Positions 1 to 64,000 of a stretch of 64,000 nucleotides of DNA are shown here, one piece after another (within the stretch, counting starts at the first letter, position 1; each line of letters starts with the position of its first letter). A program made the position numbers and the translations under genes. Source of the stretch: Desulfurivibrio dismutans. Its GTDB lineage: Bacteria; Desulfobacterota; Desulfobulbia; Desulfobulbales; Desulfurivibrionaceae. The DNA lies in contig NZ_JARGDQ010000002.1 in assembly GCF_029210385.1 (NCBI RefSeq), positions 186,001 to 250,000 on the forward strand, given 5' to 3'. Under the pieces are notes generated by a model, which saw only the letters and a program-made list of their open reading frames with translations, had not been told where the DNA came from and did no database searches.

Positions 1-236
1 TCGTACACTGCCACCCGGTGATTCATACCATCCAGGACATAGAGCTCGCCATCAACGATGGTGAGATCGGTGGGCAGTTCCATGGCCAGGCCGGCGGCGT
101 CCTCAATGGCAAAGTCAAATTCCACCAGGATCTTCTCGTAGGCCAGGGCCGCACGCGGCCCGGCGACCGAAAGCAGGGTCAGCGCCAGCAACAGCAGCAG
201 CAACCGGCTTGGTTTATGACTTGGGCCGGCAACCAT
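1..236 (-). CDS. NHL-repeat (beta-propeller) exported protein, 5' part only
   Basis: The reading frame starts at ATG 236 and runs off the window edge without a stop, so only about 78 residues are visible. The N-terminus is a signal peptide: a positively charged start, a leucine-rich core around residues 12-22, and an Ala-rich cleavage region near residue 32 (RAALA|YEK). It is followed by a sequence typical of an NHL/6-bladed propeller blade (LPTDLTIVDGELYVLDGMNHRV). The start overlaps the stop of the cytochrome b/c gene by four bases (ATGA), so it belongs to the same operon. NHL proteins often accompany multihaem cytochromes in metal- and electrode-reducing bacteria; a role in the conduit is inferred. 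The C-terminal part is outside the window. Confidence 0.75.
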   Translation of the reverse strand, partial: MVAGPSHKPSRLLLLLLALTLLSVAGPRAALAYEKILVEFDFAIEDAAGLAMELPTDLTIVDGELYVLDGMNHRVAVY

Positions 237-1984
237 CAGCGACCCTCCCGGCGCGGTGAAAACAGCTGGGGTAGATGGAAACGCTCATCCTGGTCGTATT
301 TCTCAATCAGGCCAAGAATGGCGCTGCCGGTCAACTCCCGGATCCGCTGTTCGGAGTAGCCCAGCTCCCGGAAGGGCAGGTACTGGATCTCCGGGTCGTG
401 GCAATCCCGGCAGGAGACCGGCTCCGGGGTCAGGCCGTCGTGGAGGCGGCGCAGGTAATCGACCCGCTGGCCACGACTCAGGGTCGCCTGCAGATCCTGA
501 TATTCGCTGCTCAGGATGGCCCGGTCGGGCCCGTCAAAGCGTTCCAGCCGGCCGTTGCGCCGGACAAAGGGAGCAATGCGGCAATCAACCCGCTCCTCCA
601 CCCGGGTGTCGCAACCCAGGGCCTCGTCCTGAACCTCGCCGCCATCCTTGGAGAACCAGTAGAAATTGGCAAACAGCTCTTCCCCGTTCTGCTGCCGGGG
701 CACATGGCACACCTCGCAAGAGAAGTAGAAGGTGTGCATATTGATGTAAGAACGCTTGATATCGATATCCTCATGGACCAGATCACCATGGCACGCCACA
801 CAGGAAGAATGCTGGTCGGAGGCGATATCGATCCCCACGTTATGGAAATGCCCGCTCAAGTCCTCGATGGAATCCAGCCGGTACCCCCGATACTCCTCCT
901 TGTTGTTGAAACCCTCCAGGGCACTGATACCCTCCAGCCGGACCTCTTTCAGTACGGTCTGGGGTGGCGGCTCGATTTTCTTGGGCCGCTCCCGGGGGAA
1001 AAAGCCATGGGAGCTGTAAATCGACAGATCCAGGATCATCCAGATCAGGACCACGGCAACAGCCGAAATCACCCCGCCGAAGATCAGCTTGGTGGACTTT
1101 CTTTCCTGCCAGTGATGCTCATGCTCCCCGGGCTCGTACTGGCCCTTGATCTCATGCTCCAGCCCCTCGGCCTTCATCATCGTCACGTACTCATCGTAGT
1201 GCTCCTCAATCATGTCGTGTTCCGACAGGTAGCCGGTGATGAAGACCCGCCCCATGGGGAATTTATGGCGGTGCAGATGGGTGTTGTAAATATGCCAGAC
1301 CAACAGGAAGCTGGCGGCCAGCAAGGCCTCGTCGGTATGGGCGATGTAGGAGATGTTGAATACGATGCCGGGTAGGTAATGGGAGAAAAACTCCAGGTTC
1401 CACATAAAGATGCCGGTCAGGCCCAGCAGCGGGGTGCCCCAGTAAACAGCGAAGTAGTCGAACTTCTCTTTCCACATGAACTTATCGTAGCGGGGCTTTT
1501 TGTCACTGATAAAAAGGTGATACTTGATGTAATCCACCAGGTCGGTGCCATCTTTGACATGGGGAATCATCGGGACGTTGTAAAAGGCCACCAGGGCGTT
1601 CCAGAAGGTGAATTCCCCCCGTTGCCTCATGGGCTTGATGTCCTCCCGGTAAAAGACGGCGATGAAATAGATCATGTGGTAAACAAACAACGTACACAGT
1701 GCCACCCCGGCAATGCGGTGCAGGATGGGGGCCATCTCGATGCCGCCCAGCAGGGCAAAAACGTGCTGCCAAAAGACGGAATCCGGAAATTTAAGGGGAA
1801 AGCCGGTGAGGATCAGAATCAATACCGACAGGGCCAGCCAGATATGCTGGATCCGCTGGTGCAGGCTGAACCGGAAGAAGAACTTATCCCCATTGTAGAC
1901 ATATATCCGGTTTCTCCGAAACTCGTAGGGAGAAACGGGCAGTTCCGTCCTGGGCCGTTGATTATCATTGCCGCTACTTGTCAT
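236..1984 (-). CDS. Cytochrome b / multihaem cytochrome c fusion (membrane quinol oxidoreductase)
   Basis: 582 residues. Residues 40-260 form a cytochrome b561/formate-dehydrogenase-gamma-like domain with four membrane helices and His in the expected places (HQRIQH, ILHR, VYHMIYF, LLVWHIYNTH); a fifth helix lies near 305-325. The C-terminal part carries three c-type haem motifs (CVACH, CEVCH, CRDCH) and should face the periplasm. The arrangement recalls the Geobacter CbcL type of inner-membrane quinol dehydrogenase, which passes electrons from menaquinol to periplasmic cytochromes; the likeness is in architecture, no alignment was run. It overlaps the upstream octahaem-like gene by 11 bases and the downstream NHL gene by 4, implying translational coupling. 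Confidence 0.8.
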   Translation of the reverse strand: MTSSGNDNQRPRTELPVSPYEFRRNRIYVYNGDKFFFRFSLHQRIQHIWLALSVLILILTGFPLKFPDSVFWQHVFALLGGIEMAPILHRIAGVALCTLFVYHMIYFIAVFYREDIKPMRQRGEFTFWNALVAFYNVPMIPHVKDGTDLVDYIKYHLFISDKKPRYDKFMWKEKFDYFAVYWGTPLLGLTGIFMWNLEFFSHYLPGIVFNISYIAHTDEALLAASFLLVWHIYNTHLHRHKFPMGRVFITGYLSEHDMIEEHYDEYVTMMKAEGLEHEIKGQYEPGEHEHHWQERKSTKLIFGGVISAVAVVLIWMILDLSIYSSHGFFPRERPKKIEPPPQTVLKEVRLEGISALEGFNNKEEYRGYRLDSIEDLSGHFHNVGIDIASDQHSSCVACHGDLVHEDIDIKRSYINMHTFYFSCEVCHVPRQQNGEELFANFYWFSKDGGEVQDEALGCDTRVEERVDCRIAPFVRRNGRLERFDGPDRAILSSEYQDLQATLSRGQRVDYLRRLHDGLTPEPVSCRDCHDPEIQYLPFRELGYSEQRIRELTGSAILGLIEKYDQDERFHLPQLFSPRREGR

Positions 1985-3068
1985 GATGCTTGTCCCTTTC
2001 TTTGATCAACCCGGCATCAGGGAAAAGTCCCCGAATCTGCTCCAGAATCATCAGCACGTAAACCCCGATCAAAACACCGGCCAGCAGCACGATGAACATG
2101 TAGTAGACATAACGCTCGACCACGTACTCCGGCAAGTTGGTGTCGATGTGGACGCCGATATCACCCACATAAGGGCCGGCGTTTTCATGGCAGCCGATCT
2201 GGCTGCAGGTGGCCTGGCGATTGTCCGGATGAATGGCAGAGAGCGGGTCATCCTGGCTGCGGATCAGATGCACCGATTCACCGCGGTTGCTGTGGCAATC
2301 GGTGCAATCCGGCTGAGCCCGGCCGCCGAAAGCGGTCCATTTGGCGTGGAAGGTGTATTTGTAAGAATAAACCGCCCGTTTCAGGTCATGTCGCTCAATA
2401 AGTTCCGGGTTGTCGTGGCAATTGGCGCACATCTGCTCGATAACACCGGCGGAGCGGGTGTGTTCCAAACGGCTGCTGACGTGCTTGTAAAAGGACTCGG
2501 TAAACCCTTCTCCTTCATGACAGGAAACACAGCGTTCCATGGCCTGTTCATCAAGGCCCTCGTAGACATCCCCCTTGAAGTAGGTCATGGGCTGGTACAT
2601 GGGTTCTTCCCAGTGGCAATCAATACAGCCCGGCATATCGTCGGCGTACTGCTTCAGGTTACCGTCCTGATCATAGCGCGAGTGGGCGCCCTGGGTCATG
2701 AAGTTCTGGATTCGTTCATGGGTAAAACGCTCGCCGGTGGAAGGCTCAACAATATGGCACTGCTTGAGGCAGTTAACCTCCTCCACCGGCAGCATGTGAG
2801 GCACCATATCGATATCGCCGTGGCAATCGCCGCACTGCACCCGGTAATGGGGCCCCTGTTCCAGCAGCCGTTCGTTGATGAACAACAGGCGCAACTCGTG
2901 ATTTTCGTCAACTCTGGCCAGACCGGGGTACTTGTGGCACATCATGCAGTTTTCCGCATCGGCATGATAGTAGCGTTCCGCCGCCGCCCGATCACTCCAG
3001 ACCAGAGAGACCAGCAGCAGACAGCCAAGAGCCCCCAAAGCCGGTAATGTTCTTCCGATCAACCTCAT
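1974..3068 (-). CDS. Membrane-anchored multihaem cytochrome c (6 CxxCH plus CX3CH and CX4CH)
   Basis: 364 residues. It has a signal peptide (residues 1-30, ending RAAA) and six canonical haem motifs: CMMCH, CGDCH, CIDCH, CVSCH, CANCH and CTDCH. Two spaced variants, CLKQCH (CX3CH) and CSQIGCH (CX4CH), may bind further haems. A single membrane helix near residues 320-342 is followed by a short charged cytoplasmic tail. The topology is a periplasmic haem domain tethered to the inner membrane, suited to take electrons from the neighbouring cytochrome b/c protein. NapC/NrfH-type proteins are anchored at the N-terminus, so this is a different build. The start overlaps the previous stop (ATGA). Confidence 0.8.
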   Translation of the reverse strand: MRLIGRTLPALGALGCLLLVSLVWSDRAAAERYYHADAENCMMCHKYPGLARVDENHELRLLFINERLLEQGPHYRVQCGDCHGDIDMVPHMLPVEEVNCLKQCHIVEPSTGERFTHERIQNFMTQGAHSRYDQDGNLKQYADDMPGCIDCHWEEPMYQPMTYFKGDVYEGLDEQAMERCVSCHEGEGFTESFYKHVSSRLEHTRSAGVIEQMCANCHDNPELIERHDLKRAVYSYKYTFHAKWTAFGGRAQPDCTDCHSNRGESVHLIRSQDDPLSAIHPDNRQATCSQIGCHENAGPYVGDIGVHIDTNLPEYVVERYVYYMFIVLLAGVLIGVYVLMILEQIRGLFPDAGLIKERDKHHDK

Positions 3069-4177
3069 CTGTCAATTCCTCCCGCACCATGACAGGCCGC
3101 GCACAAGGTTCCCTGGCGGGCCGGCAAACGCATGTTCCTTTCCGGTTTAAGTTCACTGACGGGCCGCATTTCACTGCTAAAATCCGGCAGGCCCAGGCGA
3201 AAATCCCGCCGTACCGGCTTGCCGGGACGGACCATCTGTTCAAATTTACTAATCACCTCCGGCGGCAACTTATCTTCGTCGTAGCGCACACCGGCCGGAT
3301 GATCCTCGGGGAAGACCCCTTTTTCATGGGGGTTATGGCAGGTAGCGCAGGTGATCCGCCCTTTTTCATCCATGGGCAGTACCACCCCCAGCTCCTGTTC
3401 GGCCTGTTGCGCCGCCGCCATGGTTTTTTCCGACGGCTGTTCCAGGTGCTCGGCCGCCCCGGCATGGGGGGTCAACAAGTGACAGCCGATACAGGTTACC
3501 GACATCTCCTTGCGCAACTGATAATCCTGGGGTGAAGGCGCCGCTTCGGGGTCCGGCACCTGACTATGGCAAAACAGACAGCGCCGCTCCTCGATGGCGC
3601 CGGCCGGATCCAGTTGCCCTTCATGGGGGTTGTACTCCTCAACATCTTCCCGGCGATGGCAGGCGTAACAGAAGTTCAACAGTTCCGGTTCTCCCGCCAC
3701 CATCTCCACCGTCGTCGGCGCCGGCCGCAGGAAATTGGCCTTCTCCCGGCGATCCCGCCTTTCACAGGCCGGGGTGTGATCATGGCAGGTCAGGCAGGTG
3801 GTCTTTCCCTGGTCATCCAAAGGGAATTCCGCCGGAATACTCACCGCCTCGGAGTCAACCCCGCCCACCGGATGGGGCTCACGGCTGGCCCGGCCCCTGG
3901 TGTGGCATACCGTGCACATGGTGTTGCCATCTCCCCGCAGGTACAGCTCCTGGCGGTCGGGCCGGGAGGTGTGGCAGGCCACGCAAGCGTTGGCCTGCCA
4001 GTGGGGATCTTCCCGGTAAAATTCGGTCCCGAAAGCCCTGGTTAGTTCCGCTTCGATCTCCGCCAGCGGGGGGGCGCCGGCCCGGGCGGAACCCAGCGCC
4101 ATGGCCACAACCATCACCGTTGCCAGCACCCCGGCCCCCGTCAGCCATCCCCTTATTTTCATACCTTCATTAGTCAT
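3065..4177 (-). CDS. Periplasmic octahaem cytochrome c
   Basis: About 370 residues with eight CxxCH motifs: CVACH, CTVCH, CLTCH, CYACH, CLFCH, CIGCH, CATCH and CAACH. A signal peptide begins at MKIRGW and ends ARAGA. The start is uncertain: ATG 4177 is given here. ATG 4162 would remove five residues, and ATG 4219 would overlap the preceding gene and add 14 unlikely residues; none has a convincing ribosome site. There is no lipobox or membrane anchor after the signal, so it is probably a soluble periplasmic carrier between the inner-membrane and outer-membrane parts of the system. Its stop overlaps the next start (ATGA). Confidence 0.8.
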   Translation of the reverse strand: MTNEGMKIRGWLTGAGVLATVMVVAMALGSARAGAPPLAEIEAELTRAFGTEFYREDPHWQANACVACHTSRPDRQELYLRGDGNTMCTVCHTRGRASREPHPVGGVDSEAVSIPAEFPLDDQGKTTCLTCHDHTPACERRDRREKANFLRPAPTTVEMVAGEPELLNFCYACHRREDVEEYNPHEGQLDPAGAIEERRCLFCHSQVPDPEAAPSPQDYQLRKEMSVTCIGCHLLTPHAGAAEHLEQPSEKTMAAAQQAEQELGVVLPMDEKGRITCATCHNPHEKGVFPEDHPAGVRYDEDKLPPEVISKFEQMVRPGKPVRRDFRLGLPDFSSEMRPVSELKPERNMRLPARQGTLCAACHGAGGIDR

Positions 4178-4191
4178 AGCTGTGGCCCGGT

Positions 4192-4782
4192 TTAAAATCT
4201 TCTTCTGCCGCTGTGGCAATCGATACAGAAATTCGCGGTGTGGCAGGCATTACAGGAGGCCGGATCGATCTGGGCCTCAATGCCGTGGAAGTAACGGTAC
4301 GACCTGGTATGCACCACGTTGAAATTGGTATCCCGCCGGGTGTGGCAGTCGTTGCAGAACGACGGATTATTGTGGCAGGAGACACAGGTCTGGCGATCGT
4401 TACGGGCATCCAGACCATGATCTCTGGTCCAGTCGTGCAGATGGGTGGGCGGCCGGATATCATCCATGTCGGTATGGCAGGCCATGCACTCCTGGGTGGC
4501 GGCCAGATCGCGGGTTTCCGGATCAACATGGCAGTAATGACAGATGGTCATGGTGCCAAACAGTGATTCCTCGGCCACCGCGAAGACCTGGGGGAACGCC
4601 TGTTCTTCCAAGGTGGTAAAGTAGTGGCAGTCCATACAGCCGAAGCCGTGCTCCACCAGAGTGTCGACATGAACATCGTGTTCAAAGAGCTGGGCCGGGG
4701 TCCGGGTAATCAGCCCGGCACAGCCGGCCATAACCAGGAGGCTGAGAATAATCAGTGCCGTATTCTTACCGGAAAAGTTCAT
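4192..4782 (-). CDS. Heptahaem cytochrome c lipoprotein
   Basis: 196 residues. A lipoprotein signal peptide ends in a clear lipobox (VMAGC, Cys21), so the protein should be lipid-anchored, probably to the outer membrane. Seven haem motifs follow: CMDCH, CHYCH, CMACH, CVSCH, CNDCH, CNACH and CIDCH, a very high haem density (one per about 25 residues after the signal). It sits directly after the beta-barrel gene, with an ATGA overlap. This is the position expected for the periplasmic-side cytochrome plugged into a porin-cytochrome conduit (compare MtrA/OmaB). That role is inferred from order and localisation only. Confidence 0.82.
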   Translation of the reverse strand: MNFSGKNTALIILSLLVMAGCAGLITRTPAQLFEHDVHVDTLVEHGFGCMDCHYFTTLEEQAFPQVFAVAEESLFGTMTICHYCHVDPETRDLAATQECMACHTDMDDIRPPTHLHDWTRDHGLDARNDRQTCVSCHNNPSFCNDCHTRRDTNFNVVHTRSYRYFHGIEAQIDPASCNACHTANFCIDCHSGRRRF

Positions 4783-6101
4783 GGGGCAACCCTTTGCGCG
4801 GCTTTGCCCAGGGCAAAACCGAAGAGGTAATCAAACCGCAAGCCGACTCGAAAATCGTTGCGGTACTCTGGGTTATCACTGCGTTCCAGGTAACCGGCCA
4901 GTTTCCACTGCTTCCCCGGTTTATAACCCAGTTCGACATTGATACTCTTGGCGGTCTCTTTATCCCTGAGGGGCTTATTGATCCTGACCAGTTCCATGCC
5001 CACCAACAGATTCCAGACCCGGTCGTACTGGTAATCGACGCTTACCGCCATGCCGTTGGCTTCGGCCAGGTGACTGTTGAAGTGGTACAGGCCGGCATCG
5101 AACAGCACACCCCTGGATTCCCGGTAGTCGCCAATCACCCCGCCTTTGACGATACGCCCCCGGCGCCAGGCGCCGTCGGGCATCTCCAGCTCGGTATAAA
5201 CCGAACTCTGGTAAAAGGCGATCTCCGGCCGCCAGTCGTAGGTAATGATATACTTGGCCCGATCCTCGCGGCCGGTGGAGAACAGGGAGATGATCAACTC
5301 ACGGTCGGCGGGGTAGTCATCGCGGACATCGTAACGGTCGGCCTGGAGCACTACCCGCAGTTTTTCCGAGTAAATCATAAACATGCGAGCACTGAGGCGG
5401 TCCACCACCGACTTATCCGGGTTGTAGTCCAGGCTTCCGTCCAGCGCCACGATCAGCTCATCCCGCTCTTCCTGGGGACGGGGAATAAAAAAGTCCTTGC
5501 CGCCGCCGATACCGAAGATCTCACGATAAACGTCGCCGCCCCCCCCTTCCCGCGAGTAGGAGGCGTTGGCCCGGACCCCCTCGACGCCACGGAGGAAGAT
5601 CTTACCGCCGGCCAGATAGTCGCCGCTGTCGCGGAACTGGCGCTCGAAACGATCACTATGGATTTCCATGTACCGGGGCTGACCGGCATACAGGGAGTAA
5701 CCGAAAGGCCGGTCCGGCCGCTGAGTGAAATGAAATCCGTCCAGGGTAAGAAAACGGTGACTTTCCAAGGGAAAACGGCCAAGCATCAGGTCATTGCGGC
5801 CCTCGAAGGTACGGTGATTACCGTATAGATAGTAGATGCTGGTGGCGGAATCACCCCGCTGCCACTCATAGGCGTATTTGCTGAAGCCGTGCAGGGAGAG
5901 ATTGGCCACCGGCAGCCGTTGGGCATCGAAGGAAAGGTAGTTGACCATCACCGATTCCCGGGTGCCGTCACGGACCTCGCGATCCTCGTAACCCATGGTG
6001 TATCTGCCGGTTATCTCAGCCCCTGTTGCCGTCTTTCCAGCCAGGAAGAGCAGCAGCAGGACCAGGGAGAAAACTCCGATTTTGCCGGATGAAATCTTCA
6101 T
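4779..6101 (-). CDS. Outer-membrane beta-barrel, candidate porin of an electron conduit
   Basis: 440 residues with a signal peptide (cleavage near ATGA|EITG) and then many alternating amphipathic strands rich in Tyr, Arg and Gly (for example GRYTMGYED, YSLYAGQPRYME, LVGMELVRI). No CxxCH motif is present. The strand pattern and lack of internal hydrophobic helices indicate an outer-membrane barrel, perhaps of 18-22 strands. It lies between two lipoprotein cytochrome genes and overlaps both (ATGA at 6101 and at 4782). In known porin-cytochrome complexes (MtrB, OmbB) the barrel sheaths a cytochrome; I infer the same here. Residues 190-210 contain a glycine-rich loop. Confidence 0.75.
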   Translation of the reverse strand: MKISSGKIGVFSLVLLLLFLAGKTATGAEITGRYTMGYEDREVRDGTRESVMVNYLSFDAQRLPVANLSLHGFSKYAYEWQRGDSATSIYYLYGNHRTFEGRNDLMLGRFPLESHRFLTLDGFHFTQRPDRPFGYSLYAGQPRYMEIHSDRFERQFRDSGDYLAGGKIFLRGVEGVRANASYSREGGGGDVYREIFGIGGGKDFFIPRPQEERDELIVALDGSLDYNPDKSVVDRLSARMFMIYSEKLRVVLQADRYDVRDDYPADRELIISLFSTGREDRAKYIITYDWRPEIAFYQSSVYTELEMPDGAWRRGRIVKGGVIGDYRESRGVLFDAGLYHFNSHLAEANGMAVSVDYQYDRVWNLLVGMELVRINKPLRDKETAKSINVELGYKPGKQWKLAGYLERSDNPEYRNDFRVGLRFDYLFGFALGKAAQRVAP

Positions 6102-8461
6102 CAGTATCCTTCCAGGTCTTCCAGGCTCAAGCGCAGCAACTCCGCCGCATACTGGTAATTGTGAAGGCCGTAGCTGCCGTCCCGTTTAACAAAGAGGTAG
6201 TTGTATGCCGCCCGGTTTACCGCCTCCAGTCTCTCGCCGGTAAGGCTTTGTTCGTAGTTATGAATAATGGGAGAAAGCAGATCCTCACGGCCGGCCAGTG
6301 CGTTGATCCTGGTCTGCAGTTCTTCCAATTTTTCTTTGATTTCGCTAAAACGGCCCAGAAAGTCGAAACGATTACCTTCTTCCGGCAGGGCCAAATTGCC
6401 GGTGTGACACGTTAAACAACCGGTTACGGTATAATCATCGGCGGTTGCGATATCTTCTCCCTCATAAAGCCGCCGCTGATGGGTAATAACCTTGTCTCCG
6501 TTATGCTCGGCCACCATATGGCAACCGACACATTTATCCGGTACGATCCGGTGTACTCCTTGGGGAATATTTTCCTGGCCGTACTCGTAACCGCCTATTC
6601 CTTCAAGCATCTCCGCCTGATTACCATGCAGATCCTCACCCACCGCCGGCAACACGATGTAGGCGTTGTGACAGGAATAACAAACCGCCGCCCGGCCGGC
6701 ATCGAAAATCTTTTCTATTTCTCCTTCCCCAACTTTCAAAGGCATGGCTATCTCACCATGGGCCCGCAGGTGTGAAACCTGACTGCCCTCATCATGGGGA
6801 TCGTGACAGACCACGCAGGTAATGCCTTCCGGTTGCTCGATATCAGCCGGCGCCAAGGTTTTGCCGTGCATCCGACCGATGAAGTACTGGCCCACATGAC
6901 AGTGGTAGCAGGGATAGGTATCAACCACCCTGATCCGGCCATCCACCACGTAATGGGCGTCAACATGAAGGTCTCCTTCCCAGGCGTAATAATAGTCCCG
7001 ACCGCTGATCTGCTCATCGGGGCGGATGTTGTGGCAGGCCATACAGGGGCCCTGGCTCAGGCTGGCCTGATAGTCATGATGAAAGCCGCTGCCGTCGGGA
7101 GGAGTCCCGCCGCTGCCGGCCGGGCCATGGCAGGCCTCGCAGCTGACCCCCTGCAGATGAGGGGCGTCACCGGCGTCTTTGGTATCATGATAGAAAAAGT
7201 CGGCAAACCCCCAGCCAGGATCGTAGCTGACGGCATTGCGGTCGGTGACCAGAAAACCGGTGGTATGGCAGTTGAGGCAGACCGCGTCGTCATGATCAGA
7301 GGAGGCCAGGTTTTCGTAGGCCGCAGCGTGGTTTGATGCCTGCCAGGGGGTGATCAAGTTGCGCAGGGTATCCCTACCGTAAATGTCTACGTAATCACTC
7401 TCACCAAACTGCCCGGCATGGCAGTAACCGCAGTAATTGCTGATCTCCCCGTCACGCAGCACATAACTGTAGCTGCCGGCGGTGATGTTAACGCTGTCCT
7501 GGTCATCCCCGGCGGTCAATTGCACGGTATAGCGTCCCACCCGGTCGGGAATGAGTTCCACTTCCCGGCCGGTGCCGGTAAGTTGCGCCGTTGACCCGAC
7601 CGGTTTTTCCAGTAACACCCAATCGTAGCCGGCATAGGGCTGCTGGCTGACATCGTTTTCCCGGCCACGCAACTGCACCCGTTCACCACGTTGCACGACG
7701 TTGATCCCCCGAAGGGGATCGGCAATCTCAACACCGTTTTTGAGCACTCGCTCGGCATCGGCATACCCGTCCCATCCCAACTCGATCAGTGGTAAGGGAT
7801 GAGTTTTGGCGGTAGGAGGAATATCCCGGATGACCACCACGAAACGGCCAAAACCGTCAGTCGTGGCGGTCAGCACACCCTGGTCTGGGTAGTGACTGGC
7901 GTTTTGTGTCTGATTATTACGTCGCAACAGCAGTTCATCCTCCACTCCCTGGGCCGCTACCACGCTTTGCCGGTAAGGAATATGAACGATCACCGTGCCG
8001 GCGGCCGCTACTTCGTTGCCTTCAACGTCGAAAAGAATCAGGTCATAAAGATTACCCACCGGAATAAAGCCGTTTTCCCGGACCGGCGAGGGGTCAAGTT
8101 GAATCAGCAGGCGGCCGCCGGCGGCCGCCGTCAGATTCTGGCCGTTGATCTGCAGCCCGGCAAACTCTCCCTGGCCGACAAAACTGATTTCACCGGCGTC
8201 ATTAACCCCGGTACTGGTCTCTCGGACCTCACCCGTTCCGATACCGGCAACCTTTTTGGAACCATCGGCATCACCACGACAGGAAGTAAAAACAAGCAAC
8301 AAGGAAAGAGAAAAAAGAAGACAGCAGAAAAAAGCAACGGGGGAAATGAAAAAGCGAGAGAAGGAGAAGTCATAACCGGCGATTATGGGACCGCTGGTGG
8401 GCAACGGGGGACCGCCGGGCAATGGTCGGCGTAAAACACGCCGTCGACAAAAAAAGTCCAT
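6101..8461 (-). CDS. Nonahaem cytochrome c lipoprotein with beta-rich N-terminal domain
   Basis: 786 residues, first gene of the operon. A strong ribosome site (GGAGGAGGG, ten bases upstream) supports ATG 8461 despite a long N-terminal extension before the hydrophobic core. A lipobox (VFTSC, about Cys61) predicts a lipoprotein. Residues about 70-330 are beta-rich and haem-free, resembling Ig/Big-type domains (GRYTVQLTAGDDQDSVNI). Nine haem motifs follow between about 340 and 720: CGYCH, CLNCH, CEACH, CMACH, CYHCH, CVVCH, CYSCH, CVGCH and CLTCH. This is the best candidate for the cell-surface terminal cytochrome. Surface exposure is inferred, not shown. Confidence 0.8.
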   Translation of the reverse strand: MDFFCRRRVLRRPLPGGPPLPTSGPIIAGYDFSFSRFFISPVAFFCCLLFSLSLLLVFTSCRGDADGSKKVAGIGTGEVRETSTGVNDAGEISFVGQGEFAGLQINGQNLTAAAGGRLLIQLDPSPVRENGFIPVGNLYDLILFDVEGNEVAAAGTVIVHIPYRQSVVAAQGVEDELLLRRNNQTQNASHYPDQGVLTATTDGFGRFVVVIRDIPPTAKTHPLPLIELGWDGYADAERVLKNGVEIADPLRGINVVQRGERVQLRGRENDVSQQPYAGYDWVLLEKPVGSTAQLTGTGREVELIPDRVGRYTVQLTAGDDQDSVNITAGSYSYVLRDGEISNYCGYCHAGQFGESDYVDIYGRDTLRNLITPWQASNHAAAYENLASSDHDDAVCLNCHTTGFLVTDRNAVSYDPGWGFADFFYHDTKDAGDAPHLQGVSCEACHGPAGSGGTPPDGSGFHHDYQASLSQGPCMACHNIRPDEQISGRDYYYAWEGDLHVDAHYVVDGRIRVVDTYPCYHCHVGQYFIGRMHGKTLAPADIEQPEGITCVVCHDPHDEGSQVSHLRAHGEIAMPLKVGEGEIEKIFDAGRAAVCYSCHNAYIVLPAVGEDLHGNQAEMLEGIGGYEYGQENIPQGVHRIVPDKCVGCHMVAEHNGDKVITHQRRLYEGEDIATADDYTVTGCLTCHTGNLALPEEGNRFDFLGRFSEIKEKLEELQTRINALAGREDLLSPIIHNYEQSLTGERLEAVNRAAYNYLFVKRDGSYGLHNYQYAAELLRLSLEDLEGY

Positions 8462-8764
8462 GGCTCTACAACCCTCCTCCAGATACTACAGTCTCATTTT
8501 TAGTTCCTTCACCAGACCAGTGGAACCAAAAACCCTCGGGAGTCAGCTATAGTGAAAAAGGAAAAGCCATGTCAACTCAAAAATTACCTTTAACCCTTGT
8601 AACTGTTTAATCTTTTTCTTTTTTATAAGACAAAATCAACGTTTTCAAGGTTAGTTAACCTAACAAGGAAGAATGTAAAAAAAATCTTACCTTTTCTTAA
8701 GGTGACCATTAAATAACATTGTTTTATTAATGGTTTCAATAAAATGACCGTTCTTTCTTTTTTG
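8462..8764. other. AT-rich intergenic region upstream of the cytochrome operon
   Basis: No gene is visible in these 303 bases. The region must hold the operon promoter on the minus strand and the 3' end of the serine hydrolase gene. Two inverted repeats stand out: an 8-bp perfect repeat ACCATTAA...TTAATGGT (8705-8734), which could help terminate the hydrolase transcript, and GGTTA-G-TTAACC near 8649-8662, a possible regulator site. Confidence 0.5.
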
Positions 8765-9901
8765 TTAGTTGTCCATCCCCAACTGCTCCATTACCAGACG
8801 ATGAAAGTTGGGCCGAATTTTTTTTATTTTGTTGTTACTTCGACAGGGGTGAACCCTGTTGGTCAACAGCACCATAATCAATTTATTTCGTGGGTCCATC
8901 CATATGGAGGTGCCGGCATAACCCAGGTGGCCGATACTTTCCACCGACAGATAAGGTCCGCCGGATGAGTTGCCCGGAGAAGGGGTATCAAATCCGGCGG
9001 CCCAAGTATTTTTCCCACTTTCATCCCATCTTCGACAGCACTGTAAAAAATATTCCCGCTTAAAAAACTCATCCTGACTTGCAGGACCTGTTTCACCCCA
9101 ACCCAGGTCAAACATATATTCCAGCAACCGCACCACCGCACTGATGGAGCCAAAAAGGCCGGCATGCCCCGCTGCTCCTCCCAGCAGGGCACAATTTTCA
9201 TCTCCTACCTCGCCCCGCAGCAACCGGCGCCGCCACAGGCAGTACTCTCCGGCGGCGTAGATCCCAGGTCTAACTCGCCCCGGAAAATTAAAAAAAAGTT
9301 GCTCATCAATTCCCAAAGGACAAAAAAAATCTTCCTCCACATAAGCGGCCAGATTTTTTCCACTGTGCTCCTCGACGATGAAACCGGCCAGTATGAAACC
9401 GAGATCACTGTACACCGAACGGCTACCCGGGGGATAAGCCAGCGGTCGGTCAAGGATAATTTCTGTTATCTCCTTTTTTACCCGTTGGTAGCGGGCCTTT
9501 TTTATCTGCTCATAAAAAGGGTAGTAGGCCGCCAGGCCGCTGCGATGGGTAAGGATGTCCTTGAGGGTTATTTTTTTCTTATCCGGTGGCACCTTAACTG
9601 CCAACAACTCTTCCAGGTTGGTATCAAAGCCAAATTTTCCCGCCGTCATCAGACTCAGTACGGCCGGCAGGGTGGCCAGGGGTTTGGTAAGTGAAGCCAG
9701 ATCAAAAAAAGTTTTTTCATTTATTTTTTGCTTCGCGTTATCCTGATAAGAAGTTTCTCCCCAGCAGCTGATCAGCCGGTGCCGGCGGGAACCGGTGCCT
9801 TCTGCCACAGCCATGGCAGCACCGGGAAAAACACCTTGCGCCAGAGCCTGGAAAAAAAAATTTTCTAAGATTTTGTTTTGTTGTGAAAAAAAATTTTTCA
9901 T
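8765..9901 (-). CDS. Serine hydrolase, class C beta-lactamase family
   Basis: 378 residues. Motifs of the beta-lactamase/penicillin-binding fold are present: SLTK (SxxK with the nucleophilic Ser, about residue 70), YSD in the YxN position (about 164), and HLGYAGT in place of the KTG box near the C-terminus. No signal peptide is evident, so it may be cytoplasmic. This family includes esterases, peptidases and cell-wall enzymes; the substrate cannot be told from sequence. The gene is monocistronic and A/T-richer than its neighbours (many Lys codons AAA). The ribosome site is weak. Confidence 0.75.
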   Translation of the reverse strand: MKNFFSQQNKILENFFFQALAQGVFPGAAMAVAEGTGSRRHRLISCWGETSYQDNAKQKINEKTFFDLASLTKPLATLPAVLSLMTAGKFGFDTNLEELLAVKVPPDKKKITLKDILTHRSGLAAYYPFYEQIKKARYQRVKKEITEIILDRPLAYPPGSRSVYSDLGFILAGFIVEEHSGKNLAAYVEEDFFCPLGIDEQLFFNFPGRVRPGIYAAGEYCLWRRRLLRGEVGDENCALLGGAAGHAGLFGSISAVVRLLEYMFDLGWGETGPASQDEFFKREYFLQCCRRWDESGKNTWAAGFDTPSPGNSSGGPYLSVESIGHLGYAGTSIWMDPRNKLIMVLLTNRVHPCRSNNKIKKIRPNFHRLVMEQLGMDN

Positions 9902-10241
9902 TATTATTATTTACCTATAATTATTTATTTTTTTCCCATTATCCGGTATGTTTTCGGGATTGCTTTACACCTTGTACGGAACCGGGAATGCGCGGTTTAA
10001 AAAATGGTTCCCAGGTTGCCAACAAAACTATTAACATAACGGCTGCCCGGGGTGTTGATTGCCTGTTGATAAGTTGGTTAAAGAAAGGGGTAGCGGTTTT
10101 AATCTTTTTTTCAAAAGAGCTGTTCTTGAAAAAAAATATAAATAAATTATCTGGTTAAAGAGTTATTCCACAATTCAACGCGGTTTAATAACCATAATAT
10201 CTTTTTAATTCATATCTTTTACTTATTAAAGGGACAACTCC
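9902..10241. other. AT-rich gap upstream of dnaN; possible origin region
   Basis: The 340 bases hold no gene. They are strongly AT-rich and lie directly before dnaN-gyrB-gyrA, a group that often sits beside the replication origin. A DnaA-box-like 9-mer, TTATCAACA (one mismatch to TTATCCACA), is on the minus strand at 10064-10072, and TTATTCCACA at about 10160 is a one-base-insertion variant. dnaA itself is not adjacent. The promoter for dnaN must also lie here. Confidence 0.3.
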
Positions 10242-11372
10242 ATGACTCTCGCCCTCAACGTTTCCCGCTCGGATTTTCTTACCGCCCTGGCAGCCCTGCA
10301 AAACATCACCGGCAAAAAAGGCACATTGGCGGTTCTGGCCAACATTCTCTTCGAGACCGATCAGGAAGGTCTGGTTATGACGGCTACGGATCTGGAGGTT
10401 GGTATCCGCTGTCGCATTCCTGCCGAAATACTGGCGGCGGGCAGTATTACTCTGCCGGCCCGCAAACTGTTTGAACTGGTCAAGGAGTCGGAGGAAAGTC
10501 ATCTTCATCTGGAAGAACAGGATAACAAATGGGTAAAAATCAGCGCCGAAAGTAGCGACTGTCGTTTATCCGGTATCAGCGCCGACGAATTTCCCTCCTT
10601 TCCTCCCTATCGTGAGGACAATCTGGCCGCGGTTCCTACCGCACTGATAAGCGAATTAATTGACAAGACCATTTACTCGGTGGCCCATGAAGGGGAGAAT
10701 AATTTCAATCTGGCCGGGATTTTACTGGAAAGAGAGATTTTGGCGGAAGGAAACTTTCTCCGGATGGTTTCCTCCGATGGCCATCGGATGTCGATGATGG
10801 AGGGACAGGTTGAGACTGACCTGGGTTCTCTGGAGATGGACCGGGTTATTTTAATTCCCAAGAAAGGGATTCAGGAAATTCGCAAGTTATGTGATGAGGA
10901 AGATACTGTTTTTCTGGGATTGGAAGAAAAACAGGCGGTGGTTAAAGCCGGTGGCTACACCCTGGTGGTACGCCTGATGAGCGGTGATTTTCCCGATTAC
11001 AAAGGAATTATTAAGGCAATTGACAAGTCAAAACACATCAGTGTTGATCGCCGGAAGATGATGCACTCCCTGAAAAGGGTCAATATCTTCACCGAAGATC
11101 GCTACAATGCGGTTAATTTTATTATTGAAAATAATAAGATAACTTTATCTTCCCAAAATATGGATTATGGCAGCGCCCGGGAAGAGGTTCCCGCCGGTTA
11201 CCAGGGTGAGACCATGGAAATAGGTTTTAATGGAAAATATTTCTATGAAGCGCTGCAGGTTATGGCAAGCGACAAGGTAAAGGCCTATATAAATTCCGAA
11301 GAAAGTCCCTGTCTGCTCCAGGGTGACAAGGATCCCGGTTACCTAAGTGTTATTATGCCCATGAAACTTTAA
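10242..11372 (+). CDS. dnaN: DNA polymerase III beta subunit (sliding clamp)
   Basis: 376 residues, the usual family length. It forms the homodimeric ring that tethers polymerase III to DNA. Typical sequence is seen throughout: the N-terminal LNVSRSDFLTALAALQNITGKKGTLAVLANILF, the central SSDGHRMSMM (matching the family ATDGHRLA region) and the C-terminal VIMPMKL, close to the conserved VMPMRL ending. The stop codon overlaps the gyrB start (TAATG), so the two are co-transcribed and probably coupled. Confidence 0.97.
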   Translation: MTLALNVSRSDFLTALAALQNITGKKGTLAVLANILFETDQEGLVMTATDLEVGIRCRIPAEILAAGSITLPARKLFELVKESEESHLHLEEQDNKWVKISAESSDCRLSGISADEFPSFPPYREDNLAAVPTALISELIDKTIYSVAHEGENNFNLAGILLEREILAEGNFLRMVSSDGHRMSMMEGQVETDLGSLEMDRVILIPKKGIQEIRKLCDEEDTVFLGLEEKQAVVKAGGYTLVVRLMSGDFPDYKGIIKAIDKSKHISVDRRKMMHSLKRVNIFTEDRYNAVNFIIENNKITLSSQNMDYGSAREEVPAGYQGETMEIGFNGKYFYEALQVMASDKVKAYINSEESPCLLQGDKDPGYLSVIMPMKL

Positions 11373-13846
11373 TGGCCCAGCAAAAACCCGCCAAACGGAA
11401 AGACCAGACCAACCTGAACCAAAAAATTGGAAAAACAGCCTTGAGTGATAAAGAGACAGCAACCAACGATTACGGCGCCGCCCAGATTAAAGTTCTATCC
11501 GGCCTGGAAGGGGTAAGAAAACGGCCGGCGATGTATATCGGCAATACCGCCGAGGAAGGTTTGCACCACTTAGTCTATGAGGTGGTGGACAACAGTATCG
11601 ACGAGGCTCTGGCCGGTTATTGCACCCGGATTAAAATAACTTTTCATAAGGACGGCAGTGTCAGTTCGGAGGATAACGGGCGCGGAATTCCGGTGGAGAT
11701 GCACCCAACCGAAGGGGTGTCGGCTCTGGAACTGGTCATGTGTACCCTGCATGCCGGGGGCAAGTTTGACCATTCAACCTATAAGGTTTCCGGCGGCCTG
11801 CACGGGGTTGGGGTTTCGGTGGTCAATGCCTTGAGTATTAAAACCGTGGCTGAAATCAAACGCAACGGCAAGATATACCGTCAGATATACCGTTACGGTA
11901 TCAAAGAAAGCGAGGTGGAAGTAATCGGTGAGACGGAAAATAGCGGCACCAAAATTACCTTCTTGCCGGACCCGGGAATATTTACTGAAACCACGGAGTT
12001 CAAATATGAAATAATCCAGGCCCGACTGCGGGAACTGGCTTTTCTCAATAAAAACGTCAAAATCAAACTTCACGACGAACGCACCGGCGCTGAGGATGAA
12101 TTTCATTTCAAAGGTGGTATCAAATCATTTGTAGAATATCTCAACCGCAATCGGACCCCGGTACACGCCGAGCCGGTATTTGTTCAGGGGGAAAAAGACA
12201 ACGTCCAGGTGGAGGTGGCTTTTCAGTATTTTGAGGGCTACACCGAACGACTGCATTCTTATGTTAATAATATCTACACCAAGGAAGGCGGCAGTCATGT
12301 TGCTGGTTTTCGCATGGCACTCACCAAATGTATCAACCGTTATGCCAGCGATGACATCGTTCCCAAAAATCTGCGGGAGAAACTGAGCGGTGATGATGTC
12401 CGGGAGGGTATTACCTGTGTTATATCAACCCGGGTACCCAACCCCCAGTTTGAAGGTCAAACCAAAACCAAGCTGGGTAACAGCGAGGTCAAATACATCG
12501 TCGATTCCATTTGCCATGAAAAGATTTCCCGCTACCTGGAGGAAAACCCCCAGGAGGCCCGCAAGATCCTGAGCAAGGCGGTGGAAGCGGCTCGGGCCCG
12601 GGAAGCGGCCCGTCGGGCTAAGGAACTGTCCCGCAAGAAGGGCAGCGGCATTGATGTGCTGATGGCCGCCAAGCTGGCTGAATGCCAGTCCAAGGATCCC
12701 AAAATAAGGGAGATTTTCCTGGTGGAGGGAGATTCCGCCGGTGGCAGCGCCAAACAGGGCCGGGATCGTTATTTCCAGGCCATACTGCCCCTGCGCGGTA
12801 AGATAATGAACGTTGAAAAGGCCCGTTTTGAGAAGGTATTAGGCAGCGAGGAGATAAAACAGATCATCGCCGCCCTTGGCACCGGCATTGGCAAGGAAGA
12901 GTTTGATCTCGACAAACTGCGCTATCAAAAGATCATCATCATGACCGACGCCGATGTCGACGGGGCCCATATCCGCACCCTGTTGCTCACCTTTTTTTAT
13001 CGCCAGATGCTGCCGTTGGTGGAAAACGGCAACGTCTACATCGGCCAGCCGCCGCTTTTCCGGCTGAGCCGAGGCAAGAAGGAGCAGTTCTTTCTCGATG
13101 ATCATTCTTTAAACGGTTTTCTCTTCCACCAGGCCAGCACCATGTGCAGCATCCGCACCGACGATGGACGGACCATTGAGGGTGAGGAACTGGTGGCGCT
13201 GCTCAAGGATCTTTCCTATTACCAGCGACTGGTGGATTACCTGGAACGAAGCAATCTCTGGGAGGATATCCTGCGTTTCCTGGTGGCCGAGGATATCCAT
13301 TCCGCCGATCAATTTGAAAGCGAGCCGTTGCTTACCCTGTTGCATGAAAGGTTAAGCGGCGAAAAATTAATTCTGGGTAATATCCGCCCCTGCCGCTGGC
13401 GCCCAAGTTGTTACGAATTCGACGCGGCCTTGAAGGATAAAGCCCATTTGCTGGTTACCATTGGGCCGCACATTCCGCTGTTACCAGAGTATCGTCAGGT
13501 GCTTAAACATTATCCCCGGGTTAAGGATTACCTGGACCAGAAGTTGACCGTGGTGGTGAAAAACCAGGAAACTGAAGTCGCCTCCTGGCGGGAGATGCTG
13601 GAGGTCATCCGCAATGAATCCTTCAAGGGCAGTTCATTGCAACGCTACAAGGGTTTGGGTGAAATGAACCCGGAACAGCTGTGGGCCACCACCATGAACC
13701 CGGAAAACCGGATTCTGTTGCAGGTAACCATTGATGATGCCGAGGCGGCCGACGATATTTTCACTACTTTAATGGGTGACAAAGTGGAACCCCGCCGGGA
13801 GTTTATCCAGAACAATGCCCTGGAAGTTTCCTCCCTTGATATATAG
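11372..13846 (+). CDS. gyrB: DNA gyrase subunit B
   Basis: 824 residues. GHKL ATPase motifs are clear: EVVDNSIDEALAG, DNGRGIP and GGLHGVGVSVVNALS in the first 160 residues. The TOPRIM motifs EGDSAGGSAKQGRDR, PLRGKIMNVEKAR and MTDADVDGAHI follow in the middle, then the C-terminal YKGLGEMNPEQLW block. It supplies ATP turnover for negative supercoiling with GyrA. An N-terminal extension of about 35 residues rich in Lys/Gln/Asn precedes the conserved core (YGAAQIKVLSGLEGVRKRPAMYIG). About 160 residues between MTDADVDGAHIRTLLLTFFYRQM and the C-terminal block form the long insert usual for Gram-negative GyrB. Confidence 0.97.
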   Translation: MAQQKPAKRKDQTNLNQKIGKTALSDKETATNDYGAAQIKVLSGLEGVRKRPAMYIGNTAEEGLHHLVYEVVDNSIDEALAGYCTRIKITFHKDGSVSSEDNGRGIPVEMHPTEGVSALELVMCTLHAGGKFDHSTYKVSGGLHGVGVSVVNALSIKTVAEIKRNGKIYRQIYRYGIKESEVEVIGETENSGTKITFLPDPGIFTETTEFKYEIIQARLRELAFLNKNVKIKLHDERTGAEDEFHFKGGIKSFVEYLNRNRTPVHAEPVFVQGEKDNVQVEVAFQYFEGYTERLHSYVNNIYTKEGGSHVAGFRMALTKCINRYASDDIVPKNLREKLSGDDVREGITCVISTRVPNPQFEGQTKTKLGNSEVKYIVDSICHEKISRYLEENPQEARKILSKAVEAARAREAARRAKELSRKKGSGIDVLMAAKLAECQSKDPKIREIFLVEGDSAGGSAKQGRDRYFQAILPLRGKIMNVEKARFEKVLGSEEIKQIIAALGTGIGKEEFDLDKLRYQKIIIMTDADVDGAHIRTLLLTFFYRQMLPLVENGNVYIGQPPLFRLSRGKKEQFFLDDHSLNGFLFHQASTMCSIRTDDGRTIEGEELVALLKDLSYYQRLVDYLERSNLWEDILRFLVAEDIHSADQFESEPLLTLLHERLSGEKLILGNIRPCRWRPSCYEFDAALKDKAHLLVTIGPHIPLLPEYRQVLKHYPRVKDYLDQKLTVVVKNQETEVASWREMLEVIRNESFKGSSLQRYKGLGEMNPEQLWATTMNPENRILLQVTIDDAEAADDIFTTLMGDKVEPRREFIQNNALEVSSLDI

Positions 13847-13883
13847 CTCGTCACCATAACTTAACGGTAAGGTTTTAATTCCC

Positions 13884-16451
13884 ATGGTTGAAGCAACAGA
13901 TAAACCGGCGCTGCCGCCCACCATTTCCATCGAGAAAGAACTGCGCAAGTCCTACCTGGACTACGCCATGAGCGTCATCATCGGCCGGGCTCTGCCCGAC
14001 GTGCGCGACGGCCTGAAGCCCGTACATCGTCGGGTGCTGTTCGCCATGCGCGAGCTGAATAATTACCACAACCGCCCCTTTCTTAAATCCGCCAGGATCG
14101 TCGGTGACGTAATCGGTAAGTATCATCCCCACGGCGATTCCGCCGTCTACGATACTTTGGTGCGGATGGCCCAGAGTTTCTCCATGCGCTACCCCCTGGT
14201 GGACGGCCAGGGCAACTTCGGCTCGGTGGATGGTGATCCGCCGGCGGCCATGCGTTACACCGAAGCCCGGATGACCAAGATCGACCAGGAGTTAACCACC
14301 GACCTGGACAAGGAAACCGTCGATTTTATCCCAACCTACGATAACTCCATGGTGGAACCGCTGGTCCTGCCGGCCCGCATTCCCAACCTGCTGATCAACG
14401 GCGCCGCTGGGATCGCGGTGGGGATGGCCACCAATATTCCGCCGCACAACCTGCGGGAGGTCATCGACGGTCTGATCGCCATGATTGAGGACCCCAATAT
14501 CACCGTCAGTGGCCTGATGGAGCACATCAGCGGCCCTGATTTTCCCACCGGCGCCTACATCTGCGGCCGGGCGGGGATCCGCGAGGCCTATGAAACCGGC
14601 CGTGGTTCCCTGCTGCTGCGGTCCCGCTCCGAGGTGGAAAAACAGAAAAACGGCCGGGAGTCCATCATCATCACCGAAATCCCTTACCAGCAGAACAAGG
14701 CTACCCTGATTGAACGGATTGCCATGCTGGTTAAAGAAAAAAAGATTGAATCCATCTCCGAGGTGCGGGATGAATCCGACCGCCAGGGCATGCGCATCGT
14801 GCTTGAGCTGAAAAAGGATGAAAACGCCGAGGTGGTCATCAATAAGCTCTACAAGATGACGCCTCTGCAGCGCAGTTACGGGATTATTCTGCTCTCCATT
14901 GTCAACAACCGACCGGAAATTCTCAACCTGCGTCAGATCCTGGAGCATTTCATTCTCCACCGCAAAACCGTGGTCTACCGGCGCACCGCCCATGACCTGC
15001 GCAAGGCCGAAGAAAAGGCCCATATCCTGGAAGGCCTTAAAATCGCCATTACCAACCTCGATGAGGTGGTAAACCTGATCAAATCCTCCGCTAACCCCCA
15101 GGAGGCCAGGGAAGGGCTGATCAGCCGGTTCGGCTTGAGTGCCATCCAGGCCCAGGCCATTCTGGAGATGCGGCTGCACCGTTTGACCGGTTTGGAGCGT
15201 GAGAAGATCATTGAAGAATATGAAGCCCTGATGAAGGAGATAGAGTGGCTGCGCAAGGTCCTGGCCGACGAGTCTCTGGTGCTGCAGATCATCCGCGATG
15301 AATTTGAGGCCATTCGTGAACAGTATGGCGATGAGCGTTGTACCGAGATCATAGAGGCCCCCGACGAGATTCTCCCCGAGGACATGATCGCCCGCGAAGA
15401 CATGGTGGTCACCGTCACTCATGCCGGTTACATCAAACGCAACCCCGTCGACCTTTACCGCTCCCAGCGCCGGGGCGGTAAAGGGATTCGTGGGGCCAAT
15501 GCCATCGAGGATGATTTCATCAGTTGGATGCATGTGGCCTCAACCCACGATACCCTGCTCTTTTTTACCAGCAGGGGCCGGGTTTTCTGGCGTAAAGTCT
15601 ACGAAATCCCCCAGGCTGGCCGCCTGGCCCGAGGCAAGGCGGTGGTTAACCTGCTGGACCTGGCCCCGGAGGAGAAGCTGGCGGCGATTCTGCCCGTGCA
15701 GTCCTTCGAGGTGCCCGAGGGCAAGGAGTGTTACATTCTGATGGCCACCAAAAAGGGCGTTGTTAAGAAGACCACCATTGGGGAGTTCAGCCGGCCGGTG
15801 CGGCGGGGCAAGATCGCCCTGACCTTCCGGGAGGATGATGAAATTCTGGCCGCCGCCCTTACTTACGGCGACAACGAAATCCTGCTGCTATCCCGCAAGG
15901 GCATGGCGGTGCGTTTCCATGAAGGCGATATTCGCCCCATGGGACGCGGCGCCACCGGGGTACGGGGGATCAACCTGACTCCGGCGGATGCTAAGACCGG
16001 GTTGGATGCCGACGAACTGGTCGGGGTGACAGTGCTCTCCGGTGATTCGGAAAGCACTATCCTGGTGGTAACCGAAAACGGCTACGGCAAGCGTACCTTG
16101 GTCGATGAATACCGTTTGATCCGCCGCGGCGGTAAAGGGGTTATGGCCATCAAGGCCAGCCAGCGCAACGGCAAGGTGGTGGGCATGCTGCAGGTCACCG
16201 ATGAAGATCAGGTGATGATGATCACCAATGCCGGCCAGATCATCCGCATGCCCATGCGGGACCTACGGGTGATCGGTCGCAACACCCAGGGAGTGCGGCT
16301 GTTCAATCTGGGTGAGGAGGAAAAAGTGGTGGCCCTGGATCGCCTGGCCGAGTCGGTTAGCGAGGAGAGTGAAGAGTGTGAAGCCGATCCTGAAAGCGTT
16401 GCTCCGCCGGAGAACGGCGATCAGGAAACAAACCCGGAAGAGCAGGCATGA
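13884..16451 (+). CDS. gyrA: DNA gyrase subunit A
   Basis: 855 residues. It contains the breakage-reunion domain with the catalytic Tyr in [10 protein letters not shown] (about residue 123) and the quinolone-region context [14 protein letters not shown]. The C-terminal pinwheel begins with the GyrA box QRRGGKG (about residue 529), so this is gyrase rather than topoisomerase IV. The tail is acidic ([22 protein letters not shown]), as is common in gyrases where it tunes supercoiling. It lies 37 bases after gyrB, and its stop overlaps the gpsA start (ATGA). Confidence 0.97.
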
Positions 16452-17569
16452 CCGGCGACCCCGAGCCCAGCAGCAGTAAGCAGGAAAGATCGGCCGATGA
16501 GCGGATAGCAATCATGGGGGCCGGCAGTTGGGGTACGGCGCTGGCACTGGTGCTGGCCCGTAAAGGTTTTCCGGTTGAACTCTGGAGCCACACCCCGGAG
16601 CGGGTGGGGGAGATGCGCCGGAAACGGGAAAACCGCCGGTACCTGCCCGATTTTCCCCTGCCTGAAAATATTTTTCCCGGTTCCGATCCGGCCGTGGTGG
16701 CAGGCTGTAAAGCCGTCGTCATGGCCGTCCCCTCCCACGGGTTTAGGGCGGTTTTTAAAAGGATAATTCCTCATCTGGCCCCCGGCGCCGCCATCATCTC
16801 CGCCGCCAAGGGGATTGAAAACGATACTCTGCTGACCATGACCCAGGTCATGGCCCAGGAGCTGGAAACAACCACTTCCTCCTCCCCGGTGCCGGGTCCC
16901 GAAGGTTGTTCCGGCGGTACCGGGGTGGCGGAATTACCGTTGGTGGGTCATCCGCTGGGAGTCCTGGCCGGGCCCAGTTTTGCCCGTGAGGTGGCGGAAG
17001 GCCTGCCCACCGCCGTTACCGTGGCCGCTGGCCGGGCCGAAGATGCCCGTTTTTTTCAGGAACTGTTTTTTACCGAACGTTTCCGGGTCTATGCCGGCAC
17101 CGACCTGATCGGTCAGGAACTGGGCGGGGCGCTGAAAAATATTATCGCCATTGCCGCCGGTATCAGCGACGGGCTGGGTTACGGTACCAACTCCCGGGCC
17201 GCTCTGATTACCCGGGGCCTGGCGGAGATCACCCGCCTGGGGGTAAGAATGGGGGCCCAACCTCTGACCTTTTCCGGCCTGGCCGGCCTGGGGGATCTGG
17301 TGCTGACCTGTACCGGCGATTTGAGCCGTAACCGCGGGGTAGGGCTGAAACTGGGTCAGGGGATGACCTTAGCGGAAATCCTTGATGAGATGCAGATGGT
17401 GGCGGAGGGTGTAAAGACCACCGCTTCCGCTTGGGCCCTGGCGCAAAAGCTGGCCGTGGACATGCCTATTTTGGAGCAGGTTTACCGGGTACTTTACCAG
17501 GATAAAGCATGCCGAGAGGCAGTGCGGGATCTGCTGGCCCGGGAAGGGCGCGATGAGTTGGAATATTGA
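16448..17569 (+). CDS. gpsA: Glycerol-3-phosphate dehydrogenase [NAD(P)+]
   Basis: 373 residues, longer than the usual 330-340. It reduces dihydroxyacetone phosphate to sn-glycerol 3-phosphate for phospholipid synthesis. The Rossmann motif [12 protein letters not shown] lies near residue 20; catalytic and substrate motifs [19 protein letters not shown] and [19 protein letters not shown] follow. The extra length is an insertion of about 25 residues rich in Ser/Pro/Gly between the conserved AAKGIEN helix and LAGPSFA. It overlaps gyrA by four bases and is followed five bases later by selD. Confidence 0.95.
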
Positions 17570-17574
17570 TAAAT

Positions 17575-18621
17575 ATGAAGCCTAAACTTACCAGTACCGT
17601 TAAAGCCGCCGGTTGAGCCGCCAAACTGGGTCCGGGGGATCTGGACCGGGTATTGGCGGACCTGGGTGTGCCGGGGATTGATGATCCCCGCCTGCTGGCC
17701 GGTATTGGCGGCGGCGAGGATGCCGGGGTCTATCGCCTTAATGACGAGACCGCCCTGATCCAGACGGTGGATTTCTTTACCCCCATCGTGGATGATCCTT
17801 ATCTGTTCGGCCGGATCGCGGCGGCCAATGCCTTGAGCGATGTCTACGCCATGGGCGGCACCCCGCTGCTGGCCATGAATCTGGTGGCTTTTCCGATTAA
17901 GAAACTGGATTGCGCCATTTTACGGGAAATTCTTAAAGGCGGGCTGGATACCTTGACTGAAGCCGGAGCCCTGCTGGTGGGCGGGCACTCCATCGAGGAC
18001 GAGGAGATCAAATATGGCCTTTCGGTTACCGGTACCGTTCACCCCAGCCGCTTGCTGCTTAATTCCGGTGCCCGGCCCGGCGATCAGCTGCTGCTGACCA
18101 AACCCCTCGGTACCGGGGTGTTGGCCACCGCCATCAAAGGTGGTCTGGCCGGGGCCGGCACGGAAGAGTTGCTTGGCCGGGTGATGGGGCTGCTCAACCG
18201 GGAAGCGGCCCAGGTGATGTCCAGCTCCGGCGCTCACGCCTGTACCGATATCACCGGCTTTGGTCTGCTGGGCCATCTCCATGAAATGGCCGCCGCCTCT
18301 GGGGTGGAGATTACAATCGATTCCTCGGCGGTGCCCCTGCTGCCGGAAACCCTTCATTTTGCCGGGATGGGGATAATTCCCCAAGGCGCCCACCATAACC
18401 GGCAGCACTTTCACCAGTTTGTCATCTCCCGGTTGCCCGATACCGATCCCCGGGAGATGGTCCTTTATGATCCGCAAACCTCCGGCGGTCTGCTCATCGC
18501 CGCCCCTCCCAAGGCCATCGCGGCCATGGCCGCACGTCTGCACAACCGTCGTTACCCGCTGGATTTCGGGATCATCGGTGAAGTCACCGATGGCCCGTCC
18601 GGGCAACTGGTTATCTCCTGA
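17575..18621 (+). CDS. selD: Selenophosphate synthase, itself a selenoprotein (UGA-encoded Sec14)
   Basis: Read from ATG 17575, the frame meets TGA at 17614-17616 and then stays open to 18621, giving 348 residues, the normal SelD length (E. coli 347). The TGA falls exactly where SelD has its catalytic Cys or Sec: the surrounding residues are KAAG-U-AAKLGPGDL, with the conserved Lys three residues later. Downstream, GGGEDAGVYRL, TVDFFTPIVDDPYLFGRIAAANALSD and the HSIEDEEIKYGLSVTG block are typical. The enzyme makes selenophosphate from selenide and ATP for tRNA-Sec charging. A start at 17653 would drop the N-terminal catalytic loop and is wrong. The Sec tRNA gene lies at 53.1 kb. Confidence 0.95.
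17614..17663 (+). promoter_or_regulatory. UGA selenocysteine codon with adjoining SECIS-like hairpin
   Basis: Immediately after the UGA, CCGCCAA (17618-17624) can pair with TTGGCGG further on, and inside it GGTCC pairs with GGACC around a G-rich apical loop (GGGGGATCT). Bacterial SECIS elements lie directly 3' of the UGA and are bound by SelB; position and shape fit, but the SelB-contact bases were not checked against a model. Confidence 0.6.
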
Positions 18622-18838
18622 TCTTCCATTATAAACAGTATGTTAGTGGTTTGTTGTGCCATGTTGCGGAAAGTTTTTATCTGCGACCTTGTGGTATTTT
18701 TTTTGTTTAACTCGTTTTTTTATATTGACATATCGGAACATTTAGACAACATGATATGTGTTTGTTTTTTTCATGAACTTTTTGCTCGTCCTGGGGGGCA
18801 GGGCCCCTGACTGAGCTAACCAGTTTCTTTTGCCGGTT

Positions 18839-18861
18839 TACCGCTTGTTTTATAAGCGGTA
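18839..18861 (+). promoter_or_regulatory. Perfect 8-bp hairpin in the leader of the DUF3373-type porin gene
   Basis: TACCGCTT and AAGCGGTA flank a 7-base loop (GTTTTAT), about 57 bases upstream of the ATG. There is no following T-run, so it is not a standard terminator. The wider gap (18622-18917) also holds TTGACA at about 18725 and a spaced inverted repeat CATATC...GATATG (about 18729-18758), possible promoter and operator parts. Confidence 0.35.
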
Positions 18862-18917
18862 CGCAACCGTCGGCAATCATGTCGGAAAAGATGATCCATA
18901 AGCTCAGGAGAAGAGAG

Positions 18918-20543
18918 ATGCGGAAAAAGATCAGTATGTTGGCTCTGGCCGGGGCGCTGGTGATCCCGGGAGCGGCACTGGCCCAAGAATTGAGCCTGGA
19001 GGAAAAGGTAGAGGCCCTGACCCGGGAGGTGGAAGAACTTAAGGCCCATACAGCCGAGATCGACGATACCCTGTGGCATGACATGAGCACCCGTTTTCAT
19101 TTATCCGGGGATTTTCGCAGTCGTTACGATTATTACAGCCGTGATCGTTACGTGGGTACGAATTACGTTGATACCGGCAGCGGCGTGATGATGCCCACTG
19201 ACATTAAAAAAGTTACCGAAAAGAACAGCAGTCTGATGACCAACCGCCTGCGGCTCAACATGTACGCCAGGGCCCAGGAGAACGTCGAATTTGTCGGTCG
19301 TCTGGCCATGTTCAAGGCCTGGGGTATGCAAAGTACCCCTGATAATACCGGGGATTTTCCAGCCATTGATGGTAACTCCAGTCGTCGTCCGGAAGACAAC
19401 AAGCTGCTGGTGGATCGGGCCATTATCAACTGGAACAATATCGCCGACACCAACTTCTGGTTTTCCATCGGTCGCCGCCCCACCACCGACGGTCCGCCCA
19501 GTCAGCTACGGATGAACAGCGAAACCCGGTTGGCCACCCCACTATCCTACATGGACTGGCCTTTTGACGGTTTGACCATCGGTTATGCTTACGACAGTCT
19601 GTTCAACGTTATCGACCTGCCCGGCCGGGTCCGTTTCTGCTTCGGTCGAGGTTTTGAGGCCGGTCTGGGAGAAAATACCCTGAAAGATACCGATTTCATG
19701 GGAATAAGCTGGGATATCTACAATAATAATGATCGCTTTGTCTACTTCCAGTCTTACGTGGCCAAAGATGTTTTCAACTTTCCCGACATGGATCAGGCAA
19801 TTGTAGACCAGATGAACCAGGATATGGCGTATAGTGCCCTTGCCATGGCTCAAAGTTATGGGCTGACCCCTGCACAGTATGGACCAATTTTTGAGGGTAT
19901 GACCCCCATGGAAAGGGACAATATCGGTGATATTTACCATACCGCCGCCCTCTACAAAGATCGAGCGCAAAACTTCCATTACTTTGTTGCCGGTGGCTGG
20001 AGTCGGACTGACCCCAACAGTAACGGAATGTTCAACGACAACGCGGCCGGAATGCAGGATTTGCAAGCGGCCCTGGCCATGACCGCCGGGCTGAATCCGG
20101 GAGATCCCGGCTATGTACCTTTTGCCAACTACAGCCCCAATACCAGCTCTGAAAACGGGTACTCCATTTACCTGGGAGCCCGCTACGATCTGCCCAATAC
20201 TCAATTCAAGTTCGGCTTGGAATACAACTATGGCAGTGAGTACTGGATTGGGATGAGCCCGGGTCATGACGACATTTACGCCTCCAAGCTGGCCACCCGT
20301 GGCCATGTTTACGAGGTGTACGGGATCTATGATATTCCCGGTAGAGCGGTTTCCAGTTTCGGTAACGCCTTTATCAGGGTGGGTTACCAGCATTACGACT
20401 ATAATTACACCGGTTCCCTGGACTGGAACACAAAACCTTACGATTTAAGCAGTTCTTCGGAGCGGGCTATGGCCACCTACATGGGCATAGAAACCGTCGA
20501 CAAGGCCGATCAGGTTTACGTGACCTTTGAGGCCCGTTTCTAA
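18918..20543 (+). CDS. Outer-membrane porin, DUF3373-like
   Basis: 541 residues from ATG 18918, chosen because AGGAG lies eight bases upstream and the signal peptide starts there (MRKKISMLALAGALVIPGAALAQ). After cleavage a short coiled-coil (LSLEEKVEALTREVEELKAHTAEID) precedes a large beta-barrel that closes with an aromatic C-terminal residue (VTFEARF), the usual outer-membrane insertion signal. Such N-terminal coiled coils trimerise porins or bind peptidoglycan. The family is common in epsilon- and deltaproteobacteria and its substrate is unknown. It is not in an operon. Confidence 0.75.
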   Translation: MRKKISMLALAGALVIPGAALAQELSLEEKVEALTREVEELKAHTAEIDDTLWHDMSTRFHLSGDFRSRYDYYSRDRYVGTNYVDTGSGVMMPTDIKKVTEKNSSLMTNRLRLNMYARAQENVEFVGRLAMFKAWGMQSTPDNTGDFPAIDGNSSRRPEDNKLLVDRAIINWNNIADTNFWFSIGRRPTTDGPPSQLRMNSETRLATPLSYMDWPFDGLTIGYAYDSLFNVIDLPGRVRFCFGRGFEAGLGENTLKDTDFMGISWDIYNNNDRFVYFQSYVAKDVFNFPDMDQAIVDQMNQDMAYSALAMAQSYGLTPAQYGPIFEGMTPMERDNIGDIYHTAALYKDRAQNFHYFVAGGWSRTDPNSNGMFNDNAAGMQDLQAALAMTAGLNPGDPGYVPFANYSPNTSSENGYSIYLGARYDLPNTQFKFGLEYNYGSEYWIGMSPGHDDIYASKLATRGHVYEVYGIYDIPGRAVSSFGNAFIRVGYQHYDYNYTGSLDWNTKPYDLSSSSERAMATYMGIETVDKADQVYVTFEARF

Positions 20544-20596
20544 ATCTCCTCCTGCGCCCGCTGGGTAGTGGCTGTCGCCGCCCCGGTGGGCGTTTC

Positions 20597-21454
20597 TTAT
20601 TCCCTTCCCTGCTCCAGTTCAGTTGCTGCCACACAGCGGTTGCGCCCCGTTTGCTTGGCCCGGTAGAGGGCCTGGTCGGCCCGGGCAAACAGCTCTTTTT
20701 CCGAACTCATCTGCCGGTTGAGACCGGCCACTCCGATACTGACGGTGATGGCGATATCCGGCCACTGCTCGTCTTCCTTGCTGTTTGCCGTCACCATGAC
20801 ATCTTCGGCGATGCTGCGGCGCAGTTTTTCCGCCAGTTTCAGGGCCCCTTTTTCCGGGGTGTGGGGCAGCATGATCAGAATTTCCTCTCCCCCGTAGCGG
20901 GCGATCAGGTCGGTTTCCCGCAACTGGCTTTTGATTTTTCCCACCAGGTTGATCAAAGCGCGATCACCGGCCAGGTGGCCGTGGGTGTCGTTGACTACCT
21001 TGAAGTGATCGATATCCAGCAACAGGATCGAGAGGGGCAAGTGGTCGCGGCGGGAGAGCAGAAACTCTTGGCGCAGCATGTACTCCAAATAGCGGCGGTT
21101 GTAGATGCCCAGCAGAGGGTCGGTAATGTTTTCCTGCTCAAGAATGCATATTCGTTTGAGTTCCAGGGTGGTTTTGAGCGAAAGGAGGTTGACCAGCAGG
21201 ACAAAAATCGCCCCCAAAAAAAGAATGAATGGGCCGATCAGGTCAACACGGCTGAGAACGCCATCCTTTTCCTGCTGTAGGAAAACGTAACCCAGGTAGC
21301 TGATAAAGAAGAAAAAAATGAAAATACCAAGAACCTTCCAACCTCGCCGCAATTCATCCTGGGGCAGTTCCCGGATCAGTTTGTGGACCAGGTAAATAGA
21401 AGCCAGGTGCATGGCGGATCCGGCCAGCACCAGGATGTTCAGGAAGGTTATCAT
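20597..21454 (-). CDS. Membrane diguanylate cyclase (GGDEF)
   Basis: 285 residues. Three hydrophobic segments (about residues 2-22, 41-60 and 72-93) form a small membrane sensor of no recognised type. A GGDEF domain follows from about residue 110, with the active-site variant GGEEI (188-192), the metal-binding DIDHFKVVND block, and an inhibitory I-site RETD five residues before GGEEI. It should make cyclic di-GMP from two GTP under product inhibition. The signal sensed is unknown. It is convergent with the porin gene, from which it is separated by 53 bases containing a weak GC-rich hairpin (about 20552-20590). Confidence 0.9.
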   Translation of the reverse strand: MITFLNILVLAGSAMHLASIYLVHKLIRELPQDELRRGWKVLGIFIFFFFISYLGYVFLQQEKDGVLSRVDLIGPFILFLGAIFVLLVNLLSLKTTLELKRICILEQENITDPLLGIYNRRYLEYMLRQEFLLSRRDHLPLSILLLDIDHFKVVNDTHGHLAGDRALINLVGKIKSQLRETDLIARYGGEEILIMLPHTPEKGALKLAEKLRRSIAEDVMVTANSKEDEQWPDIAITVSIGVAGLNRQMSSEKELFARADQALYRAKQTGRNRCVAATELEQGRE

Positions 21455-21677
21455 GCCGGATTTCTCTTATGGAAAGATGGTCTGAAACAAAGAGGCAATA
21501 AAAAATATATCTGCAGATGGGGATAAGTCAATGTTTATTGTCGTTTGCGACTGGTTATGTTTACTGTTCGCGGGAGTGGTTTAACTTGCTTTTGCGTGGT
21601 GAAAAAAGAGTGATGGGGAAGTGGAGAATGGTAACACTTTGTTACAGTGGTGTAAAGTAGAGGAAGGGGAGCAGTGT

Positions 21678-22076
21678 TTATTGATGCTTGCCGGTTTCCT
21701 GCGGGGGGCCAAAACGCTCTTCGATGCAGTGCATGATGCTGGCCAGAGCCGGTTCGGCAATGCTGTAGAATACCCGGCGGCCATCGCGACGGCTATCCAG
21801 GAAGCCGCGATCTTTTAACAGCCGCAGATGTTCAGAAACCATATGACTGGGCACTTCGCAGGCCCGGGCCAATTCTCCAACCGATTCTTCATGATCCAGT
21901 AGAATCTGTACGATCAGCAAACGATGCGGGTGGGCCAGAGTACGTAGGCACTCGGCGGCTTTTTCCAGGATATCCATGGATAAAAGCGGGACGGAATGGG
22001 ACACTGTTTCCTTTTCCATAAGGTTCACGCCCGGGTTGGCGGTGTTTTCTATCGTTGTCTGTTTCATGTTTAACAT
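21678..22076 (-). CDS. ArsR-family transcriptional regulator
   Basis: 132 residues (or 113 if it starts at the second internal Met, residue 20). The winged-helix core has AECLRTLAHPHRLLIVQIL, the recognition helix VPSHMVSEHLRLLKDRGFL and the wing DSRRDGRRVFYSI. Cysteines are at 43, 73 and 117. The C43/C117 pair lies roughly where thiol-switch members such as SqrR/BigR carry reactive cysteines that sense persulfide, so a sulfur-responsive repressor is possible, though metal sensing cannot be excluded. It is divergent from uppP, with 131 bases between. Confidence 0.85.
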   Translation of the reverse strand: MLNMKQTTIENTANPGVNLMEKETVSHSVPLLSMDILEKAAECLRTLAHPHRLLIVQILLDHEESVGELARACEVPSHMVSEHLRLLKDRGFLDSRRDGRRVFYSIAEPALASIMHCIEERFGPPQETGKHQ

Positions 22077-22207
22077 ACGGTGATTCGGGAGTTTGAAACC
22101 AATCGTGACTGTTTATAATAAACTCTACTACCACATGGAGCAGAGCAAAGCAAATATAATCGCTTTTTCATTGACCAAGTTAGTTACGATCGGTATAGGT
22201 GCCCCCC

Positions 22208-23005
22208 ATGGACTTACTGCAGATCATCATCCTGGCCGTGGTGCAGGGGCTCACCGAGTTTCTGCCCATCTCCTCGTCGGCCCACCTGATCCTGGTGCCG
22301 GTGTTGACCGACTGGCCGGACCAGGGGCTGAGTTTCGATATCGCCGTGCACCTGGGCAGCCTGGGGGCGGTGATCTGTTATTTCCGGCGGGAGCTGGCGG
22401 CCATGAGTCGGGACTGGTACCGCTCGGTGCGGACCCGTGAGTTGGTGGGGGAAAGCCGCCTGGCCTGGGCGGTGCTGCTGGGCACCATTCCGGTGGGGCT
22501 GGCCGGCCTGGCTCTCAAGGGGCTGGTGGAGAACCAGTGGCGCTCGCCGTTGGTGATTGCCGCCTCCCTTATCGGTTTCGGCCTGCTGCTGGCCTGGTCG
22601 GACTGGAAACATAAAAACGGCCGGGACGAACACAGTCTGAGCTGGCAAGACGTGGCCATCATCGGCGGCGCCCAGGCCCTGGCCCTGATCCCCGGCACCT
22701 CACGCTCCGGCATCACCATGACCGCCGGCCTTTTCCTGGGCCTGAGCCGCGAGGCCGCCAGCCGCTTTTCCTTCCTGCTCTCGATCCCGGTGATTATTCT
22801 GGCCATCGGACTGGAGACGGTTACCCTGGTGCGCAGCGACGAGGTGGTGGACTGGCTGAGCATGCTAATCGGCATCGCCCTGGCCGGCATTGCCGCCTAC
22901 CTCTGCATCCACTACTTCCTGGCCTTCATCCGCCGGGTGGGTATGCAGCCCTTCGTGGTTTATCGTATCGCCTTAGGGTTACTGCTTTTCTACTTCTTCT
23001 GGTAA
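22208..23005 (+). CDS. uppP: Undecaprenyl-diphosphatase
   Basis: 265 residues from ATG 22208 (an upstream GTG at 22199 would add three). It removes a phosphate from undecaprenyl diphosphate on the outer face of the inner membrane, recycling the lipid carrier for peptidoglycan and O-antigen. BacA-family signatures are complete: VQGLTEFLPISSSAH near the N-terminus and PGTSRSGITMTAGLFLGL around residue 165, with about eight membrane segments. Its stop codon lies inside the first copy of the hairpin repeat family described below. Confidence 0.95.
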   Translation: MDLLQIIILAVVQGLTEFLPISSSAHLILVPVLTDWPDQGLSFDIAVHLGSLGAVICYFRRELAAMSRDWYRSVRTRELVGESRLAWAVLLGTIPVGLAGLALKGLVENQWRSPLVIAASLIGFGLLLAWSDWKHKNGRDEHSLSWQDVAIIGGAQALALIPGTSRSGITMTAGLFLGLSREAASRFSFLLSIPVIILAIGLETVTLVRSDEVVDWLSMLIGIALAGIAAYLCIHYFLAFIRRVGMQPFVVYRIALGLLLFYFFW

Positions 23006-23118
23006 ATGCCCGGCAGCACCGCGGAAAGCGGCGATCGGCCCGGCCCACAAGGGGACAGCTTTCAAATCTGTCCCCGATCAGGCGCTTGCCGCTTGCCGGG
23101 ACGTGCTGAACATTTGCC
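23001..23118 (+). repeat. 109-nt hairpin family, copy A (interrupted)
   Basis: It begins within the uppP stop codon. The left half (CGGCAGCACCGC...GCGGCGATCGGCCCGGC) and the right half (GCTTGCCG...GTGCTGAACATTTGCC) match the family seen at 33.8, 35.4, 44.1 and 49.7 kb. A 25-nt palindrome of another family sits in the middle, replacing the usual apical GCGTAC/GTACGC part. The element lies between the convergent uppP and dikinase-like genes. Confidence 0.7.
23051..23075. repeat. 25-nt GGGGACAG...CTGTCCCC palindrome, copy 1
   Basis: Perfect 8-bp arms GGGGACAG / CTGTCCCC around a 9-base loop. The same arms and the same total length recur inside the dikinase-like gene at 26981-27005. Palindromes of this form resemble REP-type sequences moved by REP-associated tyrosine transposases; none is encoded in the window. 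Confidence 0.65.
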
Positions 23119-23139
23119 GGGTTATGTTGTAAGCGACCT

Positions 23140-26100
23140 TCAGATCGGCAGGATCTGCATTTCCTTTTTGGTGGGATGCGCCCCGGCCAGTACCAGCCCC
23201 TTGCGGCCGTCGATGCTGATATAATCCCCCAGGCCGATTTCCACCCCGTTGATCTCGCAGCGCTGCTCACTCTCATAGACCTTGAGGTTGGCGCAGCCCA
23301 CCACGCAGGTCTTTTCCAGGCGGGTGGCCACCACCGCCGCGTGCGAGGTCTGGCCGCCGCGGGCGGTGAGCAGGCCGTCGGCCACGGCGATCTCTTTGAT
23401 GTCTTCCGGCACCGTATCCTGGCGGATGAGGATGATCGTCGCCTCGGGATCTTCCTGCTGCAATTGCCGGATATGCTCCTCGTTGAAGGCCGCCCGCCCG
23501 GCCAGGGCGCTGCCGCTGACCCCGACCCCGTGGGCCAGTACTTCGGCGGCGGCCCGGTCGCCGTCGGCAAAGACCAGGAAGCTTTCCTTCTTTTTGATGG
23601 TGATCATGTCCCGGGTCTGCAGGATGTAGAGATCATCGGGGTCGGGGCTCTCGAAGGTAAACTCGATCTCCTGGGCGTTCCAGCGTTTTTCATACACCAG
23701 TTGCCGGCAGATGGTTAGCAGCCGTTCATAAACTTCCGGAAAGCGCCGCTCCAGGGTGTCTTCCGGTTCCCGGCCGTCCAGCTCCGCCTGCTCCACTGAG
23801 ATGGGATTGGTGGTCACCAGGCCGCTGACGATATCCTCCCCCTGGTCCCCCACCGCGTAGTCGCCCCACAGGGCCACCCGGCTGACTTTCCGGTAAGGAT
23901 GGGCGGTGAACAGCACGCCGCTGCCGGCTTGGGCATCGATGTTGCCGTACACCATAGTTTGCACGATCACCGCCGTGCCCCAGTCGTCGGAGATATCCAT
24001 GATCTGCCGGTAATCGCGGGTTTTGGGGGTGTTCCAGGAGGAGAGCACCATCTCCACCGCTCCGGTGAGCTGCAGCCAGGGGTCTTCGGGAATGCCGATG
24101 CCCAGGCCGCGCACCATCCTCTGGTACTCCAGGGCCAGATCCCGGATCTGGGCCGGGGAAAAGTCGCGCTTGTAGCGCACCTTGCAACGCTCCTTGGCGG
24201 CGTCCATCAGTTCCTGGAAGCAGTCCCGCTCCACCCCCCGGGCCATGGCCCAGGATTGGATAAAACGGCGGAAGTTGTCCCAGGCCAGAAACTCTTTGCC
24301 ATCCTGGCGAGCAAACTCGCCAACGATATCCTCGTTGAGCCCCAGGTTGTGGATGGTGGCCATCATCCCCGGCATGGAAATGGCGGCCCCGCTGCGCACC
24401 GACAGCAGCAGCGGGTTGGCCGGATCACCGAAGGTTCGCCCGGTCTGTTGTTCCACCCGGTTGAGCCCCAGGCGCAGGCGGGCCATGAAATCATCCCGGC
24501 TCTTGATGAACTCCTGCAGTACCGGCCAGCAGCGGAAAACCTCGGTGGTGACCACCAGCCCCGGCGGAACGGGATGGTTTTCGTCGGCCAGCAGGGTCAG
24601 GTTGTAGCCCTTGTTGCCCAGCAGGATAAGGTTGATCCCCCGATGGTGGCGGGGGTGCAGCGAGCAGATGGCCCGTTCCGGGTTGTAGGTCATCAGCAGG
24701 TCCAGGTGTTCTTCATCCAGCACCTCCCGTTGGGCCTCCAGGGTCTGGTAGATGCGGGTGATGAAGTTGTCCAGATGCTGCAGGCCGAAGGTGGAGGCAA
24801 TCAGATCCCGCATGAAGCTTTCCGACAGGCGGTTGATGTTGCCGCTCAAATCACTTTCCTGCCAGAGGAAGCGGTACTTGGGCAGCAGGTTGTCCTCGCC
24901 GATCTGGGGGATGATGATGCTCAGGTTGTTCTCGTGGAGGTTGGTGTAATAGGTGTAGATGACATCCTTGACCCCCTCCGACAGGCCCCGGAAGATGTCG
25001 AGAAACTGGGTGTAGGAAAAACGCTTGATGCCCAGCGAGTTACTGAGCAGCGACATGTAGGTGGTGAGCTTGCGGCTGCTGATGCCGTCGATCTTCAGAG
25101 CCCGCAGGTAGAGGCGCAGACACTTGATGATGCGGATAAAGGTGGCCTTGGTGATAATATTTAAATTAACCGTGTCCGGCAGCTTTTCGAGATAGTTGTT
25201 GGCCAGGTTCTCCAGCCGGAAGGTCAGGCTCAGGGCGTCGAACTTGCGTTCCTGGTAGCGGCCGTACACCGAGGGGATATCCACCGCGATATGGCGCTTG
25301 TGGTAAATACTTTCTTGGGCGACAAACTTTTCCTCGCTTAAAATAACTTCTTTCAGCCTTTCCAGGTGGTCCAGCAGGGCGTTTAAGCACTCGAAGGTAT
25401 CGCAGATCTCCAGGTCGGCCAGCAGTTGCTCCATCTCGGGGAAATCATCGATGGCCTGTTTCAGGTGCTGGCGCAGCTCCTCGGTGCCCAGGTTGTACTT
25501 CTGGTGACAAAGCCGGTACATCCGCACCAGCAGGTCAAAGCGGCGCCGCTCCCCTTCCGGGATGTCGGTCTGCTCGGCCAGCCAGGCCCGGCGGCGGGTG
25601 AAATCCCAGTTGAGCAGGTCCTCCACCTTGCGGATATGCTTGAGCTTCCACACCCGCTGGCTCAGCCGGTGCAGCTGATCGACAAACTCGCCTTCTTCTC
25701 TGATCTGCCGCCATACCTCCTCCGGCAGGTAAGGCGCCAGCCGCTGCTTGTTACGGTCCTTCCAGAAGAGCAGGATCGCTTCCTGGAAATCAACAATCAG
25801 GTTGCTGGACTCCACATGGCTCTGCTTGCGCAGAAAGTGGATCAGCAGGTCTTTGCGCTGGTGGATTTCATCGAGTTCGGTGGACACCTCCCGCAGCTGC
25901 CCTTCCGCCCCGATATCGTTGTAAAAGACCGGCACCAGCTTGGCGAACTGGGTTACCAGGTTGTAGACCGGTTCGATGGGGTGGTTGAGCAGCTCGGTGA
26001 TGTCCCGCTGGAAAAGATCGGTGTCCTTGAGGCAGGTGCCCGAGAGCTTGAGGTTGATGATCAGGGCCGAAAAGAGGGTGGAGCACCACTTGGGCTCCTG

Positions 26101-27669
26101 GCCGATGAGGTTGAGCCAGACCCGGATATTGGCCAGGTGGGCGGGGTTGGCCAAAGGTTGCCAATCCTCGCCGATGCCGGTGACGTTGGCGTACTGGAAG
26201 CCGAAACGCACCGTCTCCCACAGGAAAGTCTCCACCAGTCGGGAGTTGCCCCGCTTGAAGACCTCGCTGCCGATGACCTGGATGCACTGCAGTGAGGTAT
26301 GGGGATAACGGCGGACGTTGCTTTTCAGCAAAGCCAGGGTGGTGAGCAGGAAGCGTTCGATCTCTTCAAAGGTCTGGCGACGGATCAGTTGCACCAGGCT
26401 GCGGTTGATCTCCCGCAGGGTTTCCTCGTGGATCAGGCTCAGCCCCTTGGTTTCCATGATCCGGAAGAGAAAGAGCAGCTTGCGGTTTTCCGCGAAGCGA
26501 TCGGGGCAGAGCGGGTCTTCGTAGTCGCACTGGTTGGCTGTAGTCGCAATATCGGTGTTTTCGGCGGCGGCCGGCAAGTTCTGCGGAGTTGTCTGTGGAG
26601 TTGCCGGGTCATTTGGTGGACCGTCGCCGTCGCCGGTGAGCTTGTCAGGAATCTCCTTGTAGAGCCGCACCAGGTCCAAATGATCGGGCAACTCCAACAG
26701 GCGCGAAAGAGAGGTGGCGGGGTCCCGGTGGGCAATTTGGCCCACTTCCGCCAGGTGCTCCCGCAGTCGGGCGTGGGAAATCTCCTGGAACAGCCGGCCG
26801 GCCTGCCAGCCCCGGCAGAGGGTGGCGCATTCGGAGTCAAACCAGGGCTGGGGGTCTTCCTCCTCCAGCCAGTATTGGTAATTGAGGGTGAGCAGCCGTT
26901 CAAGCAGCCGGGCCGCCGCCTCCAGGTCGCAGAGGCGCATTTCCTCGCCCGCTTCCGATTTCGACGGTTCCGAATCACGGGGGGACAGGTCTGCAACCTG
27001 TCCCCGCTCACCCGTCGCCGCTCCGGCTGTCGTCCCCGACGGCCCTCCCCGGCCGCTTTCCCCGTGGCTTCTCTGGTCGGTTGCGGCGGCGGTGGTTGCC
27101 GGCTGGCGGCATTTGCTCACCAGCCGGGCGATGATCCGTTTGCCGGAGTGCTGGCCCTGCACCAGGGGTAGCAAAAGTTGGTCGTCCAGGGTTGCCAGCT
27201 GGTGGCAGCAGTGACTGATGGTTTGCCGGAAGTTGCCCAGTTCGTGGGGTTTGAGCAGCACCACCAGCTTGTCAAAAAAGGCCAGCAGGGCCTCGCCGGC
27301 TTGGGCTTGCAGCACCTCGTTTTTGGCCGTTTCCTGCAGGGAGGCGTGCAGTATGGCAAAAAGCCGAAGGCAGGCCTCCGGGCCCTTGGGGTGCCGCCGG
27401 TAATGGTCCAGATGCTTAAGGGTAAAGGAACGCAGTCGGGGCAGGATCAGCCGCCAGTTGCGGTAGGGGTGACTGATCTCGTAAAGCAGTTCCTCCAGCG
27501 GCCCCCTGATGCCCTGGTAGCCCGCCACCACCTCCAGCAGCACCTGCCAGTCGGGGTCCAGCTCGACGCACTCCACCGCCGTCTCCTGCAGGTTGGCCCG
27601 CAGGGCATCGGATTCAAACCCCGGCTTGCAGATCAAGTCTTTTTCATCGCTATTGTCGGAAACGGTCAT
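23140..27669 (-). CDS. Giant dikinase-like protein: ATP-grasp plus phosphohistidine domain, no PEP-binding barrel
   Basis: 1509 residues. About 1000 N-terminal residues match no family I recognise: helical, with Leu/Arg-rich repeats, and a low-complexity stretch around 190-240 and 360-380 that looks inserted. From about residue 1008 the PPDK/PEP-synthase ATP-grasp domain follows (GNKGYNLTLLA, LSVRSGAAISMPGMM, WGTAVIVQTMVYGN, GVLFTAHP), then the swivelling domain with its phosphorylated His in GGQTSHAAVV (about 1441). The protein then ends; the roughly 350-residue PEP/pyruvate barrel of true PPDK is absent. It should phosphorylate its own His from ATP and pass phosphate to an unknown acceptor. 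Its ATG overlaps the hicA stop, and it ends an operon containing glgA and gap. Confidence 0.8.
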   Translation of the reverse strand: MTVSDNSDEKDLICKPGFESDALRANLQETAVECVELDPDWQVLLEVVAGYQGIRGPLEELLYEISHPYRNWRLILPRLRSFTLKHLDHYRRHPKGPEACLRLFAILHASLQETAKNEVLQAQAGEALLAFFDKLVVLLKPHELGNFRQTISHCCHQLATLDDQLLLPLVQGQHSGKRIIARLVSKCRQPATTAAATDQRSHGESGRGGPSGTTAGAATGERGQVADLSPRDSEPSKSEAGEEMRLCDLEAAARLLERLLTLNYQYWLEEEDPQPWFDSECATLCRGWQAGRLFQEISHARLREHLAEVGQIAHRDPATSLSRLLELPDHLDLVRLYKEIPDKLTGDGDGPPNDPATPQTTPQNLPAAAENTDIATTANQCDYEDPLCPDRFAENRKLLFLFRIMETKGLSLIHEETLREINRSLVQLIRRQTFEEIERFLLTTLALLKSNVRRYPHTSLQCIQVIGSEVFKRGNSRLVETFLWETVRFGFQYANVTGIGEDWQPLANPAHLANIRVWLNLIGQEPKWCSTLFSALIINLKLSGTCLKDTDLFQRDITELLNHPIEPVYNLVTQFAKLVPVFYNDIGAEGQLREVSTELDEIHQRKDLLIHFLRKQSHVESSNLIVDFQEAILLFWKDRNKQRLAPYLPEEVWRQIREEGEFVDQLHRLSQRVWKLKHIRKVEDLLNWDFTRRRAWLAEQTDIPEGERRRFDLLVRMYRLCHQKYNLGTEELRQHLKQAIDDFPEMEQLLADLEICDTFECLNALLDHLERLKEVILSEEKFVAQESIYHKRHIAVDIPSVYGRYQERKFDALSLTFRLENLANNYLEKLPDTVNLNIITKATFIRIIKCLRLYLRALKIDGISSRKLTTYMSLLSNSLGIKRFSYTQFLDIFRGLSEGVKDVIYTYYTNLHENNLSIIIPQIGEDNLLPKYRFLWQESDLSGNINRLSESFMRDLIASTFGLQHLDNFITRIYQTLEAQREVLDEEHLDLLMTYNPERAICSLHPRHHRGINLILLGNKGYNLTLLADENHPVPPGLVVTTEVFRCWPVLQEFIKSRDDFMARLRLGLNRVEQQTGRTFGDPANPLLLSVRSGAAISMPGMMATIHNLGLNEDIVGEFARQDGKEFLAWDNFRRFIQSWAMARGVERDCFQELMDAAKERCKVRYKRDFSPAQIRDLALEYQRMVRGLGIGIPEDPWLQLTGAVEMVLSSWNTPKTRDYRQIMDISDDWGTAVIVQTMVYGNIDAQAGSGVLFTAHPYRKVSRVALWGDYAVGDQGEDIVSGLVTTNPISVEQAELDGREPEDTLERRFPEVYERLLTICRQLVYEKRWNAQEIEFTFESPDPDDLYILQTRDMITIKKKESFLVFADGDRAAAEVLAHGVGVSGSALAGRAAFNEEHIRQLQQEDPEATIILIRQDTVPEDIKEIAVADGLLTARGGQTSHAAVVATRLEKTCVVGCANLKVYESEQRCEINGVEIGLGDYISIDGRKGLVLAGAHPTKKEMQILPI
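26981..27005. repeat. 25-nt GGGGACAG...CTGTCCCC palindrome, copy 2, inside a coding region
   Basis: Ten-base arms GGGGACAGGT / ACCTGTCCCC around CTGCA, same length and same outer arms as copy 1 at 23051-23075. It is in frame in the dikinase-like gene and encodes part of its low-complexity stretch (GERGQVADLSPRD), so it appears to be a tolerated insertion. Confidence 0.65.
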
Positions 27670-27842
27670 TTGGTCAGTCGCTCAATGATGCGTTTGGCCA
27701 GGTGCTCGTTGATCTCACGATGCCGCGGCACCGGCTCCGAGGCTCCGGAGGCGGGGTTGTGATAAATGTCATGTTTCCCGCCATGCCGCAGGAGGATGCA
27801 TCCGGCCTGTTGAAGACAGTTGACCAGATCCCGCTGCTTCAC
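27666..27842 (-). CDS. hicA: HicA-type mRNA interferase toxin
   Basis: 58 residues starting at GTG 27842. The sequence follows the HicA pattern: KQRDLVNCLQQAGCILLRHGGKHDIYHNP, with the catalytic His in GGKHDIY, and the ending VPRHREINEHLAKRIIERL. It is a double-stranded-RNA-binding-fold ribonuclease that cleaves mRNA when freed from HicB. Its start overlaps the hicB stop (GTGA) and its stop overlaps the start of the dikinase-like gene (ATGA). Confidence 0.88.
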   Translation of the reverse strand: MKQRDLVNCLQQAGCILLRHGGKHDIYHNPASGASEPVPRHREINEHLAKRIIERLTK

Positions 27843-28033
27843 GCTACCTCCAGTTCCGCGACTCGTCTGATCCCCGGGATCTCCTCATCGGCGAACATTT
27901 CGACCAAATCAGTCAGGTGTTCCCGCAAATCCTCCAGGTCGGAGCCCTGGGTCCAGTGATCCGGGTAGTCGTTGAGGTAGCCCAAGTATGTGCCATCCGG
28001 TTCTTTCCAGTAGGTAAACTTTATTTTCCGCAT
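27839..28033 (-). CDS. hicB: HicB-type antitoxin
   Basis: 64 residues. It matches the partial RNase-H-like fold of short HicB proteins: KFTYWKEPDGTYLGYLNDYPDHWTQGSDLEDLREHLTDLVEMF. It lacks the extra C-terminal DNA-binding domain of longer HicB proteins, so autoregulation may be weak. It should neutralise the adjoining HicA. The gene order (antitoxin first) and the 13-base gap after gap place the pair inside a metabolic operon rather than under its own promoter. Confidence 0.85.
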   Translation of the reverse strand: MRKIKFTYWKEPDGTYLGYLNDYPDHWTQGSDLEDLREHLTDLVEMFADEEIPGIRRVAELEVA

Positions 28034-28046
28034 TTGCTTCTCCGGC

Positions 28047-29051
<1,005 letters not shown>

Positions 29052-29067
29052 GTTGTTCCTCCTTGTT

Positions 29068-30891
29068 TTAGAGCTGCCTGTGGGCTTGGTGGTAAAAATC
29101 CAGGTACTGGTGCATCACCCGGTTCCAGGTATAGTGTTCCCGAATATGCTGAACGGCGGCCCGGCGCATGTCAAGCACCTTTTCCGGGTGGCGGCGGAAA
29201 AGAGTCAGGGCGCGCTGCATGGCGCCCATTAAGGCGGCTGATTTGTGTTCCCGGTAGCAGAGCCCGGTGACCCCGTCCACCACTTTGACCAGGCCGCCGA
29301 CGTGATGGACGATGGGCAGGTTGCCCAGCAGTTGGGCCATGTAATCGGTCAGCCCGCAGGGTTCGTAGCGCGAAGGGATCAGAAAAAAGTCGCCGGCGGC
29401 AAAGACCTGGTTGGCCACCATGGGGTCGTAGCCCTGGAGAAAACAGAGCCGGCCCCGGTTGCTTTCTGCCTCCGCCAGGCGAACCAGGGCCTGTTCGCAA
29501 CCCTTGTCGCCGGAGCCCAGGATCAGCACCTGAAAGCCCCGGTCCAAGGGCAGCAGGGTTTCCAGGGCCCCCAACAGTTTGTCCACCCCCTTCTGGGCGG
29601 TCAGCCGGCCGACAAAGGTGAACAGGGGCATTGGCAGGAGCAGGCCGCTGGCCGGGCCATCCGCCGGAGGCGGGCCGGCGGCCGGGTCCGGGTCCAGATA
29701 ACCGGCCCGGCGCAGACCGGGCCAGCAGTCGGCGGTCAGGTTTTCCACCAGTTGCTGCCGGCATTTTGACTTGCCGGCTAAATCCCCCGTGCCGGGCGAG
29801 AAAGCGGCGGGCAGCCCAAGTTTAGTCGGTTCTTCGGGGTTGAAATCAGCCGGGTTGATGCCGTTGGTGATCCCGTGCAGAGTAATGCCCCGGCCCAGTA
29901 ACCGGTGGCCCAGCCAGCCGGTGAGGGCGTCGTCGTCGGTCTGCTGTAGTTCGCGGGCGTAATTCTCGCTCACCGTGTTGAGCGGCGCGTAATTGGCGGC
30001 GGCCAGAAAAGGATCGAATTTGCCGTCCAGCAGGTTGTTGTCGATCACCCGGGGCGGCAGGCCGGTAATTGCCTCGGCAAAGGGCAGGTCGTCCACCTCC
30101 TGGTGGTAGCCCGCTCCGGCGTTGTGGACTGTGACCACGGCGGCGGTGGCGGCAAAGTAATGGCGGTAACCTTCCAACTCACGGATCATGGCCGGCAGCA
30201 GGGCGGTGTGACCGTCGTGGCAGTGAATGACCTGCGGTTTTGCCTCCTGGCGGATCATCAGGGCCAGGGCGCCTTTTTGCAGCAGAACGTTCATGGCGAA
30301 ATAATCGAAATGACCGCTGCCCTGGTGATGCTGGTGGTTGAGGGCCTCTTCAGCGGCGGTGTAGGTGTAGACCCCCTGTTTTTCCTGGTAGCGATGGGCG
30401 TCCAGCAGGTAAATAGAGAGGGCGCCGCCTTTGCCGCCGCCTTTGCCGCCAACTTTGCCATTGTCGGGCAGCGCCGTCGCCGGCCGCAGGCTTTGGTCCT
30501 TGCTGCGGGCCGGCGGCGGCGCCAGGTGGCGGGCGAATATTCGCACCAGTTCACGCCGCTCCACCCCCACATAGTTCATGTCCACCTCGAAGTGCAGGTT
30601 GGCCGGGGCAAAACCCAGGGCCTCGGGGTTCATGAAGCCGTATAAAGGCAGCACCACGCTGACCCGGTGGCCGGCCAGGGCCAGGGCCTCGGCCAGTTGG
30701 CGCACCACGTCCTTGACCCCGCCGGCCCCGGCCAGGCCGTCATACTCCCGGGTAATCATCCAGATTTCCGGTAAGCGGCCAGTCGGCACCGTGGCCTGCG
30801 GCGATTGAGCCGGCTGGCGTGCCGGGGTCTGCGGCCCCATCTTGCCTACCGTGTTGGTAGCCTGATCGTTTATGGCCGACTTTTTTTTCAT
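29068..30891 (-). CDS. glgA: Glycogen/starch synthase (GT5), extended
   Basis: 607 residues against about 480 in most bacterial GlgA. The GT5 features are an N-terminal [26 protein letters not shown], in which the usual KTGGL motif is altered to GAGGV, then [12 protein letters not shown], and the C-terminal [38 protein letters not shown]. It should elongate alpha-1,4-glucan from ADP- or UDP-glucose. The N-terminal 40 residues and low-complexity inserts (near residues 120-150 and about 395-410, Pro/Gly/Ala-rich) account for the extra length. The altered KxGGL motif makes donor choice uncertain. The start overlaps the aroC stop. Confidence 0.85.
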
Positions 30892-32000
30892 GGTCGATCA
30901 TCCGGGGTAAAATGATTTTTTGTCCGCTGTCCATCGTTTTCTGCCGACTGAACCAGGGTGCGTTGGCGCAGCAGGTGATCGGCCAGGACCAGCCTGGTCA
31001 TCGCCTCGCAGACCGGGATAATCCGGGGGATGGCGGAAATGTCGTGGCGGCCTCCGACCTTGATGGTCACCGGTTGCCCCTGCCGGTTGATGGTTTGCTG
31101 TTCCCGGGCGATGGAGGGAATGGGTTTGACCGCCGCCCGGATGATGATTTCGTCGCCGTTGGCAATGCCGGCCAGAATACCACCGGCATTGTTTCCCGTG
31201 AAACCCTCCGGGGTGATGGGGTCGTTGTTTTCCGAGCCGGTGAGGCGGGCGGCGGCAAAGCCGGCCCCGATCTCCACTCCCTTGACCGCCCCGATGGACA
31301 TCATGGCCCGGGCCAGTTCGGCATCGAGTTTGTCGAAAACCGGCTCCCCCAGCCCCGCCGGGCAGCCGCTGACCCGGATCTCGACGATCCCGCCCAGGGT
31401 GTCGTGGTTCCGGCGAACCTCGTCGATGCGGGTAACCATGGCGGCGGCGGCTTCGTTGTCCGGGCAGAATAGCTCGTTTTGGCTGATCTCTTCCAGGTTA
31501 CAGCGCCGGGCGGCAACCCCGCCCAGCTCCACGGTATAGGCCCGCACCCTGATGCCTGCGGTGGCCAGTAGTTGGCCGGCCACCGCCCCGGCGGCCACCC
31601 GGGCCGCCGTTTCCCGGGCCGAGGCCCGGCCGCCGCCGCGGTGGTCGCGCAAGCCATATTTTTTTTGATAGGTGATGTCGCCGTGGCCCGGCCGGTAAAT
31701 ATCTTTCAGGTGGTCGTAGGATTTGCTGTGGGCGTCCCGGTTGAAGATCACCAGACTGATGGGGGTGCCGGTGGTTAGCCCCTCGAAGGTGCCGGCGAGG
31801 ATCTCCACCCGGTCCGGTTCCTTGCGGGGGGTGGAGGCGGGGCCGCGGCCGGGGCGGCGGCGGTCCAGGTCGGTCTGGATAACTTCCGGGGTCAGGGGAA
31901 TGCCCGGCGGGCAGCCGTCCACCACGGCTCCCACCCCGGTGCCGTGGGATTCGCCCCAGGTGGTAATCTGAAAAATTTTGCCAAAGGTGTTGCCTGCCAT
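30888..32000 (-). CDS. aroC: Chorismate synthase
   Basis: 370 residues. Family signatures are in place: the N-terminal [18 protein letters not shown], the flavin/phosphate-binding region [16 protein letters not shown], the [18 protein letters not shown] block and the C-terminal [14 protein letters not shown]. It converts 5-enolpyruvylshikimate-3-phosphate to chorismate using reduced FMN. It follows the shikimate kinase gene on the same strand, so two of the last steps of the shikimate pathway are linked, and overlaps glgA by four bases. Confidence 0.96.
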
Positions 32001-32106
32001 ATTGTTTACTCGCGGTTTTTGATGATTTGCCGCTGCCGCTCAAGAATGGCGGACGGCCGGTTGTTGGTGTTAGCTGTGATGAATCCGCAAGAAGCCATCA
32101 CAGCGC

Positions 32107-32775
32107 CTATGGACTTTTGGCGATTTCATTAACTTTTTTGAGGGGTGGTTTCGTGGTTTCATGGTTGCTCTGCAGGCAGTCAATGATCCGCTCGACGATG
32201 GCTGTCGGATCGGCGGCGGTGGTGTCGATTTCCAGGTTGGCCGCCTGTTGATACAACCTTTGCCGCTGTTGCAGCACCTCTGCGATTTCCGTCAGTTGCC
32301 CCTGGCTGGTCAGGGCCGGCCGCTGTTGGTCGCTGACCGCGTCGGCGCTGATACGTTTTGCAATGGTGGCGGCATCGGCGGTGAGCCAGATAACCGGCCA
32401 GGAAGCCTTGATGGCCGGCCAGAGATCTTCCTGTAAAACGGCGCCGCCGCCGGTGGCTATCACCCACCCCGGTTGGTGGGACGCCGCTGTGGGCCCGGCG
32501 GGACAGGAGCGGTCAGCCTCGCCGGTGAAAGCCTGGGTGGCCCGGGGCCGGCTTAACTCCCGGAGCAGTTCCCGCTCCCGCTGGCGGAAATAGTCCCATC
32601 CATGGGTGGTGACCATCTCTTTGATGCTCATCCCTTCCCGCCGGGTGATTTCCCGGTCCATATCCAGGAACTCCAAGTCCAGGCGGGAAGCGAGCAGTTT
32701 ACCCACCACGCTTTTGCCACAGGCCCGGTAGCCGATGAGAAAGATTTTAGTCCGTTCCACTGCCGATCTTTTCAT
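32107..32775 (-). CDS. aroK: Shikimate kinase
   Basis: 222 residues, longer than the usual 170. The Walker A motif GYRACGKS spans residues 15-22; the shikimate-binding DMDREITRREGMSIKEM and the IATGGGAVL motif follow. It phosphorylates shikimate at C3. About 25 extra residues (ATQAFTGEADRSCPAGPTAASHQ) interrupt the region before the GGGAV motif, and the C-terminus extends by some 15. It is the first gene of the aroK-aroC-glgA-gap-hicBA-dikinase run; 106 bases separate it from aroC. Confidence 0.9.
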   Translation of the reverse strand: MKRSAVERTKIFLIGYRACGKSVVGKLLASRLDLEFLDMDREITRREGMSIKEMVTTHGWDYFRQRERELLRELSRPRATQAFTGEADRSCPAGPTAASHQPGWVIATGGGAVLQEDLWPAIKASWPVIWLTADAATIAKRISADAVSDQQRPALTSQGQLTEIAEVLQQRQRLYQQAANLEIDTTAADPTAIVERIIDCLQSNHETTKPPLKKVNEIAKSP

Positions 32776-32974
32776 CCTCTGCTATTACCATATAACCAGT
32801 CAACTTAACAAGTTAATCCACAGGCGAGCATGATGCTGACCACCCTGTTTGCGAAAGATTATGAAAAAATGCTTGCACGATTTTTTGTTTATGATAACGT
32901 TTACTAAAAATAGATGTCGTCAACTGTCATTTATTAACTTGTCACTTTCAAATAAACTAAAGGAGTGTTTAGCC

Positions 32975-33604
32975 ATGAGTTACCTGCACGATGAAGACTG
33001 CTGCTGCGGCGCCATTCAGGTGGGCCAGGAAGTACCCGATTTTGAAATGGAAACCTACGAGCCGGCCAAGGGCGATTTCGGCAAGTTTTCCCTGAGCGAG
33101 CAGAAAAAACAGGGCAAGTGGACGGTATTGGTTTTCTATCCCGCCGACTTCACTTTTGTTTGTTCCACCGAGCTGGCCGACCTGGCCGACGAGTATGAAA
33201 ATCTCAAGGCGGCCGGCGCCGAGGTGGTGACGGTGAGCACCGACACCGTGTTCACCCACCTGGCCTGGAAACGGGAAGAAAAGTTCCTGGAAAAGGCCCA
33301 ATACCCCATGGGGGCCGATCGTACCGGTGAGGTTTCGCGGCTGTTCGGAGTTTACAACGAAGAGACCGGCCTGGACCTGCGCGGCACCTTCATCATCAGC
33401 CCCGCCGGGGTGCTGGTGGCCTCGGAGATCAATTTTTACAATGTCGGCCGTAACGCCAAGGAGTTGCTGCGCAAGCTGCAGGCCAGTGTTCACGTGGCCA
33501 ACCACCCCGACGAGGCCTGCCCGGCCCGCTGGGAACAGGGTGCCAAGACCCTGACCCCCGGCCCGCAGATGGTGGGCAAGGTTTACGACGCCCTCAAGGG
33601 TTGA
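32975..33604 (+). CDS. Two-cysteine peroxiredoxin (AhpC type)
   Basis: 209 residues from ATG 32975, chosen because AGGAG lies nine bases upstream. The peroxidatic Cys63 is in FTFVCSTE and the resolving Cys182 in DEACPARW. It reduces hydrogen peroxide and organic peroxides. An unusual CCC run at residues 9-11 near the N-terminus is not part of the usual fold and may bind metal or form extra disulfides. The electron donor is not encoded next to it. The gene is monocistronic, closed by a strong terminator. Confidence 0.93.
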   Translation: MSYLHDEDCCCGAIQVGQEVPDFEMETYEPAKGDFGKFSLSEQKKQGKWTVLVFYPADFTFVCSTELADLADEYENLKAAGAEVVTVSTDTVFTHLAWKREEKFLEKAQYPMGADRTGEVSRLFGVYNEETGLDLRGTFIISPAGVLVASEINFYNVGRNAKELLRKLQASVHVANHPDEACPARWEQGAKTLTPGPQMVGKVYDALKG

Positions 33605-33709
33605 TCGGGTGACGGATTTTTTTCACCCACGGCCTGGAACTAATTTTCCAGGCCCTTGTCTCTAAGACAAGGGTGCCATAAAAAAGCACTCCGCATACCC
33701 CTCCGGGCT

Positions 33710-33762
33710 CTTCCTGTCATCTCTCCCCCTCCCCCTCCATGACAGGAAGGGCCTTTTTTTTT
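33710..33762 (+). terminator. Rho-independent terminator after the peroxiredoxin gene
   Basis: CTTCCTGTCAT (33710-33720) pairs perfectly with ATGACAGGAAG (33739-33749); GGCC and nine T residues follow. Two further hairpins precede it: GGCCTGGAA...TTTCCAGGCC (about 33631-33654) and CCCTTGTCT...AGACAAGGG (about 33653-33673). Confidence 0.85.
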
Positions 33763-33871
33763 GGAAAACGTTCAGCAGCACCGCATCTTGCGGCGATCGG
33801 CCCGGCTTGCGTACTGAGGTACGCGGCGCCGGTCCGCTTGCCGCAACCTGCGGCACTGCTGAACGTTTTCC
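33763..33871 (+). repeat. 109-nt hairpin family, copy B
   Basis: Terminal arms of 16 bases (GGAAAACGTTCAGCAG / CTGCTGAACGTTTTCC) are perfect inverted repeats. Inside, CCGCA/TGCGG, TTGCGGC/GCCGCAA, CCGGC/GCCGG and GCGTAC/GTACGC pair in turn, so almost the whole element folds as one hairpin. It directly follows the T-run of the peroxiredoxin terminator. The remaining 150 bases before the next gene show nothing recognisable. Confidence 0.85.
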
Positions 33872-34021
33872 TGTTTGGTTGTTCGGGGGTTTTTTTGTGG
33901 GGTGCCTGTCGGGCTTTGCGGTCCCTTCCCCGGTGCTAAAGCCAAAGAATTTGGCGGCTCCCTGTTGTCCTCGGTTTTTTCCTGGCGTATTGTTCGGGGT
34001 TTTGGGTAAAGTGGGCTGATT

Positions 34022-35437
34022 ATGCACGCTCCCAAAGCATCGGCAATCAACATTATCTGGCTGGGGATGATCGCCGTGGCCACGGTGACCGCCGCCTATA
34101 CCGGGCGGATGGACGAAGTGACCACCGCCTCTTTTGAGTCGGCCAAGTCCGGGGTGATGCTGGCCATCGGCTTGATCGGGCCCATGGCCTTCTGGCTGGG
34201 GCTGATGAAGGTGGCCGAGGCCGGCGGGCTGATGCGGATGATCGCCCGGGCCCTGCGACCGCTGATGACCCGTCTTTTTCCCGATGTGCCCGCCGAGCAC
34301 CCGGCCATGAGCGCCATGATCATGAACATGGCCGCCAACACCATGGGCCTGGGCAACGCCGCCACCCCCATGGGCATCAAGGCCATGCAGGAGTTGGACA
34401 AGCTGGCCCAGGAAAAAGGCACCGCCACCAACGCCATGTGCCTCTTTCTGGCCATCAACACCTCCAGCGTTACCCTGCTGCCCCTGGGTGTGATCACCGT
34501 GCGGGCCGCCGCCGGCGCCACCAGTCCGGCGGAAATTCTCATTCCCGCCATCGTCGCCACCTTTTGTTCCACCATGGTGGCCATTACCATGGCCAAGCTG
34601 ATGGCCGGGCCCGAGCCGGGCAAACCGCCGCTGCCGGGTGGCTTTTCCGCCACTTCGGGGGCTGGTGCTTCCTCCGCCGTGGCCGGTAAACCGGCGACGA
34701 CGTCCGGCCCGCCGGCCGATAAAACCACCACCACTGCCGAGGAAACCAGCCGTTCCGGCCAGGCACAGGAGCCGCCGCCGGACCGGGAACATACCCTGAG
34801 CCCGCCCGGCAGCGCCGGCCGCTTTTTCATTTTGCTGCTGTTGCTGGCCTTTGCCGGCGGTATCGTTTACCGGCTGTTCTTTGTTGCCGGCGGTGGCGGC
34901 GAGGAAAACTCCATCTCGGTGATCGGCGCCGTTTCCACCTGGATCATCCCCATGCTTATCGCCGGTTTGCTGATTTTCGGTTATCTTCGCGGGGTCAGGG
35001 TGTATGAGGTGGCCACCGAGGGGGCCAAGGAGGGGTTCAACACCGCGGTGCGGATCATCCCCTTTCTGGTGGCCATCTTCGTGGCCATCGGCATGTTCCG
35101 GGCCAGTGGCGCCATGGAGATCATGATCAAGGTGCTCTCGCCCTTCACCGAACGGCTCGGGCTGCCCGCCGAGGCCCTGGGCATGGCCCTGATGCGGCCC
35201 CTTTCCGGCAGCGGCGCCTTCGGCATGATGAGCGAGATCGTGGCCCGCGACCCGGACAGCTTCGTGGCCTTTCTGGTTTCGGTCATGCAGGGCTCCACCG
35301 AGACCACCTTTTATGTGCTGGCGGTTTATTTCGGCGCCGTGGGCATCACCCGCACCCGGCATGCCCTGCCTGCCGCCCTCACCGCCGACGCCGCCGGGAT
35401 CGTGGCGGCGGTGGTTGTTTGTAACCTGTGGTTTTAG
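34022..35437 (+). CDS. SpmA-SpmB fusion, nucleoside-recognition (Gate) membrane protein
   Basis: 471 residues. The N-terminal half (to about 200) is SpmA-like (AKSGVMLAIGLIGPMAFWLGLMKVAEAGG, NMAANTMGLGNAATPMGIKAM). After a low-complexity linker rich in Pro, Thr, Ser and Ala (about 200-262), the C-terminal half is SpmB-like (FNTAVRIIPFLVAIFVAIGMFRASGAM, MRPLSGSGAFGMMSE, QGSTETTFYVLAVYFG). SpmA and SpmB were named for spore maturation in Bacillus, but the Gate fold is a transporter-like membrane unit found in many non-sporulating Gram-negatives. The substrate is unknown. Its stop lies at the first base of a hairpin repeat. Confidence 0.88.
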   Translation: MHAPKASAINIIWLGMIAVATVTAAYTGRMDEVTTASFESAKSGVMLAIGLIGPMAFWLGLMKVAEAGGLMRMIARALRPLMTRLFPDVPAEHPAMSAMIMNMAANTMGLGNAATPMGIKAMQELDKLAQEKGTATNAMCLFLAINTSSVTLLPLGVITVRAAAGATSPAEILIPAIVATFCSTMVAITMAKLMAGPEPGKPPLPGGFSATSGAGASSAVAGKPATTSGPPADKTTTTAEETSRSGQAQEPPPDREHTLSPPGSAGRFFILLLLLAFAGGIVYRLFFVAGGGGEENSISVIGAVSTWIIPMLIAGLLIFGYLRGVRVYEVATEGAKEGFNTAVRIIPFLVAIFVAIGMFRASGAMEIMIKVLSPFTERLGLPAEALGMALMRPLSGSGAFGMMSEIVARDPDSFVAFLVSVMQGSTETTFYVLAVYFGAVGITRTRHALPAALTADAAGIVAAVVVCNLWF

Positions 35438-35545
35438 GCAAACGTCCGGCAGCACCGCATCTTTGGGCGATCAGCCCGGCTTGCGTACGGGTGTACGCGG
35501 CGCCGGGCTGCTTGCCCAAACCTGCGGCACTGCTGGACGTTTGCC
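35437..35545 (+). repeat. 109-nt hairpin family, copy C
   Basis: It begins on the last base of the preceding stop codon. Arms GGCAAACGTCCGGCAG / CTGCTGGACGTTTGCC pair at 15 of 16 positions, although both differ from copy B. An inner stem is also changed on both sides (TTTGGGC/GCCCAAA instead of TTGCGGC/GCCGCAA), which preserves pairing, and AGCCCGGC/GCCGGGCT is a second paired change. Confidence 0.88.
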
Positions 35546-35593
35546 GCCCTTTTTTATATTCTTGAATTTTGTTTGTTATAAGGAGATAGCACG

Positions 35594-36280
35594 ATGAAGC
35601 AGATTATTGTTTTGGCCACCCGCAACCGGGGCAAGGTCAAGGAGTTGCAGGAGATGCTGGCGGGTTTTCCGGTGGAGATTCGTTCGCTGGACGACTTCGG
35701 GCCGCTGCCCGAGGTGGTGGAGGACGGCGCCACCTTCGATGACAACGCCTACAAAAAGGCCATCTTTACCGCCAAGGCCCTGGGCCTGCCGGCCATGGCC
35801 GACGATTCCGGCCTGGCGGTGGAAGCCCTGGAGGGTGCGCCGGGGGTTTACTCGGCCCGCTATGCCGGCGAGGCGGCCGATGACGCGGCCAACATTGCCA
35901 AAGTATTGAAAGATATGGAAGGCCAGGAAGATCGCCGGGCCGCCTTTGTCTGCGTGCTCTCGCTGGCGGTGCCGTCCGGCCCGGCCCTTACCTACGAGGG
36001 GCGCTGCGAGGGGGAGATCACCCACGAACCTAAGGGCAGCGGGGGCTTCGGCTACGATCCGGTAATGTTTTACGCCCCCTTGGGCAAGACCTTTGCCGAG
36101 ATGAGCCCGGAGGAAAAGAACCGGGTCAGCCACCGGGGCCAGGCCATGGCCCAGGTGCGGGAGGAGTTCGACAAGATCCTCAAGTGGCTGGAGCACAGGC
36201 TGATGGAAGGGAAGGATCCCAAGCCGGATCACCGTGAATTTGAGCACAATGACTGGTCCGAGGAGGTCATGGTAAAATGA
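35594..36280 (+). CDS. rdgB: XTP/dITP diphosphatase (RdgB/HAM1)
   Basis: 228 residues. It hydrolyses ITP, dITP and XTP to monophosphates, clearing deaminated purines. Signatures: [15 protein letters not shown] at the N-terminus, [33 protein letters not shown] and [23 protein letters not shown] with the closing SHRGQA. The last 30 residues ([24 protein letters not shown]) extend beyond the usual end. An AAGGAG ribosome site precedes it. The stop overlaps the start of hisHF (ATGA). Confidence 0.95.
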
Positions 36281-37926
36281 CCCCGAGCCAACCCGCCATC
36301 ACCCTGCTTGACTACGGCGCGGGCAATGTGCGCAGCGTGCGTAACGCCATCCGCAAATTGGGTTTTACCGTTAAGGATGTGGCCCAACCGGCCGATATTC
36401 TGCAGGCCGAAAAGCTGATTTTTCCAGGGGTGGGCAGCTTCGGCGCCGCCATGGCCAGCCTGCAGCGCCAGGGCTACCTGGAGCCGCTGCGGGAATACCT
36501 GCTGGCCGGGCGGCCCTATCTCGGCATCTGCCTGGGCCTGCAGACCCTGTTTGAGGGCAGCGAGGAGTCCCCCGGGGTGGCCGGGCTTGGCCTGATCAAG
36601 GGGCGGATCGAACGCTTCCGTGATCCCGGTCTGGCCGTGCCCCAGATCGGCTGGAACGGGATTGCCATCCGCCAGCCCTCGTCGTTGTTTGCCGACTACC
36701 GGGAAGAAAAACTCTACTTTGTTCACACCTACCGGGCGGTGGCCAACCAGGAAAACCGTGACTGGATCCTGGCGGAAACCACCTACGGCGGCGATTTCAT
36801 CAGTGCCGTGCAGCAGGGCGAGGTGGTCGCCTGTCAGTTTCACCCGGAAAAAAGCGGCCAGGCGGGGCTGAATATCCTGCGCAATTTTCTGCAAGAGCCC
36901 AAGGCCGCGCCCCGGCCGGTAACCACCGGCACCCCGCTGTCCGGTGTGCCCCTGGGTGCTTCGGGCTATCCCCCGGCCCGCACCAGGCTGGCCAAGCGGA
37001 TCATCGCCTGCCTGGACGTGCGCAGCAACGACCGGGGCGACCTGGTGGTGACCAAGGGCGACCAGTACGATGTCCGGGAGACCGGCGGTGAGGTGCGCAA
37101 TCTGGGTAAGCCGGTGGAGCTGGCGGCCCGTTACTTTCAGGAGGGGGCCGATGAGGTGACCTTTCTCAACATCACCGCCTTCCGTGATTTTCCCCTGGAA
37201 GACCAGCCCATGCTGGAGGTGCTGGAACGGGCCTCGGAAGAGGTCTTCGTGCCCCTGACCATCGGCGGCGGTGTCCGGGAGTTCACCGATGCCAACGGAC
37301 GCTTTTACTCGGCCCTGGACGTGGCGGCCCGCTACTTCCGGGCCGGGGCCGACAAGATCTCCATCGGCAGCGACGCGGTGACGGTGGTGGAGGAGTACCT
37401 GCGCCGGGGCCGCAAGAAGGACGGCAAAAGCTCCATCGAGCAGATCGCCTACGTGTACGGTAACCAGGCGGTGGTGATTTCCATCGACCCGCGCCGGGTG
37501 TACGTCAACCGCCCCGAAGACGTGCCCCACCGGGTGATCCCCACCGCCTTCCCCGGCCCGGGCGGCGAAGAGTATTGCTGGTACCAGTGCACCGTCAAGG
37601 GCGGCCGCGAGGGCCGCGACTTGGACGCCGCCACCCTGGCGGTGGCCTGCGAGGAGCTGGGAGCCGGGGAGATCCTGCTCAACTGCATCGACAAGGACGG
37701 CACCAACTCCGGCTTTGATCACGAGCTGATCAAACTGGTCAAGGAGGCGGTAACCATCCCGGTGATCGCCTCCAGCGGCGCCGGCAGCCCCGAACACTTC
37801 AGCGAAGTCTTCACCGCCACCAACGCTGAAGCCGCCCTGGCCGCCGGCATCTTCCACCGCCGCGAGGTGGAGATCTCGACGGTCAAGGAGCATCTGCAAC
37901 GGCATGGGATTGAAGTGCGGTTGTGA
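36277..37926 (+). CDS. hisHF: Single-chain imidazole glycerol phosphate synthase (HisH-HisF fusion)
   Basis: 549 residues. Residues 1-205 are a class I glutaminase with catalytic Cys85 (GICLGLQ), His189 and Glu191 (CQFHPEKS). A linker of about 30 residues ([20 protein letters not shown]) leads to a cyclase barrel with its two aspartates ([15 protein letters not shown]). It makes imidazole glycerol phosphate and AICAR from PRFAR and glutamine. Most bacteria use separate HisH and HisF; this order and several cyclase stretches ([45 protein letters not shown]) resemble the fused eukaryotic HIS7 type from memory. No other his gene is adjacent. Confidence 0.93.
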
Positions 37927-38240
37927 GGTTTTACGAAGGGTTTCAGGCGGCTGGGGGGCAGTTCATTTGCCGCTTGCTGGTGTAAATGCCGACATCTTGC
38001 GGAATCAGGCTGTTTGGGGGGTGGTTTTTTCTTTGACATGCCGGTCGGCAGCCGTTATTGACAAAAGTGTCGGCTTTTGAGGGGGAAGTTGCACCGGTTG
38101 TCGCTGATGCCCCTTTTTTGAAGGGTCGAGAAAAACAACTTCCTATCACCGCCCCCTGTATCACGCTAGGCAATAGAGGGGGTAGTGCCATTTTTTTGGC
38201 ATGCTGGGCTCTGTTATTCAGTTTTATTGTGGAGGTTGAT
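37927..38240. other. Intergenic region between hisHF and the small membrane protein
   Basis: Its 314 bases hold no convincing gene; an open frame reading in from 38058 is only an unlikely N-terminal extension of the next gene. CCCCCT and AGGGGG (about 38151-38186) can form a hairpin, and a TTGACA lies at about 38059. A run of T follows GATGCCCC at about 38111. Confidence 0.35.
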
Positions 38241-38606
38241 TTGAATACCTATTACATTTTCAAGATCGTTCATCTTACCGGGATATTTTTTGTATTCAGC
38301 GCCCTTGGTGGGCACATGTTCAGGGCGGCGATTGGTAGCAAAGAAGATAATCCGCTACCAAAGTTTATTGGCATGTTTCACAAGGTTGGACTCCTGATTG
38401 TGTTGCTTGGCGGCCTCGGCCTATTGATGCACTTCAGTAATATCCAGGCGTTTGGTTGGATCATTGTCAAGTTTTTTGTACTAGTAATGCTGGCAGTATG
38501 GCCACTGTATTTATATGGCACTAAGGAGAAGCTGCCCTGGTTAGGGGGCGCCGCTATTCTGTTTGGTTTGGTGGCCACGTTTTTTGCGTTGTATAAGCCT
38601 TTTTAA
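38241..38606 (+). CDS. Small integral membrane protein, function unknown
   Basis: 121 residues if it starts at TTG 38241, which has GGAGG five bases upstream; an in-frame start at 38058 would add 61 residues without membrane or domain character. Four hydrophobic helices are visible: YYIFKIVHLTGIFFVFSALG, VGLLIVLLGGLGLLMHF, GWIIVKFFVLVMLAVWPLYL and GGAAILFGLVATFFALYK. Two His (HLTG and MFHKVG) sit at helix ends, a pattern seen in small haem-copper or CopD-like proteins, but no assignment is made. A hairpin follows the stop. Confidence 0.6.
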   Translation: MNTYYIFKIVHLTGIFFVFSALGGHMFRAAIGSKEDNPLPKFIGMFHKVGLLIVLLGGLGLLMHFSNIQAFGWIIVKFFVLVMLAVWPLYLYGTKEKLPWLGGAAILFGLVATFFALYKPF

Positions 38607-38610
38607 CTCA

Positions 38611-38637
38611 ACTTTCTGACTTGTGAAGTCGGAAAGT
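38611..38637 (+). terminator. Hairpin after the small membrane protein gene
   Basis: ACTTTCTGACTT pairs with AAGTCGGAAAGT (11 Watson-Crick pairs and one G-T) around a 3-base loop, five bases after the stop. No T-run follows, so termination may be weak or the role may be 3'-end protection. Confidence 0.45.
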
Positions 38638-38656
38638 CAATAGTGGCACGAAAACC

Positions 38657-38745
38657 CTACGCAGCTTTTTGCAGTTGATAAAACCGGCGCTCACAGGCAG
38701 CCGGCGAAAGATAGCCGAACTCTTCTTGGTCATCCGGCAAGCCGG
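38657..38745 (-). pseudogene. Remnant of an IS3-family transposase C-terminus
   Basis: On the minus strand about 25 residues ending at a TAG read EFGYLSPAACERRFYQLQKAA, which resembles the C-terminal end of IS3-type OrfB transposases (…LGYLSPxEFE.RF). No further transposase sequence is visible upstream in any frame. The fragment lies about 220 bases from a tRNA-Val gene and probably marks an old insertion. Confidence 0.4.
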
Positions 38746-38965
38746 AATTGAAACTTGGAATTGACTTTGCGTTTGCCACCCCTCCTCCGGATCTTGACGC
38801 CTTGATGAACCGGCATCCGGCGTTTTCGTGCCCTGGACGAAGAAATGGGTAAGCCGGTGCGGATGACCGTCAGTTGTTTTGAGCACCGCCTGAGGAACAA
38901 GATTTTTTTGGTGCAAAGTTCGGTTGCCGAAGGCGCCGGAATGGACTATTGTCGGCAAAACTCAA

Positions 38966-39040
38966 GGGCGATTAGCTCAGCGGGAGAGCACTGCCTTCAC
39001 ACGGCAGGGGTCACTGGTTCGAACCCAGTATCGCCCACCA
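38966..39040 (+). tRNA. tRNA-Val (anticodon CAC)
   Basis: The 75-nt sequence folds as a standard cloverleaf: acceptor GGGCGAT/ATCGCCC, D-arm GCTC...GAGC, anticodon stem CTGCC/GGCAG around TTCACAC, T-arm ACTGG TTCGAAC CCAGT, with a genome-encoded CCA end. The anticodon CAC reads GUG valine codons. Confidence 0.93.
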
Positions 39041-39271
39041 TTTAGCCGGCCGGACAACTACCGCGACTCCGGCATCGATTTCCCCGTAATGCTCCCTTTT
39101 GAGGAGCGGTGATGCCGCCCCCTTTTTGAGAATAACCGCCCGTTTTTTCGTTTGACATCTTTTGGGTTTGGGGATATTTTATGTCGTTTGCAAGTGAAAG
39201 AGGCTGTCCAGCTTTTCTTATGGATGCAAAGGTAAACCACAGACGATCGACGAAAAGGCGGTGAAGGTTAA

Positions 39272-39466
39272 ATGATCGAAGTTGAAGTCAGGGGTGATGT
39301 TGAGCATGCCATCCGCATTCTCAAGAAGAAGCTCCAACTCGACGGCATGAAAAAAGAGCTTAAAAGGCGCGAGTATTACGAAAAACCCAGCGCCAAACGC
39401 CGTCGCAAGACGGCGGAATCGCGGCGCAAGCTGCGGAAACTGATGTATAAAATGGAGCGGGACTAA
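39272..39466 (+). CDS. rpsU: 30S ribosomal protein S21
   Basis: 64 residues, very basic. The start [45 protein letters not shown] matches S21 over its whole length. It is the last protein added to the small subunit and helps base-pairing with mRNA leaders. In many bacteria rpsU heads the dnaG-rpoD operon; here a Xer recombinase follows 17 bases later instead. Confidence 0.96.
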
Positions 39467-39483
39467 CCCGCTGTTCGGGGGCG

Positions 39484-40518
39484 GTGATCATGCCCAGCGG
39501 CCATGCAGCTTCCCGTCACGATCCCGCGGCCCGTTTTAAACGCCCCGGTGACCCGCTTTTTGAAGTGGTCACCGGGGCGTTGCCGTTTGTCCCTCCCCTG
39601 CTGGATTTTTTCCTCCAGTACCTGGCCGCCGAGCGGCGGCTGGCGGCCAATACCCTGGCCGCTTACCAGGCCGACCTGCTCTCCTTTTTTGCCTTTCTGG
39701 CCCGTCCGTCTTCGGGTTCGGGCAGCAGCAGGAAGCCGGTGGCGGTCGTGCCCATCACCGACATCAATCAGATCGGTCCCGAGCATCTGCGGGCCTATCT
39801 TGCCGCCTGTCAGCGCCAGGGGGTCGCGCCGCGCAGCAGCGCCCGCCGGATTTCCGCCCTGCGCGCCTTTTTTCGTTTTCTCCAGGCGGAGCAACTGCTC
39901 CAGCAGGACCCCAGTCTGCTGCTGGATCTGCCCAAGACCGGTCGGAGTTTGCCCAAGGTGCTCAGCAGTGCCGAGGTTGAGCGGCTGCTGACGCCGCCGG
40001 CCTCGCCTCCCTCTCCCCTGGCCTTGCGCAACCATGCCATGCTGCACCTGCTTTATGCCACCGGCATGCGGGTTTCCGAGTTGGTCAAGCTGCCGGTGGC
40101 GGCGGTCAGCCAGGCGGGGCATCTGCGGATTTTGGGCAAGGGCCGCAAGGAGCGGCTGGTACCCTTTGGCGAGGCGGCCCGCCAGGCCATGGCGGTCTAT
40201 ATCACCCAGTCCCGGCCCCGGCTGCTGAAACGGCGGCGCAGCGATTTTCTTTTCGTCACCGGCCGGGGCACGGCCATGACCCGCCTGCGGTTTTGGCAGA
40301 TCGTGCGGGAAAGTGCCCGAACCTGCGGCATCAATCGCGAGATTAGCCCCCATGTGCTGCGCCACTCCTTTGCCACCCACCTGCTGGAACACGGTGCCGA
40401 CCTGCGGGCGGTGCAGGTGATGCTGGGGCATGCCGACATCGCCACCACCCAGATCTACACCCACGTCGACACCGCTCGCCTCAAATCCATCCACCGTAAA
40501 TTCCATCCCCGCGGCTGA
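39484..40518 (+). CDS. Xer-type tyrosine site-specific recombinase
   Basis: 344 residues (338 if from ATG 39490). After a SAM-like core-binding domain ([27 protein letters not shown]), the catalytic domain has all six active residues: Arg in [10 protein letters not shown], Lys in [10 protein letters not shown], HxxR in [11 protein letters not shown], His in [12 protein letters not shown] and the nucleophilic Tyr in IYTHV. It is probably XerC or XerD, which resolves chromosome dimers at dif; no dif site is obvious nearby. About 25 extra N-terminal residues and a Ser/Gly insert at about 75-85 are unusual. Confidence 0.88.
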
Positions 40519-40567
40519 ATACTTTATCCACTTGCCGCCTGCCGCAAGGCTAAGTAGACTGGGCGGC

Positions 40568-43207
40568 ATGGATCTGATAACCACCCACATCAACGCCGAC
40601 TTCGATGCCGTGGCCTCCATGGTGGCGGCCAAGAAGCTCTATCCCGAGGCGGTGCTGGCCTTTGCCGGGGCCCAGGAGAAAAACCTGCGGGCTTTTTTCG
40701 CCCAGTCGGTGGATTACCTCTACGACTTTCAACGATTGAAAAATATCGACCTGACCAAGGTCAGCCGGTTAATCCTGGTAGATACCCGGCAGCCCTCGCG
40801 CCTGGGGGAACTCGCCCGCTGCTTGGCAAACCCCGGCCTGCAAGTGCATATTTTCGACCACCACCCCGAGGCTCCCGGCGACCTGCGGGGGGTGGTGGAG
40901 CATATCCGGCCGGTGGGTTCCACCACCACCATCATGGTGGAGCTGTTCCGGCAGCGCGGTATCGAACTGAGCCCCGAAGAGGCCACCCTGCTGGCCATGG
41001 GCCTTTATGAAGACACCGGTTCCTTTCATTTCGACACCACCACCCCCGAGGATATGCAGGCCGCCGCCTGGCTGCTGAGCCAGGGGGCCAACCTGCACAC
41101 CGTCACCCAGTTCATCGCCCAGGAGCTAACCAGCGCCGAGGTTACCCTGCTGGGGGATCTGATCCGTTCCGCCACCACCTACACCATCCAGGGGCTGGAT
41201 ATCACCGTGGCCAAGGTGGACACCGAGGATTATTTCGACAACTTCGCGGTGGTGGTGCGCCGTTTCATGGTGATGGAAAACCTCAACACCCTGTTTGCCC
41301 TGGCCCGCATGGGGGAGCGGACCTACCTCATTGCCCGCAGCCGTATCCCCGAGGTCAACGTGGGTGAGATTGTGCGCGAGTTCGGCGGCGGTGGCCATGC
41401 CTCGGCGGCCTCGGCCACCATTAAAGAGTTGACCAACATCGAGGTGGAGGAAAAGCTGATCCAGGTGCTGCACAAACAGGTGCTCCCCCGCCGCCGGGCC
41501 GCCGACCTGATGAGCTCACCGGTGATCAGCGCCCGGCCCCATATCAACATCCGCCAGGCTGACGAGTTGCTCAACCGCTATAATATCACGGTGCTGCCGG
41601 TGGTGGACGACCGGCAGCAGGTGGTGGGCCTGATCTCCCGCCGGGTGGCGGGTAAGGCCATTCAGTTGGGGCTGGAAGAGCAGCCGGTCAACGACTACAT
41701 GACCACCGATTTCGCCACCCTCACCGCCGCCGCCACCCTGGGCGACATCCAGGAGCTGATCATCGAGCACCGCCAGCGCATCATCCCGGTGGTGGACGGC
41801 CGCAACGGTGAACTGCAGGGGGTGATCACCCGCACCGACCTGCTCAACCTGCTGGTCAACGACCCCTCCCGGCTGCCCCGCGGTCTTTACAGCGAACAGT
41901 TGCCCTCCGGGGAGCGCCAGCGCAACCTGCAGAACCTGATGGTGGAACGGCTGGGCCGCCGTGTTGTGGTCCTGCTGCGGACTATCGGCGAGGTGGCCCA
42001 GGAACGGAAATACCACGCCTTCGCGGTGGGCGGCTTTGTCCGGGATCTGCTGCTGCAGGAAAAGAATTTCGATATCGACGTGGTTATCGAGGGCGACGGG
42101 GTGGTCTTTGCCAAAGACCTGGCCCAACGCCTGGGCGGCCGGGTGCGGGTGCATAAAAAATTCCAGACGGCGGTGGTCAAGCTGCCCGATGGTCTCAAGG
42201 TGGACGTGGCCACCGCCCGCCTGGAATACTACGACTACCCGGCAGCCCTGCCCACGGTGGAACTCTCATCCCTCAAACTAGACCTCTTTCGACGGGATTT
42301 CACCATCAACGCCATGGCCATCCATTTAAACCCGGACACCTTCGGCACCCTGATGGATTTTTTCAACAGCCAGAATGATCTTAAAGACCACAAGATCCGG
42401 GTGCTGCACAACTTGAGCTTTGTCGAAGACCCCACCCGCATCTTCCGGGCTATCCGCTTTGAGCAGCGGATGGGCTTTACCATCGGCCGCCACACCGAGC
42501 GGCTGATTAAAAACGCGGTGAGGATGAACCTCTACGACCGTTTTTTCGGCTACCGCTTCTTTGGCGAGTTGAAAGGCATCCTCAGCGAAGAAACCCCCCT
42601 GCCGGCCATTCGCCGGATGGCTAACCTGGGCCTTTTGCCCTTCCTGCACCCGCGCCTGAAGCTGGAGCCCCGGCTGGCCAAAACCCTGGACGAGGCCCAG
42701 GCCGCCCTCTCCTGGTACCAGTTGCTCTACCGGGACGAAGTATGCCGCAACTGGCTGGTCTACCTGCTGGCCCTTACCGTTAACCTCAAACGGAGCGAAT
42801 TGCAGGATTTCTGCCGACGCTTTGAAGTGCCGGAGCGGAGCCGACAGCAGTTGCTGGGGGAAAAAACCGCCGCCCAACAGGCGGCCACCGTGTTGCGTCG
42901 CGCTCTGCCGGACAGCAACAGCGGCATCTACCACCTGCTCTCCGGGCTCGGCCCGGAGGGGTTGCTTTATCTACTGGCCATCAGTCGGAAAAAGGCAGCG
43001 AAAAAGGCGATTTCCCTATATGTTACCGAGCTGAGTTCGGTGCGCCCGGAACTCAACGGCCACGATCTCAAGGTGCTGGGATACCGGCCCGGCCCGGTGT
43101 TCCGGCAGATCCTCGACCAACTGCTGGATGCTCGCCTGGACGGCCAGGTGAAAAACCGGGAAGAAGAACTGGTTTTTGTGCGGCGAAATTTTCCGCCGGC
43201 GAAGTGA
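40568..43207 (+). CDS. tRNA nucleotidyltransferase with DHH and CBS domains
   Basis: 879 residues from ATG 40568; an upstream ATG at 40430 lies inside the recombinase gene and is rejected. In order: a DHH phosphoesterase domain (THINADFDAVASM, FDHHPEAP at about 97) with a DHHA1 Gly-rich motif (FGGGGHASAAS), two CBS domains (about 312-440), then a poly(A)-polymerase/CCA-adding head with GGFVRDLLL (about 487), the metal-binding DID (about 501) and RRDFTINAMA. It adds CC, A or CCA to tRNA 3' ends. In some deltaproteobacteria the work is split between two enzymes, so the exact nucleotide added is open. Confidence 0.9.
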   Translation: MDLITTHINADFDAVASMVAAKKLYPEAVLAFAGAQEKNLRAFFAQSVDYLYDFQRLKNIDLTKVSRLILVDTRQPSRLGELARCLANPGLQVHIFDHHPEAPGDLRGVVEHIRPVGSTTTIMVELFRQRGIELSPEEATLLAMGLYEDTGSFHFDTTTPEDMQAAAWLLSQGANLHTVTQFIAQELTSAEVTLLGDLIRSATTYTIQGLDITVAKVDTEDYFDNFAVVVRRFMVMENLNTLFALARMGERTYLIARSRIPEVNVGEIVREFGGGGHASAASATIKELTNIEVEEKLIQVLHKQVLPRRRAADLMSSPVISARPHINIRQADELLNRYNITVLPVVDDRQQVVGLISRRVAGKAIQLGLEEQPVNDYMTTDFATLTAAATLGDIQELIIEHRQRIIPVVDGRNGELQGVITRTDLLNLLVNDPSRLPRGLYSEQLPSGERQRNLQNLMVERLGRRVVVLLRTIGEVAQERKYHAFAVGGFVRDLLLQEKNFDIDVVIEGDGVVFAKDLAQRLGGRVRVHKKFQTAVVKLPDGLKVDVATARLEYYDYPAALPTVELSSLKLDLFRRDFTINAMAIHLNPDTFGTLMDFFNSQNDLKDHKIRVLHNLSFVEDPTRIFRAIRFEQRMGFTIGRHTERLIKNAVRMNLYDRFFGYRFFGELKGILSEETPLPAIRRMANLGLLPFLHPRLKLEPRLAKTLDEAQAALSWYQLLYRDEVCRNWLVYLLALTVNLKRSELQDFCRRFEVPERSRQQLLGEKTAAQQAATVLRRALPDSNSGIYHLLSGLGPEGLLYLLAISRKKAAKKAISLYVTELSSVRPELNGHDLKVLGYRPGPVFRQILDQLLDARLDGQVKNREEELVFVRRNFPPAK

Positions 43208-43223
43208 GGTTTGCTGCGAAAAA

Positions 43224-44114
43224 ATGAAGTTCACGATGAAAATACCATATACCCCGACCTTTACCCTGGCCGACCTGCGGCAGGTGCTGGTCAATCTGCT
43301 GATGCTGGCCGCCGGCGGCACAATCTGCGCGGTGGCGGTCAACGGCATCATCATTCCCCACGAGTTTGCCGCCAGCAGCGCCACCGGTCTGACCCTGATC
43401 ATCAAAGAACTGGTGCCGGCCATGGACGTCGGGGTGATCTACATGCTGCTCAATATCCCCCTCTTTCTGGGGGCGATGATGGCGGTGGGTCGCCGCTTCT
43501 TCTTCTACAGCCTGGCCGGCACCATCATCTTCTCCCTGGCCCTGGCCTTTGTCCACGTCGACCTGAGGGTGGAAAACGACATCCTGGCGGCGGTGTTCGC
43601 CGGGATTATCATCGGTATCGGCGGCGGCATCACCCTGCGCTCCCAGGGCTCCGCCGGTGGCGCCGACATCCTGTCGGTGATGCTGATGAAGCGCTTTTCC
43701 ATCCCCCTGGGCACCACGGTGCTGGCCCTGAACCTGGTGGTGCTGTCGCTGACGGCGGTGGTTTTCTCCCTGGATGCGGCCCTTTATACCCTGATCCAGA
43801 TCTACGTGGCGGCCAAGCTGATTGACCTGGTGGTCACCGGTTTGAGCCAGCGCAAGGAGGTCATGATCATCTCCAAGCACTGGCCGGAGATTAACCGTGA
43901 GATTTTGCGCGACCTGCGCCGGGGTACCACCATCATCCCCGCCCGGGGCGGCTTTTCCGGCAGCGAGGAAAACATGCTGTACGCGGTGGTCAACTTCCAG
44001 GAGATCGGCCAGCTCAAGACCATGATCCGCACCATCGACCCCGACGCCTTCGTGGTGGTTACCGAGACCATGGAAGTAATGAACTACCGCATAGGCAACC
44101 AACCTCACTGGTGA
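43224..44114 (+). CDS. YitT-family membrane protein
   Basis: 296 residues from ATG 43224, 17 bases after the nucleotidyltransferase stop. Five to six membrane helices make up a YitT/DUF161 domain with its Gly/Ala motifs (GIGGGITLRSQGSAGGADILSV), followed by a soluble C-terminal DUF2179 domain (EVMIISKHWPEINREILRDLRRGTTIIPARGGFSG...VVTETMEVM). The function of the family is not settled. The first base pair of a hairpin repeat lies within its stop codon. Confidence 0.9.
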   Translation: MKFTMKIPYTPTFTLADLRQVLVNLLMLAAGGTICAVAVNGIIIPHEFAASSATGLTLIIKELVPAMDVGVIYMLLNIPLFLGAMMAVGRRFFFYSLAGTIIFSLALAFVHVDLRVENDILAAVFAGIIIGIGGGITLRSQGSAGGADILSVMLMKRFSIPLGTTVLALNLVVLSLTAVVFSLDAALYTLIQIYVAAKLIDLVVTGLSQRKEVMIISKHWPEINREILRDLRRGTTIIPARGGFSGSEENMLYAVVNFQEIGQLKTMIRTIDPDAFVVVTETMEVMNYRIGNQPHW

Positions 44115-44221
44115 AAAACGTTCAGCAGCACCGCATCTTGCGGCGATCGGCCCGGCTTGCGTACTGGAGTACGCGGCGCCGGGCCGCTTGCCGCAAGCTG
44201 CGGCACTGCTGAACGTTTTTC
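44113..44221 (+). repeat. 109-nt hairpin family, copy D
   Basis: It starts on the second base of the YitT stop codon (TGA). Arms GAAAAACGTTCAGCAG / CTGCTGAACGTTTTTC are perfect. This is the best-paired copy: CTTGCGGC/GCCGCAAG, GGCCCGGC/GCCGGGCC and GCGTAC/GTACGC are all perfect, with loop TGGA. It lies between convergent genes. Confidence 0.9.
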
Positions 44222-44310
44222 GCGTGGGTAGGGTGATTGGGGGAAACTGGAAAGAACTGCTGAACGTTTTTTGCTTGGGCAGGGTGGTGACTGGGGGAAA
44301 CAGGAAAGGG
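44206..44310. repeat. Imperfect tandem duplication including the hairpin's right arm
   Basis: A unit of about 51 bases beginning CTGCTGAACGTTTTT and continuing through GGTAGGGTGATTGGGGGAAAC is followed by a second unit starting CTGCTGAACGTTTTTT (44257) and continuing GGCAGGGTGGTGACTGGGGG. The right arm of copy D has thus been copied once without its left partner. Confidence 0.6.
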
Positions 44311-44360
44311 TTGTTCAGGCCGCAATGCCTTTGGGTGGCAACTTCCAAGGGGCGTTCCCG

Positions 44361-44460
44361 GGTGGGATGCGGTTGGTTTTTTCGCGGGTTCGTCCTCCGG
44401 ACGCCTCGGAGGCGGGCGTCAGCCCGCCGAGAATGAGCGAAAAAACAACCGCATCCCACC
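44361..44460 (-). repeat. Three-way-junction element, copy 1
   Basis: A 24-bp outer stem with one bulged G joins 44361-44385 and 44437-44460 (arm begins GGTGGGATGCGGTTG). Inside are two hairpins: GTCC-TCC-GGAC (44391-44401) and GGCGGGC-GTCA-GCCCGCC (44411-44428). Read on the minus strand its core starts TCATTCTCGGCGGGC and ends GAACCC, as does the element at 63.1 kb. It lies 86 bases downstream of the EF-G-like gene, in that gene's direction. Confidence 0.75.
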
Positions 44461-44525
44461 CCCAAACGGGGCGGTCAGTGGAAGCAAAAACCAACCCATC
44501 CCACTCCAAACGGGCAGTCAGTGGA
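44452..44525. repeat. Two imperfect 30-nt direct repeats
   Basis: 44452-44482 and 44497-44525 share CATCCCAC, then CCAAACGGG, then GTCAGTGGA, with small length differences. The first copy overlaps the end of the three-way-junction element. There is no coding potential. Confidence 0.55.
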
Positions 44526-44546
44526 TACGCATAACCAAACCAGGCA

Positions 44547-46655
44547 TCATTCAGTCGCGGTGAGCTTCTGCTGGATCTCCTGGGGTACCGGGGCGTATTC
44601 CCGGAAGCTGCAGCGGAAGCTGGCCCGGCCCTGGGTCAGGGATTTCAAGGTGGTGGAGTAGCGATGCTGCTCGGCCAGGGGGGTGATGGCCTTGATCAAC
44701 TGGTAGCGCCCCTGGGACTCCATGCCGCTGATCATCGAGCGGCGGCTCTGCAGGTCGCTCATCACGTCGCCCATCAGATCCTCCGGCACCATTACCTCCA
44801 TGTCGTACAGGGGCTCCAGCACCAGCGGGTTGGCATTGCGGAAGGCCTCTTTGAAGGCCTGGGCGCCGGCGATCTTAAACGAAATGTCGTTGGAATCCAC
44901 CTGGTGCATCTTGCCGTCGAACACCATCACCCGCACATCCCGCACGTACGAGCCGGTCATCGGCCCTTCCTGCATCTTTTCCATCACCCCTTTCAGGATC
45001 GACGGCAGAAACTTGGCATCAATCACCCCGCCGACAATACAGTTGTAAAAGACCAGCTTGCCGCCCCAGGGCAGATCAATCTCATCTTTGCCCCGCACCG
45101 TGAGATCGGTGGGGTCGTCCATTCCTTCCTCGTGGGGCTCGATGCGCAGGTGCACCTCGGCAAACTGGCCGGAGCCGCCGGACTGCTTCTTGTGCCGATA
45201 GGTGGCGGTGGCCGCCTTACGGATGGTCTCCCGGTAGGGAATTTTGGGCTCGATAAACTCAACCTTGATACCGTAAATATTTTCCAGCCGCCACTTGACC
45301 AGGTTGAGGTGCAGCTCGCCCTGGCCCCACAGAATCAACTGCCGCAACTCCGGTGAGAGCTCGGCCTTGATGGTGGGATCCTCGGCCTGGATCTCCCTTA
45401 GGGCCTCGCCCAGCTTGTCGTCGTCCTTCTTGTCGGCGGCCGCCACCGCAGTACGGATGCGGGGCTCGGGGAAGTCGATGGGCTTCAGGCTGATCGGGAA
45501 ATCCTTGCCGTGCAGGGTGTGGTTGGTTTTGGTGCCCTTCATCTTCAGGGTGGCGCCCAGGTCGCCGGCCACCAGCTTGCTCACCGGCTGGCGGTTTTTG
45601 CCGGACATGATGAACAACTGGTTGAGTCGCTCGGTCTCGCCAGTGTCACCGTTAACGAGATCCATCCCCTCGCTGATTTCGCCGGAGCAGACCTTGAAAA
45701 AGGTGATCTTGCCGAGAAACTGCTCCATTAAAGTCTTGAAAACGAAAACCACTGGCGGCCCGGCCGGATCGCAGGGCAGTTCCCGGTCATCGGCGGTCTT
45801 TTCCGGGGCCATCTCGGTGGCCGAGGGGGCCACGTTGTCGATGAAACCCATCATCCGGCCGCTGCCCATATTGCGCTTGGCCGACAGGCAAAAGATGGGA
45901 AAAACCTCGCGGTTCAGCATGCCTATCTTGAGGCCCTGGCGCATCTCGTCCTCATCCAGGCTGCCCTTTTCAAAGTAGAGTTCCATCAACTCTTCGTCGT
46001 TTTCCGCCGCCTTCTCCACCAGCTGGTTGTGCCATTCGGCGGCCCGTTCTTTTTCCGCCTCGGGAATGGCCAGCTTTTCCGGCTTGCCGCCCTCGGGGGG
46101 GAATTTGTACATGGTCATCTTCAACAGATCGATGATGCAGTCAAAGCCGTCGCCCTCGTTCAAGGGGTACTGCATGAGGATGGCCGCCGGCCCGAAACTC
46201 TCCTGGATGGCCTCCACGGCACTGAAAAAGTCGGACTTGGGATGGTCCACCTGGTTGACCGCAAACATGGCCGGAATCCGGTGGCTTTCAGTATAGTTCC
46301 AGGTCAACTCGGTGCCCACCTCCACCCCGTACTGGGCGTTGATCAGCATCACCGCGGTGTCGGCCACCCGTAGGGCGGAGAAGGTTTCCCCGACAAAATC
46401 ATCCAGCCCCGGGGTGTCGATGATGTTAATCTTGTAATCCCGCCAGTCGGTGTGCAGCAGGGTGGCGTAAACCGAGTTGCCCCGCTGATGCTCGATTTCA
46501 TGAAAATCGGAAATGGTGTTCTTATCCTCCACCGTGCCTCGCCGCTGGGAGAGCCCGGCCTCGAAAACCATGGTTTCGGCCAGGGTGGTTTTGCCGGATT
46601 TGACGCTGCCGAGCAGCACAATGTTTTTAATGTACTTGTCGTCATAGAGCTTCAT
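44547..46655 (-). CDS. EF-G-like translational GTPase (FusA2 type) with altered G3 motif
   Basis: 702 residues from ATG 46655, where AGAGGTG lies upstream and the conserved sequence begins (KNIVLLGSVKSGKTTLAE). All EF-G domains can be followed to SLTQGRASFRCSFREYAPVP. Two key motifs deviate: DTPGLDDF replaces DTPGHVDF, so the catalytic His of the G3 box is Leu, and NQVD replaces NKMD in G4. The switch I region is also shortened. Such paralogues accompany a normal EF-G and are thought to bind ribosomes with low GTPase activity. It is divergent from the acrylyl-CoA-reductase-like gene. Confidence 0.88.
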   Translation of the reverse strand: MKLYDDKYIKNIVLLGSVKSGKTTLAETMVFEAGLSQRRGTVEDKNTISDFHEIEHQRGNSVYATLLHTDWRDYKINIIDTPGLDDFVGETFSALRVADTAVMLINAQYGVEVGTELTWNYTESHRIPAMFAVNQVDHPKSDFFSAVEAIQESFGPAAILMQYPLNEGDGFDCIIDLLKMTMYKFPPEGGKPEKLAIPEAEKERAAEWHNQLVEKAAENDEELMELYFEKGSLDEDEMRQGLKIGMLNREVFPIFCLSAKRNMGSGRMMGFIDNVAPSATEMAPEKTADDRELPCDPAGPPVVFVFKTLMEQFLGKITFFKVCSGEISEGMDLVNGDTGETERLNQLFIMSGKNRQPVSKLVAGDLGATLKMKGTKTNHTLHGKDFPISLKPIDFPEPRIRTAVAAADKKDDDKLGEALREIQAEDPTIKAELSPELRQLILWGQGELHLNLVKWRLENIYGIKVEFIEPKIPYRETIRKAATATYRHKKQSGGSGQFAEVHLRIEPHEEGMDDPTDLTVRGKDEIDLPWGGKLVFYNCIVGGVIDAKFLPSILKGVMEKMQEGPMTGSYVRDVRVMVFDGKMHQVDSNDISFKIAGAQAFKEAFRNANPLVLEPLYDMEVMVPEDLMGDVMSDLQSRRSMISGMESQGRYQLIKAITPLAEQHRYSTTLKSLTQGRASFRCSFREYAPVPQEIQQKLTATE

Positions 46656-46811
46656 GGGGCACCTCTCTTGCGGTGAAGGTTGATGGCCTCGCAAAAACCC
46701 GCCAAGCATGTTGGTCGGTAATGCGCAAACAAGTAGCTGCAAAGTGTGCCCTGTCGGCGCGGCCGCTTTTGCGGCGCCGGCAAGGTTGGTGGACGAAAGC
46801 TTGACTTAGGA

Positions 46812-46838
46812 TTGACCGGTACAAACATATCTTATACT
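46812..46838 (+). promoter_or_regulatory. Candidate promoter of the acrylyl-CoA-reductase-like gene
   Basis: TTGACC (46812-46817) and TATACT (46833-46838) are spaced by 15 bases, slightly short for a sigma-70 promoter, and lie 90 bases before the ATG. A second TTGACT at 46801 gives an alternative -35. Confidence 0.4.
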
Positions 46839-46927
46839 CTTTACCCGCAACTACGCCGAGCTGGCAAGACAACTTTCCTTTTTTTGTCGGCTGGCTCAAA
46901 ACCTCTGCTTTTGGGAGAAGCTGTGCC

Positions 46928-47926
46928 ATGAACCAGAAAAAATTTCGGGCCCTGCTGGTAAGCGAAGAAAACGGCTCTTTCGAGCGCCGGATAGTGACCA
47001 GAGAGCTGACAGATCTGCCGGACCATGAGGTACTGGTCCGGGTTTTATATTCGTCCCTCAACTATAAGGATGCTTTGTCGGCCAGCGGCAACCGGGGAGT
47101 GACCAGGCGCTATCCCCACACCCCGGGGATTGATGCCGCCGGGGTGGTGGAGGAAAGCCGGAGTGCGGATTTTCAGCTCGGAGACGAGGTGGTGGTTTCC
47201 TGCTATGACTTGGGGATGAACACTCCCGGTGGGCTCGGCGAGTATATCCGGGTGCCGGCGGCTTGGGTGATGCCACGGCCGGCGGCATTGAGTCTGCGCC
47301 AGTGCATGATTTACGGCACCGCCGGTTTTACCGCCGCCCAGTGTGTGGCCCGGCTGGTTGATTTTCCAGTGCGTCCGGAAGACGGGAAAATCCTGGTGAC
47401 CGGGGCCACCGGTGGGGTCGGTATTCTGGCTTTGGCCATGCTGGCCAAGCTTGGTTACCGGATTTGTGCGGTCAGTGGTAAAGCGGAGCAGGCGGCCAGG
47501 TTGACCAGGCTTGGTGCTGAGCAGGTGCTGGGCCGCGAAGAAGCGGTTGATGAAAGCGGCCGGATGCTGCTCAAGGGGCGTTGGGCTGGGGTGGTGGATA
47601 CTGTAGGCGGGCCGATTCTGGCCACCGCCATTAAATCCTGCCGCTACAATGGCCTGGTGACTTGCTGCGGCAACGCTGCCTCGCCGGATTTGACCCTAAA
47701 TGTCTATCCTTTCATTTTGCGTGGCGTTACTTTGGCCGGGATCGACAGTGCCCAATGCCCCATGCCTCGGCGCCGGCAATTATGGCGGCGGCTGGCCGAC
47801 CAGTGGCAGGTTGATGCGGTGGAAGAGTTGGTTGAAGAGATTACTTTGGCGGAGGTGGATGGAAAAATTGCCGCCATGCTGAAGGGCCGCCACCATGGTC
47901 GAATTGTCGTTAATATAAATGGATAG
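46928..47926 (+). CDS. YhdH/AcuI-type acrylyl-CoA reductase-like oxidoreductase
   Basis: 332 residues of the zinc-free medium-chain dehydrogenase family. Features: SSLNYKDALSASGNRGVTRRYPHTPGIDAAG in the catalytic domain, and VTGATGGVGILALAMLAKLGY as the NADPH-binding Rossmann motif, with the family's IDSAQCPMPRR close to the C-terminus. AcuI reduces acryloyl-CoA to propionyl-CoA; YhdH homologues also act on quinone-like substrates. No linked pathway genes are nearby, so the substrate is undetermined. Confidence 0.88.
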   Translation: MNQKKFRALLVSEENGSFERRIVTRELTDLPDHEVLVRVLYSSLNYKDALSASGNRGVTRRYPHTPGIDAAGVVEESRSADFQLGDEVVVSCYDLGMNTPGGLGEYIRVPAAWVMPRPAALSLRQCMIYGTAGFTAAQCVARLVDFPVRPEDGKILVTGATGGVGILALAMLAKLGYRICAVSGKAEQAARLTRLGAEQVLGREEAVDESGRMLLKGRWAGVVDTVGGPILATAIKSCRYNGLVTCCGNAASPDLTLNVYPFILRGVTLAGIDSAQCPMPRRRQLWRRLADQWQVDAVEELVEEITLAEVDGKIAAMLKGRHHGRIVVNING

Positions 47927-48080
47927 CGGCAGATGAAAATTTTTTGTAAAATGCTTTCTGTTTTTTAGTAGCTGATGTTATAAATTGCACCAAGACCTTG
48001 CTTCTTGCCCAAGATTGACTTACTATGAACATAACAGTACCGATTACTATTTGCCTTGCTGCAAGTTAAAACCGGCTGTC

Positions 48081-48097
48081 GCGTTTTCGTAAAACGC
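48081..48097. promoter_or_regulatory. Perfect inverted repeat upstream of the Fur/PerR gene
   Basis: GCGTTTT-CGT-AAAACGC, 7-bp arms with a 3-base centre, 38 bases before the start codon. Size and position suit an autoregulatory operator, but it does not match the classic PerR or Fur box. TTATAAATT at about 47979 and TTACACATAAAT at about 48099 may belong to the promoter. Confidence 0.4.
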
Positions 48098-48134
48098 TTT
48101 ACACATAAATAAACAAAAAAACAGGGAGGAAACC

Positions 48135-48530
48135 ATGTCCCTTGGAACAGCGTTAAGAGTAACCAAGCAACGGCAGGTTCTGCTGGATGAACTTTGCAAG
48201 GTCCGCACGCACCCCACGGCTGACGAGCTTTACCAGATGGCCAGAAAGCGCTTGCCGCGGATCAGCCTGGGAACAGTGTATCGCAACCTGGAGTTGATGG
48301 CTGAAAACGGCATGATTCAAAAACTGGCCGTCGGCGGCACCCAGAAACGCTTTGACGGCAATGCCGTCCCTCACTATCACGTCCGTTGTCTCAAATGTGA
48401 TCGGGTGGATGATTTGGATCTGTCGCTGGAGTTGGATGTTGAGCAGCTGGCTCGCGGGCATACCGATTTTACGATACAGCGGTACAGTCTGGAGTTTTCC
48501 GGGCTTTGCCCCGAGTGTGCCGGAAAGTAA
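48135..48530 (+). CDS. Fur-family regulator, PerR-like
   Basis: 131 residues. The winged helix has THPTADELYQMARKRLPRISLGTVYRNLELMAENGMIQKL; the dimer domain has the regulatory His cluster PHYHVRC and two CxxC zinc knuckles (CLKC and CPEC). The short build, the GTQKRFDGN stretch and the place next to rubrerythrin and desulfoferrodoxin suggest a peroxide sensor that represses those genes. A Fur-type iron sensor is the alternative; both bind Fe(II). A 7-bp inverted repeat lies just upstream. Confidence 0.88.
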   Translation: MSLGTALRVTKQRQVLLDELCKVRTHPTADELYQMARKRLPRISLGTVYRNLELMAENGMIQKLAVGGTQKRFDGNAVPHYHVRCLKCDRVDDLDLSLELDVEQLARGHTDFTIQRYSLEFSGLCPECAGK

Positions 48531-48622
48531 AAACTCCGGTTACATTCTACCCACCCCCCCCATCAGTCCATCTGCTTGTCGGTTGCGGGCCGCCGGCGGC
48601 CACGCGTAGTTGCATCTCGCTT

Positions 48623-48651
48623 TTGACTGGAATTTCCTGACAGGCTAAGCT
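48623..48651 (+). promoter_or_regulatory. Candidate promoter of the rubrerythrin gene
   Basis: TTGACT (48623-48628), 17-base spacer, TAAGCT (48646-48651). It lies 50 bases before the ATG, and a run of ten C follows at about 48671. ACCATTATCAA overlaps the expected start site and might be a regulator half-site. Confidence 0.45.
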
Positions 48652-48700
48652 AGACTACAACCATTATCAACCCCCCCCCCAAATTTCCGGAGATTGCAAG

Positions 48701-49276
48701 ATGAAATCATTGAAAGGCACGCTAACGGAAAAGAATATTCTCACCGCTTTTGCCGGTGAATCCCAGGCCCGTAACCGTTATACTTATTTTGCCGCACAGG
48801 CCAAAAAGGAAGGTTATGTGCAGATTTCCGCCGCTTTTGAGGAAACCGCCAACCACGAAAAAGAACATGCCAAGCGGCTTTTTAAACTGTTGGAAGGCGG
48901 TGAGGTGGAGATCAGTGGGTCATTTCCCGCCGGGGTGATTGCCACCACGGTGGAAAATCTGGCTGCGGCGGCCGGCGGCGAAAATCATGAATATAAAGAG
49001 ATGTACCCCAGCTTTGCCAAGGTCGCCCGGGAAGAGGGTTTTGATGAAATCGCCGATATCTTTTCCAGCATTGCCATGGCCGAGGTCTTCCACGAAAAAC
49101 GTTTTTTGGCGTTTAAAGCCAATATCGAAGCGGGCCGGGTTTTCAAGCGGGAGCAGGAAACGGCCTGGAAATGTCGCAACTGCGGCTATAACCACCATGG
49201 CGCTGCCGCTCCGGACCGTTGCCCGGCCTGTGATCATGCCCAGGCCCACTTCGAACTGTTGAAAGAAAATTGGTAA
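48701..49276 (+). CDS. rbr: Rubrerythrin
   Basis: 191 residues. The four-helix ferritin-like domain carries the two diiron helices ([31 protein letters not shown]) and their later partners ([29 protein letters not shown]). The C-terminal rubredoxin-type iron site has CRNCG and CPAC. It reduces hydrogen peroxide to water in the cytoplasm of anaerobes, taking electrons from rubredoxin. The next gene, desulfoferrodoxin, starts 12 bases after its stop. Confidence 0.96.
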
Positions 49277-49287
49277 CGGAGGCTAAG

Positions 49288-49662
49288 GTGGCCAAGCAAC
49301 TTGAAGTTTACAAATGTGATCTGTGCGGCAATATCGTGGAAGTGTTGCATGCCGGGCAGGGCCAGTTGGTATGTTGTGGCCAGCCCATGCGCTTGATGAC
49401 TGAAAATACCGTGGATGCGGCCCAGGAAAAGCACGTGCCGGTGATTGAAAAGGTCGAGGCCGGATACCTGGTCAAGGTTGGTTCGGTGGCTCATCCCATG
49501 GAGGAAAAGCACTTCATTGAATGGATCGAGCTGTTGGCCGACGACAGGGTTTATCGTCAGTTCCTGCCGCCCGGTCAGGCCCCGGAGGCCTTTTTCCCGG
49601 TTGACGCGGCCCAGGTCAGCGCCCGGGAGTATTGCAACCTCCACGGTCTCTGGAAGGTTTAA
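49288..49662 (+). CDS. dfx: Desulfoferrodoxin (superoxide reductase)
   Basis: 124 residues from GTG 49288, which has GGAGG five bases upstream; an earlier ATG at 49270 overlaps rubrerythrin. The N-terminal desulforedoxin Fe(Cys)4 site is YKCDLCG...VCCGQPM. The catalytic Fe(His)4Cys site is built by [21 protein letters not shown] and CNLHG. It reduces superoxide to peroxide without making oxygen, which rubrerythrin can then remove. The last codon and stop lie inside a hairpin repeat. Confidence 0.95.
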
Positions 49663-49767
49663 GCGGCCATTAGCACCGCATCTTCGGGCGATCGGTCCGG
49701 CTTGCGTACCGGAGTACGCGGCGCCGGTCCGCTTGCCCGAATCTGCGGCACTACTCGCCGCTTAAAC
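49657..49767 (+). repeat. 109-nt hairpin family, copy E
   Basis: It starts in the last codon of dfx. Arms GTTTAAGCGGC.../...GCCGCTTAAAC are complementary and contain the stop codon itself; they share no sequence with the arms of other copies. The core matches the family, again with a paired change in the inner stem (TTCGGGC/GCCCGAA). Further on, before 49911, TTGTCCTTAA is repeated twice (about 49808-49829) and CCGGT...ACCGG may form a small hairpin. Confidence 0.85.
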
Positions 49768-49910
49768 GGTTAGCAAGGAATCGTTCCCCGGGAGCTTGCT
49801 GGTAAATTGTCCTTAATTGTCCTTAAACGTTAAGGCAGTGCCGCACTGGCGGGGCCGGTTAGTTTTTTGACCGGGCTCCTGGGAAAACCTTATTGCAGAG
49901 GTGGCTTTTT

Positions 49911-51113
49911 ATGAAAGCGGTCGAGATCAAGCCGGATATTTTCTGGGTGGGCGCGGTGGACTGGAACAACCGTGACTTTCATGGTTATTCCATCAAGAAG
50001 GGCACCACCTACAACGCCTACCTGGTGCGGGACGAGAAGACGGTTTTGTTTGATACCGTGCGCCAGGGTTTTAAAGGTGATCTGCTGCACCATCTGCGCC
50101 AGTTGATCGAACCGGAGAAGATCGACTATATTGTGGTCAACCACGTGGAGCTGGATCATTCCGGCTGTCTGCCGGAACTCATCGAGCTGATCAAGCCGGA
50201 GAAGATTTTTTGTTCTCCCATGGGGAAAAAGGTACTGCTGGAGCACTTTCACCGGCCCGACTGGCCCCTCGAAGTGGTCAAGACCGGCGACCAGATCGAG
50301 CTTGGCCGGCGCACCGTGCGTTTTATTGAAACCCGGATGCTGCACTGGCCGGACAGCATGTTTTCCTATATTCCGGAGGAAAAGCTGCTGATCTCCAGCG
50401 ACGCCTTCGGCCAGCACTGGGCCACCTCCCAGCGTTTCGACGACGAGGTGGATCAGGCCGAACTGCTGGCCCATTCCGCCAAGTATTATGCCAATATCCT
50501 GCTGCTTTATTCGCCGTTGGTGGAAAAGTTGCTGGCCCAGGTGCAGGCCGATGGTTTGGAGATCGAGATGATCGCCCCGGACCACGGCCTGATCTGGCGG
50601 CGCAATCCGTCCGCCATCCTGGAGGCATACCAGCGCTGGAGCAGCCAGCAGGCTCGCTCCAAGGCGGTCATCATTTACGACAGCATGTGGCACAGCACGG
50701 AAAAGATGGCCAAGGCGGTGCTCAGCGGCCTGCAGGACGAGGGGATCAAGGAGATCAGCCTGCTGCACGCCCGCAAGAACCACCGCAGCGACATCATGAC
50801 CGAGGTGCTGGAGGCCGGGGCGGTGATCTTGGGCTCGGCCACCCTCAACAACAACATCATGCCGGCCATGGCCGATGTGCTGACCTACATGAAAGGTCTG
50901 CGTCCCAAAAACAAAATTGGAGCCGCTTTTGGTTCTTTTGGCTGGAGCGGCGAGGCGGTCAAACATTTGAACGGCTACCTGGAGGAGATGGGGGTTGAGT
51001 TGGTGGGCGAAGGGGTGCGGATCAAAAACGTTCCCACCCACGAAACCCTGGCCGACTGTGTGGAGTTGGGGCACAGCATCGCCCGGGCGCTGAATGGGAC
51101 TGCGGGCCGTTAA
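49911..51113 (+). CDS. Flavodiiron protein (FprA type oxygen/NO reductase)
   Basis: 400 residues from ATG 49911 with GAGGTGG upstream. The metallo-beta-lactamase-like domain has the diiron ligands HVELDHSG, LHWPDS, SSDAFGQH and APDHGLIW. The C-terminal flavodoxin domain (KAVIIYDSMWHSTEKMAKAV, GSATLNNNIMPAMADVLTYM, GSFGWSGEAV) binds FMN. It reduces oxygen to water or NO to N2O and completes the defence set with Rbr and Dfx. The last 20 bases overlap the next gene. Confidence 0.95.
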   Translation: MKAVEIKPDIFWVGAVDWNNRDFHGYSIKKGTTYNAYLVRDEKTVLFDTVRQGFKGDLLHHLRQLIEPEKIDYIVVNHVELDHSGCLPELIELIKPEKIFCSPMGKKVLLEHFHRPDWPLEVVKTGDQIELGRRTVRFIETRMLHWPDSMFSYIPEEKLLISSDAFGQHWATSQRFDDEVDQAELLAHSAKYYANILLLYSPLVEKLLAQVQADGLEIEMIAPDHGLIWRRNPSAILEAYQRWSSQQARSKAVIIYDSMWHSTEKMAKAVLSGLQDEGIKEISLLHARKNHRSDIMTEVLEAGAVILGSATLNNNIMPAMADVLTYMKGLRPKNKIGAAFGSFGWSGEAVKHLNGYLEEMGVELVGEGVRIKNVPTHETLADCVELGHSIARALNGTAGR

Positions 51114-51864
51114 GCAACAGGTGCTGGCGCTGCTGGCTGAGGCTGGACCTCTGCCGGAAGTTGACTATTCCGGCCGGCCCGAGGCGCTGCTGGCGGTCCG
51201 GGATGCCGAGGCGGCGGCTGATGTGACCCTGCCGGTGGCGCCGGAGTTGGCCGACAAACTGGCGGCCTTACCTTGGCATCAGGTGTTGAAAGTCCTTCTT
51301 TCCTTGTTTTGCCACAATGAACCGGCCTTCCGCTGGCGGGCGGTGAGCCTGCTGGGGCCGTTGGTGGCTGAGCTGGCGGAGCAGGATATGGAAGCGGCTC
51401 GGGTGATGATGCGTCGCCTGATGTGGAGCCTTAACGACGAGTCCGGCGGGATCGGCTGGGGGGCCCCCGAGGCCATGGCCGAGTGCCTGGTTTGGCACGC
51501 GGGCCTGGCCGAGGAGTATGGCCATATTCTGGTTTCTTTTATGCGCGAAGACGGTTTTTTTCTTGAATATCCGCCCTTGCAGCGGGGACTGATGTGGGGC
51601 CTGGGGCGCCTGGCGGCGGTGCGGCCGCAACTGCTGCGGCAAAAAAAGGCGCCGGACTATCTCTTGCCTTATCTCTCCTCCCCCGATGCCGCCGTCCGCG
51701 GTTTGGCCGCCCGTGCCCTTGGGCTGCTGCAAACCGTTGCCGCCCGGCAACCTCTGCAGGCGCTGCTAGTTGATCGGGCGCCGGTAATTTATTATCATCG
51801 CGAACGTCTGCTGACTGTCACCGTGGCTGACTTGGCCGCTGTCGCTGTACGGCGACTGGCCTGA
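51094..51864 (+). CDS. HEAT-repeat protein of the DVU0298 type
   Basis: 256 residues. Helical repeat units are visible (FRWRAVSLLGPLVAELAEQDMEAARVMMRRLMWSLNDESGGIGWGAPEAMAECL, LQRGLMWGLGRLAAVRPQLL, VRGLAARALGLLQT). The stretch WSLNDESGGIGWGAPEAMAE is characteristic of a family known from sulfate reducers (DVU0298 in Desulfovibrio), whose function is unknown. It overlaps the flavodiiron gene by 20 bases, so translation is coupled and a link to that protein is plausible. Confidence 0.8.
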   Translation: MGLRAVKQQVLALLAEAGPLPEVDYSGRPEALLAVRDAEAAADVTLPVAPELADKLAALPWHQVLKVLLSLFCHNEPAFRWRAVSLLGPLVAELAEQDMEAARVMMRRLMWSLNDESGGIGWGAPEAMAECLVWHAGLAEEYGHILVSFMREDGFFLEYPPLQRGLMWGLGRLAAVRPQLLRQKKAPDYLLPYLSSPDAAVRGLAARALGLLQTVAARQPLQALLVDRAPVIYYHRERLLTVTVADLAAVAVRRLA

Positions 51865-52042
51865 GGCTCGAATCTGGCCAGCGATAAGGCTGGAAACTCA
51901 CGCCCTGCCTGTCTTTTGCCAAAATCCCTTGACATTCCGACGGTATCTCCAGTAAACGTCTCTGGTACCAATGGGGCCGCAATTATCGTGGCTCTATCCC
52001 GGCGCTTTGGCGTGCCGGTTAATTTTTACTTTCTGGCGGCTT

Positions 52043-52921
52043 ATGAACTTTCAAGACATCATTTTTGCCCTGGGTAACTACTGGGCGGAAAAAGGTTGTG
52101 CGATTCAGCAACCCTACGACATGGAAGTGGGGGCCGGTACTTTTCATCCCGCCACCCTGTTGCGGGCCCTGGGGCCGGAGCCCTGGAGTACGGCTTACGT
52201 GCAGCCTTCCCGACGGCCCACCGACGGGCGCTACGGTGAGAACCCCAACCGGCTGCAGCATTACTATCAGTATCAGGTGATCATCAAACCCTCACCGCCC
52301 GATATTCAGGAGATGTATATCGAAAGCCTGACCCGCTTTGGGCTTGACCCGCTGGGGCATGATATCCGTTTCGTCGAGGATGATTGGGAGTCCCCCACCC
52401 TGGGCGCTTCCGGTCTGGGTTGGGAAGTTTGGCTGGATGGTATGGAGATCACCCAGTTTACTTATTTTCAGCAGGCCGGCAGCCTGGAGTTGCATCCGGT
52501 TACGGTGGAGGTGACTTATGGCCTTGAACGGATAGCCATGTACCTGCAGGGTGTGGAAAGCGTTTACGATATCTCCTGGAATGGTCGGCTCAGTTACGGC
52601 GATATCTTTCTCCAGGCTGAAAAGGAGTTTTCCGCCTTTAATTTTGAACACGCCAGCGTACCCAAGCTGTTGGATTTTTTTGCCGCCTACGAGTCCGAGG
52701 CCTTTCGCTTGCTGGATCTTGACTTGATCCTGCCTGCCTACGATTATTGCCTGAAGTGTTCCCACACCTTCAACCTGCTTGATGCCCGCAAAGCGATCAG
52801 TGTGGCCGAGCGGACCCGTTATATCGGCCGTATTCGCAATATTGCCCGGCGGGTGGCGGAGCAGTACGTGGCGCGGCGGGAAGCTCTGGGCTTTCCCCTG
52901 CTGTCCGGGCAAAAGCAGTGA
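52043..52921 (+). CDS. glyQ: Glycyl-tRNA synthetase alpha subunit
   Basis: 292 residues from ATG 52043, where the family begins ([26 protein letters not shown]). The catalytic subunit motifs are complete: [48 protein letters not shown] and [15 protein letters not shown]. It charges tRNA-Gly as part of the alpha2beta2 enzyme. In most bacteria glyS (beta subunit) follows directly; here a hairpin repeat and the selC gene follow, so glyS must lie elsewhere. Confidence 0.96.
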
Positions 52922-52926
52922 AGGAG

Positions 52927-53037
52927 TGTAACTGTCCAGTAGCACCCCATCTTGCGGCGATCAGATCGGCTTGAGTACCTGATGTACGGTACGCCGACTT
53001 GGTTTACCGCAACCTGGGGCACTGCTGAACAGTTACA
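52927..53037 (+). repeat. 109-nt hairpin family, copy F
   Basis: It begins five bases after the glyQ stop. Arms TGTAACTGTCCAGTAG / CTGCTGAACAGTTACA pair at 15 of 16 positions if one G-T is allowed. The apical part differs from copies B-E (TTGAGTACCTGATGTACGG...CGACTTGG), defining a second subtype shared with copy G at 61 kb. It lies between glyQ and the oppositely oriented selC. Confidence 0.8.
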
Positions 53038-53093
53038 TGCCGGAATGAGCTGGATAATTACAAAGGAATAAGGGAATTGAGATATTTTTGAAA

Positions 53094-53191
53094 TGGCGGA
53101 AGTGCATGGGAATCGAACCCACCCACCAGGCTGTTAACCCGGTGCACCGGATTTGAAGTCCGGGAGGGCCACCAGTGCCCTTTCCACTTCC
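53094..53191 (-). tRNA. selC: tRNA-Sec (anticodon TCA)
   Basis: About 98 nt including CCA, far longer than a normal tRNA because of a long variable arm (GTGCACCGGGTTAACAGCC region), as in Sec tRNAs. The acceptor begins GGAAGTG and pairs with CACTTCC. The anticodon stem CCGGA/TCCGG encloses CTTCAAA, giving anticodon UCA that reads UGA. The T-arm has GGTTCGATTCC. It serves selenoproteins such as the Sec-containing SelD encoded at 17.6 kb. Confidence 0.93.
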
Positions 53192-53355
53192 GCAATGCCT
53201 GACAGGATAGCTTGTTCCGTAACGGGCTACAATGTTTTTCCCGCCAGGTCGAAGAAAAATTACATTTTTGCGGTAACCGTCCAGCCTATTCTGTGGGATG
53301 TTGCTGGGAGTTACTTTTACCAAGTCATCAAGGTCAGTAAGGAGCACGTTCCGGT

Positions 53356-53664
53356 ATGGAATGCCAGCGTTTACAGAAACTACTAAAAAACTGGTATCTG
53401 CAAGTGCAGAGCGAAGCCATGGCCCCGGGCCGGATGATGGCCTTTATGGACGATCACCTGCTGGAGTGCGAGGTTTGTCTGGGCGACCCCAAAGTGCGGG
53501 AGGAGGCTGACCGGATCAGGGCCATGATTATGCCGCCGGTCAAAACCGGCAAGTCGGCCGATGACGAAAGCGCCGATGGACAGGCTGAATCGGACGAACC
53601 GGAAGATGCCGACAATGAAGATGATGAGGACTTGGATGAAGATGATGAAGAGGATGAAATCTGA
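53356..53664 (+). CDS. Small protein with CxxC and long acidic tail, function unknown
   Basis: 102 residues. The first 60 are helical with LLECEVCLGDPKVREEADRIRAMI, a possible zinc or redox CxxC. The last 35 are almost entirely Asp and Glu (ADNEDDEDLDEDDEEDEI), a disordered acidic tail. GTAAGGAG lies upstream of the ATG. It precedes the PfkB kinase gene by 38 bases on the same strand and may be co-transcribed. I do not recognise a family. Confidence 0.65.
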   Translation: MECQRLQKLLKNWYLQVQSEAMAPGRMMAFMDDHLLECEVCLGDPKVREEADRIRAMIMPPVKTGKSADDESADGQAESDEPEDADNEDDEDLDEDDEEDEI

Positions 53665-53702
53665 GCAGCACTAAGAAAAAAATCAGCAAAGGAAGGAACG
53701 AA

Positions 53703-54635
53703 ATGTCAGTATTACTTTGTGGTTCTTACGCTTATGACACCATCATGGTTTTTCCCGATAAGTTTAAGAATCATATCATTCCGGACAAGGTTCATATCCT
53801 GAACGTATCTTTTCTGGTGCCTCAGATGCGCCGGGAGTTTGGCGGTTGCGCCGGCAATATTGCCTACAATCTGCAGTTGTTGGGGGGCAGTCCCCTGCCC
53901 ATGGCCACTGTGGGGGCGGATTTCGGTCCCTATGCCGAGTGGATGGACCGGCATGGCATCAGCCGGCGGCATATCAAGGTGATTGACGGCACCTATACCG
54001 GTCAGGCTTTTATTACCACCGACATGGATGACAACCAGATCACCGCCTTTCACCCTGGAGCCATGGGCGAAGCCCATCAGCAGCTGGTCAGCGAGGCTGA
54101 AGGGGTGAGCATCGGTATCGTCTCCCCCGACGGCCGTGATGGGATGATCCAGCACGCCGAGCAGTTTGCCGCCGCTGGTATTCCTTTTATATTTGATCCC
54201 GGCCAGGGTATGCCGATGTTTGACGGCAATGATCTCAATCGCTTCATCGACCAGGCCACCTATGCCACCCTTAATGACTACGAAGCCCAGCTGCTTTGTG
54301 AACGCACCGGTAAATCCCTGGAAGAGTTGGCCAGCAATCTACAGGCCCTGATCGTTACCCTGGGCGGTGAGGGCTCAAGGATTTACACCGGCGGCAAGTG
54401 CATCGAAATTCCACCGGCCCGGATCAGTGAGGCCAATGATCCCACCGGCTGTGGTGACGCATACCGGGCCGGGCTGCTGTACGGGCTGGAAAAAGGGTTG
54501 GACTGGGAGACCACCGGACGTATCGCCGCCCTCTGCGGCGCGATTAAAATCGAGCAGTATGGCACCCAGAACCACCATTTCACCATGGACGAGTTCAAGG
54601 CCCGTTACCAGGAGAGCTTCGGTTCAGCATTTTAA
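53703..54635 (+). CDS. PfkB-family sugar or nucleoside kinase
   Basis: 310 residues. The ribokinase fold has the N-terminal substrate motif FGGCAGNIAYNLQLLGGSPLPMATVGADFG and the C-terminal PfkB signature NDPTGCGDAYRAGLLYGL with the catalytic Asp in GCGD. The sequence is closest in feel to the adenosine-kinase-like branch (LLCGSYAYDTIMVFPDKFKNHI), so adenosine salvage is a reasonable guess. GGAAGG upstream supports the start. It is closed by a strong terminator. Confidence 0.85.
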   Translation: MSVLLCGSYAYDTIMVFPDKFKNHIIPDKVHILNVSFLVPQMRREFGGCAGNIAYNLQLLGGSPLPMATVGADFGPYAEWMDRHGISRRHIKVIDGTYTGQAFITTDMDDNQITAFHPGAMGEAHQQLVSEAEGVSIGIVSPDGRDGMIQHAEQFAAAGIPFIFDPGQGMPMFDGNDLNRFIDQATYATLNDYEAQLLCERTGKSLEELASNLQALIVTLGGEGSRIYTGGKCIEIPPARISEANDPTGCGDAYRAGLLYGLEKGLDWETTGRIAALCGAIKIEQYGTQNHHFTMDEFKARYQESFGSAF

Positions 54636-54696
54636 GTAAGCCCGGTTTGGGGTGCCATAAAAAAGCAATCACAGGTTTTGGCCCTTGACTGCTTAT

Positions 54697-54738
54697 AAAA
54701 AAAGCTCCCGCGTCTGGCAAGACGCGGGAGCTTTTTTT
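54697..54738. terminator. Bidirectional Rho-independent terminator
   Basis: A 12-bp perfect stem GCTCCCGCGTCT / AGACGCGGGAGC (54704-54731) with loop GGCA, preceded by seven A and followed by seven T. It ends the PfkB transcript on the plus strand and can also stop the tRNA-Met transcript arriving on the minus strand. Confidence 0.9.
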
Positions 54739-54778
54739 ATGTCAGCAAGACGCCCAAACGGCGACTTGCAATAATTGA

Positions 54779-54855
54779 TGGTGGCGATGCAGGGACTTGA
54801 ACCCCGGACGCTGCGGATATGAGCCGCATGCTCTAACCAACTGAGCTACATCGCC
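54779..54855 (-). tRNA. tRNA-Met (anticodon CAT), elongator type
   Basis: 77 nt with encoded CCA. Acceptor GGCGATG/CATCGCC, D-arm GCTC...GAGC, anticodon stem TGCGG/CCGCA around CTCATAT, T-arm GGGTTCAAGTCC. The D-loop sequence AGTTGGTTAGAGCA resembles elongator tRNA-Met and it lacks the initiator's three G-C pairs. A lysidine-modified tRNA-Ile with the same anticodon cannot be ruled out entirely. Confidence 0.88.
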
Positions 54856-54937
54856 GTAGGACTTGGGGAAAAGACGCCTCTATATGGTAAATTTTGCCGC
54901 CGTTGTCAACCAATTTATGCCGCTAGAGGAAAGCCAC

Positions 54938-54974
54938 AAAAAAAAGGAAGAAGGAGTGACTCCTTCTTCCTTTT
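54938..54974 (-). terminator. Terminator of dsrC
   Basis: An 11-bp stem GGAAGAAGGAG / CTCCTTCTTCC (54946-54956, 54960-54970) with a 3-base loop. On the minus strand it is followed by at least eight U, as required to end the dsrC transcript; four T follow on the plus side. Confidence 0.85.
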
Positions 54975-55011
54975 ACCCGACAGCCTGAAAAGAGGGTCGG
55001 TTCAGCCGGTC

Positions 55012-55332
55012 TTATACACAGCCGGTGGGCTTGGGCAGGCCGGCCATTTTGCAGGCTCCCTTACCAGGTCCTGAGGGGAACAACTCGTAGATCCGCTTCA
55101 GCGGGAAGCCGGTGGTCTTGGACAGGATCCGGACCATCGGGGCGATGCCGTTCTTTTTGAAGTAGTCCTGAAGGATGTCGATGATTTTGCGGTGCTCGTC
55201 GGTCAGCTCTTCGATGCCTTCGATGCTCTTCACGTAATCAACCCACTCTTCACTCCACTCCTCCATCCCCTTGGTCAGGAAGCCGTCCTCGTCCACATTG
55301 AAGGTCTTTCCCTTATGCTCTACTGTTGCCAT
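55012..55332 (-). CDS. dsrC: DsrC, sulfur-carrier protein of dissimilatory sulfite reduction
   Basis: 106 residues. The C-terminal arm GPGKGACKMAGLPKPTGCV has both conserved cysteines, Cys94 and Cys105, so this is a true DsrC able to carry the trisulfide, not a TusE/RspA-like relative with one. It receives a sulfur atom from DsrAB and hands it to the membrane DsrMKJOP complex. As in many sulfate reducers it is away from dsrAB, as a single gene with its own promoter and terminator. AAGGAGGAACACA before the ATG is a strong ribosome site, fitting its high expression. Confidence 0.96.
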   Translation of the reverse strand: MATVEHKGKTFNVDEDGFLTKGMEEWSEEWVDYVKSIEGIEELTDEHRKIIDILQDYFKKNGIAPMVRILSKTTGFPLKRIYELFPSGPGKGACKMAGLPKPTGCV

Positions 55333-55360
55333 TGTGTTCCTCCTTGGCTAAAAATTTAAT

Positions 55361-55395
55361 CTACTATTGAAAACATCTCGTTTGCCTACTATTGA
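55361..55395 (-). promoter_or_regulatory. Two direct repeats TCAATAGTAG in the dsrC leader
   Basis: On the minus strand TCAATAGTAG occurs twice with 25-base periodicity (about 2.5 helical turns), between the possible promoter and the dsrC ribosome site. It may be a regulator-binding pair or part of a structured leader. Confidence 0.4.
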
Positions 55396-55405
55396 GGGAT
55401 GACGT

Positions 55406-55434
55406 TTCTTACTATATGCCATTTCCTTTGTCAA
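55406..55434 (-). promoter_or_regulatory. Candidate dsrC promoter
   Basis: On the minus strand TTGACA (55434-55429), a 17-base spacer and TAAGAA (55411-55406). The -35 is perfect and the -10 is poor. It lies just after the stop of the upstream nadB gene, so dsrC could be expressed alone. Confidence 0.4.
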
Positions 55435-55451
55435 GCATGCCCCTGGTTTTT

Positions 55452-57185
55452 TTATGGCCTGCCGACCGGGGGGGTGTTGTCTTGCTTAACCCCTATAATA
55501 GTGTCTTTTTTCCAGTGTTGATCGTCGGCCTGGGGGTGGTCGCTGAGGTAATGCAGCCCCCTTGATTCTTTGCGGCTTAAGGCACAGCGGACGATCAGCT
55601 GGGCTATCAGGGCGATGTTGCGGAGTTCTACCAGATCAGGGGTCAGCAGGTAATCCTGGTAGTGGCTCTCCACTTCGGCCAGAATCGGTCCCAGTTGCTC
55701 CTGGATCAGGTGCAATCGTTTCTCGCTGCGGACGATGCCGACATAATTCCACATCAGCCGTCGGATCTGGTCCCAGTTGTGACTGATCAGCACGGCTTCT
55801 TCAATGGGTCTGGCCCGGTCGGCCCGCCAGGGCATGATGGCGGGAAAGGTCTGCTTGGCCAGCCAGGGCCAGTCTTTTCGGCACTGTTCCGCCGCCCGGT
55901 GGGCAAAAACCACCGCCTCCAGCAGGGAGTTGCTGGCCAGGCGGTTGGCGCCGTGCAGGCCGGTGCAGGCGGTTTCTCCCAGGGCGTAGAGATTTTCCAG
56001 ATCGGTGCGGCCCATCAGGTCGGTTAGTACCCCACCGCACATGTAGTGGGCTGCCGGTACCACCGGAATCGGCTCCCGGGTGATATCGACTCCCAGACCC
56101 AGGCAAGTCTGATAGATGGTGGGGAAACGCTTTTTGAGAAAGTCCGCCGGCTGATGGCTGATATCTAGAAAAACGCAATCCTCACCGCTGGTCTTCATTT
56201 CCAGGTCGATGGCACGGGCCACGGCATCGCGGGTGGCCAGATCCCCGCGGGAATCATACTTGGTCATGAAGGCCAGGCCCCGGCGGTTGACCAGACGACC
56301 GCCCTCACCCCGCACGGCTTCGGAGATCAGGAAATTTTTTACCCGCGGATGATAGAGACAGGTGGGGTGGAACTGGACAAACTCCAGGTTGGCCACCCTG
56401 GCGCCGGCCCGGTAGGCCATGGCAATACCGTCACCGGTGGCGATGTCAGGGTTGGTGGTGTAGAGGTAGACCTTGCCGGTGCCGCCGGTGCAGAGCACCG
56501 TGACTCGGGCCAGCCGGGTTTCCACCTTGCCGTTTTGCCGGTTTAAGACGTAGGCGCCAAGGCAGCGGTCATGAAAAGTCGGCCCCGGTGGGTCGGTGAC
56601 CTTCTTGGGCCGGGCTGGTTCTTTGTTTTCCGCTTTGGAGGCCAGCAATAAATCCACCGCCAGGTGGTTTTCCAGGATGGTGATGTTGGGCTCCTCGGCA
56701 GCTTTTTGCAGCAGACTCTCCTCGATGCTGCTGCCGGTGCGGTCCATGGTGTGGGCAATGCGCCGGGCGGAGTGGCCCCCTTCCCGACCCAGGTCGAGTT
56801 CTTCTCCGGGCTTGCTGCCCGCCTGAAAGGCCACCCCTATGGCCATCAGCTCCCGGACCCGGGCCGGGCCGGTTTCCACCACCATTTTTACCACCTCCTC
56901 ATGGCAAAGTCCGGCCCCGGCGGTTAAGGTGTCGGCGATGTGGGCGGCAAAGGAGTCTTCAGGCGAGAACACGGCGGCGATGCCACCCTGAGCCAGGTTG
57001 GTGGCGGTGTCCAGCCGTTTTTTCTTGGTCACCAGGGTGACCCGGCCCAGGCGAGCGGCCTTCAGAGCGAAGGAAAGACCGGAGATGCCGCTGCCGATGA
57101 TCAGAAAATCCGCTTGCTGTTCCACGCCGTTACTTTCCTTTATGGTGACTTTCTGGTAGGTTGAAGCCCCGCGGTGGGTCGGCAC
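55452..57185 (-). CDS. nadB: L-aspartate oxidase
   Basis: 577 residues. The FAD-binding motif is FLIIGSGISGLSFALKAA near residue 28. The succinate-dehydrogenase-like substrate motifs follow: TNLAQGGIAAVF, HSARRIAHTMDRTGSSIEESLL and YMCGGVLTDLMGRTDLENLYALGETACTGLHGANRLASNSLLEAVVFA. It oxidises aspartate to iminoaspartate in NAD synthesis, using fumarate as acceptor in anaerobes. About 20 extra residues (ASKAENKEPARPKKVTDPPGPT) form an insert near 200. The N-terminal 25 residues are not conserved and a later start is possible. nadA and nadC are not adjacent. Confidence 0.94.
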   Translation of the reverse strand: MPTHRGASTYQKVTIKESNGVEQQADFLIIGSGISGLSFALKAARLGRVTLVTKKKRLDTATNLAQGGIAAVFSPEDSFAAHIADTLTAGAGLCHEEVVKMVVETGPARVRELMAIGVAFQAGSKPGEELDLGREGGHSARRIAHTMDRTGSSIEESLLQKAAEEPNITILENHLAVDLLLASKAENKEPARPKKVTDPPGPTFHDRCLGAYVLNRQNGKVETRLARVTVLCTGGTGKVYLYTTNPDIATGDGIAMAYRAGARVANLEFVQFHPTCLYHPRVKNFLISEAVRGEGGRLVNRRGLAFMTKYDSRGDLATRDAVARAIDLEMKTSGEDCVFLDISHQPADFLKKRFPTIYQTCLGLGVDITREPIPVVPAAHYMCGGVLTDLMGRTDLENLYALGETACTGLHGANRLASNSLLEAVVFAHRAAEQCRKDWPWLAKQTFPAIMPWRADRARPIEEAVLISHNWDQIRRLMWNYVGIVRSEKRLHLIQEQLGPILAEVESHYQDYLLTPDLVELRNIALIAQLIVRCALSRKESRGLHYLSDHPQADDQHWKKDTIIGVKQDNTPPVGRP

Positions 57186-57368
57186 TGGGCGTCGTCGGGC
57201 GGGGGTCTGATGTTGCCATTTTGGATGTTAATGTTGCCGGCGTCGCAAAAATCCGCGTCGCCGGCTGGGTGCGCACTGTAGCTCATTGTTTTGGTGTTAC
57301 CGTACAACACGCTTAGCGTTTTTTGCGAGTCTATCAACGTTAAGTTTATCAGTATCAGGGTCATTTTT

Positions 57369-58001
57369 ATGAGTGAAATCAAGCTGGTGGTTTTTGACTG
57401 CGATGGGGTTATGTTTGATTCCCGCGGGGCCAATCGAGAGTATTACAACCGTATACGGGCCCATTTCGGGCATCCGCCCATGGACGAAGAGGAGTTGGAG
57501 TACGTCCATATGCACCGGGTGGAGGATTCCGTTCGCTATATCTTCCGTAATTTTCCGGATGATCTGCCCGCCGCCGCCAGCTTTCATCGTGAGCTGGATT
57601 ATACCCCCTTTCTGCGCTACATGTACATGGAGCCTGACCTGATCCAGTTTCTTGATTATCTGCGGCCGCAACGCAAAACCGCAATCAGTACAAATCGTAC
57701 CACCACCATGCCCATTGTGCTCGAAATGTTTCAGCTGGCCCCCTTTTTCGACCAGGTGGTGACGGCTCATGATGTGGCCAACCCCAAGCCCCACCCCGAG
57801 GCTTTGGAGTGGATCATGGAGAACCTGGGCGTTGGCCCGGACCACACGATTTACATCGGTGACTCCCAGGTGGACCGGGAGCATACCGCCGCCGCCGGGA
57901 TTCCATTGATCGCCTTTAAAAATCCGGCGCTTAATGCCGAGTACCACGTGGCCAGTTTTATGGAGATCGTTAAGCTGCCGCCCTTTTGCGGTGGTCCCTG
58001 A
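57369..58001 (+). CDS. HAD-family phosphatase, phosphoglycolate-phosphatase-like
   Basis: 210 residues from ATG 57369. HAD motifs: I, VFDCDGVMFDS (nucleophile Asp and acid-base Asp); II, ISTNRTT; III/IV, KPHPEALEW and YIGDSQVDREHTAAAG. A helical cap lies between motifs I and II. The family dephosphorylates small metabolites such as phosphoglycolate or beta-phosphoglucose; the exact substrate is open. It is followed 22 bases later by an unknown gene. Confidence 0.85.
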   Translation: MSEIKLVVFDCDGVMFDSRGANREYYNRIRAHFGHPPMDEEELEYVHMHRVEDSVRYIFRNFPDDLPAAASFHRELDYTPFLRYMYMEPDLIQFLDYLRPQRKTAISTNRTTTMPIVLEMFQLAPFFDQVVTAHDVANPKPHPEALEWIMENLGVGPDHTIYIGDSQVDREHTAAAGIPLIAFKNPALNAEYHVASFMEIVKLPPFCGGP

Positions 58002-58023
58002 GTGTTGGGCGAAAGGTTGAATT

Positions 58024-58524
58024 ATGAAACTGGAAAATCATCATCAAATGCTGGCGCTGGCCCCCGATGCCCCCCGGGCGGAGGCGGCCGTGCGCCGTTT
58101 TTTTGCGCGAACCCAGTTGGTTCGTTACGATTTGGTGGAGGTGGCGGAAGCATCTGTGCTGCCCGCTGCCGACCCGGCTTTCTGGCCGGCCATTGACCAG
58201 GCGATCAGCCGTAACCGGCAGGTGCTGCAGGAGATCATCGAAGAGCTGAAGAAAGCGGGTATCCGTTCCGTTGATGACCTGGCCGTGCTGCCGCAGGGTT
58301 ACCAGAGTAAACTGGCCCATACCGCCACCCACCTGCTCGACGGCTTCTTCGGCATCGACAGCGCCTTTTTCAGCCTGGTGGAGGATTCCCACTGGATCTC
58401 CGAAGCTTTAGGCCAGGAGATCCGGCGGCACCCCGATGAATATTATCTGCTGCCGGTGCGTGGTGAGTTGCAGATAAACCGGCAACAGCAGCTGGTCAGC
58501 ACCTTCCGCCGTTTTGAGTCCTGA
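58024..58524 (+). CDS. Conserved-looking protein of unknown function
   Basis: 166 residues, soluble, mostly helical, no signal peptide or membrane segment. The second half (KLAHTATHLLDGFFGIDSAFFSLVEDSHWISE...YYLLPVRGEL) is rich in aromatic residues and has a possible metal-binding HTATH. No family is recognised. It lies 22 bases after the HAD gene and is probably co-transcribed with it, and convergent with the CooT-type pair. Confidence 0.6.
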   Translation: MKLENHHQMLALAPDAPRAEAAVRRFFARTQLVRYDLVEVAEASVLPAADPAFWPAIDQAISRNRQVLQEIIEELKKAGIRSVDDLAVLPQGYQSKLAHTATHLLDGFFGIDSAFFSLVEDSHWISEALGQEIRRHPDEYYLLPVRGELQINRQQQLVSTFRRFES

Positions 58525-58548
58525 GCCGTGCTGCTCCAGGGGTGGCGT

Positions 58549-58800
58549 TCAGTCCTGATGGTGGTGGTGATGGTGCCCCCGGTGGGTCGGTCCTCCCGCC
58601 TTGACCAGGGCCTCTCCCAGCAGCCGGTCCGCGTCTTCCAGGAGCTCGGCAGCCCGATCGATGAGTTTGGCTACTTCGTTTAAGTTTTCGTTGCGGGCGG
58701 TCGAGCTCCACCGGCGGAACTCGGTGGCGTGCCCCTGGTTGTGCTCGATCCAGTGGGGCAGGAGAACCCGTAGTTTTTCCTCTGCTTGCTTTTCCGTCAT
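58549..58800 (-). CDS. Small helical protein with His-rich C-terminus, downstream of CooT-like gene
   Basis: 83 residues. Helical body with HWIEHNQGHATEFRRWSSTARNENLNEVAKLIDRAAELLEDADRLLGEAL, ending in THRGHHHHHHQD. The run of six His and neighbouring His is a likely nickel or other transition-metal site. It starts 12 bases after the CooT-like gene on the same strand, so the two probably work together. The tail is genomic, not an expression tag, because it lies in an uninterrupted native operon. Confidence 0.7.
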   Translation of the reverse strand: MTEKQAEEKLRVLLPHWIEHNQGHATEFRRWSSTARNENLNEVAKLIDRAAELLEDADRLLGEALVKAGGPTHRGHHHHHHQD

Positions 58801-58812
58801 GTCAACCGGTCC

Positions 58813-59007
58813 TTAAAGTTTGTTGGTGAGAATGACCTTGCCGGCCAGAAAGTCGATGCGGCTGATTACCGCCCCATCGATCAACTTGGGTTCCTCAAAC
58901 AGGGTACTGATTCTGACTCCGTTGCTTTCCACTTCCAGCTGGGAGACGTTTTCCGCTATCAGTTCTTCCTTTTCCTGCTGTTGGTGGACGACGCTTATCT
59001 GGCACAT
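58813..59007 (-). CDS. CooT-family nickel-binding protein
   Basis: 64 residues beginning MCQISVV, with Cys2 as in CooT, whose Cys2 is the nickel ligand, and the family pattern (KEELIAENVSQLEVESNGVRISTLFEEPKLIDGAVISRIDFLAGKVIL). CooT helps insert nickel into carbon monoxide dehydrogenase in Rhodospirillum; relatives occur widely in anaerobes with nickel enzymes. Together with the following His-rich protein it suggests a small nickel-handling unit; the client enzyme is not in the window. Confidence 0.85.
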   Translation of the reverse strand: MCQISVVHQQQEKEELIAENVSQLEVESNGVRISTLFEEPKLIDGAVISRIDFLAGKVILTNKL

Positions 59008-59152
59008 GAATTATGGTTCCCCGTGGGTGGTGTGATGATTCTTCAGGCCGGGCTTTGCGGTTAGCCGCACGTTCTACGAAACCGACCATTATAAGCAATA
59101 CAAAAAAGCGTTCACGAGCGCAACCGCTACCCGCATGAAATGGTGACAAAAA

Positions 59153-59584
59153 ATGCAAAAAATATCTCAACCCTGGGGTGATTTAAGTAAGGCGCGCCGG
59201 ATGCTGGCGGCGGCTGAAAATATCGCCGTCGTCGGGCTGTCGCCCAAAAAGCAGCGCCCCAGCAACCAGGTGGCTCGTTATCTGCTTACCCAAGGATTCC
59301 GGGTGGTGCCGATCAATCCCGGCCAGGAGCAGATTCTTGGCCTGCCATGTTTTCCTGATCTGACCACCGCCGTTAAGCAGTTGGGGATCCGGATGGATCT
59401 GGTGGATATTTTTCGTCGTGCCGATCAGGTCGGGCCGGTGGTGCGGGAAGCTATCGCAGTGGGTGCCGGCGGCATCTGGATGCAGGAAGGGGTGGTTAAC
59501 CACGAAGCGGCTCGGGCGGCGGCGGCGGCGGGCCTGGAGGTGATTATGGACCAGTGCCTCAAAACCATTCACGAACAGCTGTGA
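59153..59584 (+). CDS. CoA-binding domain protein (YccU type)
   Basis: 143 residues. A Rossmann-like CoA-binding domain: ENIAVVGLSPKKQRPSNQVARYLLTQGFRVVPINPGQEQILG, then MDLVDIFRRADQVGPVVREAIAVGAGGIWMQEGVVNHEAA. Related to the N-terminal domain of ADP-forming acyl-CoA synthetases but stand-alone, with no known reaction. It precedes hisS by 139 bases and is divergent from the nickel pair. Confidence 0.88.
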   Translation: MQKISQPWGDLSKARRMLAAAENIAVVGLSPKKQRPSNQVARYLLTQGFRVVPINPGQEQILGLPCFPDLTTAVKQLGIRMDLVDIFRRADQVGPVVREAIAVGAGGIWMQEGVVNHEAARAAAAAGLEVIMDQCLKTIHEQL

Positions 59585-59723
59585 CCGACGTCTTGAGCTG
59601 AGCGTAACATTCTGCAGCGGCGACATTTCTTGACTTTTTCCCCGGCGTGCGCTACTAGTCCATGTTTTTCGTGTTGGTGCCGAATCGATTTTGATCAACC
59701 ATAGGGACAGGAAAACCTTACTT

Positions 59724-60974
59724 ATGCAGGCCCTGAAAGGATTTAAAGATATTCTGCCCGACGAGGCGCGGCTCTGGCAGCGGGTGGAGGGTACCGCCCG
59801 GGATATTTTCCGGCGTTTTGGTTTCGAGGAAATCAAGGTGCCGATTCTCGAGAAAACCGGGCTTTTTGCCCGCTCCATCGGTGAGGCCACCGATATCGTC
59901 GAAAAGGAGATGTACACCTTCAGCGACCGCAACGGCGAGTCCATCACCATGCGGCCCGAGGGTACGGCCCCGGTATTGCGGGCCTTCATCGAACACGCCC
60001 TGCACCTGCGCCGACCCATCAACCGCCTCTTTACCGTGGGGCCCATGTTTCGCCATGAACGGCCCCAGAAAGGGCGGCTGCGGCAGTTTCACCAGTTGAG
60101 CGTCGAGGCCCTGGGGGCCGATCATCCCCGGCTGGATGCCGAGGTGATCGCCATGGCCCGCCAGTTGCTGGTGGAACTGGGTTTAAAGGCCGAACTGCAG
60201 CTCAACTCCCTGGGTTGTCCCGACTGCCGGCCGGCCTACCGGGCCAAGCTGGTGGAGTTTCTGAGCGGCCACCGGGAGCAGTTGTGCGAAGACTGCCGCC
60301 GCCGGGTGGAGAGCAACCCCCTGCGGGTGCTGGACTGCAAAAGCGCCAACTGTCGACGGCTCAATGCCGAAGCTCCGGCCATCCTGGGCTCCCTGTGCGC
60401 CCCCTGCGACCAACACCTGGCCCGGGTGCGCCAAGATCTCGACGCCCTGCAGATCCCCTACACCATGAATCCCTTCATGGTCCGGGGGCTGGATTACTAC
60501 ACCCGCACCACCTTCGAGTTGCTCACCGACGCCCTGGGCGCCCAGAGTGCGGTGGGGGCCGGCGGCCGTTACGACGGCCTGGTCAAGCAGCTGGGCGGGC
60601 CGGACCTGCCCGGCATCGGCTTTGCCATGGGTCTGGAACGGCTGGTGCTGCTGCTCCAGGAGCAGGAACAGGCCGCCGCTGCCGGCCCCGATCTCTTCCT
60701 GGCCTGCCTGGGTGAGCCCGCCGCCGCCTACGGCTTCACTCTGCTGCAGAAATGCCGGCTGGCGGGCTTAAGCGCCCTGATGGATATTCAGGGCCGGGGC
60801 CTGAAGAGCCAGATGAAGCAGGCCGACCGCCTGCATGCCCGCCATGTGCTGATCATCGGCGAGGATGAACTGAACGCCGGCCAGGCGGTGCTGCGCAACC
60901 TGGACAGCAAGGAAGAGCGCCAGGTGGCCCTGGATGATGAATTAACGGCACTGCTGCCGCTGCTGCAGAGTTAG
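59724..60974 (+). CDS. hisS: Histidyl-tRNA synthetase
   Basis: 416 residues from ATG 59724 (an ATG at 59691 would add 11). The class II motifs are clear: motif 2 with FRHERPQKGRLRQFHQLSVE, the histidine-specific RPEGTAPVLRAFIEH and GLDYYTRTTFEL, and motif 3 GFAMGLERLVLLL. The anticodon-binding domain follows (GLSALMDIQGRGLKSQMKQADRLHARHVLIIGEDEL). A hairpin repeat starts ten bases after the stop. Confidence 0.97.
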   Translation: MQALKGFKDILPDEARLWQRVEGTARDIFRRFGFEEIKVPILEKTGLFARSIGEATDIVEKEMYTFSDRNGESITMRPEGTAPVLRAFIEHALHLRRPINRLFTVGPMFRHERPQKGRLRQFHQLSVEALGADHPRLDAEVIAMARQLLVELGLKAELQLNSLGCPDCRPAYRAKLVEFLSGHREQLCEDCRRRVESNPLRVLDCKSANCRRLNAEAPAILGSLCAPCDQHLARVRQDLDALQIPYTMNPFMVRGLDYYTRTTFELLTDALGAQSAVGAGGRYDGLVKQLGGPDLPGIGFAMGLERLVLLLQEQEQAAAAGPDLFLACLGEPAAAYGFTLLQKCRLAGLSALMDIQGRGLKSQMKQADRLHARHVLIIGEDELNAGQAVLRNLDSKEERQVALDDELTALLPLLQS

Positions 60975-60983
60975 CAAGCCGGT

Positions 60984-61088
60984 GACTGTTCAGTAGCACC
61001 CCCGAAAGCGGCGATCAGGTCGGCTTGAGTACCTGGTGTGTGCTCCGCCGACTTGGCTTACCGCAGCCTGGGCACTGCTGAACAGTTG
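60984..61088 (+). repeat. 109-nt hairpin family, copy G
   Basis: It has the same apical subtype as copy F (CGGCTTGAGTACCTGGTG...CGACTTGG). Arms GACTGTTCAGTAG and CTGCTGAACAGTT pair over about 12 bases. The inner stem is shortened (GCGG/CCGC). It separates hisS from aspS on the same strand. Confidence 0.78.
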
Positions 61089-61167
61089 CAACATAACTGA
61101 AAACCATTAACACTCGATAACTAATTAACTTATTTCGGATTTTACTTAAATCTTAAGGAGCATCACC

Positions 61168-62949
61168 ATGGAAGCCATGGGCAACCTGCGGCGCAGTCAT
61201 CACTGTAATATCTTGAACGCCGAGCATATCGGCCGGGAAGTCACTCTCATGGGCTGGGTGCTGCGGCGCCGGGACCACGGCGGGGTGATTTTCATCGACC
61301 TGCGGGATCGCCGGGGTATTACCCAGGTGGTCTTCAACCCGGAGACCAACCCGGAGGTCCACGCCAAGGCCCATGCCCTGCGCAGTGAGTGGGTGCTGGC
61401 GGTGCAGGGGGTGGTCCGGTCCCGGCCCGAGGGGATGACCAACCCCAAGCTCAAGACCGGCGAGATCGAGGTGATGGTCTCCGAGTTGAAGATCCTCAAT
61501 CAGAGCCAGACCCCGCCCTTCCCCCTGGATGAGGAGATCGATATTTCCGACAATCTGCGCCTGCAGTACCGTTACCTGGACCTGCGCCGGCCGGCCATGG
61601 CCGCCAACCTGATGTTGCGCCACCAGGCCTGCCAGGCCATTCGCCAATACCTCAACGGCGAGGATTTTCTGGAAATCGAAACCCCGGTGCTGACCCGCTC
61701 CACCCCCGAAGGTGCCCGCGATTACCTGGTGCCCAGCCGGGTCAACCCGGGCCGCTTTTTCGCCCTGCCCCAGTCGCCGCAGCTCTTCAAGCAGTTGCTG
61801 ATGGTGGCGGGCATGGACCGCTACTACCAGATCGTCCGCTGCTTCCGCGACGAAGACCTGCGGGCCGACCGCCAGCCGGAGTTCACCCAGGTGGATATGG
61901 AGCTCTCCTTTGTCGGCGAGGAAGAGGTGATGGGAGTGGCCGAGGGGATGATGCGGGCCCTGTTCGCCGCCACCCTGGGCCGGGAGCTCTCTCCCCCCTT
62001 CCCCCGCATGACCTACGCCGAGGCCATGGCCCGTTACGGCACCGACCGGCCGGACACCCGCTTCGGCCTGGAACTGGTGGAATTGACCGCGGTGGTAAAA
62101 AACTGCGGCCTCAAGGTGTTCCGTGAAATCGCCGACAAGGGCGGGATGATCAAGAGCATCAACGCCAAGGGTTGCGCCGATTTTTCCCGCAAGGACCTCG
62201 ATGACCTCACCGCTTACGCCGGCCAGTTCGGGGCCAAGGGACTGGCCTGGGTCAAGATCAAGGAGGGTGGCGAGTGGCAGTCGCCCATCGCCAAGTTCTT
62301 CACCGAGGAAGAACGGCAGGCCATGATGACCACCATGCAGGCGGAAAAGGACGACCTGCTCTTCTTTGTCGCCGACCAGCCGGCCATTGTCCATGGCGCT
62401 CTGGCGGAATTGCGGCTGGAGTTGGCCCGACGGCTTAACCTGGTGGCCAAAGACGACTTTTCCTTTGTCTGGGTCACCGATTTCCCCCTGCTGGAATACG
62501 ACCACGAGGCCAAGCGCCACGTGGCGGTGCATCACCCCTTCACCGCTCCCCACGAGGAAGATCTGCCTCTGCTGGACAGTGATCCGGGCAAGGTGCGCAG
62601 CCGGGCCTACGACCTGGTGCTCAACGGCACCGAGATCGGCGGCGGCTCCATCCGTATCCACCACAAGGAGATGCAGGAGCGGGTCTTCACCGCCCTGGGG
62701 ATCAGCCAGGAGGAGATCAACGACAAGTTCGACTTCCTGGTCCGCGCCCTGGAGCTGGGCGCCCCGCCCCACGGCGGCCTGGCCTTCGGCTTGGACCGGC
62801 TGATGATGATCATCGCCGGCCGCGACAGCATCCGCGACGTGATTGCCTTCCCCAAGACCCAGAAGGCCACCTGCCCGCTGACCAACGCCCCGGCCCCGGT
62901 GGCCCGGCGGCAACTCACCGAGCTAAGCCTTAAGCCCGACTGGCAGTAA
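61168..62949 (+). CDS. aspS: Aspartyl-tRNA synthetase, probably non-discriminating
   Basis: 593 residues, full bacterial type with the inserted GAD domain. Motif 2 is [23 protein letters not shown] and motif 3 [14 protein letters not shown]. In the anticodon domain [16 protein letters not shown] carries His at residue 37 and RPEGMTN carries Gly in place of Lys. From known work on the Pseudomonas enzyme this His/Gly pair marks enzymes that also charge tRNA-Asn, which then needs GatCAB. That inference rests on two positions. The start follows TAAGGAG. Confidence 0.96.
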
Positions 62950-62993
62950 ACGTGCAGCAGCACCGCCAAAGGCGGCGATCGGGCCCGGCTTGC
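62947..62993 (+). repeat. 109-nt hairpin family, copy H (left half only)
   Basis: It starts on the aspS stop codon: AAACGTGCAGCAGCACCGCC...GGCGGCGATCGGGCCCGGCTTGC follows the family to the point before the apical GCGTAC, then stops. A possible right-end remnant, GCAAGCGAGTTGCACGTT, is at 63191-63209, beyond the three-way-junction element, as if that element had landed inside it. Confidence 0.65.
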
Positions 62994-63030
62994 TTATTTG
63001 CAGGCACTCAGGGAGACCCAAGGATACGCT

Positions 63031-63239
63031 TTTGGTGGTGGCCAAGGGGTGGGGGCCGCGGCAACCGGTAGCGGCTCATTCTCGGCGGGCATCCATGCCC
63101 GCCTCCGAGGCGGCGGCGGCCTCCTGCGCGTCCATGCGCCCGGCCGCCGCCGAACCCGCCGCTACCGGTTGCCGCGGCCCCCGTCCAGGCTGCAAGCGAG
63201 TTGCACGTTGCGCTATGGTACCCACCTAGCACCACCAAA
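63031..63239 (+). repeat. Three-way-junction element, copy 2
   Basis: A perfect 24-bp stem joins 63051-63074 and 63159-63182 (arm begins GGGGGCCGCGGCAACC). Inside are two hairpins: GGCGGGC-ATCCAT-GCCCGCC (63084-63103) and an 11-bp stem CGGCGGCGGCC/GGCCGCCGCCG topped by GCGC-GTCCAT-GCGC. An outer 10-bp repeat TTTGGTGGTG/CACCACCAAA (63031-63040, 63230-63239) frames it. The core shares TCATTCTCGGCGGGC, GCCCGCCTCCGAGGCG and GAACCC with the element at 44.4 kb. The remaining gap to 63395 shows nothing recognisable. Confidence 0.8.
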
Positions 63240-63395
63240 GGACGTTACCAGGTTTCAAGATCGCCTCTCTCTTGTTTGTCTGTTGCCGGTTGTGATAAGC
63301 TTGGGCCAAGTCTTCAATCATGTGGCCCGCTGCGTTACGCTGTAAACGATTCATGGGGCTGCGGGGTAAGTCGATCACGGCTTTGGGAGGTTATC

Positions 63396-64000
63396 ATGAC
63401 GGCTACCGCCGGGGAACTGCCGGCTGCGGTGCGTTTTTTGTTGGAACCGCAAGTTTATCCCCATCCGGTGGCGCGGGTGGAGTTGATACAGACCCATATC
63501 TCCTATGTGCTGCTGGCCGGTGATTTTGTCTATAAGATGAAAAAACCGGTGGATTTCGGTTTTCTGGATTTTTCCGACCTGGCCCGGCGACGCTACTACT
63601 GTGCCGAGGAACTGCGCCTCAACCGGCGTTTATGCCCGGAGATCTACCTGGCGGTGGTCAGCCTCAACCGGGCCGCAGACGGGGCTTTCAGCCTGGACGG
63701 GCCGGGGGAGCCGGTGGAGTACCTGGTGAAAATGGCGCGGATGCCGGAAAAGGGCATGATGCCGCGGCTGATTGAGCGGGATGAGCTGACCGCCGGGCAT
63801 TTGCACCTCATTGTCCACAAGCTGGTTCCCTTCTACCGCCAGGCCGACGACTCGCCGGAGGTGCGTGAGCTGGGCGGGGTAGAGGCGGTGCGGTTCAATG
63901 TCGAGGAAAATTTCCAGCAGACCGCCGCTTTTGTCGACACCCCGGCCCTGAGTCGGGAACGCTTTAACCGTATCCGCCAGCGTTCCCGGGCCTTTCTGGC
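63396..64000 (+). CDS. Aminoglycoside-phosphotransferase-like / ATPase protein, 5' part
   Basis: Open from ATG 63396 (GGGAGG six bases upstream) to the window edge, about 201 residues visible. HISYVLLAGDFVYKMKKPVDFGFLDFSDLARRRYYCAEELRLNRRLCPEIYLAVV is the hallmark N-terminus of the COG2187 kinase-like proteins, which usually continue into a C-terminal COG0645 P-loop ATPase. The KMKKPVDFGFLDF lysines match the ATP-binding lobe. The substrate of this widespread family is unknown. The second domain is outside the window. Confidence 0.85.
   Translation, partial: MTATAGELPAAVRFLLEPQVYPHPVARVELIQTHISYVLLAGDFVYKMKKPVDFGFLDFSDLARRRYYCAEELRLNRRLCPEIYLAVVSLNRAADGAFSLDGPGEPVEYLVKMARMPEKGMMPRLIERDELTAGHLHLIVHKLVPFYRQADDSPEVRELGGVEAVRFNVEENFQQTAAFVDTPALSRERFNRIRQRSRAFL

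Follow-up and report, generated by a model that had tools for sequence, protein, structure and literature searches.

The question raised by this locus is which acceptor a dikinase derived from pyruvate phosphate dikinase (PPDK) serves when it has no PEP/pyruvate barrel. In the window (the whole 64,000-nucleotide stretch of Desulfurivibrio dismutans DNA that we analysed), an open frame of 1509 codons occupies exactly positions 23140–27669 of the minus strand (27669 to 23140) and encodes a protein of 1509 residues. Pfam recognizes two domains in this protein, PPDK_N (residues 1060–1297; E 3e-25) and PEP-utilizers, that is, the His domain (residues 1412–1491; E 2e-17), and nothing else over its entire length. 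The complete unit of ATP-grasp and His domains comprises residues 1016–1500, which align with residues 17–511 of PPDK (1kbl; E 1e-79). The dikinase ends at residue 1509, nine residues beyond this match, whereas PPDK goes on, through the PEP/pyruvate barrel, until about residue 874; Pfam finds no match to that C-terminal TIM barrel (PF02896) in the dikinase.

For the comparison of individual residues, we used 78 diverse homologues reduced to less than 90% identity and read the correspondence to PPDK from the alignment to 1kbl. The ATP-site residues K1020, R1092, E1336, Q1351 and R1353, which correspond to K22, R92, E323, Q335 and R337 of PPDK, are each present in 78/78 sequences, as is the phospho-His, H1443, which lies in a TSHAA motif and corresponds to H455. 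Superposition of the model of residues 375–1509 (mean pLDDT 86.6) on 1kbl covers 541 columns with an rmsd of 3.4 Å. The dikinase therefore bears out an initial annotation, made from the sequence alone, that had described the ATP-grasp and swivelling His domains as intact and the barrel as missing: the catalytic residues are invariant, and the protein stops just after the His domain. The order of the two domains (ATP-grasp, then swivelling His), 30–33% identity, and retention of all tested ATP-site residues and of the TSH phospho-His motif are shared with PPDK from C. symbiosum (TIGR01828); unlike PPDK, the dikinase carries about 1000 unrelated helical residues before this core. With NCBIfam, it scores 366 bits as a PPDK (family cut-off 843) and 73 bits as a PEP synthase; a PPDK-type half reaction with ATP + Pi is therefore the natural inference, and its closeness to PPDK over PEP synthase suggests Pi as the co-substrate and AMP + PPi as the products. 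The only PEP-barrel protein encoded in the window's genome is a separate PEP synthase of the ordinary type.

The candidate acceptor region lies in the residues that precede the core, which the initial annotation had left unassigned. Residues 1–1010 belong to no Pfam family and retrieve no solved protein with a score better than E 0.29, even when a profile of the 78 sequences is used. In the predicted structure (mean pLDDT 85, pTM 0.81), they form an all-helical solenoid with only a few short strands; the model contains no PEP-binding barrel, in agreement with the earlier proposal that the acceptor region has been replaced, and a barrel hidden in the N-terminal part is rejected on this ground and on the missing PF02896 match. 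Searches of the PDB with this fold returned generic helical-repeat proteins only (Foldseek, best E 8e-4 with TM 0.1; VIA-align, Z up to 11 but rmsd 17 Å); these results are uninformative and are not proof of a new fold.

Conservation divides the N-terminal part into two regions (Table 1). Residues 1–375, which include a variable low-complexity insert (about 190–245) and a linker (about 355–385) in the conservation profile and pLDDT, contain 7 positions that are at least 98% invariant across the 78 homologues; residues 376–1010 contain 68, of which 40 are polar or aromatic, and these include many Arg, Lys, His, Asp and Glu residues. Two clusters are especially dense: residues 586–620 (IGAEGxLRxxxTxxDExxxRxD...RKxxHxE) and residues 786–828 (KRHIAVDIPSxYGRYxExKF...R.E). 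In the model, the stretch KRH....IPS.YG.Y.E.KF falls on a hairpin loop of low confidence, and this loop may be part of an active site. The pattern of conservation looks enzyme-like rather than scaffold-like, and we regard residues 376–1010 as the candidate acceptor module.

Table 1. Coordinates of the dikinase gene, its regions and the genes of the same run, in positions of the window.
Feature	Position	Strand	Evidence or remark
Whole gene: 1509-residue PPDK-derived dikinase without PEP barrel	23140..27669	-	
Residues 1–375: helical N-terminal region, poorly conserved	26545..27669	-	conservation profile and pLDDT
Residues 376–1010: candidate acceptor module, predicted all-helical, conserved	24640..26544	-	
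Residues 785–829: two-strand hairpin and flexible invariant loop, possible active-site loop	25183..25317	-	DSSP, pLDDT dip at 792–799, invariance
Residues 1016–1365: PPDK-type ATP-grasp domain	23575..24624	-	alignment, model, 78/78 invariance
Residues 1370–1509: swivelling phosphohistidine domain	23143..23562	-	TARGGQTSHAAVV with H1443
GAPDH, short type (GapS)	28047..29051	-	upstream neighbour conserved in the family
Diverged GlgA-like glycogen synthase	29068..30891	-	below NCBIfam glgA cut-off; not judged part of the system
Chorismate synthase	30888-32000		same gene run
Shikimate kinase	32107-32775		same gene run

The dikinase gene is found in 36/38 near relatives, in all 78 sampled genomes of the class and, as a strong match, in 88/296 sampled genomes of the phylum, with one additional weak match (G377); these counts cover the window's own phylum. 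It is present in single copy, and a chance frame is excluded because the whole architecture (usually about 1370–1580 residues) is kept across relatives. A scan of contigs recovered three close relatives only, and no plasmid-borne relatives of the dikinase were found. Our literature search found no published description of the family, which is real, widespread and apparently undescribed: a single-copy core gene of a sulfur-cycling class, present in nearly one-third of the sampled phylum, for which we found no described function. The class of mechanism is already known; the acceptor module and the pairing with GAPDH described below are new.

The genome neighborhood of the dikinase points to GAPDH. 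The gene run with glycogen synthase and GAPDH that the initial annotation had noted is real, and GAPDH is the meaningful one of these two neighbors: with tblastn, a GAPDH gene lies no more than 1.7 kb from the dikinase gene in 35/40 relatives, which represent about 30 families, as well as in the window, and in 5/40 no GAPDH is nearby. Two types occur in several different arrangements, that is, GapS (334–347 residues), usually directly upstream of the dikinase gene, and/or GapL (402–443 residues), usually directly downstream and sometimes convergent on the opposite strand; several lineages have the gene order gapS-dikinase-gapL-pgk-tpi-secG. At loci L104, L106, L125 and others like them, lptA-lptB-rpoN-hpf-ptsN-rapZ-EIIA-GNAT (gene names in the run from lptA to secG were assigned by reading the sequences) precede this order, so that a sigma-54/PTS-Ntr cluster is joined to glycolytic genes. 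The pairing also holds where the two genes are unlinked, as they are in the window's order; in the window's genome, GapL is located on contig 23 (G000:C23:154951-156156) beside a GNAT gene and PGK.

We then compared genomes that carry the dikinase with genomes that do not. In the first test, GapL is encoded by 36/36 carriers and by 0/30 non-carriers; the calls in carriers have E below 1e-130 with 51–87% identity, and the best GAPDH match among the 30 non-carriers is 5e-43. In the second test, directed at taxonomic families in which both states occur, GapL is present in 31/31 carriers and 0/19 non-carriers; with nine carriers shared by the two tests, the combined count is 58/58 and 0/49. Fisher tests ignore phylogeny, for which the mixed families control in part: inside all six (carriers/non-carriers: f64, 5/5; f59, 3/3; f43, 3/1; f20, 3/1; f21, 1/5; f15, 1/2) GapL segregates with the dikinase without exception, and simple descent of one clade therefore does not explain the pattern. 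The genome with the weak match to the N-terminal module (G377) also lacks GapL. The dikinase is thus inherited with one GAPDH subfamily and not with glycogen genes; this link places it in central metabolism and makes its role directly testable. The GAPDH signatures SCTTT (catalytic Cys), T[VI]HA (His) and VR[IV]P (phosphate-site Arg) are all retained in GapL; GapL also has extra segments, and NxGRxxG replaces the INDL of ordinary GAPDH. Loss of the INDL Asp suggests a preference for NADP(H).

A second association is with sulfur metabolism. Most of the bacteria that carry the dikinase are sulfate reducers, and DsrA scores over its cut-off in 35/36 carriers vs 9/30 non-carriers (Fisher test without correction for phylogeny, 3e-9). 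The association with GapL is tighter, because one carrier of the dikinase–GapL pair (G105) is without DsrA. Sulfate activation releases PPi and AMP; these are also the products of PPDK-type charging and offer a possible reason for the association. The dikinase is rejected as a stand-in for a missing PGK, since PGK is present in 46/46 carriers examined (in G113 and G305 matched only as a fragment at a contig edge).

Our preferred reading, to which we assign a probability of about 35%, is that the protein is a PPDK-derived dikinase in which the barrel has been replaced by a helical acceptor module (residues ~376–1010) and that it works with GapL, as its obligate partner, at the triose-phosphate/phosphoglycerate step; in more general terms, the dikinase probably acts at a middle step of sugar metabolism. 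The ATP-grasp domain would charge H1443 from ATP + Pi, with release of AMP + PPi; the charged His domain would swing to the N-terminal module, where the phosphoryl group would be transferred to a C3 acid (our first guess is the carboxylate of 3-phosphoglycerate); and the resulting 1,3-bisphosphoglycerate would be reduced to glyceraldehyde 3-phosphate by GapL. Conversion of ATP + Pi to AMP + PPi would favour the gluconeogenic direction more than PGK does by itself; in the reverse direction, AMP + PPi, both supplied by sulfate activation, would be converted to ATP. The mutual dependence of the dikinase and GapL genes fits either a two-enzyme step or a complex, and the phospho-acceptor may be either a C3 acid or GapL itself. 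The most specific form of the proposal, a '3-phosphoglycerate, phosphate dikinase' (3-phosphoglycerate + ATP + Pi = 1,3-bisphosphoglycerate + AMP + PPi, with the product channelled to GapL), would be a previously unknown reaction, and we consider it doubtful; if it is correct, the AMP + PPi of sulfate activation would be linked directly to triose-phosphate metabolism in sulfate reducers. Should the protein prove to be an enzyme, its acceptor module would be new, and it might add a new reaction to the most ancient section of glycolysis, one linked to how sulfate reducers manage AMP and PPi. Three points weigh against this reading: with PGK in all carriers examined, 1,3-bisphosphoglycerate need not be made by a second route; the predicted acceptor module looks like a helical solenoid, a type of structure that often serves to bind proteins; and dependence on GapL would be observed equally if the phosphoryl group were transferred to GapL.

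The main alternative is a regulatory histidine-phosphotransfer kinase, which we consider nearly as likely as transfer to a C3 acid and place slightly behind it. The His would be charged according to the balance of ATP/Pi vs AMP/PPi, and the kinase would phosphorylate or bind GapL (or both GAPDHs) and so switch triose-phosphate flux, with the solenoid as the platform on which GAPDH docks. A precedent exists in VadK (Rv1127c) from M. tuberculosis, a PPDK-derived histidine kinase that autophosphorylates and interacts with enzymes of the methylcitrate cycle (PMC13400623); like the dikinase, VadK retains the ATP-grasp and His domains of PPDK without the barrel and is tied to a neighboring pathway of central metabolism, but it has no added acceptor module, whereas the dikinase has a conserved module of 1000 residues and is paired with GAPDH. 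Obligate pairing with GapL together with gene adjacency would suit a dedicated protein substrate, the N-terminal part is modelled as a helical solenoid, and, with PGK present, there is no missing step to fill. However, the N-terminal module is conserved to the same degree as the catalytic domains and is rich in invariant charged residues, beyond what a docking platform usually needs; also, a regulated enzyme should sometimes persist without its regulator, and GapL alone is found in none of the 49 non-carriers. If it is a regulator, the dikinase joins VadK as the second example in which a PPDK has become a metabolic histidine kinase.

It is unlikely, although worth weighing, that the dikinase phosphorylates another small molecule (e.g., glyceraldehyde, glycerate, or a phosphorylated sugar or cofactor), the product or precursor of which is handled by GapL. 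The insertions and altered coenzyme region of GapL (NxGRxxG for INDL) would allow a substrate other than plain GAP; however, with the exception of the glycolytic gap, pgk and tpi, no gene for a distinct pathway recurs beside the dikinase. The acceptor domain of rifampin phosphotransferase (RPH) sits between its ATP-grasp and His domains. Related dikinases in which the acceptor module has been replaced use diverse small molecules, e.g., rifampin and hydroxyphenylethanones (PMC4844700, PMC12167813). RPH belongs to the same superfamily and, like the dikinase, has a replaced acceptor domain, but its ATP-grasp is of the PEP-synthase type, and the similarity of the dikinase to it is weak, at 33.7 bits with the RPH family NF041857 (cut-off 999; Foldseek E with RPH, 8e-5). 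The two-component phenol dikinases (HpeHI, CreHI and PpsAB; PMC12167813) are likewise modular with a separate acceptor part; unlike the dikinase, they consist of two polypeptides of the PEP-synthase/RPH type and use aromatic substrates.

A glucan or other carbohydrate acceptor, an idea of the initial annotation that would make the protein analogous to plant glucan water dikinase, is very improbable, and we reject it: genomic context, co-occurrence and predicted fold are all against it. A GlgA does adjoin the gene in the window and in eight related loci; this neighbor is a diverged protein of 607 residues, below the curated glgA cut-off and of a type seen throughout the window's order, and its adjacency is confined to that order (8/40 relatives). 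Co-occurrence with glycogen genes, the lack of which the initial annotation had itself named as refuting the idea, goes the other way: a canonical GlgA that passes the NCBIfam cut-off is rarer among carriers of the dikinase, at 40/88, than among non-carriers, at 150/207. In 12 carriers, including all but one sampled member of f38, a family with small genomes, nothing GlgA-like matches better than E 1e-30. The carbohydrate-binding fold for which the initial annotation had suggested a search does not appear in the predicted N-terminal structure: Pfam matches no carbohydrate-binding module in the dikinase, and the all-helical model has no beta-sandwich. Glucan water dikinase and phosphoglucan water dikinase have carbohydrate-binding modules, and in them the His and then the ATP-binding domain are C-terminal. 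They share with the dikinase a phospho-His and a non-PEP acceptor; the order in the dikinase is helical module, ATP-grasp and His.

The least probable role, a substitute for PTS Enzyme I that feeds the PtsN/EIIA of the rpoN clusters beside some members, draws on the rpoN-hpf-ptsN-rapZ-EIIA genes that precede gapS and the dikinase in several loci and on the window's genome, which has no Enzyme I (its N-terminal HPr-binding domain, PF05524, has no match in the dikinase or elsewhere in that genome), but it is rejected as largely refuted by coexistence, with Enzyme I in 30/36 carriers and 29/30 non-carriers.

Several other features of the window deserve mention. A search for Rfam motifs in positions 17400–28100 returned none. 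For a 597-residue frame at 33662-35455 (minus strand), which neither Pfam nor NCBIfam matches, it is uncertain which strand is coding, because an open frame (34022-35437) also runs on the opposite strand. The selD gene (17578-18621, plus strand) begins further upstream than the TTG frame that is listed for it and contains a TGA at 17614-17616; with this codon read as selenocysteine, the product begins MKPKLTSTVKAAGUAAKLG..., and SelD itself looks like a selenoprotein. A 554-residue DUF3373 protein is encoded shortly after selD (18879-20543, plus strand), and the window also contains a tRNA-Sec at 53094-53191.
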